In this document: piece by piece, positions 1 to 64,000 of the stretch | How positions within the stretch are numbered: position 1 is the first letter of the stretch | How the letters are laid out: each line of letters begins with the position of its first letter | Assembly: GCA_022264855.1 (NCBI GenBank) | Contig: JABYQU010000001.1 | Span: 992,001 to 1,056,000 of the forward strand | Length of the DNA: 64,000 nucleotides | From: Lenzites betulinus | Taxonomy: Eukaryota; Basidiomycota; Agaricomycetes; Polyporales; Polyporaceae | Direction of reading: 5' to 3' | The notes under the pieces: model-generated | What the model saw: only the letters and a program-made list of their open reading frames with translations | Told to the model about the DNA's origin: nothing | Databases searched by the model: none | Translations under genes and position numbers: made by a program

Positions 1-3000
1 CCCGCGTGCCGTCCATTATACTGTAGCGAACGCGTACGGACAACGTAACCCAAGGGCTGGCTGCTTCCGGTTCGCGACCCAGGGCGGCGACGGGTCGTGC
101 TTTGTGCGTCCGACTCCCCGCTGCAGACGGACGGGCCCGTCCCTTGCGTCTCAATTGGCATTGTGTGAAAGTTTTCGGGCCTTCTGATGTGGGCTGGAGT
201 CCAAATGACACCTTGCCAAAACCTCACACCACCTTTTTGCCCCAAGTACCTCATAGATGCAGGGTCATCAGGGGACGTCCCACTGCGTGACATGCCTGAC
301 TAATTATGGTATGCGCCGATAACGCCCGCTGTGCTGGGTGCTCGTCGGCGAAATCCCTTTCCCGCTCGAACACCCCCGGGCTGCTTCGCCAGTGCGTGGA
401 AATAAACGCTGCGTGTGATGCATCAGCTCGTGCCCGCCTTGCGCCACAAAGCTCTTCGTTGCAGAATTGGGACCGCCTTCGCGCCTTCGGATTCGCAGCG
501 GGCCCCCAGCAGCCTGCCCAGGACGCCCCCGGTCATGCGGCGGCAGTAGCCCAGCACAGTACGTACTACGACGGCGCAGCGCAGCACGCCCGCGACACCC
601 CGGGACGTCAACTGGGCCCGGCATTCAACCGTGGCGACTGCGAGCACGGCCGCTTTCCACGCGAAGCTCGCCCGCCGCGGCGCCCAGCGGCCATTACGAC
701 AGCGCCGGCCACGCCCGTGCCAGGTGGGGGCTGCGAGGGCGATGTGGTGCTTGGTGCGTTACACACCGCTGTCAGCCGGCCTACAGATAGCTCGACGCCT
801 CACGTAAATCCCTGTGGTTCTCTGCCCACCCACTGATCAGAACGCGGCCCACGCCGCGCTCGCTGTTTGCACGGCCGCGGAGTGTTGCCCTTCGGGTACG
901 GCGCGCCCGTCCTGGGACGCGCGAAGCCCGGAAGACGCGAATGCCACACGCTCGCGGCCGCAGAGCAGCCGGTGCATAGCTCCTACCCGGCCCTCGTGGC
1001 GAGATCTCATTGCTTCGCGCGGGGTCTGCCGGGGCTTCGCCTGCTGCTATGTGTGTTGTGCGGACGTATCCTAACAGCAGGGCGGCAGCCAGCTCGGGTT
1101 CACACAAGGCGCGTTGCAGTGACGCACCCGCGCAGGCTTCGTAGACGTTTCCTGCTGTCCTGGAGGTACGAGCAGGTGACGGCAGGGCATGCAACTGCCT
1201 GCGCTCGCAGCTCTGGAAGGGCTCTGGAACCCGCATTGCGCACCGGGGGCGGGAGGGGAGATTAACTACGTATGGCGAAAACGCCTGATCGCTGTTACCA
1301 CACCTCTGCGCGACATCCCGGCATCGGGGGCGCGCGTGGGCTGCCGCCGGACTCAGAGTGCGTAAGACTCGCGCCGCCCCAGACCGCGACACCAGGCTTC
1401 GTGCGAGCGGCCGTCAGCGATGGCCCCTCTTCGCGCCCGCCGGGCAGTCTTCCATGCTCCTGCCAGTGGCCACCCAGCGGGGAGCATCAAGAGCCCGTGA
1501 AACCAGTGTGGTCTCCAAGATGGTGACGGCAATGCCACGGCAAGAACGTGATGCTGGTGAGAAGCCCGACCGCCGAACCCTGAGGGCATGGGGGGCAGTG
1601 AGGATCGATGAGAGGCTCGCTAGCGTCGGTCATACCGTGCCTCTGCCCCGCTTTAGCGAAGCGCCGGCGGGTACCTTGCGCCGTGCCCGTGGACGAGAAG
1701 GACGACGGAGCGTGAGTCGGAGTGCGAGGGCGAACTCCGAGTCTCCGCCGTCGGACGAGGACGAGGGCGTCGGGGACGCTATCCGTCCCGCCCCTCCCCG
1801 ACGCCGTCGTGTTCGCGTTGGGGCGGGGACGCGCTCCGATGTGCTGCGGATCATCGCGTGCTGCTCGCGCCCGTCGCGGCGGCGTCGGGTATCAGGTATC
1901 AGGGATAGAGATGGCGGGCGCGGGAGCGGGCGAGCGGCGCAAACGTTCGCGGGAGTATTTGAAGCGAGCGCACGCAGGCGGCGCAGTTTAGAGCCACGCA
2001 GAGGTTCGCTGACTGTGAACCATCACTCTCTTCCTCGGTCCATGCCGATCCGGCAAGTACCCGACGCGTCGCGTCGCGTACGCATAATAGTGCTCGTCCG
2101 CGCGTGCGCCGCGCTCGTCGTCGTGCTCGGGAGTTGTGCGGATACTGCTCAGCGCGTCTCTATCGCCGAGCTCCATTCCGTGCGCGTCCTCCCACCAGTG
2201 AGGTCATCTGCAACACTAGCCCGTCAGCGGGCGCTGATGCGCCTGACCCCGGAAATTCGCGAGCATCTCACGAGCCGTCGGACACAGCGCTCGGAGCTAT
2301 CAAACCACGGAACTCCCACGGATATATGCAATGGAGGTGCGCCGTCACTGACTCAAGCTGAACGTGTTTAAGAGCAAAGCACTCGCGGAGTAGCGAGTCC
2401 TTTGCTCTTGAGTCTTGACGAGTCTTGACTCTTCGGTCTCATCATTGCTCGCCACCGCCCTGAGCATTTTCGCCTGTATGATAACCTGTGTCGATGTCGC
2501 AATACCAGGAAGACGTCTGCGCACAAACCGCGACAAAATTTTCTGCCGATGCTGCGCTAGCTCCGTTGGCAGTCCATCGTGGGTGCCGTATCGTTCCGAG
2601 GGACCCTCCTATTGTGTGCGTCAAAGCTGCAACACAGCTAGGGATGCGTACCTGTGGAAGACTGCCGCTGATTGCGCATCAGCGCATCGCACTCATGACA
2701 TGAGACGACCAGCCATCGGACCCAGGGCAAGATGCCATGATGGGAGCATTGGGACTCGGAGGACGCCCGGGGCGTACCGTGCCTATCATACCCGGCGTTG
2801 CAGCCATTGCAGTCGAAATGCGTTGTTCGCGCCGGGCGATCTGCAACCAGCCATCCGAGTCGTCGTGCAGTTGGTGCGTGTCTGCCCTCCCGATCGATGT
2901 CAGCACGGCACCGTGGTAGTGCAGTACGTACCAGAAAGCACTGTGATTAGGTGAGGACACGACGTCTTCCACACTGCACGGCCGAGCGTGTCTGCATCCG

Positions 3001-5215
3001 GCCTGCAGGCGTAATAGGACGTAAAAGGGCGCGCTTTGGGCCTCTCCTGCCATTGTTGGAGCTCGTCAGCCCCCTAGGCCCGCCAACTCCCGTAACGCAC
3101 CAATATTATCCGCATGGAGAGCAGACAGAACTGTGTTCGCGAGCCTTCTCGACACAACGTGCCTCGTCGTTCCATGATGTCCTCGATCCCGTAACGTCTT
3201 TCGTGCCGGATACGCGGGCTAAGAATGCATCTGGCAGCAGCGTCGACCCCGCCCAACGCCGACCGCACTGTATAGCATCTCCATTCCGTACGGCAGCAGT
3301 TGGCAGCGGGCGCCCTGCCACAGGCTGTTGGCCCTAGGCGGGTCAGCAGCCCACTGGAACTGACATTTCCCGGAATGAAATGAACTCAACGTCGAACCAA
3401 CGCGGCAACGCCATGCTGACCGAGTCGTCCACACAGGCGCCCTCCGAGTCTCCGACGGGCGAATACGCTCCTCGCGAGTGCATAGCTCTCCCGCGACCGT
3501 GACGTGCGCTCGCTCGTCGCACCATCCTGGCGCTCCGCACCGGAAGTTCCCGCTAGTTCTATGGGCAAGGTCCCTGCAGGGACGCACCCGCCGCGCGCCA
3601 AACGATGATGGAGGTATGGCGCCCTGACAGCGGGATGCAGTTGGCCACACACCGCGCGCCGCGCCCGAACCTCGGTCACGGATCTCGGGGCGAGATGGGT
3701 CCGCAACGGACAGCGAGCACGATGAGCCATGGGTCTTGCAAGGTCTTGGACAGGCGCGCGTGCCAGCAGCCCTTCGGGGTCGCGACTGGCCGCAGCGGCC
3801 GTCAGGTCGACTGATGCATCATCGTTGGCCTCTAGATGGTAGGGCGCACATACCGCAGTTAGAGAAATGCGTCCGACTCTTACGGCGGGCGGCGAGCGTC
3901 CGTGGCTCCGATGTCCGCCTTCTGTGAGGACTCTTGCGCGCCGTTGATATCACGCGCATTGCCCTGCAGCGGCCTGGTCACGCTGGGTAGACACTGGGTG
4001 GTGCACAGTACGTCTATCCCTGCAAGCCCGTCCGATACCGGCGCGGGGCGCTAGCAGTCCTCGCAGGAGCCTGAGACACCTTCTGCGTCTATACAGTGTT
4101 GGCGCCCCCGAGAGTCGAGACGTCGCCGAGGGTGCCGATCCGAGCGGCATCCGCGCGCGGCGCCGGACATCAGCACTCTGGAATGAGGTCGTTGGGAACC
4201 TGTTCATCAGTCGTGACGACGGCCCGGGGCGCGCAACGCCGTTGGGAAAGGACGCTAATTGTGGGGCGTGACGACGAGGTTAGCTCCCATAGCTCCCTAG
4301 ACTAAACCCGTATCTGAGGAAACACACACCGCTTTGCATCTCGCCGTCGGAGGATCGATCGACAGATATGTGGCTCGGCCGCAGCGAACACCGCTCATGG
4401 TGCTCAGCACGCTCGGTCTGAGACCAGGGGCCTGGCGGCGGTCAGTATCATTATGCACCGTGCAGGCGCCCTCGGCGCCAGACACGGAGATGCAATCATC
4501 AATGTTATGGCACGCCGCACGGCTCGCGCATTTGCGAGAACCAGTGCCACGCCGGGGGGAGATCCTGACAGAACACGCAGGTCGCGACTAACACGGCTAC
4601 AGAGCTTCCACGCCCACGCTGCACGCGGCCGCGCGCCGACGCAGTGCGTCAAATTCGCACTTCGCCGGACGGACCGTGACAAGGTGCAGGATAATTTTGC
4701 TGTGCGCGGGGCCTGGCTGACGGGCATGTTCTCTGCAAGTGAACGCGCGCGCATGCGAACTGCTGCGTCGAGCACAGCGAGGCCGGCGGACTGCGTGCGA
4801 GAGTGCGAGAGGGAGCGGGGCTGGGAGATTGTCTGCGGCATGTGTGCGGTGAGATTCGTCGTCCTCGCGCGTACCGCGTGGGGTGCACGTCACGGATGCT
4901 GTCGAGCTTCTCAGTGAGCTTCGGGGCTTCTCCGTCAGAAATCGGCCTGATAGCCGTTGTCGTACTACGATCAGCCCTGTAAGAACCCCAGTGTGGAAGG
5001 TAGGAACGCTACCGACTCAGAGTTCATCGTGCGGGGGTGCGGTCCCCATGTGGTGCAAGTTGACACCGTGCAAGTGGACGATCCAGGGCAAGCCTCGTAG
5101 AGCTATGTCTCTGATGAGGCCTGCCATGTTTGAAGCTTTTCGGAAGATCTTGTGTAGTCCGGTCTTACTAGTACATGCACTAGATGTGGTGTAAACCCGC
5201 CATACTCCTGAGCGA
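1..5215. other. gene-free stretch, GC-rich
   Basis: I find no gene here that I can support. Open frames exist on both strands, the longest on the plus strand at about 1358-2371, but their translations are Arg/Ala/Pro/Ser-rich in the way random GC-rich DNA translates. They show no recognisable domain and no credible exon chain with GT-AG introns. CpG is abundant, so the stretch does not look like methylation-eroded repeat DNA. The only structure I note is the hairpin at 2370-2409. Confidence 0.5.
2370..2409. repeat. 17-bp inverted repeat (hairpin)
   Basis: The arms 2370-2386 and 2393-2409 are complementary at 16 of 17 positions around a 6-nt loop, GGAGTA. The right arm is followed by a short direct repeat, GAGTCTTGAC (about 2410-2430). 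It could be the fold-back end of a small decayed element or an RNA hairpin. Nothing nearby decides between these. Confidence 0.6.
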
Positions 5216-7095
5216 CTAGGGCTTCACGAACAGGTCCGTGAACTTGTGGACCGGAAGCGCATTGAGCGACTCGGCGTCGTTGACAGCGGTGAGGATCCTG
5301 TGATGTTTCCGTCTCAGATTAGGACGACAATTTGCAAGAGCAGATCGTACTAACTTCTCTTGGTAGAACGGCGAGAAGTGAGGCTTGATGTGGTTCTGGA
5401 ACTTTTGGAGGAGTAGCGGCGTGCCTTCCTCGCGACGGCGCTTGTGGCCGACGGGGTACTCGATCTCAACCTCCTCGAGGACAGTACCGTCCTTGAGCTC
5501 GACTAGGAGAGCGTTCGAGATCGAGCGCTTCTCCGGTTCGTGGTACTCGGTGCTAAAACGCTGGTCCTCCACACACGTAATCTTGGCCCGGAGCTCGTCG
5601 ATGCGTGGGTCGCGCGCTGCATCGTCGTTGTAAGACTGCGAAGTGAGTTCGCCGAAGATCAGGGGATATGCGACCATGTAGTTGATGTCGTGGCTGCGCA
5701 GAGCGCCCATGAGCGATAGCGCGCATTTTAGCGGTGAGGTCGCACTCACTCTCTGTCGGCAAAGTTGTCGAGCGGACCCTTCTTGTTGATGATGCGCATC
5801 GCAGCCTCCTGCGTCCGGATGCGAATGCTCTTGATGTCATCACTGCTCTTGCCCATGTCCTTCAGCTTGTTATGGATGATGTGCGCCGCCTCGACAGCCG
5901 TCTGCGCGTGGAACTCCGCCGGGTAGGAGATCTTGAAGAGCACGTTCTCCATGATGTAGGTGCTGAAGGGCATCTGGAACTCGAATGGCTTGCCCTGTGA
6001 TGAAAATGAGCGGTGATACTACTGCAGTCTAGGGGCTATCACACCTTGAAAAGGACGTCATAGAAGCCCCATGTCTTCGCGGTAAGGACGGAGGGCATCC
6101 CCTTTTCACCACGCTTCACCAGGTAGGCGAGGTGGACCGCACGAGAGCAGGCATCTCCAGCAGCCCAAGACTTGCGTGAGCCAGTGTTAGGGGCATGACG
6201 GTAGGTGCGGAGCGACTGGCCATCGGCCCATGCCTGCGAGATTGCATCAATCGTCTGTTGACGGTCCAGCCCACTAAAATGGTGACCATGTTGTCAGCGA
6301 CATTCGGCGCGAATGTTCTTGTTGCTCACATCATCTTCGAGACGACCGCGGTGCTGGCAACCTTGACAAGCACGACATGGTCGAGGCCAACGCGGTTGAA
6401 CGAATTCAGGAGCGCCAGGCCACCCTGGATCTCGTGGGCCTTGATCATGCCCTCGAGGACATCGTGCACGGTCAGGGCCTGGCCCTTGCGCGAAAGATGG
6501 TCGGCGACGGCAAGAATGGCACCGAGGTTGTCAGAGGGGTGCCCCCACTCTGCGGCGAGGAAGCAGTCGTTGAAGTCCAGCCACCGGATCGCCGTCCCGA
6601 TATTGAAAGCGCCCCGGATGGGGTCGAGCTGGTAGGACGTGCCCGGCACCTTCGTTCCTGCAGAGGGTCGTGGTCGGCAACGCGGTCTATGAGGTAAAAA
6701 CGCTGCATACCGTTTGGCACGATGGTGCCCTCGACGACGGGCCCCAAAAGGTTGCTGCATGCAGGAAACCTGAGCGCCTCGAGACCGCACCCGATGGTGT
6801 CAATCAAGCAGAGTCGCGCAGTCTCCCATGCAAGAGGAGACTCGATCTTGTAGCTGTGGACATAGTCGGCAATGTCCTGGATGACTTTGTCAGGCTGGGG
6901 CCGGACGGCGGACTCTGCGTGGCTGGACATGGTGCGAGCAAGAGATGCGGGCTTGAGCACAGACGCGGTCGGACGCAAAGAGCGAGCAAAGGGGGAAGAT
7001 CTGCTGATAGATGAGATAGCGGCAGACTGGACACGCGACGCAGAGGCCCTAGTGCGCAGCGACTGGGGCAGCGAGCGACGAGCAGAGGACAACAT
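5216..7095 (-). CDS. PDH1: 2-methylcitrate dehydratase, mitochondrial (MmgE/PrpD family)
   Basis: Predicted to dehydrate 2-methylcitrate to 2-methylaconitate in the mitochondrial methylcitrate cycle that disposes of propionyl-CoA. The first about 55 residues, from the ATG at 7093-7095, are rich in Ser, Arg and Ala and lack acidic residues, as in a mitochondrial presequence. The PrpD core follows, with [26 protein letters not shown] helices read here as [17 protein letters not shown], then the conserved [17 protein letters not shown] segment (about 6510-6560). The C-terminal lobe is split by introns near 6000-6320 and 5750, and the frame ends at TAG 5216-5218. The gene is divergent from SNAPC3, with about 320 bp between start codons. 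The symbol follows the yeast orthologue; the family call is secure, while the exact substrate (methylcitrate or a related compound) is inferred. Confidence 0.9.
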
Positions 7096-7416
7096 GGGTG
7101 GAGGACGAGTGCGCTGTCGTTGAGGACGAGGGGGACAGCGTCAGGCGGGTCTTGGCTATATCATTGGAGGACGCCCGACCGGGTCGCGCACGGAACTGCC
7201 CCGGACCCCGCACTCCCCTTCCTCCTCCCCACGGGGAACGACGCGAACGCCTCCTCGCCGCCCGGAACATCTTTCCGACCGTTACAAATTGACTTTCGAG
7301 GTCTGCAGGTCGCCCGCACACAAGCCGTGCAGAAGCTGGGGCTCGCGTCAATTACCAAGCAGCTGCTACGGCGAAGCACTGTGCCTCTGCTTATAGTACC
7401 CGTCTCAAGCCGAAAG
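7096..7416. promoter_or_regulatory. divergent promoter region, PDH1/SNAPC3
   Basis: The 321 bp between the ATG of the methylcitrate dehydratase gene (minus) and the chosen ATG of SNAPC3 (plus, 7417). It must hold both promoters. I see no clear TATA box. A plus-strand frame is open upstream of 7417, so a longer SNAPC3 N-terminus cannot be excluded, but that part looks non-conserved. Confidence 0.5.
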
Positions 7417-8952
7417 ATGAACCTCACACCAGGACAAGCGCATGAGGCATATGTCGGACCACCGTCCGAACCTGTCGACGTAGCGGCATTCGTGAAAACA
7501 GCGAGCAAGTTGCAGGACGGTTCGGAGGGACAATGTCCGCTTCCAGTCTATTCACAATCCGCGGATGCACTTTCCGCGGAGATGACACGGATGTGGTCGA
7601 CCCTGTCTGAAGATGAACAAGAAAGGATCAAGAACGAGTGCTGGTATACTTCTCTTCACATTGTTATCCAATGTTATGACTAAATACCTGTCCTAGAACA
7701 GCGTGGACGACTTGCGCACCACACTCGAGGAGACAATTGTGAACCCTGTCCTGATGGGCCACGTCACACGAACGCATGAGTCAACAGTACACGCCATTTA
7801 CGAAACTGCAGAACCATCCAGCAGGAAGAAGCGAAAGCGGACCACTCTCGCCGATCCTGAGGAAGAGCATTCCGATGTTGCCGCGCTTCGAGCCGAGCTG
7901 GATGCGACACAGCTCAAATGTTGGCCGTCAGTGATTCCAGCCCTTAACTATAGCTCCGGTTCTAACGTAGGTGAGTAGGTTGACTGTCCATGCCGCGTCT
8001 TTCATCAGGCCCCCACGGCAGCCCGATCACAACACCCTCCTACAAGTGGTAAACCCTCATAGTCTACTTTCGTGAACCAATCTCACACCGTCACAGAAGA
8101 AGTTGGGTTCGGCGCAAGCTCAGCCTCGCGATGCAGTTATTCACGTCACGGTATACAACCGGCAATCGTGGGGTCAGCGTGTACTGTCGCGCACTTCGCA
8201 GCACGTCCTGTTATCGTCACAGACTCTGGGCGACCTGTACGCGGCCATACCGTGTTGTTCCAAGGACCTTCCGATAGAGATTCGGGAAGGGACGGGTCGG
8301 ATATCGGGGTACAAGGAAGACACGCGTGAGGAAGATATGGTCCTCGACATGAACGCCGGGGCTGTAATGTGCGTCGAAGGTGTGCTATATGGCCAGGGGG
8401 AGGTGACAGATGAATACCCTGAGTAGGCCTTGTTCCAGCGTGGCGACTGGTCTGTTCTGACTGGCATATAGGAAGGTGATGGCAATAGCTAGCTTGCTAC
8501 CAGAAGGCAAGAGGCCGATCGTAGACAAGGGGCCGCCCATGAACGTCACGAAGTTGTCTTCACTCACGCTCCGTTTGCATGAGCCATACTGGGTGCTTCA
8601 TGCGGGCAGCTGTGAACACTTCTTCGCAATCACCAATATCCGGTAAGCTCTCTTCCAAAACCTGCAGTCTAGGAACTGACCTTCGGCGAACAGAACTAGG
8701 CATCCCAGCGACCCCGCCTCAGGGTACCCGCTAACGATCCAAATCACCCCTCCGCTGTTGGACTTTTGCCGGGTGTGCACGAAGGTCCCTGCAATGTACT
8801 CTATCGTAGGGGACATCAGGCTGGGCGAAAGCCCGTATCTGATATGTAGACCATGCTGGCGGTGGATGGGTGACCCGAAGGATGACTCCGGAGTATTGGT
8901 TGTCCCTCTGCCCAAGTATGAGCAGGGATGGCTGTCTGAAGGTTCAAATTGA
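7417..8952 (+). CDS. SNAPC3: snRNA-activating protein complex subunit 3 (SNAPC3/SNAP50-like)
   Basis: A subunit of the complex that binds the proximal sequence element of snRNA gene promoters for RNA polymerases II and III. The start MNLTPGQAHEAY was chosen at 7417. Introns follow near 7640-7700 and 7970-8095, and others near 8400-8500 and 8645-8755. The diagnostic C-terminal part is clear: VTVYNRQSWGQR (about 8140-8175), CVEGVLYGQGEVTDEY (about 8370-8420), HAGSCEHFFAITNIR (about 8600-8645), which matches the family's C-x-H...ITDIR block, and a cysteine cluster CRVCTKVPAMYS...CRPCWRWMG (about 8765-8865). The stop is TGA 8950-8952. The next gene, TFB4, also encodes a general transcription factor. 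Exon edges in the middle are approximate. Confidence 0.88.
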
Positions 8953-9256
8953 TGTTATTATCAAAAGAAGCTTTTGTGTGCAATGTCATATGTGTTCTAG
9001 TGCTGTACACAGTACCTTCAATCCTGTGGTTAGTCCGAATTACATGAAGTTCAATGCCCGGCAGGGGATGCGGGCGCTTGCGTTGCGCGTCCTGCTACGC
9101 GCCTGTGGCGGATTGTCCGCGGATATCCGACATAGCTTGATTCCGTACTACCAGTTCCCTGACCAGATGACTATGACCTCTCTGCCGCCGTTCTAAATAT
9201 TGGTCTCCTTGTCCTGCGAAGACCTTGGAATAGCTTCACCTTGACCTTGGGTTGCC

Positions 9257-10784
9257 ATGGACCGACCTTCTCATCTGAGTGTCATCCTTGACCTTTCCCC
9301 GACCCAGTGGGCTCTCTGTGCGCAGTCGACCAGTCCACCCGGGGTCTCGCTCCAAGCATTCTTATCTCAGCTTCTTGCGTTTCTGAATGCGCACATCGCA
9401 TGCAAGGACGAGAACACCCTGGCCGTGTTCGGTGCGCTCCCCGGACAGAGGTACGTTGTTGCTGATGTCCGGTCATCGTCCCCCCGTCCGTCTCGTCCTC
9501 CATGTCTGATCCCCACGGTCCATACTTTGCCTTTGCTTAGTGTGCTTCTATACTCGTCTACTGGCGAGGTGGCAGTCAACGACAATGAGCCTACAGACCC
9601 AAATACATATCGCCCATTCAAGACCCTCGACGCGACTGTTATGACCTCCTTAGCGGAACATTTGGAGTCGTTGGGCGGTGCAACTGAAGAAGGTGAGTAT
9701 GGCATGTTTCCCGCTCGTCAGGCGCGCAAACCGAATGGTCCTGGATGTAGCACCTATCGGCCTTGTTGGGTGCATGACCAAGGCTCTGTGTTGTAAGTTC
9801 TCGCACACAGCGCTCTCTACAGGCGTTTACAGGGCGGTAGACATCAACAGGATTACGTCGCACTCTGCTGCATCTGGGTCTGATAGGGAGGGCTCGGCCA
9901 CTTCAGTCGATCCGCGGATCCTCGTACTGTCTGTATCCCCGGATCAGTCATCGACCTACATCCCCATTATGAACTCCATATTCTCCGCACAGAAGCTTGT
10001 GAGCATCTCTTAAGGGCGCCCGCCTCACTTTAGACGCATGAATCTCACATGAGCGGCGCTGACTGCAGAAAGTAACAATTGACATATGCAAGATATTCGG
10101 GGCAGAGAACGTCTTCCTGCAACAGGCGGCGCATCTCACGGGAGGCGCCTACGTACAGGTGGAGAAGACAGATGCACTCTTACAATACATGATGGTATGC
10201 CCACCGCTTTTGCCCACATTACTACTCCCTCAAGGCAACGCGGCAGATGTCCTTTTTGCCCCCTCCCGCCATTAGGCAACTCATAGCCGTCCCAACGCAA
10301 GACAGGGTCGACTTTCGAGCCGCATGCTTCTGTCACAAGAGGATCGTCGAGATTGGTTTCGTGTGCTCGGTCTGCTTGTCTAGTGCGTTCCTACTCGCAC
10401 GTACCTCTTGCCGCAATCAGATTTACCGGCCTTTTCTTCGATCGCAGTATTCTGTCAGCCTGTCCCCGTATGCTCGACTTGTCGGTGAGTCTCATGATCA
10501 TGATTCCTCGCGCTTCTCTTTCTTCGGTCTAGAGGCGCCGCGCCGGGGCGGCGTGCGGCCCACCCTGCTCTCGTACCTTCTCGTCCACACTTCTCGTCCA
10601 TTTTTCCGCTGTTCTTCTCATAATTACGCATTATTCCTGCAGCACGAAGTTCCCGATCAAAACCCTACAACGCCTCAACGCGTCACGCCCGCTGGCAATG
10701 CCGGCATCCACACCAGGCACCCCTGCCCGGCCGTTAGCACAAAAGAACGGGACAGCGGCTCCCGCGACACCACGCCCAGGTTGA
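9257..10784 (+). CDS. TFB4: TFIIH core subunit Tfb4 / p34 (GTF2H3)
   Basis: A structural subunit of the TFIIH core, working with p44/Ssl1 in promoter opening and nucleotide excision repair. It starts MDRPSHLSVILDLSP at 9257. The first three exons read 9257-9450, 9541-9692 and from 9751. The von Willebrand A-like fold is visible: hSVILDLSPTQW at the start, NTLAVFGALPGQ, and IPIMNSIFSAQKL (about 9960-10000). After an intron, VTIDICKIFGAENVFLQQAAHLTGG leads into the C-terminal C4 zinc region, read as DFRAACFCHKRIVEIGFVCSVCLS, then an intron and TKFPIKTLQRLNASR. A Pro/Ala/Thr tail ends at TGA 10782-10784. It lies about 300 bp after SNAPC3 in the same orientation and is convergent with TASP1. Confidence 0.9.
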
Positions 10785-11793
10785 TCAACAGCGTGGGCCT
10801 CTCCGAATAAGCAGCAGCCTTCACGGAGCAGAAACGTCACCTGGGCGCTGTCTGTCAGGCTCACCCGAGATCGGGCCCACGGGAGGATACCAGGATAATT
10901 GACGCAGGTTCTGGCGGGATTTTCCCTAGGAACGCACGCGGCGGCCGAGGAACGGAGTGGGCGAGGTGCGCGCGCATGCAGGCAGGAAACGTAGACTTCT
11001 CGCGTTCCCACTCGCTGTCAGAACGGGTTGCGGGGGTCTTGGGAAGCCGCGGACGTCGTTGTCGCTCGCCGCCCCAGCTGCCTCGCTGGCCGGCCGCCTG
11101 TCTGCTCGGCGGTGATTGCGACGCAACGACGCAGCGACGCATCACTGCTGGCGTCGGGGCCACACCGGCGACCGACGTTTGGATGGCCCGCTGCGGTGCG
11201 CGCGCAACATAGTACGATCGACACGGCGATATGATAGATTGACCTGCGGAATGCCGCTATTGTGGGCGCGCTACCGCCTCCCGTGTGAAGCTCCGAGTCC
11301 CAGGGCGTGCTCTGCGGGCCTGCGCAGAGACGCCATGCTCCCGTGAGTTGCCGGTGCTGCTTCAGGCCGACTCCTGACTAGTGCGCGAAGCGCGAAGTGC
11401 GGAGGGGGCGATGGACTGATATGACTGAATGCGCATTTCTCGGACGTCAAGGATGCGACGGGTTCGTAGCCTTAGTCTTGTCTGACTGTGCGAAGCCGCA
11501 GTTGCGCGCCGCTGCCCCGGAAGACTAGTGCGCGGAGACGTGGTGGGGGTATTACGTCTATCGCGGAGGCAGTAGATGCGCAACGGATGTTCACCCATTC
11601 ATGCCACAGACACTCGGGATTTAGTGATAATCCATAGTAGGGTTCCAATATCTGAGCACAATCTGCGGCGGAAGGAGATACAGTTTGGCTAGCCAGCAAC
11701 TAGTGATCTAGCGGCAGGGCCGCGATGTACACGGAGGACGTCCCACCGGCGCCGTCCCGCACCGGACGGCGGCGCAATATCGTAGCCTGAATA
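10785..11793. other. intergenic between convergent TFB4 and TASP1
   Basis: About 1 kb holding the 3' ends of two convergent genes. Short open frames on both strands are unrelated to any family I know and have no conserved segments. I see nothing else in it. Confidence 0.5.
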
Positions 11794-13413
11794 TCAATGG
11801 CCGCAGCGGTCTGATGAGCCCGCGAGACCCTGCTTCTGGCAGGGGTCGAGGTGGGGACGTACGGTGGGTTTCGAAGAGCTGGAGGCATATCCGATCGCCA
11901 TGCTTTCCGTTGTGAACGCACACCAGAGGCGTGCTTCGGCATGCCCGGGCAGGTCAGCGTGTTGTTGTGGGGGACAGGCGTGGAGTCGGACGTACGCCTA
12001 GGCTCACCGCCGTCATCGTACTCCTTCACGAGGAGGATGACGCCCGCTTGTGGAGAGGTCTCTCCTCGTTCCAAGCACAGTTCTTGGGGGTTGGGGTCAG
12101 TCGTAACAGGCACTATCTGTGGTCTGTAGGTGACGCACTGTGGAATTGTTGTCCTAAGATCCGCTGGAGGATGTCGTGGGTATCCTCGCCGTCTCCAGCA
12201 GCCTCCACAGTTTCGCAAATTGCTCTGGCCAGGGACATCCTTGTAATATACTCACCGGCACCTATAGAAGAAGTTAAGTAGGCATCATTGGCCGCAAGAC
12301 ACAATGTGTGGCTTACCAGAGACACTGCATGCTGTGTTGTATGTGGCCCAACATCCCGCACCATGTACGGCTGCCTGTAACAAGGATACCATACATTTGT
12401 AGGCGAGGTCAAGGTAGGTAGGATCATCGCGTTGCTATACCTCACCGACGCGTCCAGGGAGTTTGAGCAACAGTCCTCCGCTGCACACGAATCTTATGAA
12501 CACAGCCATTGGGGCCAGTACGATGCACAATTACCTCGACACCCCAGCCGCTAAGTTGCCTTCTGCGTCAAGGACGATAGCGCCCACGGTGTCTTGTCTG
12601 TCATGGAGACCGTCGACCTGCGGAGGCCGTCTGGCCAGTGGGGCAGATGTTTCTGCGGTCGTCCCAGCGGGTGACGCCTGCTGAGCGTTTGCTAATGCGT
12701 CTTTCCACTTCTTCCACTCGGATAGCGCTCTTGGTGAGACCATATCTTCAGGTGGGCATACCATACCTCGTGTTCGGGCAAAATCTTCAGCGCCGGAAGA
12801 TACAAGGAGTCTGATAAATTTAGCGGACACCATATGCATTGGCGGCAAGAGGTACATACAAGGGAGGTATACGCCCCAGGGGGTCTGGCGTCCGTGAGTA
12901 CTGAAGCACGCTCAAAGCAACTTGAATAGGGTTCTTCAGGCCTTTGTGGAGTGTTCAGTGACGGACTATCTTCTTCATGCATGTCACTGACTTGATGTCG
13001 CGCCAATCGCGCCAAAATCGCTTGAGCGGCCGTCCATTATGGAGGCGTCGCATTCGACTCCCCCATTCATCGTGAGGTTTGAGCCGTATCCTGTAGTATA
13101 AACTGAATAAATTGAAAGCCTTTGTCGTTGAGAAGCATACCCGCGTTGAGGCTCCCTTCATCTTCGAGAACTGTGATTGCTTCCACCGCTCCCTGCAGGG
13201 CGGTCCCGAATCCACTGCTTTCGGCCGTAGAGAGGGCTTGTGCGCATGCACTAATCGGACGTTCGTGTTTAATTTTGGCTATAATGCAAGATCAACATAC
13301 AAACGTAGTGCCCGTTTTGTCACGTTTTCTGACGACCGCGGACGTGGATGAAAGCCTGCGCCTCCGTGTACGACGACAACTCGCAAAGACCCTTTGGCTG
13401 GAGCTGGCTCCAT
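11794..13413 (-). CDS. TASP1: threonine aspartase 1 (taspase) homologue
   Basis: An N-terminal nucleophile hydrolase of the asparaginase-2 family. Taspase autocleaves before a Thr and then cuts target proteins after Asp. The ATG is 13411-13413. Order of blocks: VVVVHGGAGFHP; ACAQALS...ALQGAVEAITVLEDEGSLNAG; an intron; then YGSNLTMNGGVECDASIMDG with FGAIGA; then DTVGAIVLDAEGNLAAGVS, whose Thr codon (12588-12590) is the predicted catalytic nucleophile; SGGLLLKLPGRVGE; AVHGAGCWA; GEYITRMSLARAICE; AGVILLVKEYDDG; and LWCAFTTESMAIGYASS near the end. The stop is TGA 11794-11796. At least six introns are needed, each with GT-AG ends and each restoring the family alignment. It shares a 353-bp upstream region with RNH202. 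Metazoan taspase cleaves MLL and TFIIA; whether this one does is unknown. Confidence 0.9.
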
Positions 13414-13766
13414 TGTCTGAGCCTTCCTTTTGATTTGTACGCTTTCCCAGAGCACCCGGGGTTTTTCACGCTTCTGAACTGCCTCAATCAACCACAAACG
13501 AACCGCTGATAGAAAGCTGAATGGGATGGTGGTGGTAAGTATCAAGTGCTAAACCCGCAAAGGAGGTCAGGATGATCAGGTCGAACGCCACAATCAAAAC
13601 ACAACCACATAGCGCGTTCGCGCTTCGCCACAGACGCGTCCTGTCTCATTCAATAGTTATAAGTTATACTCTTCCTTCTTAGCGGCTCCCTCCTCTCGGC
13701 AGCGCGTCTGACTACAGCTCTCTGTGTTATCTACCTCTTGCGTGACTATACACTTGGCTAGAAAGG
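13414..13766. promoter_or_regulatory. divergent promoter region, TASP1/RNH202
   Basis: The 353 bp between the ATGs of TASP1 (minus) and RNH202 (plus). It contains AT-rich patches such as TTATAAGTTATACTC near 13660-13675, which could serve as a TATA-like element for the plus-strand gene. Confidence 0.45.
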
Positions 13767-15137
13767 ATGGCTTGCCACTTCGGCGTTCTCCCCGCAGGTA
13801 GATCCCAACTTGTGCCTCATGCGCTGCCGATGCATTATATCAACGCTTCGTTCTTTGTCAGAGCTCCTGCAATCACTGTCTACCCAACTGGACCAAACTT
13901 CTACAGCAGAAGGTGCCGGTGGGGCTATGAAGGGTCTGCGCATCCTAAGGCTCCCTCATCCACGAACAGGTCAGAAGCTCTGCGATGATTTCACTAAGAC
14001 ACACATCTAACGGAGGACTCCTAGGGGTACCATCAATGTTTATCCCACACGAGACGCCTCAATCAAGCATTATTACTGAGATCCAGTCTGTGTCTCCACC
14101 CAATCGCCGTTCGTGGTTTACACAGGAGGAGGTTGTAGAAGGTGAGTCCATATGTGCTCATGCATTGCGGACGTATCCCAATCCTTGTACAGACGGAAAA
14201 CTCCTTGTGATGACCCCCGTTGACCCCGCATTCCTCCTCATCCGACTGTTGCAAGGTACCGCACCTGTAAGACGTCTTGCCCTCGCTTCTGTTTGGCGGC
14301 TGAACCCCATGCAGATAGACGGTACATCAGGCAATTATCGCCCTCTGGATGACGTTCTTGAGGACGCCGCCGTAAAGGCTTCGTCATCTTCAACCGAAGG
14401 TGGAGTTGCGCCAGTGTCCTCAGACGATATCGTGTACCTTTCGACCATGCGTTGCATTCATGCAGCGATGCGGCGCATATGCGAATTCAAAGGTATGCTG
14501 TCTACCCGTCAGGATGCTCTGGAGACGTTACTGACACAGCGCAGATATTACCCCGGAAATCACTGTATTTAGGTATTCAAGCGAGCGCGTGCAGGAGTGC
14601 CTCCGTGGCAAGGTCGCTCGCCTGTCCAATCAGGGTACCTCTGAGCTTTCTCGCACATTGAACCGCAATCTCGCCAAGGAAGGCCTACTCGAGGATGGAA
14701 AGGAGGAACTGTTGGCTTGTACGTCGAACCTTGGCAACCCGCCTCTTGTGCTGAACATGGTATTTTCAGCCGCCCGCGCCAGGATCGCTTGCGACCTTGT
14801 GTCCCAGTACCTCCCGCGAGATGTTTATGAGAAGTTGAAGTCTTCATACGAGTCAGTGGTGTTCTCCGCACCGACGACGAGGACAAGGCTTATTGACACC
14901 CGAATACTCTTCAGCTTCGTTGCCTTGGATGCTCACATGAAAGTTCTCAAAGATGAGTCTGTAGCCGTTGCAAAAGCGAACATGAGCGCGGTGGAAGCCA
15001 AGGAGGCCAAGGAGATCAAGACCGCGACAGCCGATGCAAAAAAGCGTAAAGCCAAGGGAACACATGGCGTAGAGCAGCTGAAGAAAGCTAACACAAAGGG
15101 TATGGCAAAACTGTCCTCGTTCTTCCAGAAAAAGTAG
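13767..15137 (+). CDS. RNH202: ribonuclease H2 subunit B
   Basis: A non-catalytic subunit of the RNase H2 heterotrimer that removes ribonucleotides from DNA. It starts MACHFGVLPA at 13767; an intron joins this to ELLQSLSTQLDQ. Later blocks are GLRILRLPHPRTG, the WFTQEEVVE segment, KLLVMTPVDPAFLLIRLL (about 14200-14255, the family signature around TPVDPLF), then RPLDDVLED and the helical C-terminal half. Introns fall near 13798-13862, 13975-14030, 14140-14190, 14255-14315 and 14490-14545, with a probable one near 14720-14770. The Lys-rich tail ends in KLSSFFQKK, which resembles a PCNA-interacting (PIP) box as known in human RNASEH2B. The stop is TAG 15135-15137. Confidence 0.9.
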
Positions 15138-15431
15138 ACGAACCCCCGAAGTTCCGTCTCGCTTTCTGTTATACTTGTACCCAACGTGCGCTTGTTTACT
15201 TGTTCAAACGTTCATGGGGCTATACGCGTTATGTCGCACCCAGAACTCGCCTCACCGGCCCGTCAAGCTATGCATTGCGACACTGCCGAATAGCAATCGC
15301 GTCACGATGTGACGGACGTTCTTGAAGGGCACATTTGAAGCTCCGCTTGTCCGCGTCTTGACAAGAACGTTCATGTTCGACTTGTTCCCGTCCCCTCTTT
15401 CCCTCAAGCCCTCGCCGTCCAGCCAAACAAC

Positions 15432-18146
15432 ATGTTGTCCACCGCCCGACCAGTCGGCAGAGAGTTCACCGAACGCGGTGTGCAGACCGACTTCTCCGAC
15501 AACGAACCATCGTCGCCCGCACCACCTACCGTTCCCACTGAAGAATCTCTCCAAACGGCTTTGGTCGAACCTTTTATAGATGCCTCTCCTCTCGCAGCCG
15601 CACACTCTCGCACTTCGACTCAGTTTGACAGCGCATACAGCCACGACCACACCGAAATATCATTCGATTCCGTTAGCTCCGAGGCGAACCGGTCCATGAC
15701 TACCACGACCCGGGCATACAAGCGCGTACAACTGCCTACCAATCGACCCTCTACGCTTCTAGAGAGGCATTCGTCGTCGAGAGTATTTTCTCTCCCCGAG
15801 GCCACCCCAAAATTCCGGATGAAGAACGTGCTCGGAAAGAAGACTCCGCGTGTCGTCTCTATGCCATCTGCGGCCGCGAGGGATGCACACGATTTGGACA
15901 TCTCCACTCACGCTGGGGATCCCTTCGGCTCTGACGACGAAGAGCATACCCGTGTGCGAGTTAAGTCGCAAGCTACGGACGTGCCATACACGCCCTCCGC
16001 ACCATCTTCCCCAGATTCGGTAGAAATCATCACCAACCACAACAATCAACTCTCGAACGACTTTCTTCGTCCCCGACGCGACGACGAGCTTTCATCGCCG
16101 GAGTCTGACGAGGATGGTATGCCGTACACTTGGTAACACTTCGAAGTGCGACTGACAATAGCTCTCCCAGATTGGCTTACCTGGGCAGAATCGCCCCCTC
16201 GTCCGATTCCTGCTTTGCACGGCCCCTTGTCGCTGCCTTACGCTCGCTGCCCATCGTGCGTGGTTTATGTCTGCGATAATGATTGAAACTGATTCGCGAA
16301 TAGCGGTGCGGAGGGAACGATAATTGAAGAACCAGAAAGTCTCCCCCGTGTCATATGGGGTCTCGCGGCTGAAGAGGCCAAAGTCAGTCGTCCCCATCAA
16401 CACGTACCGTCTTCTCGCCATGTCCCTAGGAAAGTTGCAGTACCCATGGACACATCAGAGCGCGACCGCCGTAAGCTGTCTACAGACCTGAAGCAACACG
16501 CGACACATGCGTCGCAGGTAAGCATCGTTCTGCCTCAACGTCGTCCGCCCCAGGCGCCCCAGAACGTGGTTCCCCGTCAAGCACCTCAACAACCTCCTCA
16601 GCCCCCTGACTTCGTCCTGAAGCACTCGGAACCTATCGACCTCGGGAGATTAGGTGCGAATGCCTCGGAGGGAGCTCATCGCGCACCACCGTCAGATCAT
16701 GCAACGTATCCTCCTCGGTGGCAACCCTCGTACCAACATCAGCTACCCACTCCGGAGCTGGTTCATGACCTCAGCCCCGAGCTTCAGGCAATGCTTTTTG
16801 CGCAAGAGCGTCTTCGGACTCAAGCTGTGTCGCCGTCCTATCTCGGTACGCCTAGCGACATGAACGGACCAATGAAGCATCTACCTGCAGGATCCTCTCT
16901 TTCTGTGCTCGACTCTCTACAGTCCTCTCGCTCGCCGATTCTCTTGGATGATCTGGCGACTCCTTACGGGCTGTACTCTCGGGGTTTGTCTGCGCAAATG
17001 TCTGCTCTGGGTCTTGGTCAAAAACATCGTCAGCAGCAGCAGCAACACCACGCTTTCTTGCCCACCCCACCTAGTTCTACTTCTCCCCTCTGGGCGTCTG
17101 GGTTCTCGCCTTACCAAGGCAGTGTGCTGTCTCCTGAGCTCTTGGCTGCTGCTGCCGCCGCTGGGTTGTCTCCGCTGAATCCGAACTTCCTGGCGACACA
17201 TGCTATGCTGCCTCGCGTGGATAACTCGCACTATGGTCTAGGTTCTAACACTGGGACGTTGAACAATCAGTACGTCACTGTCCCCGTCCGGATGAAGATC
17301 TCGGACGGCTTGGCCCCTCCTGCTCAAATCAACAACGCGACCGCACAGAAACTTCCCCCGCGCTTGGCCGCAGAATATGCCCGCCGTCGTGCGGGAGCTG
17401 AGGCCTCGGTAGACCGGAAGCAGATGGATGATGACTCAAGTCACCTCTTCTCCTCTCCGGTGCGCGGGGCTAGCCAGTCACCGAGGGTTCCAAAGCCTCC
17501 GCCGAATACGCCATACGGCGCTGCGAAGCGAACCGACTCCCGAGGTCAGAGCGCCTCCCTGGCTGTGCCGTCCTCTCCGTCTTCCCCGCATAGCACGCAG
17601 AGCCCTGGGCTAACTCAGCACACTCGCTCGATACCTCTCGCGAAACTCATGCAGCGCCGGCTGTCTATCGTCCAGGAAGAGGACCATGCTTCTAGCGTGG
17701 AGAACGGCCGCACAACGGCCGCTCACGCCCACGGACACGCTCGAGGAGCTGGAAGTGCGTCTGGTCTGCATCTGTACCTATCACCGTCTGGTCGGACGAA
17801 CATCAACGCCGCGTCCTTGGGACTGTCGGGCGATGCTTTGGGCACGCACTACGGCGCGGGTGACGCCCAAGCCATCGCGGAGAAGACGCGCAACACCGGA
17901 ACGGGCGTCAAAGTCCCTAGTAGGATGTTCGGACCGAGCGGACGGGGTGAAGCACAGGCCGTCAAAGAAGGCCATCGTCGCCAAGGGAGCGACACTGCTA
18001 ACAAAGATGGCGGCCAGCGCGGTGACGGTGGTCGAGGCCGAGCACAAAAGCGCGGCGGGCGTGGCAGGCGGGGGCGCGGACTGCACGCCGGGAGCATGTC
18101 GCACGGCGCGGAGCGTGTGGACGGCGGGATGATGGTGAAGTCGTGA
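15432..18146 (+). CDS. uncharacterised disordered protein with C-terminal RGG-rich tail
   Basis: I do not recognise a domain. Three exons, 15432-16116, 16162-16255 and 16304-18146, join in frame to 873 residues; the 45-48 bp introns have GT-AG ends and contain stops or frame changes if retained. The protein is low-complexity throughout: Ser/Pro/Thr-rich N-terminus with many SP and TP sites, a Pro/Gln stretch near exon 3 start, a QQQQ run (about 17030-17045), Ser/Pro blocks, and a final about 40 residues dense in RGG, GRG and RRG. RGG tails usually bind RNA or are methylated by arginine methyltransferases, so an RNA-associated role is a guess. The next gene downstream is the MAPKK. Confidence 0.7.
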
Positions 18147-18742
18147 ACGCTATAGAAAGGTGAGTCGGTCTCGGTGCCGTGCAGCGGGAGCTGACAGGTT
18201 TGGCACGTCAAGGGAGTCAGTCAGCAGCAGCGGCGCTGTGAATAGGAACTGGGCGGCCGCCTCCGGCGTCCTGATGGTTTCGCGTTTGTAGAATCGGACA
18301 GTCTCTCCTCCGGCTTTGGGCGCATGCATGTTGCGTGTGAAGTGTTCGGACGTCTCTTCCTTCGTTCCATCGGCCCGCTGTCATTGGGATGTGCCAGGAC
18401 AGACGCGGTGTACAGTATGTAGAGAAGCGCGGTTCGCGTGGTCGTGGGTCCGTAGAACGTGTAAATGGAGGCGAATTGATAGCGAGGCAGGGAGTGGACG
18501 AACTCGCGGCTTGCGTGCGCGTGCTGGGCCGGAGGTGTGGATGGAGCGTCGCGCTGCGCCACGGCGGGCGGCATGGTGAGACCCGCGGAGGAGGAGGAGG
18601 ATGTGCGGGCCACGTGGGGGATGTGCTTTGGTGGCGTCTATTATAGCAGTCGATCGGATGGGCGCCTGCTGGTTGCGACTGCTCTCGCTCTCTTCCTCGC
18701 GCTCTCTCGACCACCGCGACCACCGCCGAGCCGTCCTACTCC
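18147..18742 (+). promoter_or_regulatory. 5' region of the MAPKK gene
   Basis: This 596-bp interval holds the 3' end of the RGG-protein gene and the promoter of the MAPKK. CTATTATAG at about 18638-18646 is TATA-like. A long pyrimidine tract (about 18676-18712, CTCTCGCTCTCTTCC-type) sits just before the start codon, the usual place for transcription starts in basidiomycete genes. No gene is seen here. Confidence 0.45.
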
Positions 18743-20659
18743 ATGCAGTCGCTCCAGTCCAGCCCTGCCAGGCCCGCTGGCCCCCGCGGCCCCCACCGCT
18801 CGACCTCCCCCGCGCCCTTCGCTGCCCAGGCTGTCGCCCCTCTCAACATCCGCAAGGTCACCAGGGAGCCTCCGAACGGCGCGAGCCTGCTCTCCCCACC
18901 CGCCCCGGGTCCGTCGCTGTCCCGGTCCACGACGCCGACCCTGGGCCTCGCCATCCCCGGCGCATCGCCCCGGCGAAAACCCGCGCTGCCCAAGATCGAC
19001 TTCAACAGCCTCAATAACGGCACGTTCGAGCAGTACGCCGGCGGGCCGCAGCCACAGGCGGCGTCGCCCGCCCCCCGCGGCGCGAGCGAGGACGCGAACG
19101 AGCCGACGATCCGGCCGCAGCTGACGATCTCGCCGCGGCCGCGCCCGCCGGCTGTCTCGATCGAGAACCTGCGGCAGACGGTGGAGGAGTTCGACCAGTG
19201 GTCGGACGACGTGCTCGAGGAGATGAGCCGGCTGGGCGAGGGCGCGGGCGGGGCAGTGTACAAGGTGCGCGACCGCCGCACGGGGCTCGTCATGGCGCGC
19301 AAGACGATCACGACGCTCGAGGCGCCGATGAAGCAGCTGCTGCGCGAGATCAAGATCATGTCCAGCACCGAGCACGGGAACATCGTCCATTTCTACGGCG
19401 CGTACATCAGCCCGAGCAGTCGCGAGGTGAAGGTGCTCATGGAGTTTGGGGAGGGCGGGTCGCTCGAGAGCGTGGGCAAGCGTATGCGCGAGATCGGCGG
19501 CCGGGTTGGGGAGAAGGTCGCGGGGCGACTCGCGGAGGGCGTACGTATACTTGGCTTGCTTATTCGTCACGGCGGGGGGCGGCGGCAGAGCGAGCTCACG
19601 GCGGTACGACGCTCGGAGCGCCGCTGCCGCTGCTGCTGCCGAACTGGCTGGGCGATCGCTGACGTCCGCCTGTGAACAGATCCTCCAGGGGCTGGCGTAC
19701 CTGCACTCGCGCAAGACGATCCACCGCGACATCAAGCCGCCGAACATCCTGCTCACGCGCGAGGGCGTCGTCAAGCTGTGCGACTTCGGTGTCTCGGGCG
19801 AGCTGATCAACTCCATGGCCGGGACGTTCACGGGCACGAGCCTGTACATGGCGGTGAGCCCCGTTCTCCGTGCCTGTTCGCGGGCCTCGCCGTGCGCGCG
19901 CAGGGCCCCGCGCATCCTCATCGTCCCTGATTGATATTGACATTGGATATTGATACACTGCTGCTGCCCCTGCTCCCACAGCCGGAACGCCTCTCTGGTG
20001 TCGAGTACACGATTCGATCAGACGTGTGGTCCACGGGCATTTCGCTGCTCGAGCTCGTGACGAACCGCTTCCCGTTCCCCAACGATCTCGCCGCGATCGA
20101 GCTGATGATGTACATCACGCAGAACGAGGTGCGTGCGTGCGTGCGCTTGCGCGGGCCTTCGCTGCCAGCGGCCGGGCTTCGGACACTGATTTCCTTCTCC
20201 CGCGTGTCTATCCCTTCCCACGATAGCCCCCTGAGCTCGAGGATGAGGAGGACATCCAGTACAGCGCGGAGATGAAGGACTTTATCAAGAAGACGTGAGT
20301 TGCAGCATGGAATCTGACTATTCATCACGCTACAGTAGTATTGAACGCTCTCGCGCACGGACAGGTTGACGAGGGATCCGGCGCTGCGCCCCGCGCCAAG
20401 CGGGATGCTCGAGCACCCGTGGATCGTGAACATGATGCAGCAGAAGGTCGACATGGCGTACTGGATGCGCAAGGTCTGGGGCTGGAAGAACAGCAAGAGC
20501 CACAGGTAATCATGACATGCTCCGCCCGCCGCCGTTTCTTCTCCGCTCACCGTCCGCCGCTGCAGCAATTCGTCAAGACCAAGCTCGAGCCGGAGCGACC
20601 CGCCGTCGTCCTCGCTCGACTCGTCGCTGTCGAGCCTCTCCATCAGCGCGGACGCATAG
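18743..20659 (+). CDS. MKK1: MAP kinase kinase of the cell-wall integrity pathway (Mkk1/Mkk2/Pek1 type)
   Basis: A dual-specificity kinase that should phosphorylate the Slt2/Mpk1-type MAP kinase. Six exons, 18743-19540, 19680-19853, 19982-20128, 20227-20294, 20365-20505 and 20566-20659, give 473 residues. A disordered Ser/Pro-rich N-terminus of about 150 residues precedes the kinase domain: [12 protein letters not shown] (Gly loop), MARKTITT (ATP Lys), IHRDIKPPN (catalytic loop), CDFGVSG, the activation segment SMAGT with the two expected phosphosites, [19 protein letters not shown] and the C-lobe ending MLEHPWIV...VWGWK. The phrases [12 protein letters not shown] and [20 protein letters not shown] are typical of this subfamily. 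The last intron (20506-20565) leads to a Ser-rich tail; if unspliced, a stop TAA follows at once. Confidence 0.93.
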
Positions 20660-21076
20660 ACGGCGCGTCGCGTCGCGCCGCATGCCAATGTATGACCACC
20701 ACCCCCGACTGCGGGGGTGCCCGATCCGGCCGGACGATGTACACAACAACAACCCCTTCGTGCTTCCCGCGGTGTACCCCTTTCCCGTTATGCTGGTGTC
20801 CGATATATCCCCAATTGCCGCAGCCCACGCGTCTCGAGGCCCCCATGTGTGTTTGTCTAATGTCTCGTCTCGCTCGTATGTCTCCGTGTTGTGTTGTCCA
20901 GGCTCCGATGCGCTCTCCCATGCCCCATGAATCCTGTCCTCGTAATACCACCCGCTAGCTCTTGAACGGCACAGCCCAACCTACATGTAACGATAGCTAG
21001 AATGCAATGGCCAACCCGGCGCACTTTGTAGATCAGTGCGCGCGCGACGTCTAGGCACAGGGGAGACAATGTGCAC
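20660..21076 (+). other. 3' region of MKK1 up to the tRNA gene
   Basis: This interval holds the 3' UTR of the MAPKK gene and about 100 bp of tRNA 5' flank. I see no coding sequence in it. Confidence 0.5.
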
Positions 21077-21168
21077 GGCAGTGTAGCCAAGTGGTTACGG
21101 CGTCACGTTTAGGTCTCGTCCAAAACCGTGATGGGTTTCCCGCGCGAGTTCGAATCTCGTCACTGTCA
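21077..21168 (+). tRNA. tRNA-Leu(UAG): tRNA-Leu (anticodon UAG) with 12-nt intron
   Basis: The acceptor stem GGCAGTG (21077-21083) pairs with CACTGTC (21161-21167), with discriminator A at 21168. The D arm is GCC...GGC around AAGTGGTTAC. The anticodon stem TCACG/CGTGA encloses a 19-nt stretch, that is a 7-nt loop TTTAGGC plus a 12-nt intron (TCTCGTCCAAAA) placed after position 37, so the anticodon is TAG. A long variable arm (GGGTTTCCC) and T arm GCGAG-TTCGAAT-CTCGT complete a class II tRNA. Fungal tRNA-Leu genes commonly carry such an intron. It lies about 130 bp from the 3' end of LINE-1. Confidence 0.92.
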
Positions 21169-21174
21169 AATGGG

Positions 21175-21184
21175 TTTTTCTTTT
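21175..21184 (+). terminator. RNA polymerase III terminator of the tRNA gene
   Basis: A run of five T (21175-21179), then C, then four T (21181-21184), a few bases after the mature tRNA end. Confidence 0.75.
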
Positions 21185-21283
21185 GCCGTGCTTATATGGA
21201 CCCGCCCGGGTGGTTCTGGGGAACGTACAAATCCAAGCGCTATTGGAATTCTACGTTCCACTAGAGTATCGTCTTAAGCGAGG

Positions 21284-21295
21284 TCAAGTTGAGCT

Positions 21296-21298
<3 letters not shown>
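21284..21298. repeat. target-site duplication of LINE-1, left copy
   Basis: TCAAGTTGAGCTTAT, directly before the poly(T) that marks the 3' end of LINE-1. The same 15 bases recur at 49070-49084. Confidence 0.93.
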
Positions 21299-21332
<34 letters not shown>

Positions 21333-21504
21333 GTGGGACGTTTACACACAGGTTCAATGGTCCTCTTCAGGCTTGTCATGAACTCTCGTTGTGCACATCT
21401 GACGTTGGTTTCTAGGGATTTCCCCCAGTCCCCTCCGTGTGTTAGTCTCATCACCACGAGGAAATGCTTTTACGCACGTCGTGTGGGACTCGGAGTCGGT
21501 AAGT

Positions 21505-24500
21505 TCATTGGTCCTTTACTCGCTCAATACCCACTAAAACCCCGTATTGTTCCACCCAGTTCAGTTGCGTGTCTCTTGGGAGGACTGGTGTCCACATCGC
21601 CCTCACTAGTTCTTTCCTCAGAGCTCTTTTCCCCAGGTGCTTTGCCGTCATATTCCTGTCCAGCGCTACCCGTCTATCCATCATCTTGTACCACCTGTTC
21701 GTGACTTCGTTTTCGCTGAACTCCCTGCCCTCTCTTTGTATCACTCGCTCGCATCTCAATTTCCATATCTCATACACTGCTTCCGTTATCATTGCCTTCC
21801 ACAGGTTCTCCGCCTCCGGTTTCCTGGCGTTTTCGTTGTCCCTAATCACTGCTGCCGGTGCGCCCATTATCACGCCCCACGTAAGTTCCGGCCACTCGTT
21901 CCTGGTCCTTCTCCACGTGCTTTCAACCAGCCTCCAGATTTCTCGTCTGCCTGTCTCTTCGCAGTCCAGTAGGATGTGCTCCATCGAGTCTAGCACTCCA
22001 CACTTCGCACAGGTTGCTCTCTCCTTGAGTTGGTCCGGCATCTTTTCTCTCAGCCAGTGTCTTCCCACCATGAAGGCGTCGTTCAACGCTTTCCACCAGA
22101 ACTGCCTGCATTCCTTGGTAATGTGCTTCCCTTTCAACGCTTCCCACACTGCCTGCGGCCTGAGCTTGACTCCGTATGCTCTTTCCACGTCTGCAGTTAT
22201 CTTTTCTATTGTCTCGCCTGTTGCTCTCCTTGGCTTTGTCTTCTTGTCTTTGATGGCCCTGATCGCTTTGTAGGCGAGCCTCTGCGAGAGTGCCTGGAGC
22301 TTCGCTCCTGTTATTCTCAGTTTTGGCGGTATTTCCAGCTCGATCGAGTCTCCGAACTCTTTCGTTGCTCCCATGCCCGCCAGTCTGTCTGCTTCTTCGT
22401 TTCCGCCTACCCCTGAGTGTCCTTTGACCCACTCTACTGCCGTCCACGCTCGCCTTGCTCTCATTTCCGCCACTGCCGCCCTGATCACTTCTTTGTTCTT
22501 GCACCTCAGGTATCCTTCGTCTTCCTGTGCTTTGACGTTTTTCGTCAGTGCATCCATTGTTGTTCTCGAGTCTGTTACTTGTATGAGGTTGTCGTTTTCT
22601 CCTACTTCTCTCGTTGCTAGTAGCATCGCTACCGCCTCTCCTACCTGGTTCGTCTGTTCTAGGTTCTCTGGTACTCTGACTGATCTCGACCTCGCCTCCT
22701 CGCCCTCCAGGTGGACGCCTGCCCCTGCTCTCGCGTCTCCGAAGCCATTTCTCTCGCACGCTCCGTCCGTGAATGCTTTGATCGTGCGTCCCCCCTCTTT
22801 TGTCCTTGTTTCCAGTTTTTCGTTGCACGCCCCTTCGCCTTCTGTGAAAATTCTGAATGTTTCCGCTATGGTTCCTCGCGTGGTTATCCTTCTGTCGAAG
22901 AGTGCCGCCCCTTCTAGGTATCTCGTCTCCTCCTCTGCGTCCCTCATTTCTTTGTCCTCGTAGTCCTCGGGGTGCTCGCCCCTCGGGTCCCACTTCTGAG
23001 GGAGCAGGTCCAGCATTTGTTTCGCTTTGGACCAGCACCTGTGTGGGTTACTGCAGGCTTGCTCCGTGATCGCGTGCTCGCAGCTTCGGCATGTGCATCT
23101 CTCGCTGGGCTTATGTTCTGCCCCTTCCAGTCTGTTCGCCAGGGTCTCGAAATCGCCGACCGTCTTGGCGCCGTGGTTCTTTATCAGGCACCTCGTTGCC
23201 CCCGATCTTCGTGTGAGTTTCTTCATTTCTTTCTCGTTCGTGTGGGCATGTCCCCACATCGGCATGTTTCTGAGTATGCTTCTTTCAAAAGCCAGCCCTT
23301 CTTGCCTCAGTCCGTATTTCCTTGCTACCGCCAGTATTGCCTTGAGGTCGCGCGGCAGTGCCGCGGCCTTCGGTGCCCAGTGCTGTAGGAATGTGTTCGT
23401 TCTCGCCTTTCCTTCGCGCGCGTTCTCCGTTTCGTTAACCACCCGTGCCATCAGGTCGTCCGCTACCCATGCCCACGTCGGCCTTTCCCTTCCTATGGCT
23501 AGGTAAGATTTCAGCCACATTACATCGATCGCCTCATTCCTCGCCTCTAGGTCTATCACTGCTAGTCCCCCTCTGTTCTGTGGCAGTAGTAGGTATTCCA
23601 TTGCCACCGGGATGTGCTTCCTGTCGTCCCACAGGTAGTCCCTGATCATTTTCGTAAACCTTTTTGTTACCACCTCCGGCATTCTTTGGACATCAGCCAG
23701 AAACTGCGTCATGCTCCCCACAATCATCTGCGCCACGTGCTTCTTCCCCCCCATCGTTGTGTGGCTCCTCTTCCATCTAGCCATCGCGTTGTTGACCTTC
23801 GCTAGCCTCGTCGTCCACACGTCCGCCTCCTCGACTCCGTTTCCCAGGTATGCCCCGAGTATTCTCACTGCGTCTCCCTCCTTCGCTAACTTCGCGCTGC
23901 TCGGGTAGTTCTTCCACTTCCCGGTGCTTTTGTGTTCCTCCGCCACTTCGTTCCTGTACCTCTTCGTGCCCACGGGTATCAGTTCCGTCTTGCCGATGTT
24001 AAACTTTGCTTTGGCCGCCGAGCACCACGTGTCTAGGACCGTTTGTAGGGTGCTGAAGTCGTCTCTCTCCCCTAGGTATACCGTGGTGTCGTCGGCGAAG
24101 AGCGTCGCCTTGAGTCTTTCCCACACGCCCGGGACCTCGAATCCCTCTATCTCCGAGCTCCGTATCATCTCCGACAGGGGCTCTATCGCCATATCAAAGA
24201 GCAGGCAGGAGAGCGGGTCACCCTGTCTGACTCCCCTATATATCTTGTACGTCCTGCTTGTTACTCCGTTCACTGCTACCGATGTGACGGCGTTCTCGTA
24301 CAGGGTCTTCACTGTCTTGATGAATACTTCTGGGATCCCGAACCCTTCCAGCACTCTCCACAGGTAATCGTGTGCGATTCTGTCGTACGCTTTTTCTTGG
24401 TCCAGCGCGACAATCATCCCATTCACCTCCTTTGCTTCTGCCCATGCCATCATCATCCTTGCTAGCTGTGTGTGGTCTTTCAGCCGCCTGCCCGGGACGA

Positions 24501-26844
24501 ACCCCGCTTGCGCCGGGTGGATTATGTTTGGCGCCGCCACCGCCAGTTTTATTGCCATTATCTTCGTGAGTAGTTTATAGTCCGTGTTCAGCAGCGTGAT
24601 TGGTCTATAATTGACCACCTTCGTCGTCTCTCCTTTCTCTTTGTAGATTGGGGATATCCATCCCTCCGCGAACTCCGTTTTCTTACTTACTCCAAAGGTT
24701 TGTATGTCCACGAAAGCTTCCGTCAGGATTCTCGTCACATCCACTGCTCCGCCCGCCTTGACTGGGTTCGCTGCTTCTACTCTGTAGCGCGCGTCCATTG
24801 CTTTCCACACCTCATACTGAATCCCGTCCAGGCCCGGGGCTGTTCCTGCCTTCGCCGCTCTCAGCGCCATTTGAACGTCCTCACCTTCTATGCCCGCCGC
24901 CATCTCCGCCCGCTCCTCCTCGGACACCCGCGCTCTGATGTTTCCCAGTGCTGCCCTTATGTCTCTTTCTCTTTCCTGCTCGCTTTTGATTTCTGGTCCG
25001 TCTTTTTGGATGCCATCGTAGTGGGCTCTCGCCAGCTCCGCCATTTTCTCCAGGTTCGTTTCATAGATTTTCTCGCCCTCTCTCGTCGCCCTCCCCTCTA
25101 CTTCGAAGGCCGGGATGAGCTCTCTCGGCTTCGGGTCCTTGTGGAGCCTGGTCCAGTACTTCGTTGGGAGCTCGCCGTCGCATCTATGTTTCGCTTTCGT
25201 CCTTTCCTGTCGTTGTTTTATTCTTGTCTCTTTCAGCTTTCTTAGCTGCTCCGTGAGCAGCCGCTGTTGCTCCTGTCGTTCGGTTTCTCCCCTGGTTTCG
25301 CTCCTCCCCAGTGTTCTTAGCTCTTCCTCTGCTTCGCCTATCTCCTGCAGGAGTTTGGGGACTGTCTTCCGTTCCATTTCGCGCGCCATTTCCAGCCAGT
25401 CCTTCTTCAAGCACTTCAGGGTTATCTGTGCGTTCCTCGCCTCCGTTCTCCCGTTGCGTCTTATCTCTTCCAGCTCCACTACTGCTTCTCCAGCTCTTTC
25501 CTTCATTTGCTTTGCTAAAGCTTTGTTTCCCAGCAGGTTTAGTGGGAAGATCGGTCGTCCTCTCCCTACTTCAGGTGCGTTCTCTGTCGTTATGAGTACC
25601 GACACTAGGTTATGGTCCGTTCTGACGCCTACTGGCTCTATCTTCCACTCTCTAGCCCATCGTTCCGTTTCTCTGTCCACATAGATCCTATCTAGCCGCG
25701 ACATCGTTGCGTCCCGTCCCGATCCTCTCTGGAACGTATATTCTCTACTCGTGGGGTACGTTTTCCTCCACCCATCCACCATACTTAGCCCTAGCGTTCT
25801 TTTCAGTTCGTCTAGTGCATCTATTGACGGGTCCGCCGCGCCTGCTGCTAGCGGCGCCCTGTCTATCGGGTCCTCGATGTTATTGAAGTCGCCGGCCATT
25901 AGGTGCGGTTTCTTGACGTCTCTATGTTCCTCGTAGAACTTGGTGACTTGGTTGAAGAAGTCTTTCCTCTCGCCGCTCCCCGCCGACGTCGGTGCGTATA
26001 CACAGAGCATCCTCTTCGTCTTTCCTCCTCGCCATGGCATTTCCAGTTGTATGGCTCTCCCTGGTACCACTACCTTTATTTGCGCTCCCTCCGCGTTGAC
26101 TATTTTTTTGTTTAGGACGACCGCAACGCCCTCCTTTTGCGTCGGGGCTGTCGGGTGTTCCGAGTGCAGGACCTTTATCCTCTGCGCAAAGATCCTGTGT
26201 ATGTCCCGCCTCCTTTCCTCCGTTAGGTGCGTTTCTTGTAGCAGAAGGATCCCAATCCTCTGGTCTTGCATCGTCCTATACATTTTTCCCCATTTGTTCT
26301 CGTTATGTCCCTGCGTCAAGTTCCCGAAACCGTTCATGTTCAGTGTGCCGACTCTTACCATCGTCTTCTGTGCTTTCCTCTGCTCCGCCTTTTTCTTCTT
26401 CGCTCTTCTCCCTCTCGCGCTTGCTCTCCTGTCTCCTCGCCCCGCCGGGTCTGCTTCCTCCTCGCTTTCTCCCTCACTCGCTTCTCTGTTTGCGTCCCGG
26501 AGCTCTCCTTCTGCGGCCGTCTCTACCGCTCGCTCTGCCTCTCGTTCTTCGCTTTCGTCTTCCTCCCCGTTTCTCTCACTTGGCCCCCGCTGCCACTGTC
26601 CCGCTGTCTCCTCTCCCCCGTGTCTTTGGCCTACTGCATTGTATGCCACCCCACCTCCGTACTCAAGGGGGCTTTCCTTGGACACATTTCCGGTGGGGGG
26701 GACGACATGTCCTCCAGCTCCCCTGAGGCGCAGTTCACCTGTTGCCTGTGTGTTCTCCGTTGTGTTTGTGGGCGGTCTGTATATGTTTTCGGTGGTTGCT
26801 CGTCGTCCCGCGCACTGCAACCTTGTGCGCGGCATAGGCAGCAT
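21505..26844 (-). CDS. LINE-1 ORF2: endonuclease, reverse transcriptase, RNase H
   Basis: 1779 uninterrupted residues. Residues 1-160 are charged and disordered. About 162-400 are an AP-like endonuclease: GTLNMNG, LLLQETHL, AGDFNNIEDP, SRLDRIYV, RTDHNLVSV. About 690-960 are the reverse transcriptase: NYRPITLLNTDYKLLTK, AGFVPGR, VALDQEKAYDRI, GVRQGDPLSCLLF and FADDTTVY (catalytic FADD at about 916). A cysteine cluster CTCRSCEH...CSNPHRC follows, then RNase H at about 1355-1490 with FTDGAC, VTDSRTTMD and KGHSGVGGNEEAD. A C-terminal CAKCGVLDSMEHILLDC knuckle (about 1608) precedes the conserved GVLVG end. All catalytic residues are present. It should nick target DNA and prime reverse transcription there. 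Confidence 0.95.
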   Translation of the reverse strand: MLPMPRTRLQCAGRRATTENIYRPPTNTTENTQATGELRLRGAGGHVVPPTGNVSKESPLEYGGGVAYNAVGQRHGGEETAGQWQRGPSERNGEEDESEEREAERAVETAAEGELRDANREASEGESEEEADPAGRGDRRASARGRRAKKKKAEQRKAQKTMVRVGTLNMNGFGNLTQGHNENKWGKMYRTMQDQRIGILLLQETHLTEERRRDIHRIFAQRIKVLHSEHPTAPTQKEGVAVVLNKKIVNAEGAQIKVVVPGRAIQLEMPWRGGKTKRMLCVYAPTSAGSGERKDFFNQVTKFYEEHRDVKKPHLMAGDFNNIEDPIDRAPLAAGAADPSIDALDELKRTLGLSMVDGWRKTYPTSREYTFQRGSGRDATMSRLDRIYVDRETERWAREWKIEPVGVRTDHNLVSVLITTENAPEVGRGRPIFPLNLLGNKALAKQMKERAGEAVVELEEIRRNGRTEARNAQITLKCLKKDWLEMAREMERKTVPKLLQEIGEAEEELRTLGRSETRGETERQEQQRLLTEQLRKLKETRIKQRQERTKAKHRCDGELPTKYWTRLHKDPKPRELIPAFEVEGRATREGEKIYETNLEKMAELARAHYDGIQKDGPEIKSEQERERDIRAALGNIRARVSEEERAEMAAGIEGEDVQMALRAAKAGTAPGLDGIQYEVWKAMDARYRVEAANPVKAGGAVDVTRILTEAFVDIQTFGVSKKTEFAEGWISPIYKEKGETTKVVNYRPITLLNTDYKLLTKIMAIKLAVAAPNIIHPAQAGFVPGRRLKDHTQLARMMMAWAEAKEVNGMIVALDQEKAYDRIAHDYLWRVLEGFGIPEVFIKTVKTLYENAVTSVAVNGVTSRTYKIYRGVRQGDPLSCLLFDMAIEPLSEMIRSSEIEGFEVPGVWERLKATLFADDTTVYLGERDDFSTLQTVLDTWCSAAKAKFNIGKTELIPVGTKRYRNEVAEEHKSTGKWKNYPSSAKLAKEGDAVRILGAYLGNGVEEADVWTTRLAKVNNAMARWKRSHTTMGGKKHVAQMIVGSMTQFLADVQRMPEVVTKRFTKMIRDYLWDDRKHIPVAMEYLLLPQNRGGLAVIDLEARNEAIDVMWLKSYLAIGRERPTWAWVADDLMARVVNETENAREGKARTNTFLQHWAPKAAALPRDLKAILAVARKYGLRQEGLAFERSILRNMPMWGHAHTNEKEMKKLTRRSGATRCLIKNHGAKTVGDFETLANRLEGAEHKPSERCTCRSCEHAITEQACSNPHRCWSKAKQMLDLLPQKWDPRGEHPEDYEDKEMRDAEEETRYLEGAALFDRRITTRGTIAETFRIFTEGEGACNEKLETRTKEGGRTIKAFTDGACERNGFGDARAGAGVHLEGEEARSRSVRVPENLEQTNQVGEAVAMLLATREVGENDNLIQVTDSRTTMDALTKNVKAQEDEGYLRCKNKEVIRAAVAEMRARRAWTAVEWVKGHSGVGGNEEADRLAGMGATKEFGDSIELEIPPKLRITGAKLQALSQRLAYKAIRAIKDKKTKPRRATGETIEKITADVERAYGVKLRPQAVWEALKGKHITKECRQFWWKALNDAFMVGRHWLREKMPDQLKERATCAKCGVLDSMEHILLDCEETGRREIWRLVESTWRRTRNEWPELTWGVIMGAPAAVIRDNENARKPEAENLWKAMITEAVYEIWKLRCERVIQREGREFSENEVTNRWYKMMDRRVALDRNMTAKHLGKRALRKELVRAMWTPVLPRDTQLNWVEQYGVLVGIERVKDQ

Positions 26845-27277
26845 ATCCCGGCTGCCTCGGTTGACTATGCATTCCGGCCCTTGGCAGTCCGATTACCTGC
26901 CGTACGCCGTTAGCTTCAGCCTCTCGGCGCGGCACGTCATGGCCTCAATAGGCCGCCGCTTTCCGCTCACGCTATTGCTTTCCTGTCCCGCGTGCGGTCA
27001 GTGTGTTTGGGCTCATAGCGGGCCGCCCTCGCCTCGTCCCTTGGCCACCTCGGTCGTGGTTGCGGATTCAGCTCAGTTTCAGCTCTTCACAGTTCGGCCA
27101 GTTCTGCGCGTCATCGCCAAGAGATACGTGCCAAGATGCATGTCCGAGTTCGTAGATACAGCGTCCCCTACTGGGCGGGTAGTATGAGGGAGTCCGCGTC
27201 CTTCTACCTTTTACTCTCCTCGCTCCCCTTCTCTGCTTGCGCCCGGAGCTTGCGCTTTCGCGGGCCGCACCTTCCGC
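26845..27277 (-). other. LINE-1 spacer between ORF-B and ORF2
   Basis: A 433-bp non-coding interval on the element's sense strand. LINE-2 has a spacer of nearly the same length (about 423 bp) at the same place, which suggests it has a role, for example in starting ORF2 translation. Confidence 0.5.
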
Positions 27278-28497
27278 TCACATCGCCCATTCCCCGCCGG
27301 TTCCTCCCCAGGCCGCACCACGCCTTGCACCTCTCGCGCTGCCTCCACGCTGGCTGTGGCCTCCTCGCGGGTACACAAACTGGGTGTTGTTGTACTGTTG
27401 CTGGGATTGGTATTGCTGCGATCTCGGGGGCGGGCCTCCTCGCCCCAGCGCCGCGCTCTGGGCCCTCGTTTGTCCGCCCGCTCCGAAGCCAGCTCTCCCC
27501 CCCTTGCTGCTCCTCTCGCCACCGGGGCTTGTATCCAGTTCTGAGCCACTTCCGCTGGGTGGGTCGGCGCTCTCGGTCCCTGCCACGCTGCCAGGTGCGT
27601 GAACGGACAGTCTTCATACTCGTGGTCGACCCCATGACAGCCCGCGCATCTTGTCAGCGGCCTCGGTGCGCTCGTCGCTGTGCCTGTTATCTTGGCCGCC
27701 CTCAGCAGGCTTCTCCACTCGACCCACTTTGCGCTTGCCTCGGTCGGCGACTTCATGTAGATGTACGTTACGAGTACCTCTCCTAGGTCCTTCATGTCTT
27801 TGACCCGCGTGTTCGCTTTCAACGAGTTCACTATCTTCTTCACGACGTCCGTCTCCGAGGTCGTTCCGTTCCTGTACTTCGGGTTGTTCGAGATGTAGTC
27901 CATCATCCAATTGACGATCGGGGACTTCAGAAGTTGCGCTTTGATCGCAGCGGTTATCCTCGCGTTGTTCAGCTGGGTGAAGCCCGTCGTTGCCAAGAGA
28001 AATCTCGGGAGCTTCGGTTCTCCGTCGTGGAAGATCACCGTGATCGGGTTCGGGCCCCAGACTCTCTGTGATACGAGGAGCTTCGTGCCTAGCTCCGAGA
28101 TTCCTGTGATCGGCCAAGCTGTCGGCGCGTCCCAGTTCATCGCCTCGTTCGGCTTCTGCGCCGGCGGGTCCACCACGTACTCGTCCTGCTCAAGTCCTGT
28201 CACCTCCGACACGATGGTGCATATGCCCTTGGTTATCGCCAGGGCTTCTGCTGTCGTCACAGTGGCTTTGCCGAACACCTCAGCCATGCATCGCTGGCCT
28301 CTCGGCGTCCTGTCCCACGCTTCTCTAGTCTCCTGAGTCCATCCGCGGAAGGCTTCCGTCGGGTATTGCGCGTGGATCTTCGGGAAGCCGCCCTTCGGGG
28401 TCTCCATCACGCGCAGTCGTAGCTTTGCCGCCGCAAGGACTCTCTCCTCCTCGTTCGAGAGCTTCACTTCGTCGTCCTCCGAGTCCCACCAGATGTT

Positions 28498-28501
28498 GTA
28501 C
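28498..28501. repeat. 4-bp target duplication GTAC, left of the DNA element
   Basis: GTAC directly before the left terminal inverted repeat; the matching copy is 31017-31020. Collapsing the two copies restores the LINE-1 ORF-B frame. Confidence 0.88.
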
Positions 28502-29118
28502 CCAAATACTGTAACGAACCGTATAGCTCCCGTGACTGTTTTACATTACGAACCGTCGGGGTTCGTAATGTGTCACGAAGCTCCGGGCAGCGCTCCGGGA
28601 CCTGCCTTATTAGGCAGGCAGCCCCGGGCAGGCCTGTTATCTCCCCAGAGATAACAGGTCTGCCCAGATCTAACTGATTATATGCTTATCTCTTCAGATT
28701 GTGTCTTTTATCATATCTCCCGCGCCTCCTCCCGCCCCAATAGCCTCGGAAAGTGGGCGCTTATTTCTCGTTCTGGTGCGCACTTCCTCCTCCTTCCTCC
28801 CTCACTAGCTCACTCATTTCCCACTCTATCTGGCTCTATCTAGGCGCGTTCAGAAGACGTTTTCAAGGAGAATAATCGTATACAGGAATCAGGGCAGAAA
28901 GGTAAGTACTGATCATTTTTATACAGTGCTACTAGTGCGCTCCAAGCGACGCAAAACGAGCGATAGCTCGCTCGTTTCGCGTCGCGCGTCCGCGCGAAAG
29001 GGCTCCCTGGAATCGTGTGCTCCGCACGGTTCCAACGAGCCCTTGCGCGCGCGAATCGGCCGGAAAACGCCCGAGATATGTCTGCTCCTCCCCGGGAGCA
29101 GCATGTCTGAGCACACCT
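28502..29118. repeat. left 617-bp terminal inverted repeat
   Basis: Matches 30400-31016 in inverse orientation. It contains several smaller palindromes: 28543-28571 (12-bp arms ACATTACGAACC/GGTTCGTAATGT), about 28626-28666 around CCTGTTATCT/AGATAACAGG, about 28946-28985 (18-bp arms, one mismatch) and about 28998-29045 (AAGGGCTC...GAGCCCTT). Confidence 0.92.
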
Positions 29119-30399
29119 AGGGCATTTCATGCTCGTTTTTTGTTGGAGCAAGCCCACTATCTACCTAGAGCTACTAACAGTACATTGGAACTCATTCAGG
29201 GACGTTCTGGCTCGATGCTTTACCAAAAAAAAGCGCACAAGTGCAAACATGCAATCCAGCTCCTCCTCCTCCTCCTACCTCATTCCCCCTCCTCCTAATC
29301 ATGCAAAACCGGCGGCACTGTGTATATTACATATCTTGTATCCTTAGGTATGTGATATACATGTTTGAGGGCACCCTGAGCAGTAGTTAGGAATATATTT
29401 GACTTGCAGTGTGCATTGCAACTCGCCCCAGCGCCGCCCTGTGCATATGGATATTGCCAATCAAATGGGTTCATAATATAGCAGTAAGTCGTAGCTACTG
29501 AACGCAAAAAACACGAAGGCAATCGGTGTAGAATTGAGGGATAAATGGGCAATACACTGGTGGCATATCTAATATGGACTGGCCCGAGGCCCTAAGACGC
29601 GTCTTACACTGCTACAGCGTCTTACAGCACAAGCTATACAGTTAGATAATTTCGACTCCCTCGGGTGTTTCGCATGTATCTCCGTCACTTCTTCGCCGAA
29701 TATTATGGTTCAAGCTTTGTTCTAACCGTGTAATATATGGCTATACAAAGTCACAATTTGTGTTGCAATCGCATGCACCGATCTATGGCTGCAGCATGAT
29801 CTTTTCTCGGACTGATTAGCCTCTGCACGCTCGAGTTCATTGCCGATAAGGATGAAAAATGGATCGTTCTGTTCACGAAGGAAACACCGACGTACTGCAA
29901 AAAGCCGTATGTCGATATCGCAAATCGTTGTCGAGATATGAATGAATCATTGAGTACAGATGTATAGAACACTTTATTTCATCTTGATATCTTGTACAGG
30001 ACTCCAGCACCGAAGGAGGAAGAACAGAGTATATTAGACATATATATGATGATGTACAGGGCGTGTTATTTGCGCTATTGGGGTGTATGGCTGAGTATGG
30101 GAGGGGTAGAGGGTCAGTAAGAGAGACAACAGTAGTCCTCCTGAAAGCGGACAAGTTCCTGAGTAAAGTATACCATCAGAAAGCGATTTGGAACCGTTTT
30201 CTGGGGGTATACTTTGTGTAAAGACTGAGTGAAGGATGGTGGAGGTATCAGCCAGAGAGGGTGCCTGTGGCTGACCATACAGCACCCTCCCTGGTTGATA
30301 GCGCAGCCTAAATAGTACTGGAAACATACCATGTACATTACTAGAGCATATGTGAGCAAGGATCCTCCAAAGCGACGACAAACGAAGGGGATAAGGCCC

Positions 30400-31016
30400 A
30401 GGTGTGCTCAGACATGCTGCTCCCGGGGAGGAGCAGACATATCTCGGGCGTTTTCCGGCCGATTCGCGCGCGCAAGGGCTCGTTGGAACCGTGCGGAGCA
30501 CACGATTCCAGGGAGCCCTTTCGCGCGGACGCGCGACGCGAAACGAGCGAGCTATCGCTCGTTTTGCGTCGCTTGGAGCGCACTAGTAGCACTGTATAAA
30601 AATGATCAGTACTTACCTTTCTGCCCTGATTCCTGTATACGATTATTCTCCTTGAAAACGTCTTCTGAACGCGCCTAGATAGAGCCAGATAGAGTGGGAA
30701 ATGAGTGAGCTAGTGAGGGAGGAAGGAGGAGGAAGTGCGCACCAGAACGAGAAATAAGCGCCCACTTTCCGAGGCTATTGGGGCGGGAGGAGGCGCGGGA
30801 GATATGATAAAAGACACAATCTGAAGAGATAAGCATATAATCAGTTAGATCTGGGCAGACCTGTTATCTCTGGGGAGATAACAGGCCTGCCCGGGGCTGC
30901 CTGCCTAATAAGGCAGGTCCCGGAGCGCTGCCCGGAGCTTCGTGACACATTACGAACCCCGACGGTTCGTAATGTAAAACAGTCACGGGAGCTATACGGT
31001 TCGTTACAGTATTTGG
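30400..31016. repeat. right 617-bp terminal inverted repeat
   Basis: The inverse copy of 28502-29118. The match stops exactly where AGGTGTGCTC begins at 30400, the counterpart of GAGCACACCT ending at 29118. Confidence 0.92.
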
Positions 31017-31020
31017 GTAC
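31017..31020. repeat. 4-bp target duplication GTAC, right of the DNA element
   Basis: GTAC directly after the right terminal inverted repeat, matching 28498-28501. Confidence 0.88.
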
Positions 31021-31703
31021 AACAGCTGCTGCGAGTCCGAGTCGTGTTCGATCGCTCGTTCGTCTGCCATCTTCCATTCGAGCGGCTCCAGCGGTTCGGT
31101 CTGCATCTCCTCGTCCTCGACGTCGTCGTCCAGTGGGATCGTGGCGGGGGCGCTCTCCTGCCTGTCTTTACCCGCGTTCTCGCTCCGGATCCTCGCGCGC
31201 TCTTGGGCCGTCCACGCTATCCCTCCCGGGTTGCGCTGCTTCAGGTGCGTCTCGTCCGCTTCTCCGCCCATGAATATGTCGTAGATGAGCTGTGGCTTCG
31301 ATGTAGATGTTGCGCTCGCTGTCGTCGTCGGCGTCCCGTAGCCACGCAGAAGGTCCGCTCCCAGCTTGGACCCTCGCGTGCTTCTCCCGCCTAGGGTCGG
31401 CATCTCGGGTCGCACTTCTCCCGCAGGTCGACCCTGGGTCTCCACAGGTTCCAGGCGCGCCGTTCTCAGGGTTGCCGCTCCTTGGCTCCGTTCCATTCCG
31501 ACTTTCGCGCTGCGGCTCAATGCCCAGTCGCTCGCCTCTATCCCTCTCTCCATCGTCGTCCTTATGCTCGTGCTCGTCGTGTCCGCGCTGGTCGCGGCTG
31601 TACGGCTGCTCTGGGCTGCCAGGTTCTGGTGAGCCTTCTTTTCCTGCATCGCCCGTCGCTGCTTGCTGACAAGGCTGGTCTCCTGCGCTCGGGTTCATCT
31701 TCG

Positions 31704-32896
31704 TCAGTACTTCTCGCTCGTCTCTGGCACGTAGCCTCTCACCCTCGGTCTCGCGGATGCTGCTCCGAGCAGGCCCGCCTGTTGCGCCGCCCACACTCTC
31801 GCCATCCTCCCTTCGTAGGCAGTTTTCACATTGTCCGCCAGCGCTGCCAGAAAGCCCACGTCCTCCGGTCTCGGCATGAGAGTCACTTCCTCCGCGAAGG
31901 ATCCCATCGGCCTGCTACGAAGGTCCTCTTCTAGGTCCGTCATCGCTTGAATCACGGCTGTCACCGTCTCCTGTGCTGGGATTCTCTTCGCGTGCTCCAC
32001 TGCCCGTGTCTCTGCCTCACCCGTCCTTGGTTCCACGCGCTGGCCGTTCACCTCATCGACCTGCATCGGGATGTACGGCGGCGGCGGGCGTTCCTGCCTC
32101 GGTGTGTGCTCGTTTTCTGCCTCTTCTCGCGCATTTGCTGACGCGGCCTGCCGTTCGCCGGCTTCGCCGCCTCCATTCGTCGCGCCGTTTCCCTCAGGTT
32201 GTGCGCGGATGATCAAACCGTTGTTGAGAGCGTACATCTCGGCGGCGTCCCTTCCCAACATCGTCGTCGGTGACGCGAGGCGCTGCCTCTTCCTCGTTCT
32301 GCCGTGCGGGCCCGCTTGGTCCCCGTCGTCGTCCTCGTTCGTTTGTTCGCTCGGGAGTGGCCCCAGGCTCGGGCTCGCCGTTTCTTCTCCCCTTAGGTTC
32401 GGCCCCAGCGAGATCAGCCTCTCCCATTCCACCATCATCTGGTTCCCCTCGAGGTCCTCCTGGGTCGCTTCTTCCGCGAACGGCGGCGGTGCTCCGACGT
32501 CCTTGAGGATGTATTCGAAAGCCTTCCCTTTTCCTTTTGCCTGCGTCTGCCCTTCCTCTTTTTCTGCCGGCGTCGGCGGGCTCGACTCTGACAGCGTCGG
32601 CGTTTTGGCCGCTAGGGTCATCTCGATGGTCGTCTACATCTCCCTTCTCATCCCCGTCTTACTGCATGTAAGTGGCTTCTCACCTGGAAGTTGTACTTGG
32701 ACCTGAGCTCCTCCTGCTCCTTCCTCAGGGCTTCGAACGCCTCCGCCTGTTTTGCGTCCAGCTTCTCGCTCCGCCTCCTCTCGCGCATGGCTTCCTTCGC
32801 CTCCGCGGTGCGTCCATCGTCTCCTTTCGGGCCCTCTCCTCGTCCTAGGTTGGGCTGTGGTTGCTTCTCGCGTACTACTATCTCCGGAGTGTTCAT
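31704..32896 (-). CDS. LINE-1 ORF-A: coiled-coil/disordered protein, contains one intron
   Basis: Unrecognised protein in the LINE-1 5' half. The ATG at 32896 (MNTPEIVVREKQ) is the first in a frame open back to about 33133 without another ATG, so an upstream exon is possible. Exon 1 ends with a charged helix (AKEAMRERRRSEKLDAKQAEAFEAL...KYNFQ). A 50-bp GT-AG intron (32634-32683) restores the frame to TTIEMTLAAKTPTLSESSPP. The rest is acidic and disordered, with a helical C-terminal segment (DVGFLAALADNVKTAYEG). It has no zinc knuckle, unlike ORF-A of LINE-2. The stop is TGA 31704-31706, with the ORF-B ATG five bases on. Confidence 0.7.
32634..32683 (-). other. spliceosomal-type intron in LINE-1 ORF-A
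   Basis: 50 bp, donor GTGAGA, acceptor ATGTAG. Its removal joins KYNFQ to TTIEMTLAAK and switches frame as required. No perfect CTAAC branch is seen; CTTAC is the best candidate. Confidence 0.65.
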
Positions 32897-33529
32897 GCTT
32901 CGCGGTCTCGTTCGGCGCGTTTGGCTGTGGTGGTGGAGGTTTGCTGGCAGAGGCCGCACTCCTCGCCTCTTCGGTCTCCTCTCGCCCCGAGATTCCGGCT
33001 CGCCCTCACGCGCCCGTCCCTCTCCGGCGGTTACTCGCCACCCGTCTCCGGTCTTTCGGCGGGGGGCGGGCGAGCGCCTACCATTTCGGTCGCGTCGCTG
33101 TCCCTTTTGGGCTTCGCGCTCCTCTGTCCTCTCTCACCCTACTGTTATTTCTCGGCCCCGAGGGCTTGCTCACTCTAAGTCCGTCCGTTTCCCTCGGCGA
33201 TTTTCGTCCTCAGGTCCTCGCTCGCTTGTCTCGTCTCTCGCGCGTCGCTTGCGTTATTATCTATTTTACACTATCATTGCTCCGCCGTTGGTCGCTGTTT
33301 CCTGTTTTATGTTCTCTGTTTGACTCTCCCTCGTCCAGTAGCTTCTCGCCTGTTTGGCATATCATCCTCCCATGCACACTTCTTGTCCTCGTTGGTCGTC
33401 CACCTTTGTTCGTTGTTGCTTCTGTTCACTCCAGGTCTGTTAACGCATGCACTTGTGTCCTAATGTTGTTTTGAATTGTCTCTGTCACTTAGGTACCTCG
33501 CACTCGTCTGTACATCGTTGGCAATTCCT
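32897..33529 (-). other. LINE-1 spacer between ORF0 and ORF-A
   Basis: The ORF-A frame stays open upstream to about 33133 with a charged Arg/Glu/Gly-rich translation but no ATG, so it may include an unrecognised 5' exon. The remaining about 400 bp show nothing I can name. Confidence 0.5.
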
Positions 33530-34107
33530 CTACTCCCCAATCATATTCTCCACCCATTCTCTGTCCGCGTCCGACGTGCTTGGCATCCCACAGGCTAGGC
33601 AGAGGGGGATCGTGACTGCTCCCCTACCCTCTTCCTCGTCCAGGACTGTTGCGTCGTACTCCAGGGGTGCCTTGTTCCCCTCATATCCTTCTTTCCTTGG
33701 CCCCCCTTTCAGCCTCCTCCATATCTTCCCCCACTTTCCCCTCCTCACTGTGACTCCCTCGATGTCTTCTACCCTTAGGACTGCCCTTGCGGCTGGGGTC
33801 AGCGCTCGTTCGTTCCACACCTCCAGTTCCACCATTCCTTCCCTCAGACCCTGCATCCTCGTCACTGCCCCTCAATCCCTGTCTCCTTTGCCAGGTACCT
33901 TCTCCCTCCTTCCTTCAGCTGCTCGTCCCCCCCCCCTTTGACCTCACACTCCTTGATTTCATATATGATGAGTTGTTGTCCCTGCGATATCGGCGTTCTT
34001 GGTGGTATGAGGATGTCATAGTACACCACCTGGGTTTCCACCTCCTGCTTCCCGCCCCTGATTGCTGGGTGGCCTTGTTTCTTGGCTAGTATTTTCTGTG
34101 GGGGCAT
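33530..34107 (-). pseudogene. LINE-1 ORF0: small leader protein with a frame break
   Basis: The first ORF after the LINE-1 leader, ATG at 34107. It matches ORF0 of LINE-2 in place and sequence: YYDILIPPRTPISQGQ here against WCDVMVVPETPIKIGQ there, and ETGIEG against ELGIEG. The frame breaks at a GGGG run near 33872; one added base would give an ungapped match to LINE-2 over the next about 35 residues (shared V..E..N..R..L.VE), so a one-base loss is the simplest reading. An 83-bp GT-AG interval in the same place is an alternative. I know no family for it. Confidence 0.7.
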
Positions 34108-34251
34108 CTGGGTATGTCTGGGTGGGCTGGGTTGGCTGGTCTCGTCCCAGGTCCCTGGTTCATTTTATATCTCTCTGAGGCGCCCATGCTTCCAATTCGC
34201 TTGCGATGAGAGCGCACCTTATGTGTTTCTCATTCTGCATCTCCTGTTCCC

Positions 34252-34258
34252 TTGTTGG

Positions 34259-34260
<2 letters not shown>
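34252..34260. repeat. target-site duplication of LINE-2, left copy
   Basis: TTGTTGGTC directly before the poly(T) of LINE-2; up to three further T could belong to it. The match is at 48370-48378. Confidence 0.75.
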
Positions 34261-34301
<41 letters not shown>

Positions 34302-34426
34302 GTGCACCCCGGTTTCTAGGCTGTTGCCCTCCACCAGGTGAGACAGGTTTGGGGGGATTGCACCCTCAGCACCTCGGGGGAAATGCTTTATGCACGCCTT
34401 AGCAGTGTGGGACTCCTTCAGGCAGG

Positions 34427-37400
34427 TCATCTTGTTCGATGCCTATTCCCGTCGTGAAGTGTACCCACTAAAACCCCCGCTGTCTTCGTCCAGTCTTCGG
34501 GTAGCGCCGCTTCATCGTGTATTGTCCCTCTCCATGTGTCCAGCACCGTACTTACCGGTAAGCGTCGCTTCTTCCACTTCGCCTTTGTCCGTTCCATGTC
34601 TAGCCTCAGGCGTTCGTTTATGATTTTGTACCACAGGTTAGTTATCTTTGCCGTCGAGTGCATCTTGCCTGGCTCATCCCATTGGATCACCCGTTCGCAT
34701 CTCAGTTTCCATACCAGATGCAGTGATTCGCTGAGGACAATTCTGAGTAGTCGAGTTTGCCCGGGGCAGCGGTCCCCGTTCACATCTTGGGTCTCGAGAG
34801 AGGGGGCTCCCAGAATTGCACCGAAGGTCATGCTGGGCAGTGTGACGCCCCTACGCTCTAGGAGGCGTAGGGCAAGGCCCCAGACAAGCTCTTGGCCTGG
34901 GGCGCTACATTCCTTCAGTATGTGGTACATTGTCTCTTCGACGTTGCACACAGGGCATATCGCGCGATTCTCGTAGCCGGGGATGTTTTTCCAATATTCT
35001 CTGACACGGTACGCGTCGTGCATCATCTTCCAGAAGAAGACCGAGGTTTTTACTGCGATTTCTTTTCCCCAGACGTTGCTCCATATTCTCGAGCATCCCA
35101 GGTTGAGCGCAAAGTCATCGTTCAGTGCCTCCTTGATCATGCTCACCGCGCACTCCGTTCGGCGGCGCAGGGGGGCATTTTTCCATTGCAGAATGGATTC
35201 ATAAGCAAATTTCTGGGATATTCCTGCTAGTTTCGCGCCAGGCAGGAGGAATTTACGGTCGTTTTGTCCTAGGGGGGGCAGTTGCACAGGGTTCATTGCC
35301 GCACCCGCTGCCGCCAGCTCATCTGCGCCTTCATTTCCTTCAATTCCGGAATGTCCCTTGACCCACTTCAGGTACGTTGCCGCTCCTCTCTGTCTCAGCT
35401 TCGCCACCACCCTCCTGAGGATGTCGCTATTGGCGACGTTGGCCCATCCTCTGTTCTCCCATCCCTCCAGTTGGACTGTTAGGCCACGGTAGACGTACAT
35501 CGAGTCTGTGATTATTGTGAGGGGCACGAAGTCAGGCGTACTGTTTGCTGCTAAGAGGCAGGCATAGGCTTCGCCTGCTTGGTTTGTCTGCGACAGGCCC
35601 GGCACTCTCGCGGCGGTGTTACGGGGGTCGTCTTGGCCGAACCATACCCCTGCTCCAGCCTGTGCTGATTCGTATCCGTTTTTTAGACATGATCCATCGG
35701 TGTAGGCGTCTACCGCCTCCTCTGGTATCTGGAAGGGCCTGTTCTGCCGACGGGCGCGTAGCCCCTCGACGTCTCCGCTCCTGGCAAAGACCCGAAAGGC
35801 CGAACCGATTGGAGCATGCTGTGTAACAGACGGGTCGAAGGTTACTGTTTCTCCGTCTTTAGCTGCGACGCGGTTTGCATCTCTCTGTACTTTTGTGAGG
35901 CTGAGGCCGTCGCTGATTTCTTGTGGCCTTGGCCTCCACTTCTCCTTTAGCTTACTCAGGATTGCCGCAGCTGCTTTGGCGCAGCGCGCTGGGTTGTCGC
36001 ATCCCAGGGATTCCCGGTCATGGGTGCATTGCATGCAGGGGCAGTCCTTCCGCTCTCTGTGTTGGTCCGCCGCCGTAGGTTTCCTCAGCACGCTCAGGCA
36101 GTCCCCTACGGTGTGTACCTCGTGGTTCTCTCTAAGGCATGTTCCTGACTTCGAGTTTGCGGTGCTGCGCTGCTCCACTAGAGCGAAGTGGTACCACACT
36201 GGGAGGGTTTCCAGTAGGTCCGTCCCCGGGGATTGTGAGTCCAGCCGTACTCCGTATTTGCGAGCCACTTTGATCATTCTGGCTAGGTCTCTCGGCAGCC
36301 CCGAGGACACTGCTGTGTTGACTCCCCATGACTGCAGAAAGGTGTTGATTCTCGCTGTGTCGCTCACTCTTCTCATTGGGGCCAGGATTGCTTTCGCTAT
36401 CAGTGAGTCCGCGATGAGGGCCCATTTCGGTCTCGTTTCGGATATGTCTAGGTAGGCTTTCAACCACATCAGGTCAATCGCTTCGTTTCTTGCGGCGATG
36501 TTTAGTGTCTTCAGTCCGCCTTCGCTCATTCTGCGTTCTGTAGAGTCGGCAGCGACTTGGGCGCGGGGGGCGCACCACAGGAATCTGGTAGCGAGTTTGC
36601 CAAGGCTGTCCTCAACCGCCTTCGGCATTCCTTGCACACGCGCCAGGTATTGCGTTCTGCTTCCTAGTTCGAGGTTTAGCACCACCTGTCGACCTTTAAG
36701 TGTCGGTCTGCGTTTGTGCCATCGTTCGAGGTTTCGCTCAATGGTCGCGACAACTTTAACCCATGGCGTTGCATCATCATATGCGGGTCCTATCCACGCT
36801 CCAAGTATTCTCGTTCCTTCGCCTTCTTCAAGGATTCTCACACCGCTTGGCAGTAGCGGGCCGTCACGGCGCATCCGTCTTTCCCTGCGCATGCGCTCTC
36901 TCGATTCTCTCGGTCCCACTGGAATGAGCACGGTTTTAGGTTCGTTGAATTTCGCCCTCGCAGCGCTACACCACTCGTCTAGGGTCCTCGTCATGTCTTC
37001 GTATTCGTCTGTGTCTCGGAGGAAAACCGTCGTGTCGTCGGCGAACATTGTTGTGACTATCCTTTCGTGCAGGCCAGCCACTTCAAATCCTTTTAGCGCG
37101 GATGCCCTCAGCGCACATGCCAGAGGTTCGATTGCAATGTTGAAGAGGAGGCATGATAGTGGGTCACCCTGTCTGACGCCTCTCGTGATCACGAAAGCCG
37201 GGCTCATAACACCGTTTAGCATTACTGCGCTCTTCGCCCCTTCGTACAGGCGCATTACCAGTCCGATGAAACTTTCGGGGAAGTTCATCTTCCTCAACAC
37301 GCTCCATAGGTAGGTGTGATTTATTCTGTCGTAGGCTTTTTCTTGGTCCAGTGCCACGATCACCCCCTCAATTTTCTCCGCCTCAGCGTGCGCCATGAGA

Positions 37401-39535
37401 AGTCGGGTCATTTTTACGTTGTCGTGGATTTTACGTCCGCTGATGAAGCCCGCCTGGTCGGGGTGGATCAGGGAGGTCGCGACGGCGGACAGTCGCACTG
37501 CTAGGGCTTTCGTGAGTATTTTGTAGTCGGAGTTTAGGACCGTTATCGGTCGGTAGTTGTTGATTTCTCTTATGTCGCCTTTTAGCTTGTATATGGGGCA
37601 AATCCATCCTTCTGCGAGGTCAAGGTTCCCATCGATGCCGTTTGTTGCAACGTTGTTGAATACCATCGCCAGCATTCTCGAGACATTGAAGCCCGGTCGC
37701 TGTGCCTTACTGTCGCTCGCCCATCTTCTCTCCAGGGCCTGCCACAGTTCAGCAGACAGGCCATCTATGCCTGCCGCTTTACTAGGTGCCGCCTCTAGCA
37801 GGGCTAATCTCACCTCATTCTCGGTGATTTTCCTCGCCATTCCGTTCTTTTGCCGTGAGGTCAGGGACGCGGTCGTTTTGTTCAGGGCGTTGCGGATCGC
37901 ATCCTGGTATTGTTCCGAGGTTACGTCTACATCGTCCGTCTGTATCTCATCATAGTGTTCTTTCGCCAGTTTTGCCATGTCATCCGATCTTGTTGCAACC
38001 GTCCGGTGCCCGAGCGCATCGGACCTCCGTAGTTCGAAGAGCGGGTCTCTTCGGGTTTTCTCTTTGCCTTGGCCTATCCAGTAGCGTGTTACTCTCTCGC
38101 CCTCCAGCCATTGTTTCGTTCTTAGGTCGTCACGTCTGTCCTCAAATCGTCTCTCCTCGGTCCTTGCTAGTTCGTTGCGCAGGAGCTCCACCGTCTCCCC
38201 GCGTGCCAGGTCGTGCTCGGTGCCATTTCCACAGTCCTCCGTCAGTTTGTTAATTTTTGTTTTTAGGTCCCGGATCTTCCTGTCCCATTTAGCAAAGAGT
38301 TCCTTTGCTCGCCTCCGCGCAATGCATTTCATTTCCGACTTGAAGGTGCGGTATACGTCCTGTATGCTTCTAGTCTCGGTCCGCGTTGCGGAGTGCGCCA
38401 TTTCTTCCAGAGCTTTTATGCCATTTGCAACTACGGCATTAAGGAAGGGCGCATCCGATAGTACTGCTCTCGGGACCACCCAGCGTCCTTGTCCTATGAA
38501 TGGTGCAGCGTAGTTTGCGAGGGTCATGGATACTAGGGAATGGTCGGTGCGTATTCCGGTCACTTCCATCTTCCAATCTGCAGCTCGGCTCGCTAATTCC
38601 TCGCGTACGTATATTCTGTCTATTCTTGATTGGCTGCCGGTTCCCGGTTGGAAGAAGGAGAATCCCTTCTTGCTACCCATCTCTCTGCGCCATCCGTCAA
38701 CGACATTTAACTTTGCTGTTAGTTTTGCGAGGCAACTTCTGGCTCCAACTGGGTCCGGCCTTGAAGGCTGTCGGTCCTCCGGGGCTTCTACCATGTTGAA
38801 GTCCCCCAGAAGGATGTCCGGGCGGCGCCTCCCTTCCGTTGTGTCATCTTCCAGCTCGCTCCAGAAGTTCGCGTTATCGTTCATGTTGTTCGGTGCGTAC
38901 ACGTTTGTGATTGTCAGGGTATTATTCACTCCCCACTTTAGTGTCCCTTCGATCACTCTCCCGGGGATGGGACTTCGGCATACTAGCCCATGGTTTGGCC
39001 CCAGAGCTCGTTTGCTCACCACGAGGGCTACCCCGCGCGCTCCGGTGGGTGAGGCCGGGTCCGGAGACGTGAAGACCTCTATGGAGTCGCTGAACAGCTC
39101 ATTTAGCCTGCCGGCTCCATCCTGTGTAAGGTGCGTTTCCTGCAGTGCCAGTATTCCGATGTGATTCTCTTTCATTAGTTGGTTTATTCTTAGCCATTTT
39201 TCGCCTGTGCCTCCTATCGTCGGCCCACCTGCACCCCTCATGTTGAGCGATGCTATCTTAAGTCTGCCCTTCGTCTTCCGGTAGCCTTTGTCTCTTGCCT
39301 GCGTCGTGTCCTGTCGCCCGTCTCCCAGTCGGGGGGTTTGGGCACGCGGGGTCCCGGTTCCCGGCACGTCGTGGCATTGGTCGCGGGAGCGGGTCAGGGG
39401 AGGGCCAGCCTCCCCTTCTCCGTTCGCTCGTTCTGGTGTTTGTTCGGTGAACGCTCTTCGGCCTGCCGCGGCGGTGTAGCTTCCGTGTTCACCAGTCCGG
39501 TCATCGGGGAAGGGCGCAGCTACACTAGGGTCCAC
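34427..39535 (-). CDS. LINE-2 ORF2: endonuclease, reverse transcriptase, RNase H
   Basis: About 1700 residues without interruption. Endonuclease: IASLNMRGAG, ILALQETHL, LLGDFNMVEAP, SRIDRIYV, RTDHSLVSM. Reverse transcriptase: NYRPITVLNSDYKILTKAL, AGFISGRK, VALDQEKAYDRI, GVRQGDPLSCLLF, and FADDTTVF at about residue 831. A cysteine cluster CPCMQCTHD...CDNPARC precedes RNase H (from about 1277: YTDGSCLKNG, ITDSMYVY, KGHSGIEGNEGAD). A terminal knuckle CPVCNVEETMYHILKEC and GVLVG follow. Catalytic residues are all present. The frame is open back to a stop at 39647-39649, yet the first in-frame ATG falls inside the endonuclease motif SLNMRG. The true start therefore needs a spliced leader exon or a non-AUG codon; 39535 is a GTG. 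Confidence 0.92.
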   Translation of the reverse strand: MDPSVAAPFPDDRTGEHGSYTAAAGRRAFTEQTPERANGEGEAGPPLTRSRDQCHDVPGTGTPRAQTPRLGDGRQDTTQARDKGYRKTKGRLKIASLNMRGAGGPTIGGTGEKWLRINQLMKENHIGILALQETHLTQDGAGRLNELFSDSIEVFTSPDPASPTGARGVALVVSKRALGPNHGLVCRSPIPGRVIEGTLKWGVNNTLTITNVYAPNNMNDNANFWSELEDDTTEGRRRPDILLGDFNMVEAPEDRQPSRPDPVGARSCLAKLTAKLNVVDGWRREMGSKKGFSFFQPGTGSQSRIDRIYVREELASRAADWKMEVTGIRTDHSLVSMTLANYAAPFIGQGRWVVPRAVLSDAPFLNAVVANGIKALEEMAHSATRTETRSIQDVYRTFKSEMKCIARRRAKELFAKWDRKIRDLKTKINKLTEDCGNGTEHDLARGETVELLRNELARTEERRFEDRRDDLRTKQWLEGERVTRYWIGQGKEKTRRDPLFELRRSDALGHRTVATRSDDMAKLAKEHYDEIQTDDVDVTSEQYQDAIRNALNKTTASLTSRQKNGMARKITENEVRLALLEAAPSKAAGIDGLSAELWQALERRWASDSKAQRPGFNVSRMLAMVFNNVATNGIDGNLDLAEGWICPIYKLKGDIREINNYRPITVLNSDYKILTKALAVRLSAVATSLIHPDQAGFISGRKIHDNVKMTRLLMAHAEAEKIEGVIVALDQEKAYDRINHTYLWSVLRKMNFPESFIGLVMRLYEGAKSAVMLNGVMSPAFVITRGVRQGDPLSCLLFNIAIEPLACALRASALKGFEVAGLHERIVTTMFADDTTVFLRDTDEYEDMTRTLDEWCSAARAKFNEPKTVLIPVGPRESRERMRRERRMRRDGPLLPSGVRILEEGEGTRILGAWIGPAYDDATPWVKVVATIERNLERWHKRRPTLKGRQVVLNLELGSRTQYLARVQGMPKAVEDSLGKLATRFLWCAPRAQVAADSTERRMSEGGLKTLNIAARNEAIDLMWLKAYLDISETRPKWALIADSLIAKAILAPMRRVSDTARINTFLQSWGVNTAVSSGLPRDLARMIKVARKYGVRLDSQSPGTDLLETLPVWYHFALVEQRSTANSKSGTCLRENHEVHTVGDCLSVLRKPTAADQHRERKDCPCMQCTHDRESLGCDNPARCAKAAAAILSKLKEKWRPRPQEISDGLSLTKVQRDANRVAAKDGETVTFDPSVTQHAPIGSAFRVFARSGDVEGLRARRQNRPFQIPEEAVDAYTDGSCLKNGYESAQAGAGVWFGQDDPRNTAARVPGLSQTNQAGEAYACLLAANSTPDFVPLTIITDSMYVYRGLTVQLEGWENRGWANVANSDILRRVVAKLRQRGAATYLKWVKGHSGIEGNEGADELAAAGAAMNPVQLPPLGQNDRKFLLPGAKLAGISQKFAYESILQWKNAPLRRRTECAVSMIKEALNDDFALNLGCSRIWSNVWGKEIAVKTSVFFWKMMHDAYRVREYWKNIPGYENRAICPVCNVEETMYHILKECSAPGQELVWGLALRLLERRGVTLPSMTFGAILGAPSLETQDVNGDRCPGQTRLLRIVLSESLHLVWKLRCERVIQWDEPGKMHSTAKITNLWYKIINERLRLDMERTKAKWKKRRLPVSTVLDTWRGTIHDEAALPEDWTKTAGVLVGTLHDGNRHRTR

Positions 39536-39958
39536 CCCTCCCGGGCTGGTGAGGCGCAGGTGACCGTTTGTGTTGTTGTGGGCGTCCGTGTTTATTTGTC
39601 TGGGTGGGTTGGGGCTGGTAGCTGGTTTAGTCGACGAGAGGTACAGCTATAACTCTCATACGCTGCTTGGCCGGCAGCTCGGCGTGGCGATGTGGGTTTG
39701 GTCGTTCAGCTGACTTAGTCCACTTAAGCTTCTCAGCGCGGCTAGCCACCAGCCTAAATAGGCTTCCGCTTGTGTTGTTTGGGGGGTGGGGGGGGTGGAG
39801 TGGATCCTGGCGGCTTTCCTGCACCCTTGGGTCAGTATATTTGGGCACGCCAGGGTGGCCGATCTCACACAGGCTATCTGAGTCACGCGTGGAGATGTTA
39901 TTGCAGAGGGGGGTGGAGTAGGTGTGTAACATGTATTAGGTATTCGTGCGTCAGCCAA
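39536..39958 (-). other. LINE-2 spacer between ORF-B and ORF2
   Basis: Non-coding on the sense strand, apart from the upstream open part of the ORF2 frame (to 39646). CGACTAAACCAG at about 39622-39633 (read on the minus strand) looks like a branch site plus 3' splice site that could supply ORF2 with a 5' exon. This is a candidate only. Confidence 0.45.
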
Positions 39959-42162
39959 CTATCCCTGTGAATACTGGTTGCGTGCCGGCGTGGCCGCCCG
40001 CGTTGTCCTATACGGCGCTATGCCTCGTCCTCTTCCGCGAGGGGCGGTGTTCGTCTGCGGCGCGTAGTTGTGGGTTGGTACGCCAAGGCCTTGGTTTTGC
40101 TGGTGGCGGGGTCTGCCGTATGTTCGGGAGATGGCCGGCGGGGCGCACCAGCCTTGGATGCTGGGGAAGGGGCACTTATGGGTCACATGGTCCGCGCTGT
40201 GGCATCCGGCACAGAGTTCGATGCGTCGAGCCATGGCGGTCGGGTTGTATCTGCTGTGAAATGGCATCTTCATGAGATTCGCCCTCCAGATCTTCCACGA
40301 CTCCCCGCATCCGGTCGGCGAGTCACAGAAAACAGCCGCTTGCATGTTCCCGTTCCCTAGCTGGTCGATCCGGACTTCTACGCTGGCCGCTATTCTTTGC
40401 GCCGCTTCGTGCGGCGCCAGGTGTTGTAGCCCGGGGTGGCTCTGGACGAGGTCTGCTAGTGACGAGAAGATCGGCTCATCCAGGAAAGCTCCTCTGATCG
40501 ATAGTACGATGTCGTTTTCATGGTTTGTGGTGTATCCTCCGAGTGTGAAGAGATAGCGGGGGATGACGAGTCTCCTGTCGTAGAAGAAGAGGGTAACCCA
40601 GACGCACGATAGGACTCTTTTCTTTACTAGGTCGGCGACGGTGGGTTTGCGTAGGCCTAGGATTGTCCACGTCTTCGGGGCGCCAGCTCTCTTCGGGGCC
40701 TGTGTCCATTCGGCCTGCGGGGCGATCGGCACGAAGTCTGTTTCTCCCGTAACGTGCTTGATCAGTTCGTAGATCTCGTCGTGTAGAGGCTTGCGGAGTG
40801 GGACGTCCGGCAGGCCCATGTTCGCGACTTGTACGAAGAGGACCGCGCCCTCCGGCTGTTTCCACGCTTCGTCTATCCGGGACACCGCGAGATCTTCGAT
40901 TAGTCCTTCTGGGTGTGCATGGTGTATAGCAGGGAAGCCTCCTTCGGGCTCAGGGGTGAAGCCGTAGCCATCCGCACCAGGCGTGGGTGGTGTGATGTGC
41001 GGCGCCGGTCCTTCCGTTACCGCTGACTGCCATGGGGCTCGGCGGAGGTCCGGGTGCGCAGGTGAGGGGAGAGCGAGGAACGAGGGGAGGACTTCGACTT
41101 GCGCGTTCGGTGGGCTTACGGCCTCCACTGCCATATCTACGTCCATGCTCGCGATCAGGCTTCTCCATGGCGTACCCCCGGTATCCGCGGACGCGTTCGG
41201 CTGGTACTGGTGGTTGCTGTTGCTCTGCCACCCTTCGGGCTTCTTTCCTTTGGCCGTGCTCGGGATTCGGGGCGGGGAGTCGTCGGCTGAGGGCACCCCT
41301 TCCGTTGAGATTCCCAGGCTGCTTACAGGGTGTGAGGGGAGTGGGGACGGGGAGTCATCTCGCCTTGTGAGAGCCCTCCTTGTGTCGGGGCGCGGGTTCG
41401 GCAGTGCGACGTTCGCTGCGCGCGGCCGGTGCTTTCTGAAGCGGACCGATATCTGCGTTCGTGGTTCGTTCGCTGGGGGGGAGCCGCTGGTCCGCGGCCT
41501 CTTCTTTGCCCTGGACTCCTCCCGCTTTTCTTCCTGCCCGGGTATTGTGTCCCCGTAGCGGTCGACTCCGTCCGTTATGAAGTTTTCGAGGTCTACTCCG
41601 TCGGATATGACGGTGTCGCCGATCACGTCAGCCACGATGTCCGAAGCGACGCTGTCGTTTCCGTGGACTGAGAGGTTTCTCCAGTCTTCGGAGTTCGGTG
41701 TCCCGTATCTTCTCTCCTCCACGAGGCTTGCTTCGAAGGCCTCCATGTCCATGTCGTCAAAGTGGTATTCCGAGGCCGGAGGCGTGGAGATGGTCGGTCC
41801 ATTGCTAGGCGCGGCGCGGGGTTGCTCGTTGATGGTGCTGGGGCCGGGTGTAGCGACATGGGGGGGCCGTGCGCTCTAGAATTCAGTCTGTTCTTGTTAG
41901 GAGCCTGGGTCGGAGACAGGGTCAGCTTGCATGGGGAAGTGTTCCTGACATGAGTCCTCACAGGTGCGCTCGCGTTGGTGGAGGGGTAAGGGGTAGCGAC
42001 GTGGGGCGCCTGCGGGGCAGGGAGGGCCGTCCCTCTTTGTTTAGGCGTGGTCGGCGGGCTTGCGGCGACTTGCGCGTAAGTTCTCTGCGGCGATACGTCG
42101 TGCGATGGCGGCGCAGTGGTGGTGAGGAGCGGTGCGTTCTCAAGGCGTTTAGCAGAAGGCAT
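39959..42162 (-). CDS. LINE-2 ORF-B: gag-like CCHC protein, two exons
   Basis: ATG at 42162. Exon 1 (42162-41962) is joined to exon 2 (41875-39959) by removing an 86-bp GT-AG intron (41876-41961) that contains a CTAAC branch site 20 nt before its AG; the result is 705 residues. The N-terminus is Pro/Thr/Ala-rich. The central part holds DDMDMEAFEASL, then a gag-like domain (VTGETDF, APKTWTILGL, LSCVWVTLFFYD, IPRYLFTLGGYT). CAGCHSADHVTHKC (about 40150-40200) is a C-x2-C-x4-H-x4-C knuckle, followed by an RGRGRG-containing tail. It matches ORF-B of LINE-1 and ORF-A of LINE-2. Expected role: binding element RNA in the transposition particle. Confidence 0.85.
41876..41961 (-). other. spliceosomal-type intron in LINE-2 ORF-B
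   Basis: 86 bp, donor GTGAGG, branch CTCCTAAC, acceptor TTCTAG. Its removal switches the frame exactly as the two exons require. Retention leads to a frame that loses the gag-like domain. Confidence 0.75.
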
Positions 42163-42443
42163 TGTTCAGAGCGTGTTGGTGGGTGGCCGTGCTAGGACGG
42201 GTTCGTGAGGGTTTTGAGGTGTTTCCTCAGAGGGGTCTAGGCATCTGTTCGGATGGTGATCTTCTGCAGCGGTCGTAGCCGCCGTACTCACAGGCCTCTG
42301 GGGCATCGTCGTTGGTGGCTTCTTCGATCCGCGTGGAGGATGGGCGTTCCTTACTTATGACAGTTCACGCCTGCCCGCTGTCGCTTGCTGTTGTTGTATC
42401 ATTCATCGCAGACAGTGTCTCAGTACTACATACATGTCGTCGG

Positions 42444-44425
42444 TTAGGTCCTCGGCCCCGGCACCGCTGCTATGTCATGTCTCCTTTTCGCGCGGACCCT
42501 CTTTTTGGGCTCCTTAGCCGGTATAGCCTTCCCCATCCAACCAGGGATGTCCGTTTTGTTGTAGGGGCATAGGTGGGTGGTATGGTCTACGCCATGGCAC
42601 AGTTTGCAGCGGCTCCCCGCCCGAATGGGCCCGTCGGCGAAGGGGAAGGTCAGCTCCGAGAGTTCGTTTCTCCATCTGTCCCATATCATTGCGTCGAGCG
42701 TGGGTGGGTCGCAGTAGATCCGTGCGACGGCTCCGCCCGCTGTTCTGTACCTTGTTCCTCCCATTTCTATCACGCTAACCCTGATTGAGTGCGCGACGAG
42801 CGCGGCCCCATCCAAGGGTGACTTGAAGCGCGGCGTCCTGTCCGCTGCGATCGCCTTGTAGCTCGCTTGGAATCCATCGCCGTACAGCATAATCGGGAGG
42901 ATCGCCGCGCGGATGACGTTTTCCTCCTTCGTGTTAAGGTTGAGGACCGCGAACAGGTATCTCGGCGGGGTGGGGTACCTCGGCACCATTCTAAAGGTCG
43001 CTAGATTGGTGTCCCAGAACTGGTTTTGGAAGAGCGTGTAGTAGGAGCGGGGTGACATGTTCCACAGGATCCAGGTCGTCGGCGGGTCCCAGCAAGCGCC
43101 GTCGCGTGACGGCTCGGGGTGTTCTACACGTACGTCGGTCTCTCCGGTGATGATGGCTATGGCGCTTCTCACACGCGGGAGTATTTCGTTCATACGCTCC
43201 TCCGTTAGCGGGCCTTGGCCATACAGGTCGATCATGCAGGCAGTGTAGGGCGGCAGGCTGTCGAAGGCCTCTAGCTTCTGCGGGGAGATATAGCGTGTGT
43301 GGTCGTCCGGGTCATTCATCTGGAACTCCAGGGCTGGGTCGTCGACGGGGACGTTCGTGACTCGCAGTAGGCCTGTCCTTGTTAAGAAGTGGGCGCGTGT
43401 CTCGCGCCGCGGGAGGTTCCAGTATTCCTCGGACGTGGGATGTGCGTCGGCCTTGTCATATCGGTGTTAGGGTGTATGTTTGGCAAAGGTCGCGAGGGAC
43501 GTACTGGTATAGGTATTTCCTCTCCACCGCTTATCCTTCCGTTCGGGCGTGCGGCCCACCCGCTAGCACCGTCGCCCGGCGTGGTAGAGTCTTCGTAGGT
43601 CATTTCACTCGTCGTCCGTGCGTCGTGGGCATCGCTCAGGGAGTTGGAAAGGTATATTGGTTCGTGGCAGTCACGTTCTAGCGTAAGTGCTGGCTGCGCC
43701 GATTCCGTTTCGAGGTGCGCGTGCGTTTGCTCTTCGTTGAGGAGCGCGTTCTGGGGCGTCGTCTGGTATGTAGCCGCATGATTTGGGTGCGCGGTACTCA
43801 CCCCGCCGGACGGCAGAGTGTGGTCGCCTGCGTGCAGCTCATTCGAGGATCTAGTGCCGCCGTTCTCATGGGGGGTGTCTAGGTATACTCCATTTCTTGC
43901 TAGGATCGCCAGACCGGCTTGCACGATTTGCGCTAGGCGGTGGAGGTTGGGGCTCGAGATGTGTCTTCCTGGGCTCGCGACGTTTACAGCTGCTTCGAGC
44001 GTGTGCGCGCCCGGGTCACTTGAGGATCCTTCTACTGTATCCCGTGTCCTGTCGTCAGGTCGCGGTGTTGTTGCTGCTAATTCTTCGCGTTCACTCTCCT
44101 CTGAGTTGGGTGGCTAGCTCGGGTTGGGTCGGCCGGTTGGGCATTAGCGTCGACACCGTTAATTTTTAGTACTCACGAGGGCCCATTGTGGTTCGGGGCT
44201 TCCTATTGCCATCAAAAGTCCTTCCCAGTCCCGCCTACAGTCCGATCGACCCGTCCCTCGTGCTTCACTTGAGCGTGTCTGTAGCGTTTCGCAGATCGAA
44301 GGGGGAAAAGGTGCCAGAGGCGTCTGGGAGCATGTCGCGTACTCGCAGGTAGTGCACCACGCTTTGTCGAGCTCAGTTTCATCCGTTGTCGTGCACGGCT
44401 GCCAGAGGGTGTGGTCTAGAGACAT
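42444..44425 (-). CDS. LINE-2 ORF-A: second gag-like CCHC protein, three exons
   Basis: ATG at 44425 (MSLDHTLWQPC). Exons 44425-44177, 44113-43505 and 43451-42444 give 621 residues; each is a whole number of codons. Exon 1 has a small cysteine group (CTTCEYATC). Exon 2 is disordered apart from HRLAQIVQAGLAILARNGVYLD. Exon 3 has TSEEYWNLPRRETRAHFLTR, then the gag-like domain (ITGETDVRVEHPEPS, PTTWILWNM, PPRYLFAVLNL) and CKLCHGVDHTTHLC, a C-x2-C-x4-H-x4-C knuckle, then a Lys/Arg-rich end. The domain and knuckle match ORF-B just downstream, so LINE-2 carries two tandem gag-like genes. Without splicing, stops close the frame in both introns. Confidence 0.83.
43452..43504 (-). other. spliceosomal-type intron 2 in LINE-2 ORF-A
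   Basis: 53 bp, donor GTACGT, branch CCCTAAC, acceptor ACAAG. Its removal joins EEIPIP to ADAHPTSEEYWN in frame. Confidence 0.75.
44114..44176 (-). other. spliceosomal-type intron 1 in LINE-2 ORF-A
   Basis: 63 bp, donor GTGAGT, branch-like GCTAATG, acceptor GCTAG. The length is a multiple of three, but in-frame TAA and TAG codons inside it close the frame if it is kept. Confidence 0.75.
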
Positions 44426-45506
44426 AGCGTAGCGGTGGTGACAGCCTGCAGAGGTGGGGGTGGATGGGCCGACTATCGTCTTGGCCGACAGTTCGGCCCC
44501 GCCGCCGCCGGCGTTGGGCCATTGCTCGGTATCGCGCTGGCCTCGTTGCGCTCGAGGACGTCCTTGGATGTGGGCTTGACCGTTTTGCTCACTCCGGTCG
44601 GCGGCCCAGCAGTCTGATTGCGGATGTTTGTGCCCTTTGTTTGTGTACCTCTGAGGTTATTGTAATTCGGTATTACCATCTAGTCTATCTGTCCTATTGT
44701 TACTTTCTAGTTGTGTTTTACACTTGCTTATCGCCATTATTGTTTATCTACTAGTGTTCTGGCTCGAGTTAGAGACTCTGGGCTAGTCAGGGTACGTGAT
44801 ACTATGCGGCGTGTGCTTGATTCGTCTTATTTCTGCTGACTTCCTGTTGTCCGTGGTTCATTCCCGAGTTTGTGGCTTCGGTCACTTCTGATCGTCTGGC
44901 AGTGATGTTGCGTTCCACATTCATCGGTGTCGCATCGCTCGTTGTACAGGTCAGTGGTTCCGTTCTTCGCGCCTCGACTCGATCCGGTCTAATAGTTGTG
45001 GTTATTGTACATTTTGTTCCTTTAGTTAGGCGCTTTGTTTTCCGCTCGGTAGTTTTCGTCTTGTGTTGTCGAGGTTCTGTGCTGGTTCGCAGTGGCCAGC
45101 TCTCACGGTGAGGGTGCGATGATTCGCGCAGCAGGTATTTGTGTCGTTGTACCGGGAGTCAGGTTGCGCTTACACGTCCGTGTTCGTTCGTTCAGGTACA
45201 CCTTCGCACACTCCTCATGTCTTTCTCGGTGAGTGTGTTAAAGTCATTTTGCTGGCGAGTGGGGGCTCACTTGCTTCTCACGCTCGTCCGTTATCGTCCG
45301 GTGTCTTTGGTGTGACTTTAGTGTTGTTCAATCATGCGTTACTGATTCGGTCGGTTGTGCAGGCCTCTGATGTTATCGCTCTCGGCCCGTAGGCATCGGT
45401 CACGGGTCATTTCTCGTCTGATGGGCTGGTGAGTGCGGGTGCTTAATTTCCATTTGTTCGATCTCGCTACAGTGTCCTCAACCTCTTCTTCCTTTCCATC
45501 CGCCTC
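44426..45506 (-). other. LINE-2 spacer between ORF0 and ORF-A
   Basis: About 1.1 kb, rich in T and G on the plus strand. I see no supported coding sequence and no insertion in it. Confidence 0.5.
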
Positions 45507-45974
45507 CTAGATCAGCCCGTCCCATCCTCGTATGGCCGGAATTCTGCGGGTGACCCGTCCTAGTGCAGATGCGAGGAGGTGGGCGATGCCGTTCCAGCTG
45601 TCCAAGAGTATGGTTTCTCCAGGTGCGTATTCCACCGTGAGGTAGACCCGCTCCGTCATCGATCTTCTTGTGTCGTTTTCGACGATGAACTCAACTATCT
45701 CCTTCTCCATAGTCCGGATCCCCACCACCTCTCCTTCGATGCCTAGTTCTCTCGTTTCGATGTCCTCCGGGTCGGCGTCCTCTCCTGGGCTCTCGTCTAG
45801 TCCGGCGATCTCCACCAGGCATACCCTCTGCCCGATTTTAATCGGTGTTTCCGGCACGACCATCACATCGCACCAGGTTATGTGTTTCCAGATGAAGCTT
45901 TGTGGGTTGTAGGTAGGGGCAGTTCCCCTTACTTTGACGTGTAAGGTGTTGACGTAGTGGTCAGGTTGGCTCAT
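45507..45974 (-). CDS. LINE-2 ORF0: small leader protein
   Basis: 155 residues from ATG 45974, uninterrupted, in the same position as ORF0 of LINE-1. The core ITWCDVMVVPETPIKIGQRV..VEI matches LINE-1 VVYYDILIPPRTPISQGQQ...YEI, followed by an acidic stretch, ELGIEGEVVGIRTMEKEIVE and YLTVEYAPGE. It looks like a small beta-rich domain with alternating hydrophobic residues. I know no named family. Conservation between two diverged elements implies it is translated and needed. Confidence 0.75.
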   Translation of the reverse strand: MSQPDHYVNTLHVKVRGTAPTYNPQSFIWKHITWCDVMVVPETPIKIGQRVCLVEIAGLDESPGEDADPEDIETRELGIEGEVVGIRTMEKEIVEFIVENDTRRSMTERVYLTVEYAPGETILLDSWNGIAHLLASALGRVTRRIPAIRGWDGLI

Positions 45975-48369
45975 AGTGGTGGTGTGTGTGGTATGTGTTG
46001 TGGTGGTTGGGTGGGGGAGTGCTTCTCGTTTGGTTTCAGGTATTTATATATCCACCGGTCAGTCAGTCATGGGACTTACGCGCGCGCGTAGGTTCTTGTT
46101 TTCATTTAACCTCTGTGAGGTTGGAGCCTGGGTTATCTTGTTTGGTTCATTCTCCAGTAAGTCCTTTGCTGGGCTTGGGCATGTTGCTTATGCACACTTA
46201 CACGTTGCGTTTTTGTAGATGTTGGTTCTATTTGGTTTTTTATGTGCTCTGCTTATGCTTCAGGTTTTAAAAATGCCTGTGCCTGTATAGTGCAATTCAG
46301 AAATTTTTATGTTTTACTGGTTGGGCTTTGTTGCAGTGAGTGTACATTGTCAGCGACATACAGTCTGCCTCTTCTTCCCCCAGTGGGTTGTATGGCATAT
46401 TGTCTGTGGTGTGTTCATGGATGTTTGGTGTTCAGACATGTTTTGTTTTGGTGTGTGTTTGTATCACTATGAGTTGGATTATCGTTTCAGTATTCCTTGG
46501 CATGGTTGACCATTGTTCTGCTGTCAGGTTCCTTTGTGTGTTCATGGGATGTTTGGAGTTCAGTGGTTCTGGTGTGTGCTTATGTCTCTGTAGGTTTATC
46601 ATTTTTGTGGTTTAGCAGTAATTCGCTTCAGTTGGGTCTATTCCATGCCTGTGCCAGTTCATCAGCTGCCAGTATTCCTTGCATGATTGACCATAGTTCT
46701 GTTGTCTGGTTCCTTTGCTTCCCATCCTCTAATTCGCTTCCGTTTGGGGTTATTTGTTGACTTCTTATGCAGTATCAGTGGTGTGGTGTCAGACGTTAGA
46801 TGTCAGTTGGCCCATGTGTTCATCTAGCCGACGTACTTAGAGTGGGTGTCTTAGCTTTGTTGTGACTGGCTTGACTATTGCCTGGGGGTTCCCAGTTAGT
46901 ACAGGGGCCAGGGTATGCATGACAGTTTTAGCATTTCCTACAGCCGATTGAATTCTGGCAGGGTCAGGGTTGTTTCTTTCTTGGCGTGTGTCAATATTGT
47001 GATCCATGGGCATGTTGTTGTGTTGGGTTCTATTTTTTGGGTTGCACGGGGTCCAGGGTTTGCTGGTTCGTCAACTGGTACGATATTTGATGCCATATCT
47101 ATATCGTCTATTCGTAGTGTTATCCATCAGGTAGGTGTGGGTGTGTAGCGATTTCGCGGCCTACGTTGGTGGCCACTCCGCTCTCGTTTCCGGGATCGTG
47201 TTCTCGTGTTGTACTCATGTTATCGTATGGGTTACATTTGTTTCATTTTCTCCATTATTGTGCACGTGAGCTCCGGTTCGTCCTATCCGCTAGCCCTGAT
47301 TATGTTGCTGTGTTCGCTGCGATTTGGCTGGGACAGGTCACCTGGTTCACGTGACGGGGCGTCTATGGGCTTGAGGTGTGTTCGCTGGGTGATCGTCCGT
47401 TCCTTTGTTTTATTCTTTAGAGGGTACTCTGGCTCCGGTAGCATGGGCGCGACTTCGCCGTCGCTGGGTTTGGTGGATCGTGGAGACTGCGGCGTGTTTG
47501 TACCCAGTGTGTCATCGCTTCGTTTTGTTGTTGCTCGTCTTATCTTATTCGTTCTGGTACAATCTTGTTTAGGCGCCCGTGCGACATGCGTACGTCTGCA
47601 GCGGCTAGGGGGTCTTGGTAGCTTTTTGCTGCACTCGCAGCGGGGATGTGGTCACTCGTTTGCGTGGTTACCAGCTCGTGGTACAGATGGGGAATCAAGG
47701 TGTTGGCAAGGCGGGGTTCTGGACTTCGAGGAGTCTCCGCCCTACTATAGAGCTCCTCTGCTGTCGTAACAGCGTGTGGGGATGCTTGGCTACGCTCGCC
47801 TCCGGAGTCCACTTTCCCTCTCACTTCATCGTACTTCTAGTCACGATGCGGCTGCTAGTGCTGTTAGCCATGTCAGGCATGCCCCTACTGAGAGCTTATC
47901 TTCGTTGTGCGTAGCCTCCTCTCTGAGTTCGCTGGGTACTTATCTTATCTTATCAGTTTAGGCGCCCGTAGCTTGCCACGTCGTCTCTCCTGAGAGTCGT
48001 GGCCTCGGACAGCGCGTAGCTTTGTTTTGGGTGGTGGGTTCTCTTACGGGTATGGAATTGTTTTCTTCTCCCCTAGGGGTCCTCCGAGGAGGTAGCTCCG
48101 AGGAGCTGCGAGCAGTGGTTCTATGGCTATCCGCGGTGCTTACCGGTGGTTCGTCTTCCGTGGCACCTCACTTACTTCTCGATTGCGTGTCGACCTTTGT
48201 CTTATTCGAGTACTTGCCCTTCGTCGTGTGTTGGTTTCCTTATGTTGTGTGGCTTTTTAATGGATACATTCGTCAGGATATGGCTCCCGCGATGCCCCCA
48301 CGGCGAGCTGGCTCAGGCTCGGACCGTGGGAAGGTGCGACCAGATGGTGGTGCGTGGAAGAGGAGCTCT
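45975..48369 (-). other. LINE-2 5' leader
   Basis: 2.4 kb, T/G-rich on the plus strand. The 5' end carries ACCACCATCTG at base 19 and TTCCCACG at base 38, the offsets seen in LINE-1. Open frames on the plus strand are hydrophobic artefacts of the T/G bias. The leader contains the diverged repeats at 46411-46757. Confidence 0.6.
46411..46757. repeat. diverged tandem repeats in the LINE-2 leader
   Basis: GTGTTCATGG(G)ATGTTTGG occurs near 46412 and 46539. CAGTATTCCTTG..ATG.TTGACCAT.GTTCTG occurs near 46489 and 46671, and AATTCGCTTC.GTT.GG near 46620 and 46731. Units of about 110-185 bp appear repeated with drift. They may be promoter units of the element. Confidence 0.65.
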
Positions 48370-48378
48370 TTGTTGGTC
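48370..48378. repeat. target-site duplication of LINE-2, right copy
   Basis: TTGTTGGTC followed by TTT, matching 34252-34260. Placing the LINE-2 5' end here puts its conserved 5' motifs at the same distance from the end as in LINE-1. Confidence 0.75.
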
Positions 48379-49069
48379 TTTGTTTTCTGGCTGGGGCTTG
48401 GGCTTTCGCCTGGGTGCCCTCCTTCTATCATCAGAAGCGCTCCTTCTCCTCTTGCTCCTACTCACCATCTTCATCCCAGTTGCTGCTTTCCCCCTGTTCT
48501 CTCTCTTCTTGTGGTATCTGCGGAGGTTTTGTGTGTGGGTTTGTTTCTCTCTCCTTCTATCCCACATGTTCCTCCTCCCTCTTGTCGTGTTTAGGGCCGG
48601 CTTCGTGCCCCGCCCGTGCTTCTGTTTATCTCCCCTTCCTATTATCTTATCTCTCCCGGGTCGTTCCGAGTTCCTCGGCCCGGCACCGCCCGGCGTTCTG
48701 TCCCTTCTCCTCATCCTTGTCTTGGGTGGCCTCCGGCCCGGGTGTAGTTCTTGGTTCCTGGGTTCTCAGTTCCCCGCACTTTCTCTCCTTTCGCACTTCT
48801 GCATCTTGCGCAGGCATCCGTGACCCTCACAGGCATCTGCTCCCTTCGCAGGCATCCGCTTCTCTCGCAGGCATCCACTCCCCGTCTTGTGGGCATCTGG
48901 CTCTCCAGGTATCATTCCTTTCTTCCTTCCGTCTCTCTCTCGCTCGTCGCTTCTGCTTACCTGTTTTCAGCTCGCTCTGCACGCTGTGTTCTCAGTTCCT
49001 CACGTCCTGCGGGGTAGACAGTGCGTGGGAAAATTTTATCAGGTGGTGGTACGAGTCCAAGGCGCCCCC
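48379..49069 (-). other. LINE-1 5' leader, distal part
   Basis: The true 5' end of LINE-1, cut off from the rest by LINE-2. It begins GGGGGCGCC at 49069. ACCACCACCTG at base 20 and TTCCCACG at base 39 match the same offsets in the LINE-2 5' end within one base. A tandem repeat lies at 48811-48899. Together with 34108-34260 the leader is about 850 nt. Confidence 0.78.
48811..48899. repeat. 19-bp tandem repeat in the LINE-1 leader
   Basis: CAGGCATCYG recurs at 48811, 48830, 48849 and 48868 (period 19), with a weaker copy near 48890. Reiterated units in LINE leaders often act as promoter monomers; that role is inferred here. Confidence 0.8.
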
Positions 49070-49084
49070 TCAAGTTGAGCTTAT
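49070..49084. repeat. target-site duplication of LINE-1, right copy
   Basis: TCAAGTTGAGCTTAT, identical to 21284-21298. It starts directly after the last base (49069) of the LINE-1 5' end. Confidence 0.93.
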
Positions 49085-49429
49085 AATTAAGCCTCCTTGA
49101 ACTAGTAGTACTTGGCAAGCGCCGGAATTAATGATGTTTCCGTTTGCGGTTTTGCTCATGGTCCCGTCCAGTATATATTCAGCTCAAAGTCCTCGGGTTT
49201 GCTCGTTTGCTCGCTCGATGTCTTTCTCTACATCCGGAAGTTTTTTTGGGATCTGGTGGCACTGGCACCTACTGGCACGGCGAGTAGTTGCGGTTGTGTG
49301 ACTTTATGTAACGAATTGTGTGTGATAGTCACATCGAGCGTGATTTGGCACCATGTACGGGCGCCTGTATGGGGCGACTCGCCACGGACTCCCTGTCGGT
49401 GGCTTGCACCTTTCTCTCGCTGCTCCATC
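49085..49429 (+). promoter_or_regulatory. 5' region of SLU7, next to the LINE-1 5' end
   Basis: The 345 bp left between the LINE-1 insertion and the SLU7 start codon. The LINE and the gene point away from each other, so an outward-acting LINE promoter could influence SLU7. TATATATTC near 49160-49168 is TATA-like. Confidence 0.5.
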
Positions 49430-51430
49430 ATGGCTTCCGCTTCAGGTACTGCTCTCTCGCTGATATGCCTGGGCTGTATACTGACGACCGTTGATAGCTA
49501 CCGGAAAGCTTTCACGCGAGGAGTTCAGGCGGCAGAAAGACCTCGATGCGGCGCGGAAAGCTGGTACCGCCCCAGCTGCCCTCGATGAAGAGGGAAAGCC
49601 CATCAACCCTCATATCCCCCGTCAGTCCCCATATGATGTTCTATAAAGCATCTAAGAGGTCACTGACCCCCGGAGACCACAGAATACATCGCCCAAGCAC
49701 CATGGTACCTCGACACCGGCGCCCCCTCCCTCAGCCATCAACGTATCCCCGAATACGACCGCTCCGCCGACAAGCTCGACAACTGGTACGACCGCGGCGC
49801 GAAGGCCGGGCCCGCCGCTAAAAAGTACCGCAAGGGCGCATGCGAGAACTGCGGCGCGCTCACGCACAAGAAGCAGGACTGCCTCGAGCGGCCGCGCAAG
49901 AAGGGCGCAAAGTTCACCAACCGCGACATCGCGCCAGACGAGGTCGTGCAGGACGTGGCCGCGGGGTACGACGCGAAGCGCGACCGCTGGAACGGGTACG
50001 ACCCCGCCGCGCACCGCGCGGTGTACGACGAGTACGAGGCGGTCGAGGCGGCGCGCCAGCGGCTGCGCGAGGAGGAGATCGACAAGCGGACGACGACGGA
50101 CCTCGCGGCGGTGCGGCGGGTCGCGAAGGCGGGCAAGGAGAAGGCGGAGGGGCGCGACGACGACTTTGGGAGCAGCGAGGACGAGGACGAGGATCAGGAC
50201 AAGTATGCGGAGGCGGCGGACGCGGTCGGCCAGAAGCTCGACACGAAGACGCGCATTACGGTGCGGAATCTGCGGATTAGGGAGGACACGGCGAAGTACC
50301 TCATCAATCTGGACCCGTCGAGTGCGTACTACGACCCGAAGACCCGCTCCATGCGTGACAACCCGATGAGGAACGTGCCGGAGGAGGAGGTGCGTCGAGT
50401 ACGGTGCTGTCGCTGCCTGGGTGTACTCACGATCCGCATAGGCACGGTTTGCGGGCGACAACTTCCTGCGCTTCTCGGGCGAGGCCCCCGAGGTGCAGAA
50501 GCTGCAGCTTTTCGCGTGGAACGCGGCGCAGCGGGGAAACGACGTGCACATCAACGCGCTGCCGACGCAGGGCCAGTTGCTGCACAAGGAGTACGTGAAG
50601 AAGAAGGAGGAGCTCAAGGACACGACCAAGGTCAGCATCCTCTCGCGGTACGGCGGCGAGGAGTACCTCGAGAAGGCGCCGAAGGAGTTGCTGCACGGCC
50701 AGACGGAGGAGTACGTCGAGTACTCGCGCACGGGGCAGATCGTCAAGGGACGGGAGCGCGCGAAGACAAAGTCCAAGTATGCCGAGGATGGTACGTCGCA
50801 CACCTCGCATATCATGTCGATACGTGCTGATGGTGCATACAGTCTACGTGAACAACCACACGTCCGTCTGGGGCTCGTGGTACGACCTCACGAGCGGGCA
50901 GTGGGGCTACGCTTGCTGCCACTCCTTCATCCATATGTCCTACTGTACCGGCGAGGCCGGGATCAGCGCCGCCGAAGCCTCCAGCGCGAAGCAGCTCCTG
51001 CAAATCCAGTCTGCCGCGGATGCCTCCTCCTCGATACCCTCCTCCGCCGCGCCCCCCTCGTCAATGCCCCCACCACCAGTCCCGGCGACGGACAGCGCAG
51101 ACCGCAAGAAGAAGGCGGAGGAGCTGTACTCGAAGAAGCGGCTCGGCGAGGGCGAGCTCGCGCTCGACCGGGGGAAGCTCGCGCAGGCGCTCAGCGAGGA
51201 GCGGAAACGCAAGGCGGGGGGTGGACAGGACGGGGAGGACATGCGGGCGGGGAAGAAGCAGAAGGGCGGGTACGAGGTGTCAGAGGAGGAGCTCGGTGAG
51301 TGCTTTCGTGTTCGTTCGTTGTTGTTTTGTGGATGGTTCGCTCACGTCGATGGTGCACGCAGAGGCATACCGGATGAACCGGCGGATGACAGAGGACCCG
51401 ATGGCGAATTACGTCGACACGGAGCTTTGA
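49430..51430 (+). CDS. SLU7: pre-mRNA splicing factor Slu7
   Basis: A second-step splicing factor needed for 3' splice-site choice. Six exons, 49430-49445, 49498-49620, 49683-50389, 50442-50790, 50843-51295 and 51363-51430, give 571 residues. The tiny first exon encodes MASAS. Family blocks in order: [32 protein letters not shown]; the zinc knuckle [125 protein letters not shown]; and [11 protein letters not shown] at the end. A Lys/Glu-rich coiled region lies near the C-terminus. Length and order are normal for the family. Confidence 0.96.
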
Positions 51431-51903
51431 GGGGACATTTTGTATCATTACCACTACGTCTGCTGCTGTATGCTACACGCTTGTTTTCTGTAATCCCGAC
51501 GTTGTCTTCGCCAAGGGTGAGTGTGCTGGTACACAATATCTGCTCCCGTCGGCCTTCTTACATACACGGAGGTACATGCTGATTGCCTGAGTTGAATCTA
51601 CTTCCCCGGGCCCCTCCCCCTCCCCCCCCTCCTCCTCCTCCTCCTCCCTCCTCACATTGAGCCCCGAACGGTACGTACACTGAGCACAAGCTCTTCAGGC
51701 ACTGGTGAGCTCGATGATAGCGGCGAGCGCGTGCCGGGCACCACGTGCGGACCTCGCCGCATGTTGGAGTTCTCAGCACACAGACGCCCTCCACGCTCTG
51801 CTCACTCTCCTTCTCCCCTTCGCCGTCGTGCTCGCCGTCGTGCTCGCCGCGCGAGTCAGGATACCTCCCCTCACATTCATGCCCGTCTGATTGACCACGT
51901 TTC
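51431..51903. other. intergenic, SLU7 to the membrane-protein gene
   Basis: This interval holds the SLU7 3' UTR and the promoter of the next gene. A CT-rich run with a CCT/CTC microsatellite lies at about 51605-51655. Nothing else is seen. Confidence 0.5.
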
Positions 51904-53197
51904 ATGCAACTAACGACCGCCCTCCCACTCCTCGTCGCCCTCGGCGCCCGCGTCCTCGTGAACGCCCTCCTCGTCCCCTCCGACCCCACCGCGCCCCCCT
52001 CCACGCCCGACCTCCTCCTCATAGGCCTCTTCCAGGGCGTCCTCCTCCAGACCACCCTCGCGCAGAGCCCGCAACTCGCGCTCGCGGTAGCGGCCGGCGC
52101 AGCCGCGAAGCTCGTCACAGACTTCTTGCGCACCCCGGACGTCGTGCGCGCCGCGTGCACGCTCCTCGGCGCCGCCCTCGGCGTGCTCGCCGCGGAGCTC
52201 CTCGCGCAGTTCGTCGACCCCATCGTCGCGGCGCAGCTAGAGGGCACGTCTCGCTCTGCCGTGCCCGTGCTGGGGGGCCACTCGAGGGAGACGAAGGTCA
52301 CCTCGAAGCGGATACGTCTTGTCTCTTTTGGCCGGGACCGGAATCGATCTCGTAAACCGCATAATACCGCACATCGGGACCGCGAAGAGCACGACCGACA
52401 TCGAGATCGCGACCCCCACCACGAACGAGATCGCGACCTCCACCGCGACCGAGAAAGGGACCGCACCGAACGGCACGGCCGCTCGACCGACGTGCGGGCG
52501 ATCACGCCGACCCTCACCTACTGCAGCACCGCGCCATCCATCTCGCTCGACTCCATGCCGTCTTCGCTCGATCCGGAGGGGCTGCTCACGCCGGCGGAGC
52601 GCGATGTCGCGATGTTGCGCGCGCGCGCGAGCCTCGCGGACTCGGAGCGGCGCCGCTTCAAGGAGGAGCGCAAGTGGGCGCTGAGCACGGGGAACACGGC
52701 GCGCGCAGACCAGCTTGCATGGCAGGTGCGGCGGTACACGGCGCTCATGGAGAGCTTCCATCGGGAGGCGGACGCGAAGGTGGTCGAAGGTACGTGGTCG
52801 TGCTTCCCTTTCCCGGCTTTGCGGGAGGGAGAACGAGGAAGGAGCGCAGGACGCTGATATGTATCTGTACGAATAGCCGCACGCGCCGCTGCGCCCTCCG
52901 CCCCAGACGTAAGCTCTACCCGACGACGCTCGCATTCACGCCAGCGCAAGCCCAGCCTCACCCACTCCGCCTCGCACTCCGCGCCCGCCCACAACGACAG
53001 CCCGCTCGTGAGCGTGACCGTCGGCGCGGGCCCGCGCACGCGCAAGCTCAGCGGCACATCGGCCGCGACCCTCAAGCCGGCCATCTTCGTGCACGGCCGA
53101 GAGTGAGTGTCCCCATCGTGTCCGCTGTGCTACACTCCGTGTGGGTGCGGCGCGTGCTGAATGACGCAGGGTGCACGTAGGTGTAGGTGTAAAATAG
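51904..53197 (+). CDS. uncharacterised membrane protein with RD/RE-repeat linker
   Basis: I do not recognise it. It starts MQLTTALPLLVALG at 51904. The first about 115 residues hold three hydrophobic segments (about 1-24, 37-66 and 86-112). Then comes a very charged linker of alternating Arg, Asp, His and Glu (RDREEHDRHRDRDPHH), a Ser/Thr patch, and a helical segment (DSERRRFKEERKWALSTGN) that ends at an intron near 52792-52876. A basic Ser-rich tail follows. The frame meets TGA at 53104-53106, but that stop lies in a GTGAGT...GCAG interval (53102-53169); if spliced, the protein ends REVHVGVGVK at 53197. Both ends are possible. It is convergent with CHD1. Confidence 0.65.
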
Positions 53198-53907
53198 GTC
53201 GGCTCAAGCGGTCGCGGGCTCGGCGCGTAGAAGCCGGATGCGAAGTTTCGACGGACGGTACGGATAGAGGGAGGGTGGTGCTATAGTGTGCGCAGTGTTG
53301 GGTTCGTCCGTGTACATTACTATCTCCTGCTTCGTGTAAATGTGGAACGACGAAACGCCCCGCTCCGACAATGACACGACAAACCTTAGCATCCAGTGCT
53401 CCTGCGCCCGCTTTGACTTGTACAGGACCAATGCTGGTTCTGGCTGTGGTCGCTGGACGGTGTACATACTACATAGCCGCTCAGATACTGTTGTATTAAT
53501 ATATGGCACACGGATGATACACAGGGGGTGATCCAGTTCGTTCAGATGATTGCGCGCTGTAGGTACTACGAAAACAAAGGGGCCATGAGATGGAGACAGC
53601 GTGCAGAGCGCAGAGAGACACGGAGGTGGGAGGAGGCGGTCCCGGGGGATAATGTCGAGCATGTAGCGTAACGTAGGGCACTGACGGATAAACAAGGCAG
53701 TGGCAGGCAAGGCAATGTGTGGTGTCCGGGCGTGTAGGGTCGTGTCGTGGGGCAGAGTACAGTAGGGGCATTGTCAACGATACAGCGGGGTGGTCCTGGG
53801 AAGCATGGGGAGGGAGGAACGTCTGCCGAGGGAGGTGGGGGTACAGCGACAGAGACGGAGGGAAGAGGACGACAGAGAGGGGAGGAGGAGCGACGCGGTA
53901 GGGGGTG
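53198..53907. other. intergenic between convergent genes
   Basis: This interval holds the 3' ends of the membrane-protein gene (plus) and CHD1 (minus). Open frames on both strands show no family resemblance. No gene is supported. Confidence 0.5.
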
Positions 53908-56900
53908 TCACCGGTATTTCCCATTCGTGTGCGACGAACTTGTCGACGCCGACGGTAGGGAAGGCGCCCCTGGTCGCGACGTCGCGCCCGTGCTCAGCCG
54001 GGGCTTCTTCGCGGAGGTCGTCGCGTCGCTCGACGACGCCCGCGGTGCGCTCTCCTTCATGACCATCTTCGCGTGGATCTCCTCTAGCTTCGCCGCCTTG
54101 ACCTTCTTGGGCCAGAACAGCGTGACGAACCTAGTAACAACCTTCAGTATGCGAGGCAATAAATGCAGGGTGTGATGCAACTCACGTCCACAGATGTCGT
54201 CGCCACCTCGTTCTGTCCTCGCCGGCCGCCTCTTTCTGCTGTAGAACCAGCTCTATCCGCTTGCCGATGGCAGCGAGCGACTCCTTGAGCATGGCCACCT
54301 TGTCTTCCCGCGGCATGTCGCCACCGGACAATTTCAGGTTTTTCTGCAATATATACGATCGGTCAACCATACACACGTCCACGAACCACAGTAGATACGC
54401 ACCAACTGCTTCTTCACAGGCCGCAGCTCCTCCTTGGTCGCCGCTTCGTCCATTGACGGGCTGCCGCACGCGACGATGAGCACAAGCCAAGATGCGAGCC
54501 ACGAACGAAGACATACCATTCGTCTGACGACGACGAGTCCGTGAATGTCGGCGTCGGCCGCCGTTTCCGCTTCTTGCTGCTCCCCTCGTCCACGCTCGCG
54601 ACCGCCTCGCTCTCCGCGCGCTTGCGCACCGCGCTCGCGTACGAGGTCGACGCGACTGGCGGCGGCGGCGACAGCGACGCCTTCGCGGACGTGTGCTTGC
54701 GCGTGTGCAGCGTGCTCTCGATCGCGCGGATCTTCTCGTCGTGCTCGCGCAGGATGCCGAGCAGGTAGTCGCCGCGGCGCACGAGGTGGATTGCGTTCGG
54801 GATCGGCTTGCTGGCAGCGTCCTCGCCCTTCTTGCCCTCCTCGAGGAAGAATTTGCCCTCGAGCCCGAGCCGCGGGTCCTTCGCCATCGCCTCCCAGTTC
54901 CCGAATCCGTACTTGTATGCGCCGACGAGCAGCATCGAGTCCTCCTGGGGGCCCCAGCGCCCGGACCAGTTCAGCGTCGGCCGGATGTTGTCGATCGGGA
55001 TCTGCCAGCCGTACATGTCGTCCGCTGCGATCGGGTCGAGGTAGTGGAAGAGGATGCGGAGGTCGTGGTGCCGCGAGAGCACCGTCTCCGCGTTGATGTT
55101 GTTCACCCCGCGGTACGTGACAAGCACGGCCTTGCTCTTCTGCGCGTTCGTGAGCGTCTCGCCCGCCTCGATGCGCGCCCGCTTCTCCGCGTTGTTCTCC
55201 TCGACTGCTGCCCGACAGAGCTCGACGATGTCGTCCGCTGTGTCCTGGATCATACCCCGGTTCTTCTCCTGCAGCTTCGCCTCGTTCACCTGCGCGCATA
55301 CAATCGCATTCAGTCCCAAGCAGAGGCAGCCACGAGGCCCAGCAGAGGTTGCACTCACGATGATATCGTACCGCAGCCGGATGTCGCCCCACTTCTGCAG
55401 GCTCCGGACGAGCACGCGCACGTCGCGCTCCTTGAGCTCCATCGCCTTCTGGCTCGGCGTCTTGCGCTGCGGCACCGGATGGCGCGGCTTCTTCGCGGGC
55501 GGCGCGGACGACGTGTGCTCGACGTCCATGCCCTCGTACGACACCGTCGCGTGTGTGCGCTTGCGGTCCTTCGTCTCCGCCGCCGCGAGCTCCTCCGCCT
55601 TGCGCTCGTCCTCTTCGCGCTCGAAGCGCTGGCGCTCGTCGACGGGGATGATGTCCTCCCAGTTCATGTCGTTCTTCACGTCGCTGATGTTAGCGAACTG
55701 TTCGAGGAAACCCTCGCCGCCGAGCGACGCGCCCTCGTTCGACGCGGCGACGGTCTCGTGGTGCTCTGCGCGGTTGAGGATGTCGTCCAGGTCCATCTCG
55801 TCGAGCTTCTTGCTCTGCTGGCTGTCATCTTTGTCGAAGCTGTTGTAGGGCGTCGCCCGCGCATTAGTAAACGCGGCGGTGTAGGGCACGGCAGAGCGAG
55901 CGCAGATCAAGCGAGGGCACGCACATTTTCTGCGCGCCGTATTTGAGCACAGCGTGCAGCTCGTCCTTGCTCAACGAATCGGCCTTTGCAGGGTCCTTCG
56001 TGCCGCCCTTAGAGCTGAGGTGCGCCTGCGACGTGTCCATCTGGTTGATGACTGCGAACACCGGCCGTCGCCATCGTGGTCAGGGGCTGCTCCAGCCGCG
56101 CGCACAGCATGAAGCCACTCACTCGCGTACTCAAGCACCATCTTCTTCTTCGCCCGCTCCAGAACATCCTCCTCCATGGTGTCCTTGCTCACAAACCGGT
56201 AGACGCTAACATGCGATTTCTGGCCGATACGGTGCGCACGTGCCATCGCCTGCAGGTCGTTCTGCGGGTTCCAGTCGCTCTGTAGGGGGGGTAAGGAGGG
56301 CGAGGGGCGTGAGCAACGTGTTTTCGACGCGGCGGGCACAGCCATGGATGGTGCCAGCTCCGAGGCGCACGCATCCGGCAGCAGTGACAGCACAGGATAA
56401 CGTGGAAGCCTAGGACAGGGGACGTTACTCACATCGAAGATGATGACCGTATTGGCGGTCTCGAGGTTGATGCCCAAGCCACCGGCCCGCGTAGAGAGAA
56501 GGAATGCGAAGTCGGGCGAGCCCGGTGAGTTGAAGTGCGCGATGGACTTCTTGCGCATTTCCGAGGAGACCATGCCGTCGAGGCGCTGGTGCTGGTACCC
56601 ACGCATCGTCATGTAGTCGCTGAGGATGTCGAGCATTCGGACCATTTGGCTGAAGATAAGAACGCGATGGCCGTCGTTGCGGAGCCGACCGAGCAGCTTG
56701 TCGAGCAAGACCATCTTGCCACTGCTCATCACGAGGCCCTTCAGGGTCTCCTCGTTGTTGTCCGTCCGAACCTCGGCGCCGTCGAAGAGATACGGGTGGT
56801 TGGCTGCCTTCTTCAACTCCATAGCTACCCGTGTGCATGAGACCCTGCCCCCGCTATATCAGAAAAGGCAACTCACCGATGTTCAGTAGGCTGATGTTGT

Positions 56901-59377
56901 TGTTCCCGTTAGCGCTCTTCACCAACGCTTGGAAGTTCTGGTGCCGAAATGAGTTGCTGCTTCGCGTGACGCGTCACGCCACAGAAGGGGACCCACCTTC
57001 GTGAGAATGTTCTTGTAGAAGTGCGTCTGCATCGCCGACATCTCAACGCGGAGGATGCGCTCGCTCTTCGTGGGGAGCGAGGTCAGTACGTCGCGCTTGA
57101 GGCGGCGCAGCATGAGGGACTCGAGCTGCTTGTGCAGCTCCTTGATCTTCACTTCATGATCCGCGTCCGCCAGGTCGAACTCGTTCGTGAGCTGGACTGT
57201 AATGCACAGATAAGTCAGCGGCCGATCTCCTGTGCACACGTTCGCGCGATCGCAGGACTCACACTTCTCGGGCATGAGGAAATGCATGAGGGAAAGGAGT
57301 TCTGCCGCGCTCGATCAGCGAATGTACGGCAATCCACTGAACAAGCTATGCGCATACCCTTCACGTTGTTCTGCAAGGGCGTTCCCGTGATAAGAACCTT
57401 CGACGCAGCCGAGAACCCACGCAATGCCTCATATAGCTGGCTCTCCGAGTTCTTGAGCCGGTGCGCCTAACGGAGATGAACAAGTCAGTGCCCATTCCTG
57501 CGAAGCTGTGCTACAAACTACCGCACGAACCTCGTCCACCATAAGCACCTGCCACTTGATGTCCCCGAGCTCCTTCACGTCCCGGAGAGTGATCTCGTAC
57601 GTTGTCAGCAAGACGTTCATCTTGAGCTTCTTGGATGACGGCCCGAACTCGTACTGGCGCGCGACGGATCGCGCGGCAGCACCGCCGATGTAGGTGACTA
57701 CGTGGATGTCGGGCGCCCACGTCGCGAACTGCATTTGCCAAGCGGTGATGGTAGATAGTGGGACGATGACAAGGAATGGGCCGTATTGTCTTCGCTCGTG
57801 AAAGAGGTACGACAAGAACGAAACTGATTGCACGGTCTGCGCGCACGCATGAGTATACCGATCTCAGCCATTTCAATGAGTATGCTTACCTTGCCCAGAC
57901 CCATCTCATCCGCCAAAATACCATTGTCGCCCTTGCTCCACAGATACGCGAGCCAATTCAGACCAGTGAGCTGGAAATCCTTGAGCTCACCGCCCGTCTC
58001 GACCAGATATGGAGGGTCCTCCGTGATCTTCTCGAATTCGGGACGTCCATGCCGCGCATATACCGCACTCTTGAATGGAAACTTCGCTTCTGCCTCGCGC
58101 AGGCGGAACGCGTCGATCTGCTCCTTCGCTATGGGTCGGATCTCGTCTTGCACCTCCCACGTGCAGTGCTCGTAGTTGAGTCCGTTCCACTTGCAGAAGT
58201 ACTCAACCTGTCCCGCCTCATTCTCGCGCTGTGAGATGATGCGCTCCACCGTCTTATGCAAATCTAACTCCTCCTTGTTGCGCTCGCGCTGCAGGAGGAT
58301 AGTTTCGTAGTCTTCTCGTGACAGCTTCGGGTTCTTCAGCCGTTCCTGGTCCACCTTGAACGCCTTGATGTAGTTGTCCACGCGCTTGAGGCCCTTGAAC
58401 CGCTTCAGGAACTCGTACACCTCGTCCGTATTGTGTAGATGCGAGAAATTCTTCCATTTGATGTGAAAACGCTGTACTCGGAGCGTAAGGGGGAGGGTCG
58501 CGAGATGGTGGCAACTACGCACGATATTGCTGTACCAATCATCCTCTGCGTCGTTTTCGTGGCCCTCGTCTCTACAGTGGCTGAGCACGTTCTCGATCTC
58601 ATCCTCCTCCTTGAGCGGGGCGGCAACCTCGGTATATGCGAGCGCGTCTGCGTCCTCGTCTTCAAAGTCCTGCACGTCGTCGACGTAGTTGGGGATTTTG
58701 ACCCCCCTGCTCGACACGCGGATCTCGTCGTTGGCTGACCGCGTCTTCTTCTTTTTCTTCGAGCGCGCGCCGTAGTCGGAATCTGAGTCCGAGTCTGGCG
58801 CAGCTGGTCGAGGGGCGACCGGCCGGGGCACTGGGTACGGGTATATGCGGGGGTGGCGCATGAGCAGGGTGTGGCTACGTACCTTTCGGTTTCGATGGTG
58901 CTTTCTTCTTCTTGGGTGCCTTCTTCTTGGGCACGCCGTACTCCTCGTCTGCGTAGGACGCGTCCTCCTCCTCATCGTCGTTGGGCTCTTCTGCCTCGTC
59001 TTCGTACCCCTGCGGAAGCGAGAAATAAGCGAGGCCCGGAGCGACATAAAGAGACGCGCGCGTACCGAATCGTCCTCATCCTTTACCTGCCATGCCGTCT
59101 GCCCGGTCAACACGCCTGCGTCCGCTCGAAGAGGCTCGGAAACACGTACGACTCGCTTAGAATGGGAGGCGGAGGAGGGGCCGCTTGTGTCGTGGACGCT
59201 CTGGGCGTCGTCGTCGTCGGACTCGCCGTCTGCGTCGGCATCGGGGTTGCGGCCGACGTCGATGTCGGAGTCGACCTGCATGGTGTCCTCGGAGTCGTCG
59301 CTGTTGCTGAGGGGGGCGACGGGGGAGAGTGCGGCGGAGGCCATGGGGTCGTCGTCGTCGGAGTGGCCGCTGGGCAT
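53908..59377 (-). CDS. CHD1: chromodomain helicase DNA-binding protein 1 (Chd1) remodeller
   Basis: An ATP-dependent nucleosome-spacing enzyme linked to transcription elongation. ATG at 59377 ([16 protein letters not shown]). An acidic N-terminus precedes the tandem chromodomains ([13 protein letters not shown]...[17 protein letters not shown], and [18 protein letters not shown]). The Snf2 ATPase follows: [29 protein letters not shown] (motif I), [16 protein letters not shown] (DEAH split by an intron near 57470-57535), [56 protein letters not shown] and MARAHRIGQ. After that come the DNA-binding region ([28 protein letters not shown]) and the C-terminal CHCT domain ([14 protein letters not shown]). 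The stop is TGA 53908-53910. About a dozen introns are needed; edges were checked only where the motifs allow. Confidence 0.94.
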
Positions 59378-60772
59378 GCAAGCGGGCGGCGGGCGGGCGG
59401 AGTGGGGCGGGGCGGACGGGGCGAGGGACGACGGGGAGGGGATGATGGACGGGGGGAGAGAGGTGGAGGAGGGGGCTGGGGGCGTTGAGAAGGGCAAGGA
59501 CGAGCGCCAGAGCCGACAGCCCAGCTCGGACTCGGTTCGCACGCGTGCGCCGGCCCACACAGCGCGGCCTCAGCCCCCTCCTCACCGCCTGCCCCAACTC
59601 CGACGCCCCGCGCTTCTCGCCGGCCGTCCTCCTCCCCCCGTCCTCGCCGTCGCCCCCGTCCCCCGCGACGGCGCACGCCCCCCCGCGCCGCCCTCGACGC
59701 CCCGCGCGCCGTCCGCGGGCCCCTGCGACGCGGCCCCGGCGACGTCCGCCGGCGGCAGTGGCGGCGCACGCCCTCCGATCAGCATCAGCAGCCAGCAGCC
59801 CTTCTGTCCAGCGTGGGAGCGCCGCGGGGGCCATCATCCAATCCATCCACGGCGCTGTCTCTCTCTTCCCCGACGACGCGGCCGGCATCGTGCGACGTCC
59901 GCCGCCCGGCGAGTCACCACGACGTCCCGCGCCCAGCAGCCAGCCAGCAGCCGTCACGCACGTCACTCAGGTACGTCACGCCTCTACCCGAGTCCCCCCC
60001 CTCGCGCTCGCCGCCGAGCACGCTGTCGCCGCTGTGCCGGCGCACGCGGTCCAATCCCAGTCGCCGCTCGCCGCAGCGCACGCGGCGCCCGCGGCACCCT
60101 GCTTCCTTGAACCTTGTTCCACCACGACGCCCGGCCGAGGCCGCCTTGTCCCCTCATCACGCCACGCCCTGCGCTCGTCGCCCTCCCCGCACCGCCGGGC
60201 TCCGACAATTGGCCTCGATGGTCTTGTCCTCGTGGCTGGGCCGGCCCCGCTGCCGCGCTTTTGTCATAGCCGCCCGTTTGGGATCGCGGTGAGTCCGGTC
60301 ATTGTCCGCGGTATTTGGGGTGGTCGGGATTCGGGAAGGCTGGGAGAGTCTATCCGCCCGCTCTCGGAACATCGAGGTAAGCATCTTCTATTGTTCGTAG
60401 GTAGAGCGTGCACTATGACTACATAGTTATAGCATTCATTAATGCTGTTTCAAACTGGCTGTTGCGGGCGCTTATGCGACTGTCAATATTAATATTTGTG
60501 TTTTCGCGTCGGCTGTTGCGCCTTGACCTGGCTGATGGAGGGGGCCCAAGGAAGGACATTAAGAGGGCACTGCAATCAGTATCTTCCATTGTCCGTAAGT
60601 AGTGTGCACTAGTAGGGTCCCTGCGTAAGGTATAAGTTATGCATGTGCATGTGTAAATGCGCTTAGCAGACAGCGACGAGATCACAAAAAGATAGTCTAC
60701 AATATATACCACCGTCCATGACCGTTCCACGATCGCGAGAGCAGGCGAACACAGAGCACAGAAGGGAGCCGC
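59378..60772. other. intergenic: CHD1 5' region and protease 3' region
   Basis: 1.4 kb. The CHD1-proximal half is C-rich, with long open frames on both strands that are Pro/Arg/Ala-biased artefacts. A degenerate 35-bp direct repeat lies at about 60381-60415 and 60581-60615 (TCTTCYATTGTYCGTARGTAG). No gene is supported. Confidence 0.5.
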
Positions 60773-62561
60773 TCAGTACCGCCGCGCTGGCTGGTACTGC
60801 TGGAACGGCGCCGGAGCATGGTGTCCCGGGAGACCCGCCGGCGCCGGGTCCTGCAGCCGCCTGTACCGCTTCCCGCTGCCACCAAAGATCGCGTACAGGA
60901 CGAGCGAGATGAGGATGAGGCCCCCTGCGACGCTGCCCGCGATGATGTACGGCAGGTACTTCTTGATGTTGTCCGACGACCCGCTGTCGCTCCCGTCATC
61001 GTCATTGCTGTCGTTCGGGCTTACCACCGCGGGCAGGAGATGGAAGCTCGACGAGCTGTCCACGCCGCCCATGCGCACCTGCACAAAGTCCGCGTGCGCC
61101 TCCGCGGGGTCCGTCAGCGGGAGCAGCTGGATGTACGGGTCCCCAACCGACTGCGCGGCGCCGTCGACGAAGTCGCCGAAGTTGATGAGCATGTACGCAT
61201 TCCGCACTGCGCGCCCAGGTCAGTCCAGGTAAAGAAGTGACACAAGGCCGGGCGGGGACGTACAGAAGGCCATGCCGAGGATGATGTCGTAGTCTTGGTC
61301 CGAGGCCTCCGCGAGCGGCTGGAACGCGCCGACGCACGTCGGGTTGCCCTCCGCGTCCGGGGGCCCGTGGAACGCGCTCGTGACCGTGTCGAGCGGGTGC
61401 ACGGGGATGGTGACGTTCGCGAAGATGTACGACACGTTCAGTTCCGTCGAGCATGGCAGCGTCCACATATTCCCTCCCGCGGCGGGCACGTTGACAAAGT
61501 TCGCGCTTGGCACGCGCGAGTAGATCGCGTCCGCAATACGTCTGGGGGGAAACAGTGTCAGCGAAGACCGCGTGTGCGCGACGGCAGGGGCGACGCACTT
61601 GGAGACTTGCGGGAAGGTGAAGCCGGAATCGAACAGGACGGCCAGCTGGCCGCCCGTCGCCTTCTTGGGTGTTACAATGTGCTGTCCGTCAGGACCGATG
61701 ATCCCGTCCTTGTCGAGCAGAGTCACCCAGTGTTGCCCACCACGGGACGGCGCCGCTTTCACGGGCAGCTTTGGCTGGCTGGTGATGTTGTCAAAGGGGG
61801 ACACCGTCTCGCCAACGGTGATGTCCCCAACAAAGGTGTCCGTCGGGTCGCCCGCCCGTCCGAGGAGGACGGTCAGGAAGTTGGGCGTGGTCAGGTTTTG
61901 GCGAAAGATGCGGTCCAGCACGGGATCCCCGTTGTTCTGGCCGAGGGTCGCTAGCACTTCCGACGCCTGGCTCGGACCGAGGCCCAAGATGCCGCCTCCT
62001 TCGGGGTGCGACGTATCGACGGGCTGCTCAACTGCAATGCCGGAGTCAGTCTCGGTCCGCCGGCCCAGCCGAGGTGCTTACTGAAAGCCTGTTGTTCTAC
62101 GGTGAAGCCCTCAAAGTTGAGCGTAGCAGTCTTGACCGGACCCTTGGTGGAGCCCATCGCATAGTTCACCGAAGCCGTCTTGCCCGTGTCCGCCGCGCCC
62201 GGAACGGTCCCCGTTACAGTCAGGTCGGAACTGAGGCGCACGGCATACGACCGTCAGCGCCGCTCGGAGGCGCGCATACGAAAGGAGCACGAACGACATA
62301 CCTTCCTGTGTCCATGAGCACGGTGAACTGGGCCCCACCCAGGGTGATGTTTGTCTGGTATTCCGTATTCCCACTATTTGTGATATCCGGGGTAGCGGTA
62401 ATGCTTGCTCTGGAGCGGAGACGGTTCAGACTTCGCGTGTCGGCATCGCCGAAGCCACCTATACGGCCCTGTATAGGAAACCGGGTGGCATGTACATGCG
62501 GGAGGTCATCGAGGAGTAATGACAGGTAGAAGACAAGCTGGGGCGCTAGCGAGAACTTCAT
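60773..62561 (-). CDS. pepsin-like aspartic protease (family A1) with C-terminal membrane anchor
   Basis: ATG at 62561, followed by a hydrophobic signal segment (about residues 1-25). The first catalytic motif reads D-T-G-S-S-D-L only after removal of an intron that splits the first Ser codon (about 62234-62303). The core then runs with GGGILGLGPSQAS, LLGRAGDP, GDITVG and the second catalytic motif VLFDSGFTFPQV (D-S-G), then AGGNMWTLPC, and ILGMAFLRNAYMLINFGDFVDG across the last intron (about 61207-61262). A Ser-rich stalk leads to one transmembrane helix (YIIAGSVAGGLILISLVLYAIF) and a short Pro/Gln/Arg cytoplasmic tail; the stop is TGA 60773-60775. The layout suggests an enzyme tethered at the cell surface or in the vacuole membrane. 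Its substrate is unknown. Confidence 0.9.
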
Positions 62562-64000
62562 GAGCACGAGCAGCAAGGAGATGCGGGCCAAGAGGAAAGA
62601 AGAGGAAAGCGGCGGGAAGGAGAATGGCAAGAAGAAAGGAGGGTTGCTCACTGGCGGGTGTATTTGTTCTGACCAGCGTCACCGTGGCTGTGAGTGAGTC
62701 GCGCAACGCGCCGTCCGACAGGCCTCCCGGACGGCCACTGCCATCGACGCCGAAGCGCCTTCACTCAGTGTGCCTCGGCTGATCGGCACCCTGTAGCCCA
62801 CGCGACGAGCGCAGCTCTACCTCCTGGGCATCCCGTCCTTGACAAATTGTCAGAAATACCTTCGCGCGAGCCCCCTAACTCCCTCCGTCCCAAGGGGACA
62901 ACGTCCTGCAGCGCAGGCACCATTTGAATCCGTCGGAGCAGCTCACGTCGAGGCCAGACTCAGTGTGTCAATCAAACGATCGCCAAGAATACCAACAAGC
63001 ACAACAGCGAACTTCGCCGTCGGCCGCCAAGCTTCCAAGCGGCGTAGTCTCTGCGATGATATATCGTAAGGAGGCGGCGCAACGAGCGCTGTCCAAGCTA
63101 GCCGCAAGTGATGCATACTGCCTGCGTGCTTTTGCATAGCTTCCTCTGTGGTAACCCGGTGCTTTCGTGGACGAACCGGTCACACGACGCAAGTTTGACC
63201 CACATCCACCTGCAAAAATGTGGAGTACATCGGCGACGAGTACGTGCTTGCAGGTTCGGGCCCGAAAATTCGGGGTTCGTGGTGCGTTCGCGGCCGTGTG
63301 AACGGATAGGCGGATCTATTCACGGGCCTTTGGCCGCCTGGATAGGGCTGGCAAGGTTGTTGTAGTTTTCGAACACACGAATAAAGCATGTCAAGGCGTC
63401 GAAGCTGAGGAGTCGGAATGCCCGGGAGACTCCTCAGGTGTAGAATGCAAGCCGGAGAGGCCAGATGTCTGTGAGATCGACACACAAATTGCACGTTAAA
63501 AGTCCGTCGAGGATATCAAGCTGCGCCCTAGCTTCAGAAACAAGATTCCTGCATGCACAGAGATGCGGAGCTGCCGATGTTTGTGCTTGAGGATGGGTGT
63601 AAGCTGGTTGGAAGTCAAGCGGGAACGAGCCGCACGATGCTCGTGGTTCTCAGTGGATCTGGGGAAAGAGTTGAGCCCGTTCGCAGGCGGGACCTCCCTT
63701 CTTATATACCGAGGCGCGCGACTTCCTGAGTGTCTACATATGTGTCAAACGTCCGGAGGAGTGTTCGGGTCTACTCAAACGGCTCGTGATCGCGATATTG
63801 CCTTTTCGGTCATTGTTCTTCTTCAAGCTTTGACGCCTTCTCGGGTGGTGGGTCGCAGTATTGCTAGCTGGAAGCTCTCCACGTCAGACGTACCTTGGTA
63901 ATTGACTCAGGCAGTCCTAGTCAACCATCGTACAGGTGGTCTTCTGGCTCCCCAGTAGGTTCACTGGCACTTCTAACGTACCAGCGCACCCCAGCATCTC
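62562..64000. other. stretch without a supported gene
   Basis: The first about 150 bp are the upstream region of the protease gene. Beyond that, open frames on both strands are short and unlike any family I know. Codon-like bias is weak and no exon chain emerges. A gene starting beyond the window edge cannot be excluded. Confidence 0.45.

Follow-up and report, generated by a model that had tools for sequence, protein, structure and literature searches.

We analysed a 64,000-nucleotide stretch of the genome of the polypore Lenzites betulinus (the window, to whose positions all coordinates refer) that contains LINE-2, a non-LTR element of about 14.1 kb on the minus strand (34261-48369). The explanation which best accounts for the observations as a whole, and which we hold to be very probable, is that LINE-2 is a member of a group of large LINEs that encode an APE endonuclease and carry ordinary, very short spliceosomal introns in their gag-like genes. 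In this group the Gag proteins would be made from spliced mRNA, and the template for target-primed reverse transcription would nearly always be the unspliced full-length transcript, so that new copies would inherit the introns. Spliced RNA would be copied rarely, which would give rise to an exact intron-free copy.

Structure of LINE-2

LINE-2 comprises four ORFs, namely ORF0, the gag-like ORF-A and ORF-B and an EN-RT-RNase H ORF, all located on the minus strand. With 14.1 kb and ORF0 it is larger than the first-pass annotation of this DNA had recognised. The 5' end (48368 or 48369) was placed by homology to C65a, an element whose own end is fixed by its insertion into another element. A 9-bp repeat, GACCAACAA, sits at exactly this predicted end (upstream copy 48370-48378, minus strand) and occurs as a direct repeat at 34252-34260, adjoining a poly(A) tail of 38 A (34261-34298). 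Insertion with a 3' poly(A) and a target-site duplication is what an APE-type LINE requires.

The 5' terminal block (47886-48368) shares 90.6% identity with C65a across 487 aligned positions, and about 100 nt of it occur at 16 sites in the genome, counting that of LINE-2. Rfam returned no match for this block, and the 5' end of LINE-2 folded somewhat better than shuffled sequences (z -2.0, 7/200). The sole sense-strand match to TATA[AT]A in LINE-2, TATATAA at 46044-46050, lies 76 nt 5' of the ORF0 ATG; the 3.4 kb of C65a that were scanned contain two matches, one of them 64 nt 5' of the ATG of its ORF0. ORF0 itself (45507-45974, 155 aa) has no Pfam match, a homologue within C65a and 25 matches in the genome, counting itself.

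The 3' ORF (34427-39646) encodes EN, RT, RNase H and zf-RVT, with PF03372, PF00078, PF00075 and PF13966 above the cut-offs. It thus unites an APE endonuclease and a reverse transcriptase in one frame, as expected for an APE-type LINE, and has no ATG between the upstream stop and the EN motif. A fourth intron supplying such an ATG was considered and not accepted (best score in LINE-2 13, at 142 nt; no candidate in C30). The interval between ORF-B and this ORF holds a conserved block (39721-39768, minus strand) which, judged from the alignment, is probably structured. Two pairs in that alignment show changes on both sides, a number also reached by 89 of 500 shuffles; folded alone, the LINE-2 region did not surpass its shuffles (z -0.65) and formed a minimum-energy structure in which the first hairpin is missing, and Rfam gave no match for the block. 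In the genome, 25 of 26 matches to the block's pattern lie directly downstream of gag, and the RT ORF behind it often has no ATG.

A conserved intron in ORF-B

The first-pass annotation had proposed that three segments of 63, 53 and 86 nt with GT-AG ends interrupt the gag-like genes, and all three were found on the minus strand as described. Their removal yields frames of 621 residues for ORF-A and 705 for ORF-B; left in, they lead to stops after 88 and 179 residues, respectively. Homology-driven spliced alignment, run with a flat penalty and with a hand-set splice score, misplaced intron ends in low-complexity linkers. It was replaced by anchors combined with enumeration of candidates. The splice score was assigned manually, following a general consensus.

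ORF-B consists of exon 1 with the motif TYAQVAASPP (41962-42162), an 86-nt phase-0 intron (41876-41961, GTGAGG..TCTAG) and exon 2 (39959-41875), which contains a gag-like domain and, like exon 3 of ORF-A, a motif that we take to be a CCHC knuckle. Relatives were compared within the same genome, mostly at 65-70% DNA identity. Among the 11 two-gag loci with both anchors, nine carry the intron at the identical site in phase 0, one has no intron and one has a nearby phase-1 candidate. Since the candidate near this site in C1:2.01M is in phase 1, not all candidates are the same intron. The gag N-terminal intron also occurs in relatives beyond the two-gag loci, and 15 of all 16 loci needing a join have it in phase 0.

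The shuffle test covered 18 loci; C27 and C32, which have no candidate for this intron, and C31 and C67, which have no anchors, offered no usable join. In all ten two-gag loci needing a join, the best frame-joining GT-AG pair exceeded dinucleotide shuffles (p = 0.0025-0.0224; 3e-12 when combined by Fisher's method), and C18 (p 0.08) and C53 (p 0.14) did not pass individually. Over 15 loci (leaving aside C41, C1:172k and C56) GT-AG ranked first of 256 dinucleotide pairs. Acceptors were tied in C35 and C16. The proteins annotated by the depositors for four elements use the identical ORF-B junction; the one that they give for C25, P0005, begins further downstream, and its model contains no such intron. 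By its GT-AG ends and its donor and branch consensus the ORF-B intron would be of the U2 type, and the LINE-2 segments look like spliceosomal introns.

A different reading is that these are not introns and that independent indels and stops in decayed gag genes are bridged by chance GT-AG pairs in a GC-rich low-complexity linker. The gag N-termini are indeed low-complexity linkers that align poorly, the ten two-gag loci needing a join offer 4 to 17 frame-joining GT-AG candidates each, and the second intron of ORF-A is missing from C35 and C16. However, chance bridging does not predict a site and phase shared by nine of 11 loci, the shuffle and ranking results, the concordant depositors' proteins of four elements or the exact intron-free junction of C1:172k described below. 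Moreover, dN/dS was 0.17-0.21 in five between-element comparisons, which speaks against decay; the near-identical pair C18/C65:648k gave 0.68 on few changes. We therefore consider this reading improbable. Even less credible is programmed frameshifting or truncation, by which two Gag forms would come from one unspliced RNA. Unspliced RNA would give short products of 88 and 179 residues, but the segments vary between 44 and 86 nt in the copies and differ in length modulo 3, and in C1:172k the whole segment is exactly missing.

The two introns of ORF-A

ORF-A is divided into exon 1 (44177-44425), intron 1 (44114-44176, 63 nt, phase 0, GTGAGT..CTAG), exon 2 (43505-44113), intron 2 (43452-43504, 53 nt, phase 0, GTACGT..ACAAG) and exon 3 with the gag-like domain (42444-43451), all on the minus strand. 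The exon-2 motif was found in eight of 12 entries surveyed, in which C70 was entered twice, and intron 1 was present in seven of the eight loci with this motif. In these seven loci GT donors dominate, and GT-AG ranked second of 256 dinucleotide pairs behind GT-CC. The donor of intron 1 thus appears firm, and its acceptor is less certain because GT-AG ranks only second. The depositors' protein P0001 shares the donor and places the acceptor elsewhere, at about 44035 by our own reading. C1:2.01M, which was excluded from the ranking and checked separately, lacks intron 1; its frame is open to a Met and its best candidate scored 1.

Intron 2 is the weakest of the three (splice score 13). P0001 uses the identical junction, and none of the examined relatives has an intron at that place: C35 and C16 read through, and C65a and C19 have different candidates in phase 1. 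Intron 2, which is not conserved, could be a lesion of the LINE-2 copy itself. The expectation of the first-pass annotation that other copies would keep the introns at the same sites was thus borne out for the ORF-B intron and intron 1 of ORF-A, with phase and splice signals retained, but not for intron 2. Among 7998 candidate proteins scored, none matched ORF-A at E <= 0.001, and the comparison for introns 1 and 2 thus covers this genome.

Intron-free copies and the template RNA

Where C18 and C53 carry a 53-nt candidate, C1:172k reads GAGGAACTCGA without interruption. In a gag tree of 32 rows chosen among the matches, C1:172k is sister to C53 (95/84) within a clade containing C18 (100/99). 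An exact junction among intron-bearing relatives supports a real intron, here that of the gag N-terminus alone, and the exact lack of an intron carried by sister copies makes C1:172k a probable SpIRE-like copy, which may have arisen by reverse transcription of spliced RNA. Copies with continuous frames, named in the first-pass annotation as evidence against introns, do occur: the gag N-terminal intron is absent from C41 and C1:172k, where the shuffle test gave no intron signal (p 0.12 and 0.26), and intron 1 is absent from C1:2.01M; yet the C1:172k junction itself favours the intron.

C65a is inserted in the ORF-A of another element, between direct repeats of 12-14 nt and with a poly(A), and has intron candidates in both ORF-A and ORF-B. 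Since these lie inside an element bounded by target-site duplication and poly(A), introns pass through retrotransposition. Together with their retention at homologous sites in relatives, this suggests that the RNA copied in the LINE-2 group is normally unspliced, in agreement with the proposal of the first-pass annotation. The intron is shared by C18 and C65:648k, which show 99.3% identity across 5601 nt. C25 and C56 (97-99.5% identical) were rejected as a recent pair, as the C56 locus begins at contig base 1 and the intron regions differ.

Alternatively, the introns might be real and be kept by an antisense template or by spread at the DNA level. For Penelope-like elements, copying from an antisense template has been put forward as one model (PMC3846280, excerpt). 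Such a route would explain retention without any control of splicing, and C18/C65:648k, compared over internal sequence, might represent a segmental duplication. On the other hand, the sense-strand 3' poly(A) of both LINE-2 and C65a adjoins the target-site duplication, as would result if a polyadenylated sense RNA were copied by target priming, and the exact lack of the intron in C1:172k fits copied spliced sense RNA. This alternative thus seems unlikely to us. Under copying of unspliced sense RNA, splicing would take place in cells, spliced and unspliced RNAs would coexist as two pools, and the gag proteins would derive from the spliced RNA.

Why the introns are kept

In retroviruses, a single locus gives rise both to genome RNA that stays unspliced and to spliced mRNAs. 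LINE-2 and its relatives could represent a LINE lineage that splits labour between RNAs in a similar but reversed way, the unspliced RNA serving as genome and RT mRNA and the spliced RNAs encoding the two Gags; we regard this as a tentative idea that is rather doubtful at present. The unspliced RNA would have the conserved 5' end, RT would be translated without an AUG behind the conserved structured block, and the spliced RNAs would possibly start from an internal TATA promoter. The introns would then be a mark separating message from genome, kept over a long evolution in which synonymous sites have come near saturation.

About equally plausible, and compatible with the overall explanation given above while competing with this division of labour, is that introns are kept as a licence or boost for expression, with inefficient splicing leaving unspliced RNA and no dedicated separation of genome and message. 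According to the excerpts consulted, intron removal lowers mRNA in Cryptococcus (PMC3744415) and HUSH silences intronless mobile elements (PMC8770142). By eye, C18 and C53 show little conservation inside the intron, which also suits an expression role. However, the gag frames of C41 and C1:172k are open without the intron, so that it is not strictly needed; C37, with a gag frame of 809 aa, may be a further such case.

Comparison with known elements

Judged by its domains and named relatives, LINE-2 shares with fungal APE-type LINEs (presumably the clades Tad, Deceiver and Inkcap) the APE endonuclease, RT, RNase H, CCHC gag-like upstream ORFs, poly(A) and target-site duplications. Among 120 of the 738 RT matches, the named relatives are from mushroom-forming fungi, Trametes and Pleurotus among them. 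LINE-2 differs from these elements in its two gag paralogues and ORF0, its 14 kb, its conserved spliceosomal gag introns and an RT ORF without ATG behind a conserved block. With Penelope-like elements it has in common that both are retroelements retaining spliceosomal introns. According to the source excerpts, however, the latter have a GIY-YIG endonuclease and pLTRs, unlike the APE-type endonuclease and poly(A) of LINE-2, and its Exo_endo_phos endonuclease rules out membership. Retroviral Gag is made from unspliced RNA, whereas the gag-like genes of LINE-2 would need splicing.

The C1:172k junction resembles the SpIREs of human L1, copies made from spliced LINE RNA. In the part of PMC5860796 consulted, splicing inhibits L1, and SpIREs are described as dead ends in general; in LINE-2, by contrast, the introns belong to the gag genes, whose full protein would be encoded by the spliced form. 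Conserved spliced LINE transcripts are described for HeT-A of Drosophila telomeres, but these are antisense and not from the coding strand (excerpt of PMC5537684). The consulted portions of PMC12810828, PMC7998251 and PMC12477816 do not mention introns within the ORFs of LINEs.

A retrotransposon that multiplies through RNA should have no introns, and retrocopies are recognised on that assumption. A LINE lineage with conserved introns would imply that the RNA serving as its template is ordinarily left unspliced, and the LINE-2 group offers a fungal system in which to test how RNA is allotted to message or genome. C18 and C53 with the intron and C1:172k without it form a natural set for determining how often spliced RNA is copied. 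Besides, intact elements can escape notice when gene prediction fuses or trims genes of this kind.

Structure of LINE-2 and its relatives

LINE-2 is located on the minus strand of contig 1 (window 992001-1056000) of the 37.4-Mb genome of Lenzites betulinus (Polyporales). Its limits were deduced with the help of C65a, a related element on contig 65 that sits in ORF-A of another relative, C65b. The sequence AAGGCTTGAAGCCT occurs on both flanks of C65a and its right-hand copy comes after the poly(A), which gives a direct repeat of 12-14 nt. Since these repeats and the poly(A) bound the insertion in C65b, the ends of C65a are fixed at about 203246-217281 (14.0 kb, including an ORF0 homologue). The target site (C65:203232-203245) is nearly palindromic. 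The first base of C65a aligns to window position 48368; GACCAACAA immediately precedes this 5' end of LINE-2 and is repeated after a tail of 38 A at 34261-34298. LINE-2 is therefore 14.1 kb long with the order ORF0, ORF-A, ORF-B and RT.

The RT ORF (34427-39646, minus strand) matched Exo_endo_phos, RVT_1, RNase_H and zf-RVT above the Pfam cut-offs, while no Pfam domain was found in ORF0 (45507-45974, minus strand, 155 aa) or in the scanned exon parts of ORF-A and ORF-B. ORF0 has 25 matches across the genome, itself included. A second frame resembling it was noticed, by eye only, near 33530-34180. The 5' block (47886-48368, minus strand) is 90.6% identical between LINE-2 and C65a, whereas relatives share 65-70% identity in most of the RT region. 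Across the genome, a stretch of about 100 nt from the 5' end is found at 16 sites and one of about 480 nt at five, the focal element counted in each case, and this conserved end is a candidate promoter or RNA signal. LINE-1 (21505-28545, minus strand) is another EN-RT-RNase H element, and its 444-aa gag frame is a distant relative of ORF-A and ORF-B. On contig 65, two matches of equal score (961599-962699 and 993508-994608) lie in opposite orientation 32 kb apart; a duplication, an inverted repeat and an assembly effect are candidate explanations.

The intron of ORF-B

The first-pass annotation had proposed three introns in the gag-like genes, namely introns 1 and 2 of ORF-A (44114-44176, 63 nt; 43452-43504, 53 nt) and one in ORF-B (41876-41961, 86 nt). 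All three segments are present with these ends and lengths, and splicing yields the proposed proteins of 621 and 705 residues; unspliced, the frame of ORF-A is cut short at 88 residues and that of ORF-B at 179.

For the ORF-B intron we used TYAQVAASPP (exon 1) and SEYHFD or EDWRNLS (exon 2) as anchors. Both were present in 11 of 12 scanned loci carrying ORF-A- and ORF-B-like genes (exception C32), and in ten of these 11 they could not be joined without removing sequence; C41 was continuous. The best GT-AG segment was in phase 0 in nine loci (focal, C65a, C19, C35, C28, C65b, C30, C16 and C70), with a length of 44-86 nt and a start 117-144 nt past the anchor. Acceptors were tied in C35 and C16, and the best candidate of C1:2.01M was in phase 1, at 100 nt. 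In a dinucleotide-shuffle test, which used a splice score hand-set from the basidiomycete consensus, all ten loci needing a join gave p values of 0.0025-0.0224 (Fisher 3e-12), and the continuous frame of C41 showed no intron signal above shuffles (p 0.12). With this score GT-AG ranked first by mean among 256 dinucleotide pairs over 15 loci (15.7 vs 13.2 for the runner-up). The same junction is found in the depositors' proteins of four elements (focal, C65a, C30 and C19). These proteins are predictions: P0001, 99% identical to ORF-B, joins ORF-A to ORF-B in one protein, and in our opinion P0001 and P0002 lack stretches that are coding. P0005 (C25) starts downstream and has no such intron.

Both anchors were also detected in nine of 11 further loci (C31 and C67 had none), of which C27 and C32 offered no intron candidate. 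C18 and C53 carry 53-nt candidates after GAG where C1:172k reads GCTGAGGAACTCGAATAT with nothing between. C21, C25, C56 and C50 passed the shuffle test (p 0.0025-0.02), C18 (p 0.08) and C53 (p 0.14) did not pass it singly, and C1:172k showed no intron signal (p 0.26). In a gag tree of 32 rows, ORF-A (10 rows) and ORF-B (5 rows) each formed one group; C1:172k was sister to C53 (95/84), both in a clade with C18 (100/99). Because of this position, loss of the intron in C1:172k is the simpler reading. Intron-free continuous frames, which had been named as evidence against the introns, do occur (C41, C1:172k and, for intron 1, C1:2.01M), but the exact intron-free junction of C1:172k, in a group of intron-bearing relatives, speaks for the intron. 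Across all scanned sets, 15 of the 16 loci needing a join are in phase 0 (14 of 15 without C56, which is 97-99.5% identical to C25).

The introns of ORF-A

The exon-2 motif of ORF-A is present in eight loci. In seven, the best candidate for intron 1 has a GTRNGT donor, is in phase 0 and lies 138-213 nt upstream of the motif; C1:2.01M has no intron 1, and its frame stays open for 160 codons upstream, as far as a Met. Support is good for the donor and weaker for the acceptor, since GT-AG was second among 256 pairs over the seven loci. By our reading, the depositors' model uses the same donor but places the acceptor about 79 nt downstream. Relatives had been expected to keep all introns at the same sites, which holds for the ORF-B intron and intron 1 but fails for intron 2: C35 and C16 read through, and C65a and C19 have phase-1 candidates elsewhere. 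Intron 2 could be of recent origin, or a lesion that happens to be bridged, though its junction also appears in the depositors' protein.

Putative signals for transcription and RT translation

TATA[AT]A has a single match on the LINE-2 sense strand, 76 nt upstream of the ORF0 ATG, and two in the 3.4 kb scanned of C65a, one of them 64 nt upstream of the ORF0 ATG. Among the four elements covered, the RT ORF lacks an ATG ahead of the EN motif in the focal element (39235-39646, minus strand), C30 and C65b and has one in C65a, which suggests non-AUG or internal initiation. A conserved block of about 48 nt, likely forming hairpins, lies between gag and RT in LINE-2 (39721-39768, minus strand) and LINE-1 (26911-26958, minus strand). 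Aligned in 14 elements, all 11 proposed pairs are formed, and in two of them both partners are changed (G-C replaced by A-U in three rows, C-G by U-A in two). The number of doubly changed cells was matched by 0 of 500 shuffles; two such pairs were reached by 89 of 500, and covariation is therefore only modest. A hairpin pattern has 26 genome matches and none when read backwards, the versions in the focal element, C30 and C65a not being exact matches to it; 25 lie directly 3' of gag matches by coordinates (exception C45). An Rfam search with the focal block gave no match. A structured element for RT translation would be a natural guess.

Probable persistence of the introns across rounds of copying

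Two intron candidates in ORF-A and one in ORF-B lie within C65a, whose ends are marked by direct repeats and poly(A). The poly(A) on the sense strand argues against an antisense template. C18 and C65:648k share the same 53-nt intron and 99.3% identity over all 5601 nt compared, as either two insertions or one duplication; the few changes in this pair give a dN/dS of 0.68. Five comparisons between elements gave dN/dS values of 0.17-0.21 with synonymous differences of 0.63-0.70. Judged by these values the proteins are under constraint between elements, and the introns were accordingly kept for long.

Among the titles and abstract starts listed from open-licence literature, which mostly lacks subscription papers, none described LINE gag genes with conserved introns. 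With regard to keeping introns, PMC3846280 sets Penelope elements against every other kind of retrotransposon. PMC5860796 describes spliced L1 copies as generally dead ends, and PMC7175516 reports RNAi in Cryptococcus against intron-containing, inefficiently spliced transcripts of DNA transposons.

The introns are very probably real, and relatives conserve two of the three. The RNA that was copied was nearly always unspliced, and a model with two RNA pools, in which spliced messages would encode the gag-like proteins and unspliced RNA would serve as the genome, is plausible.
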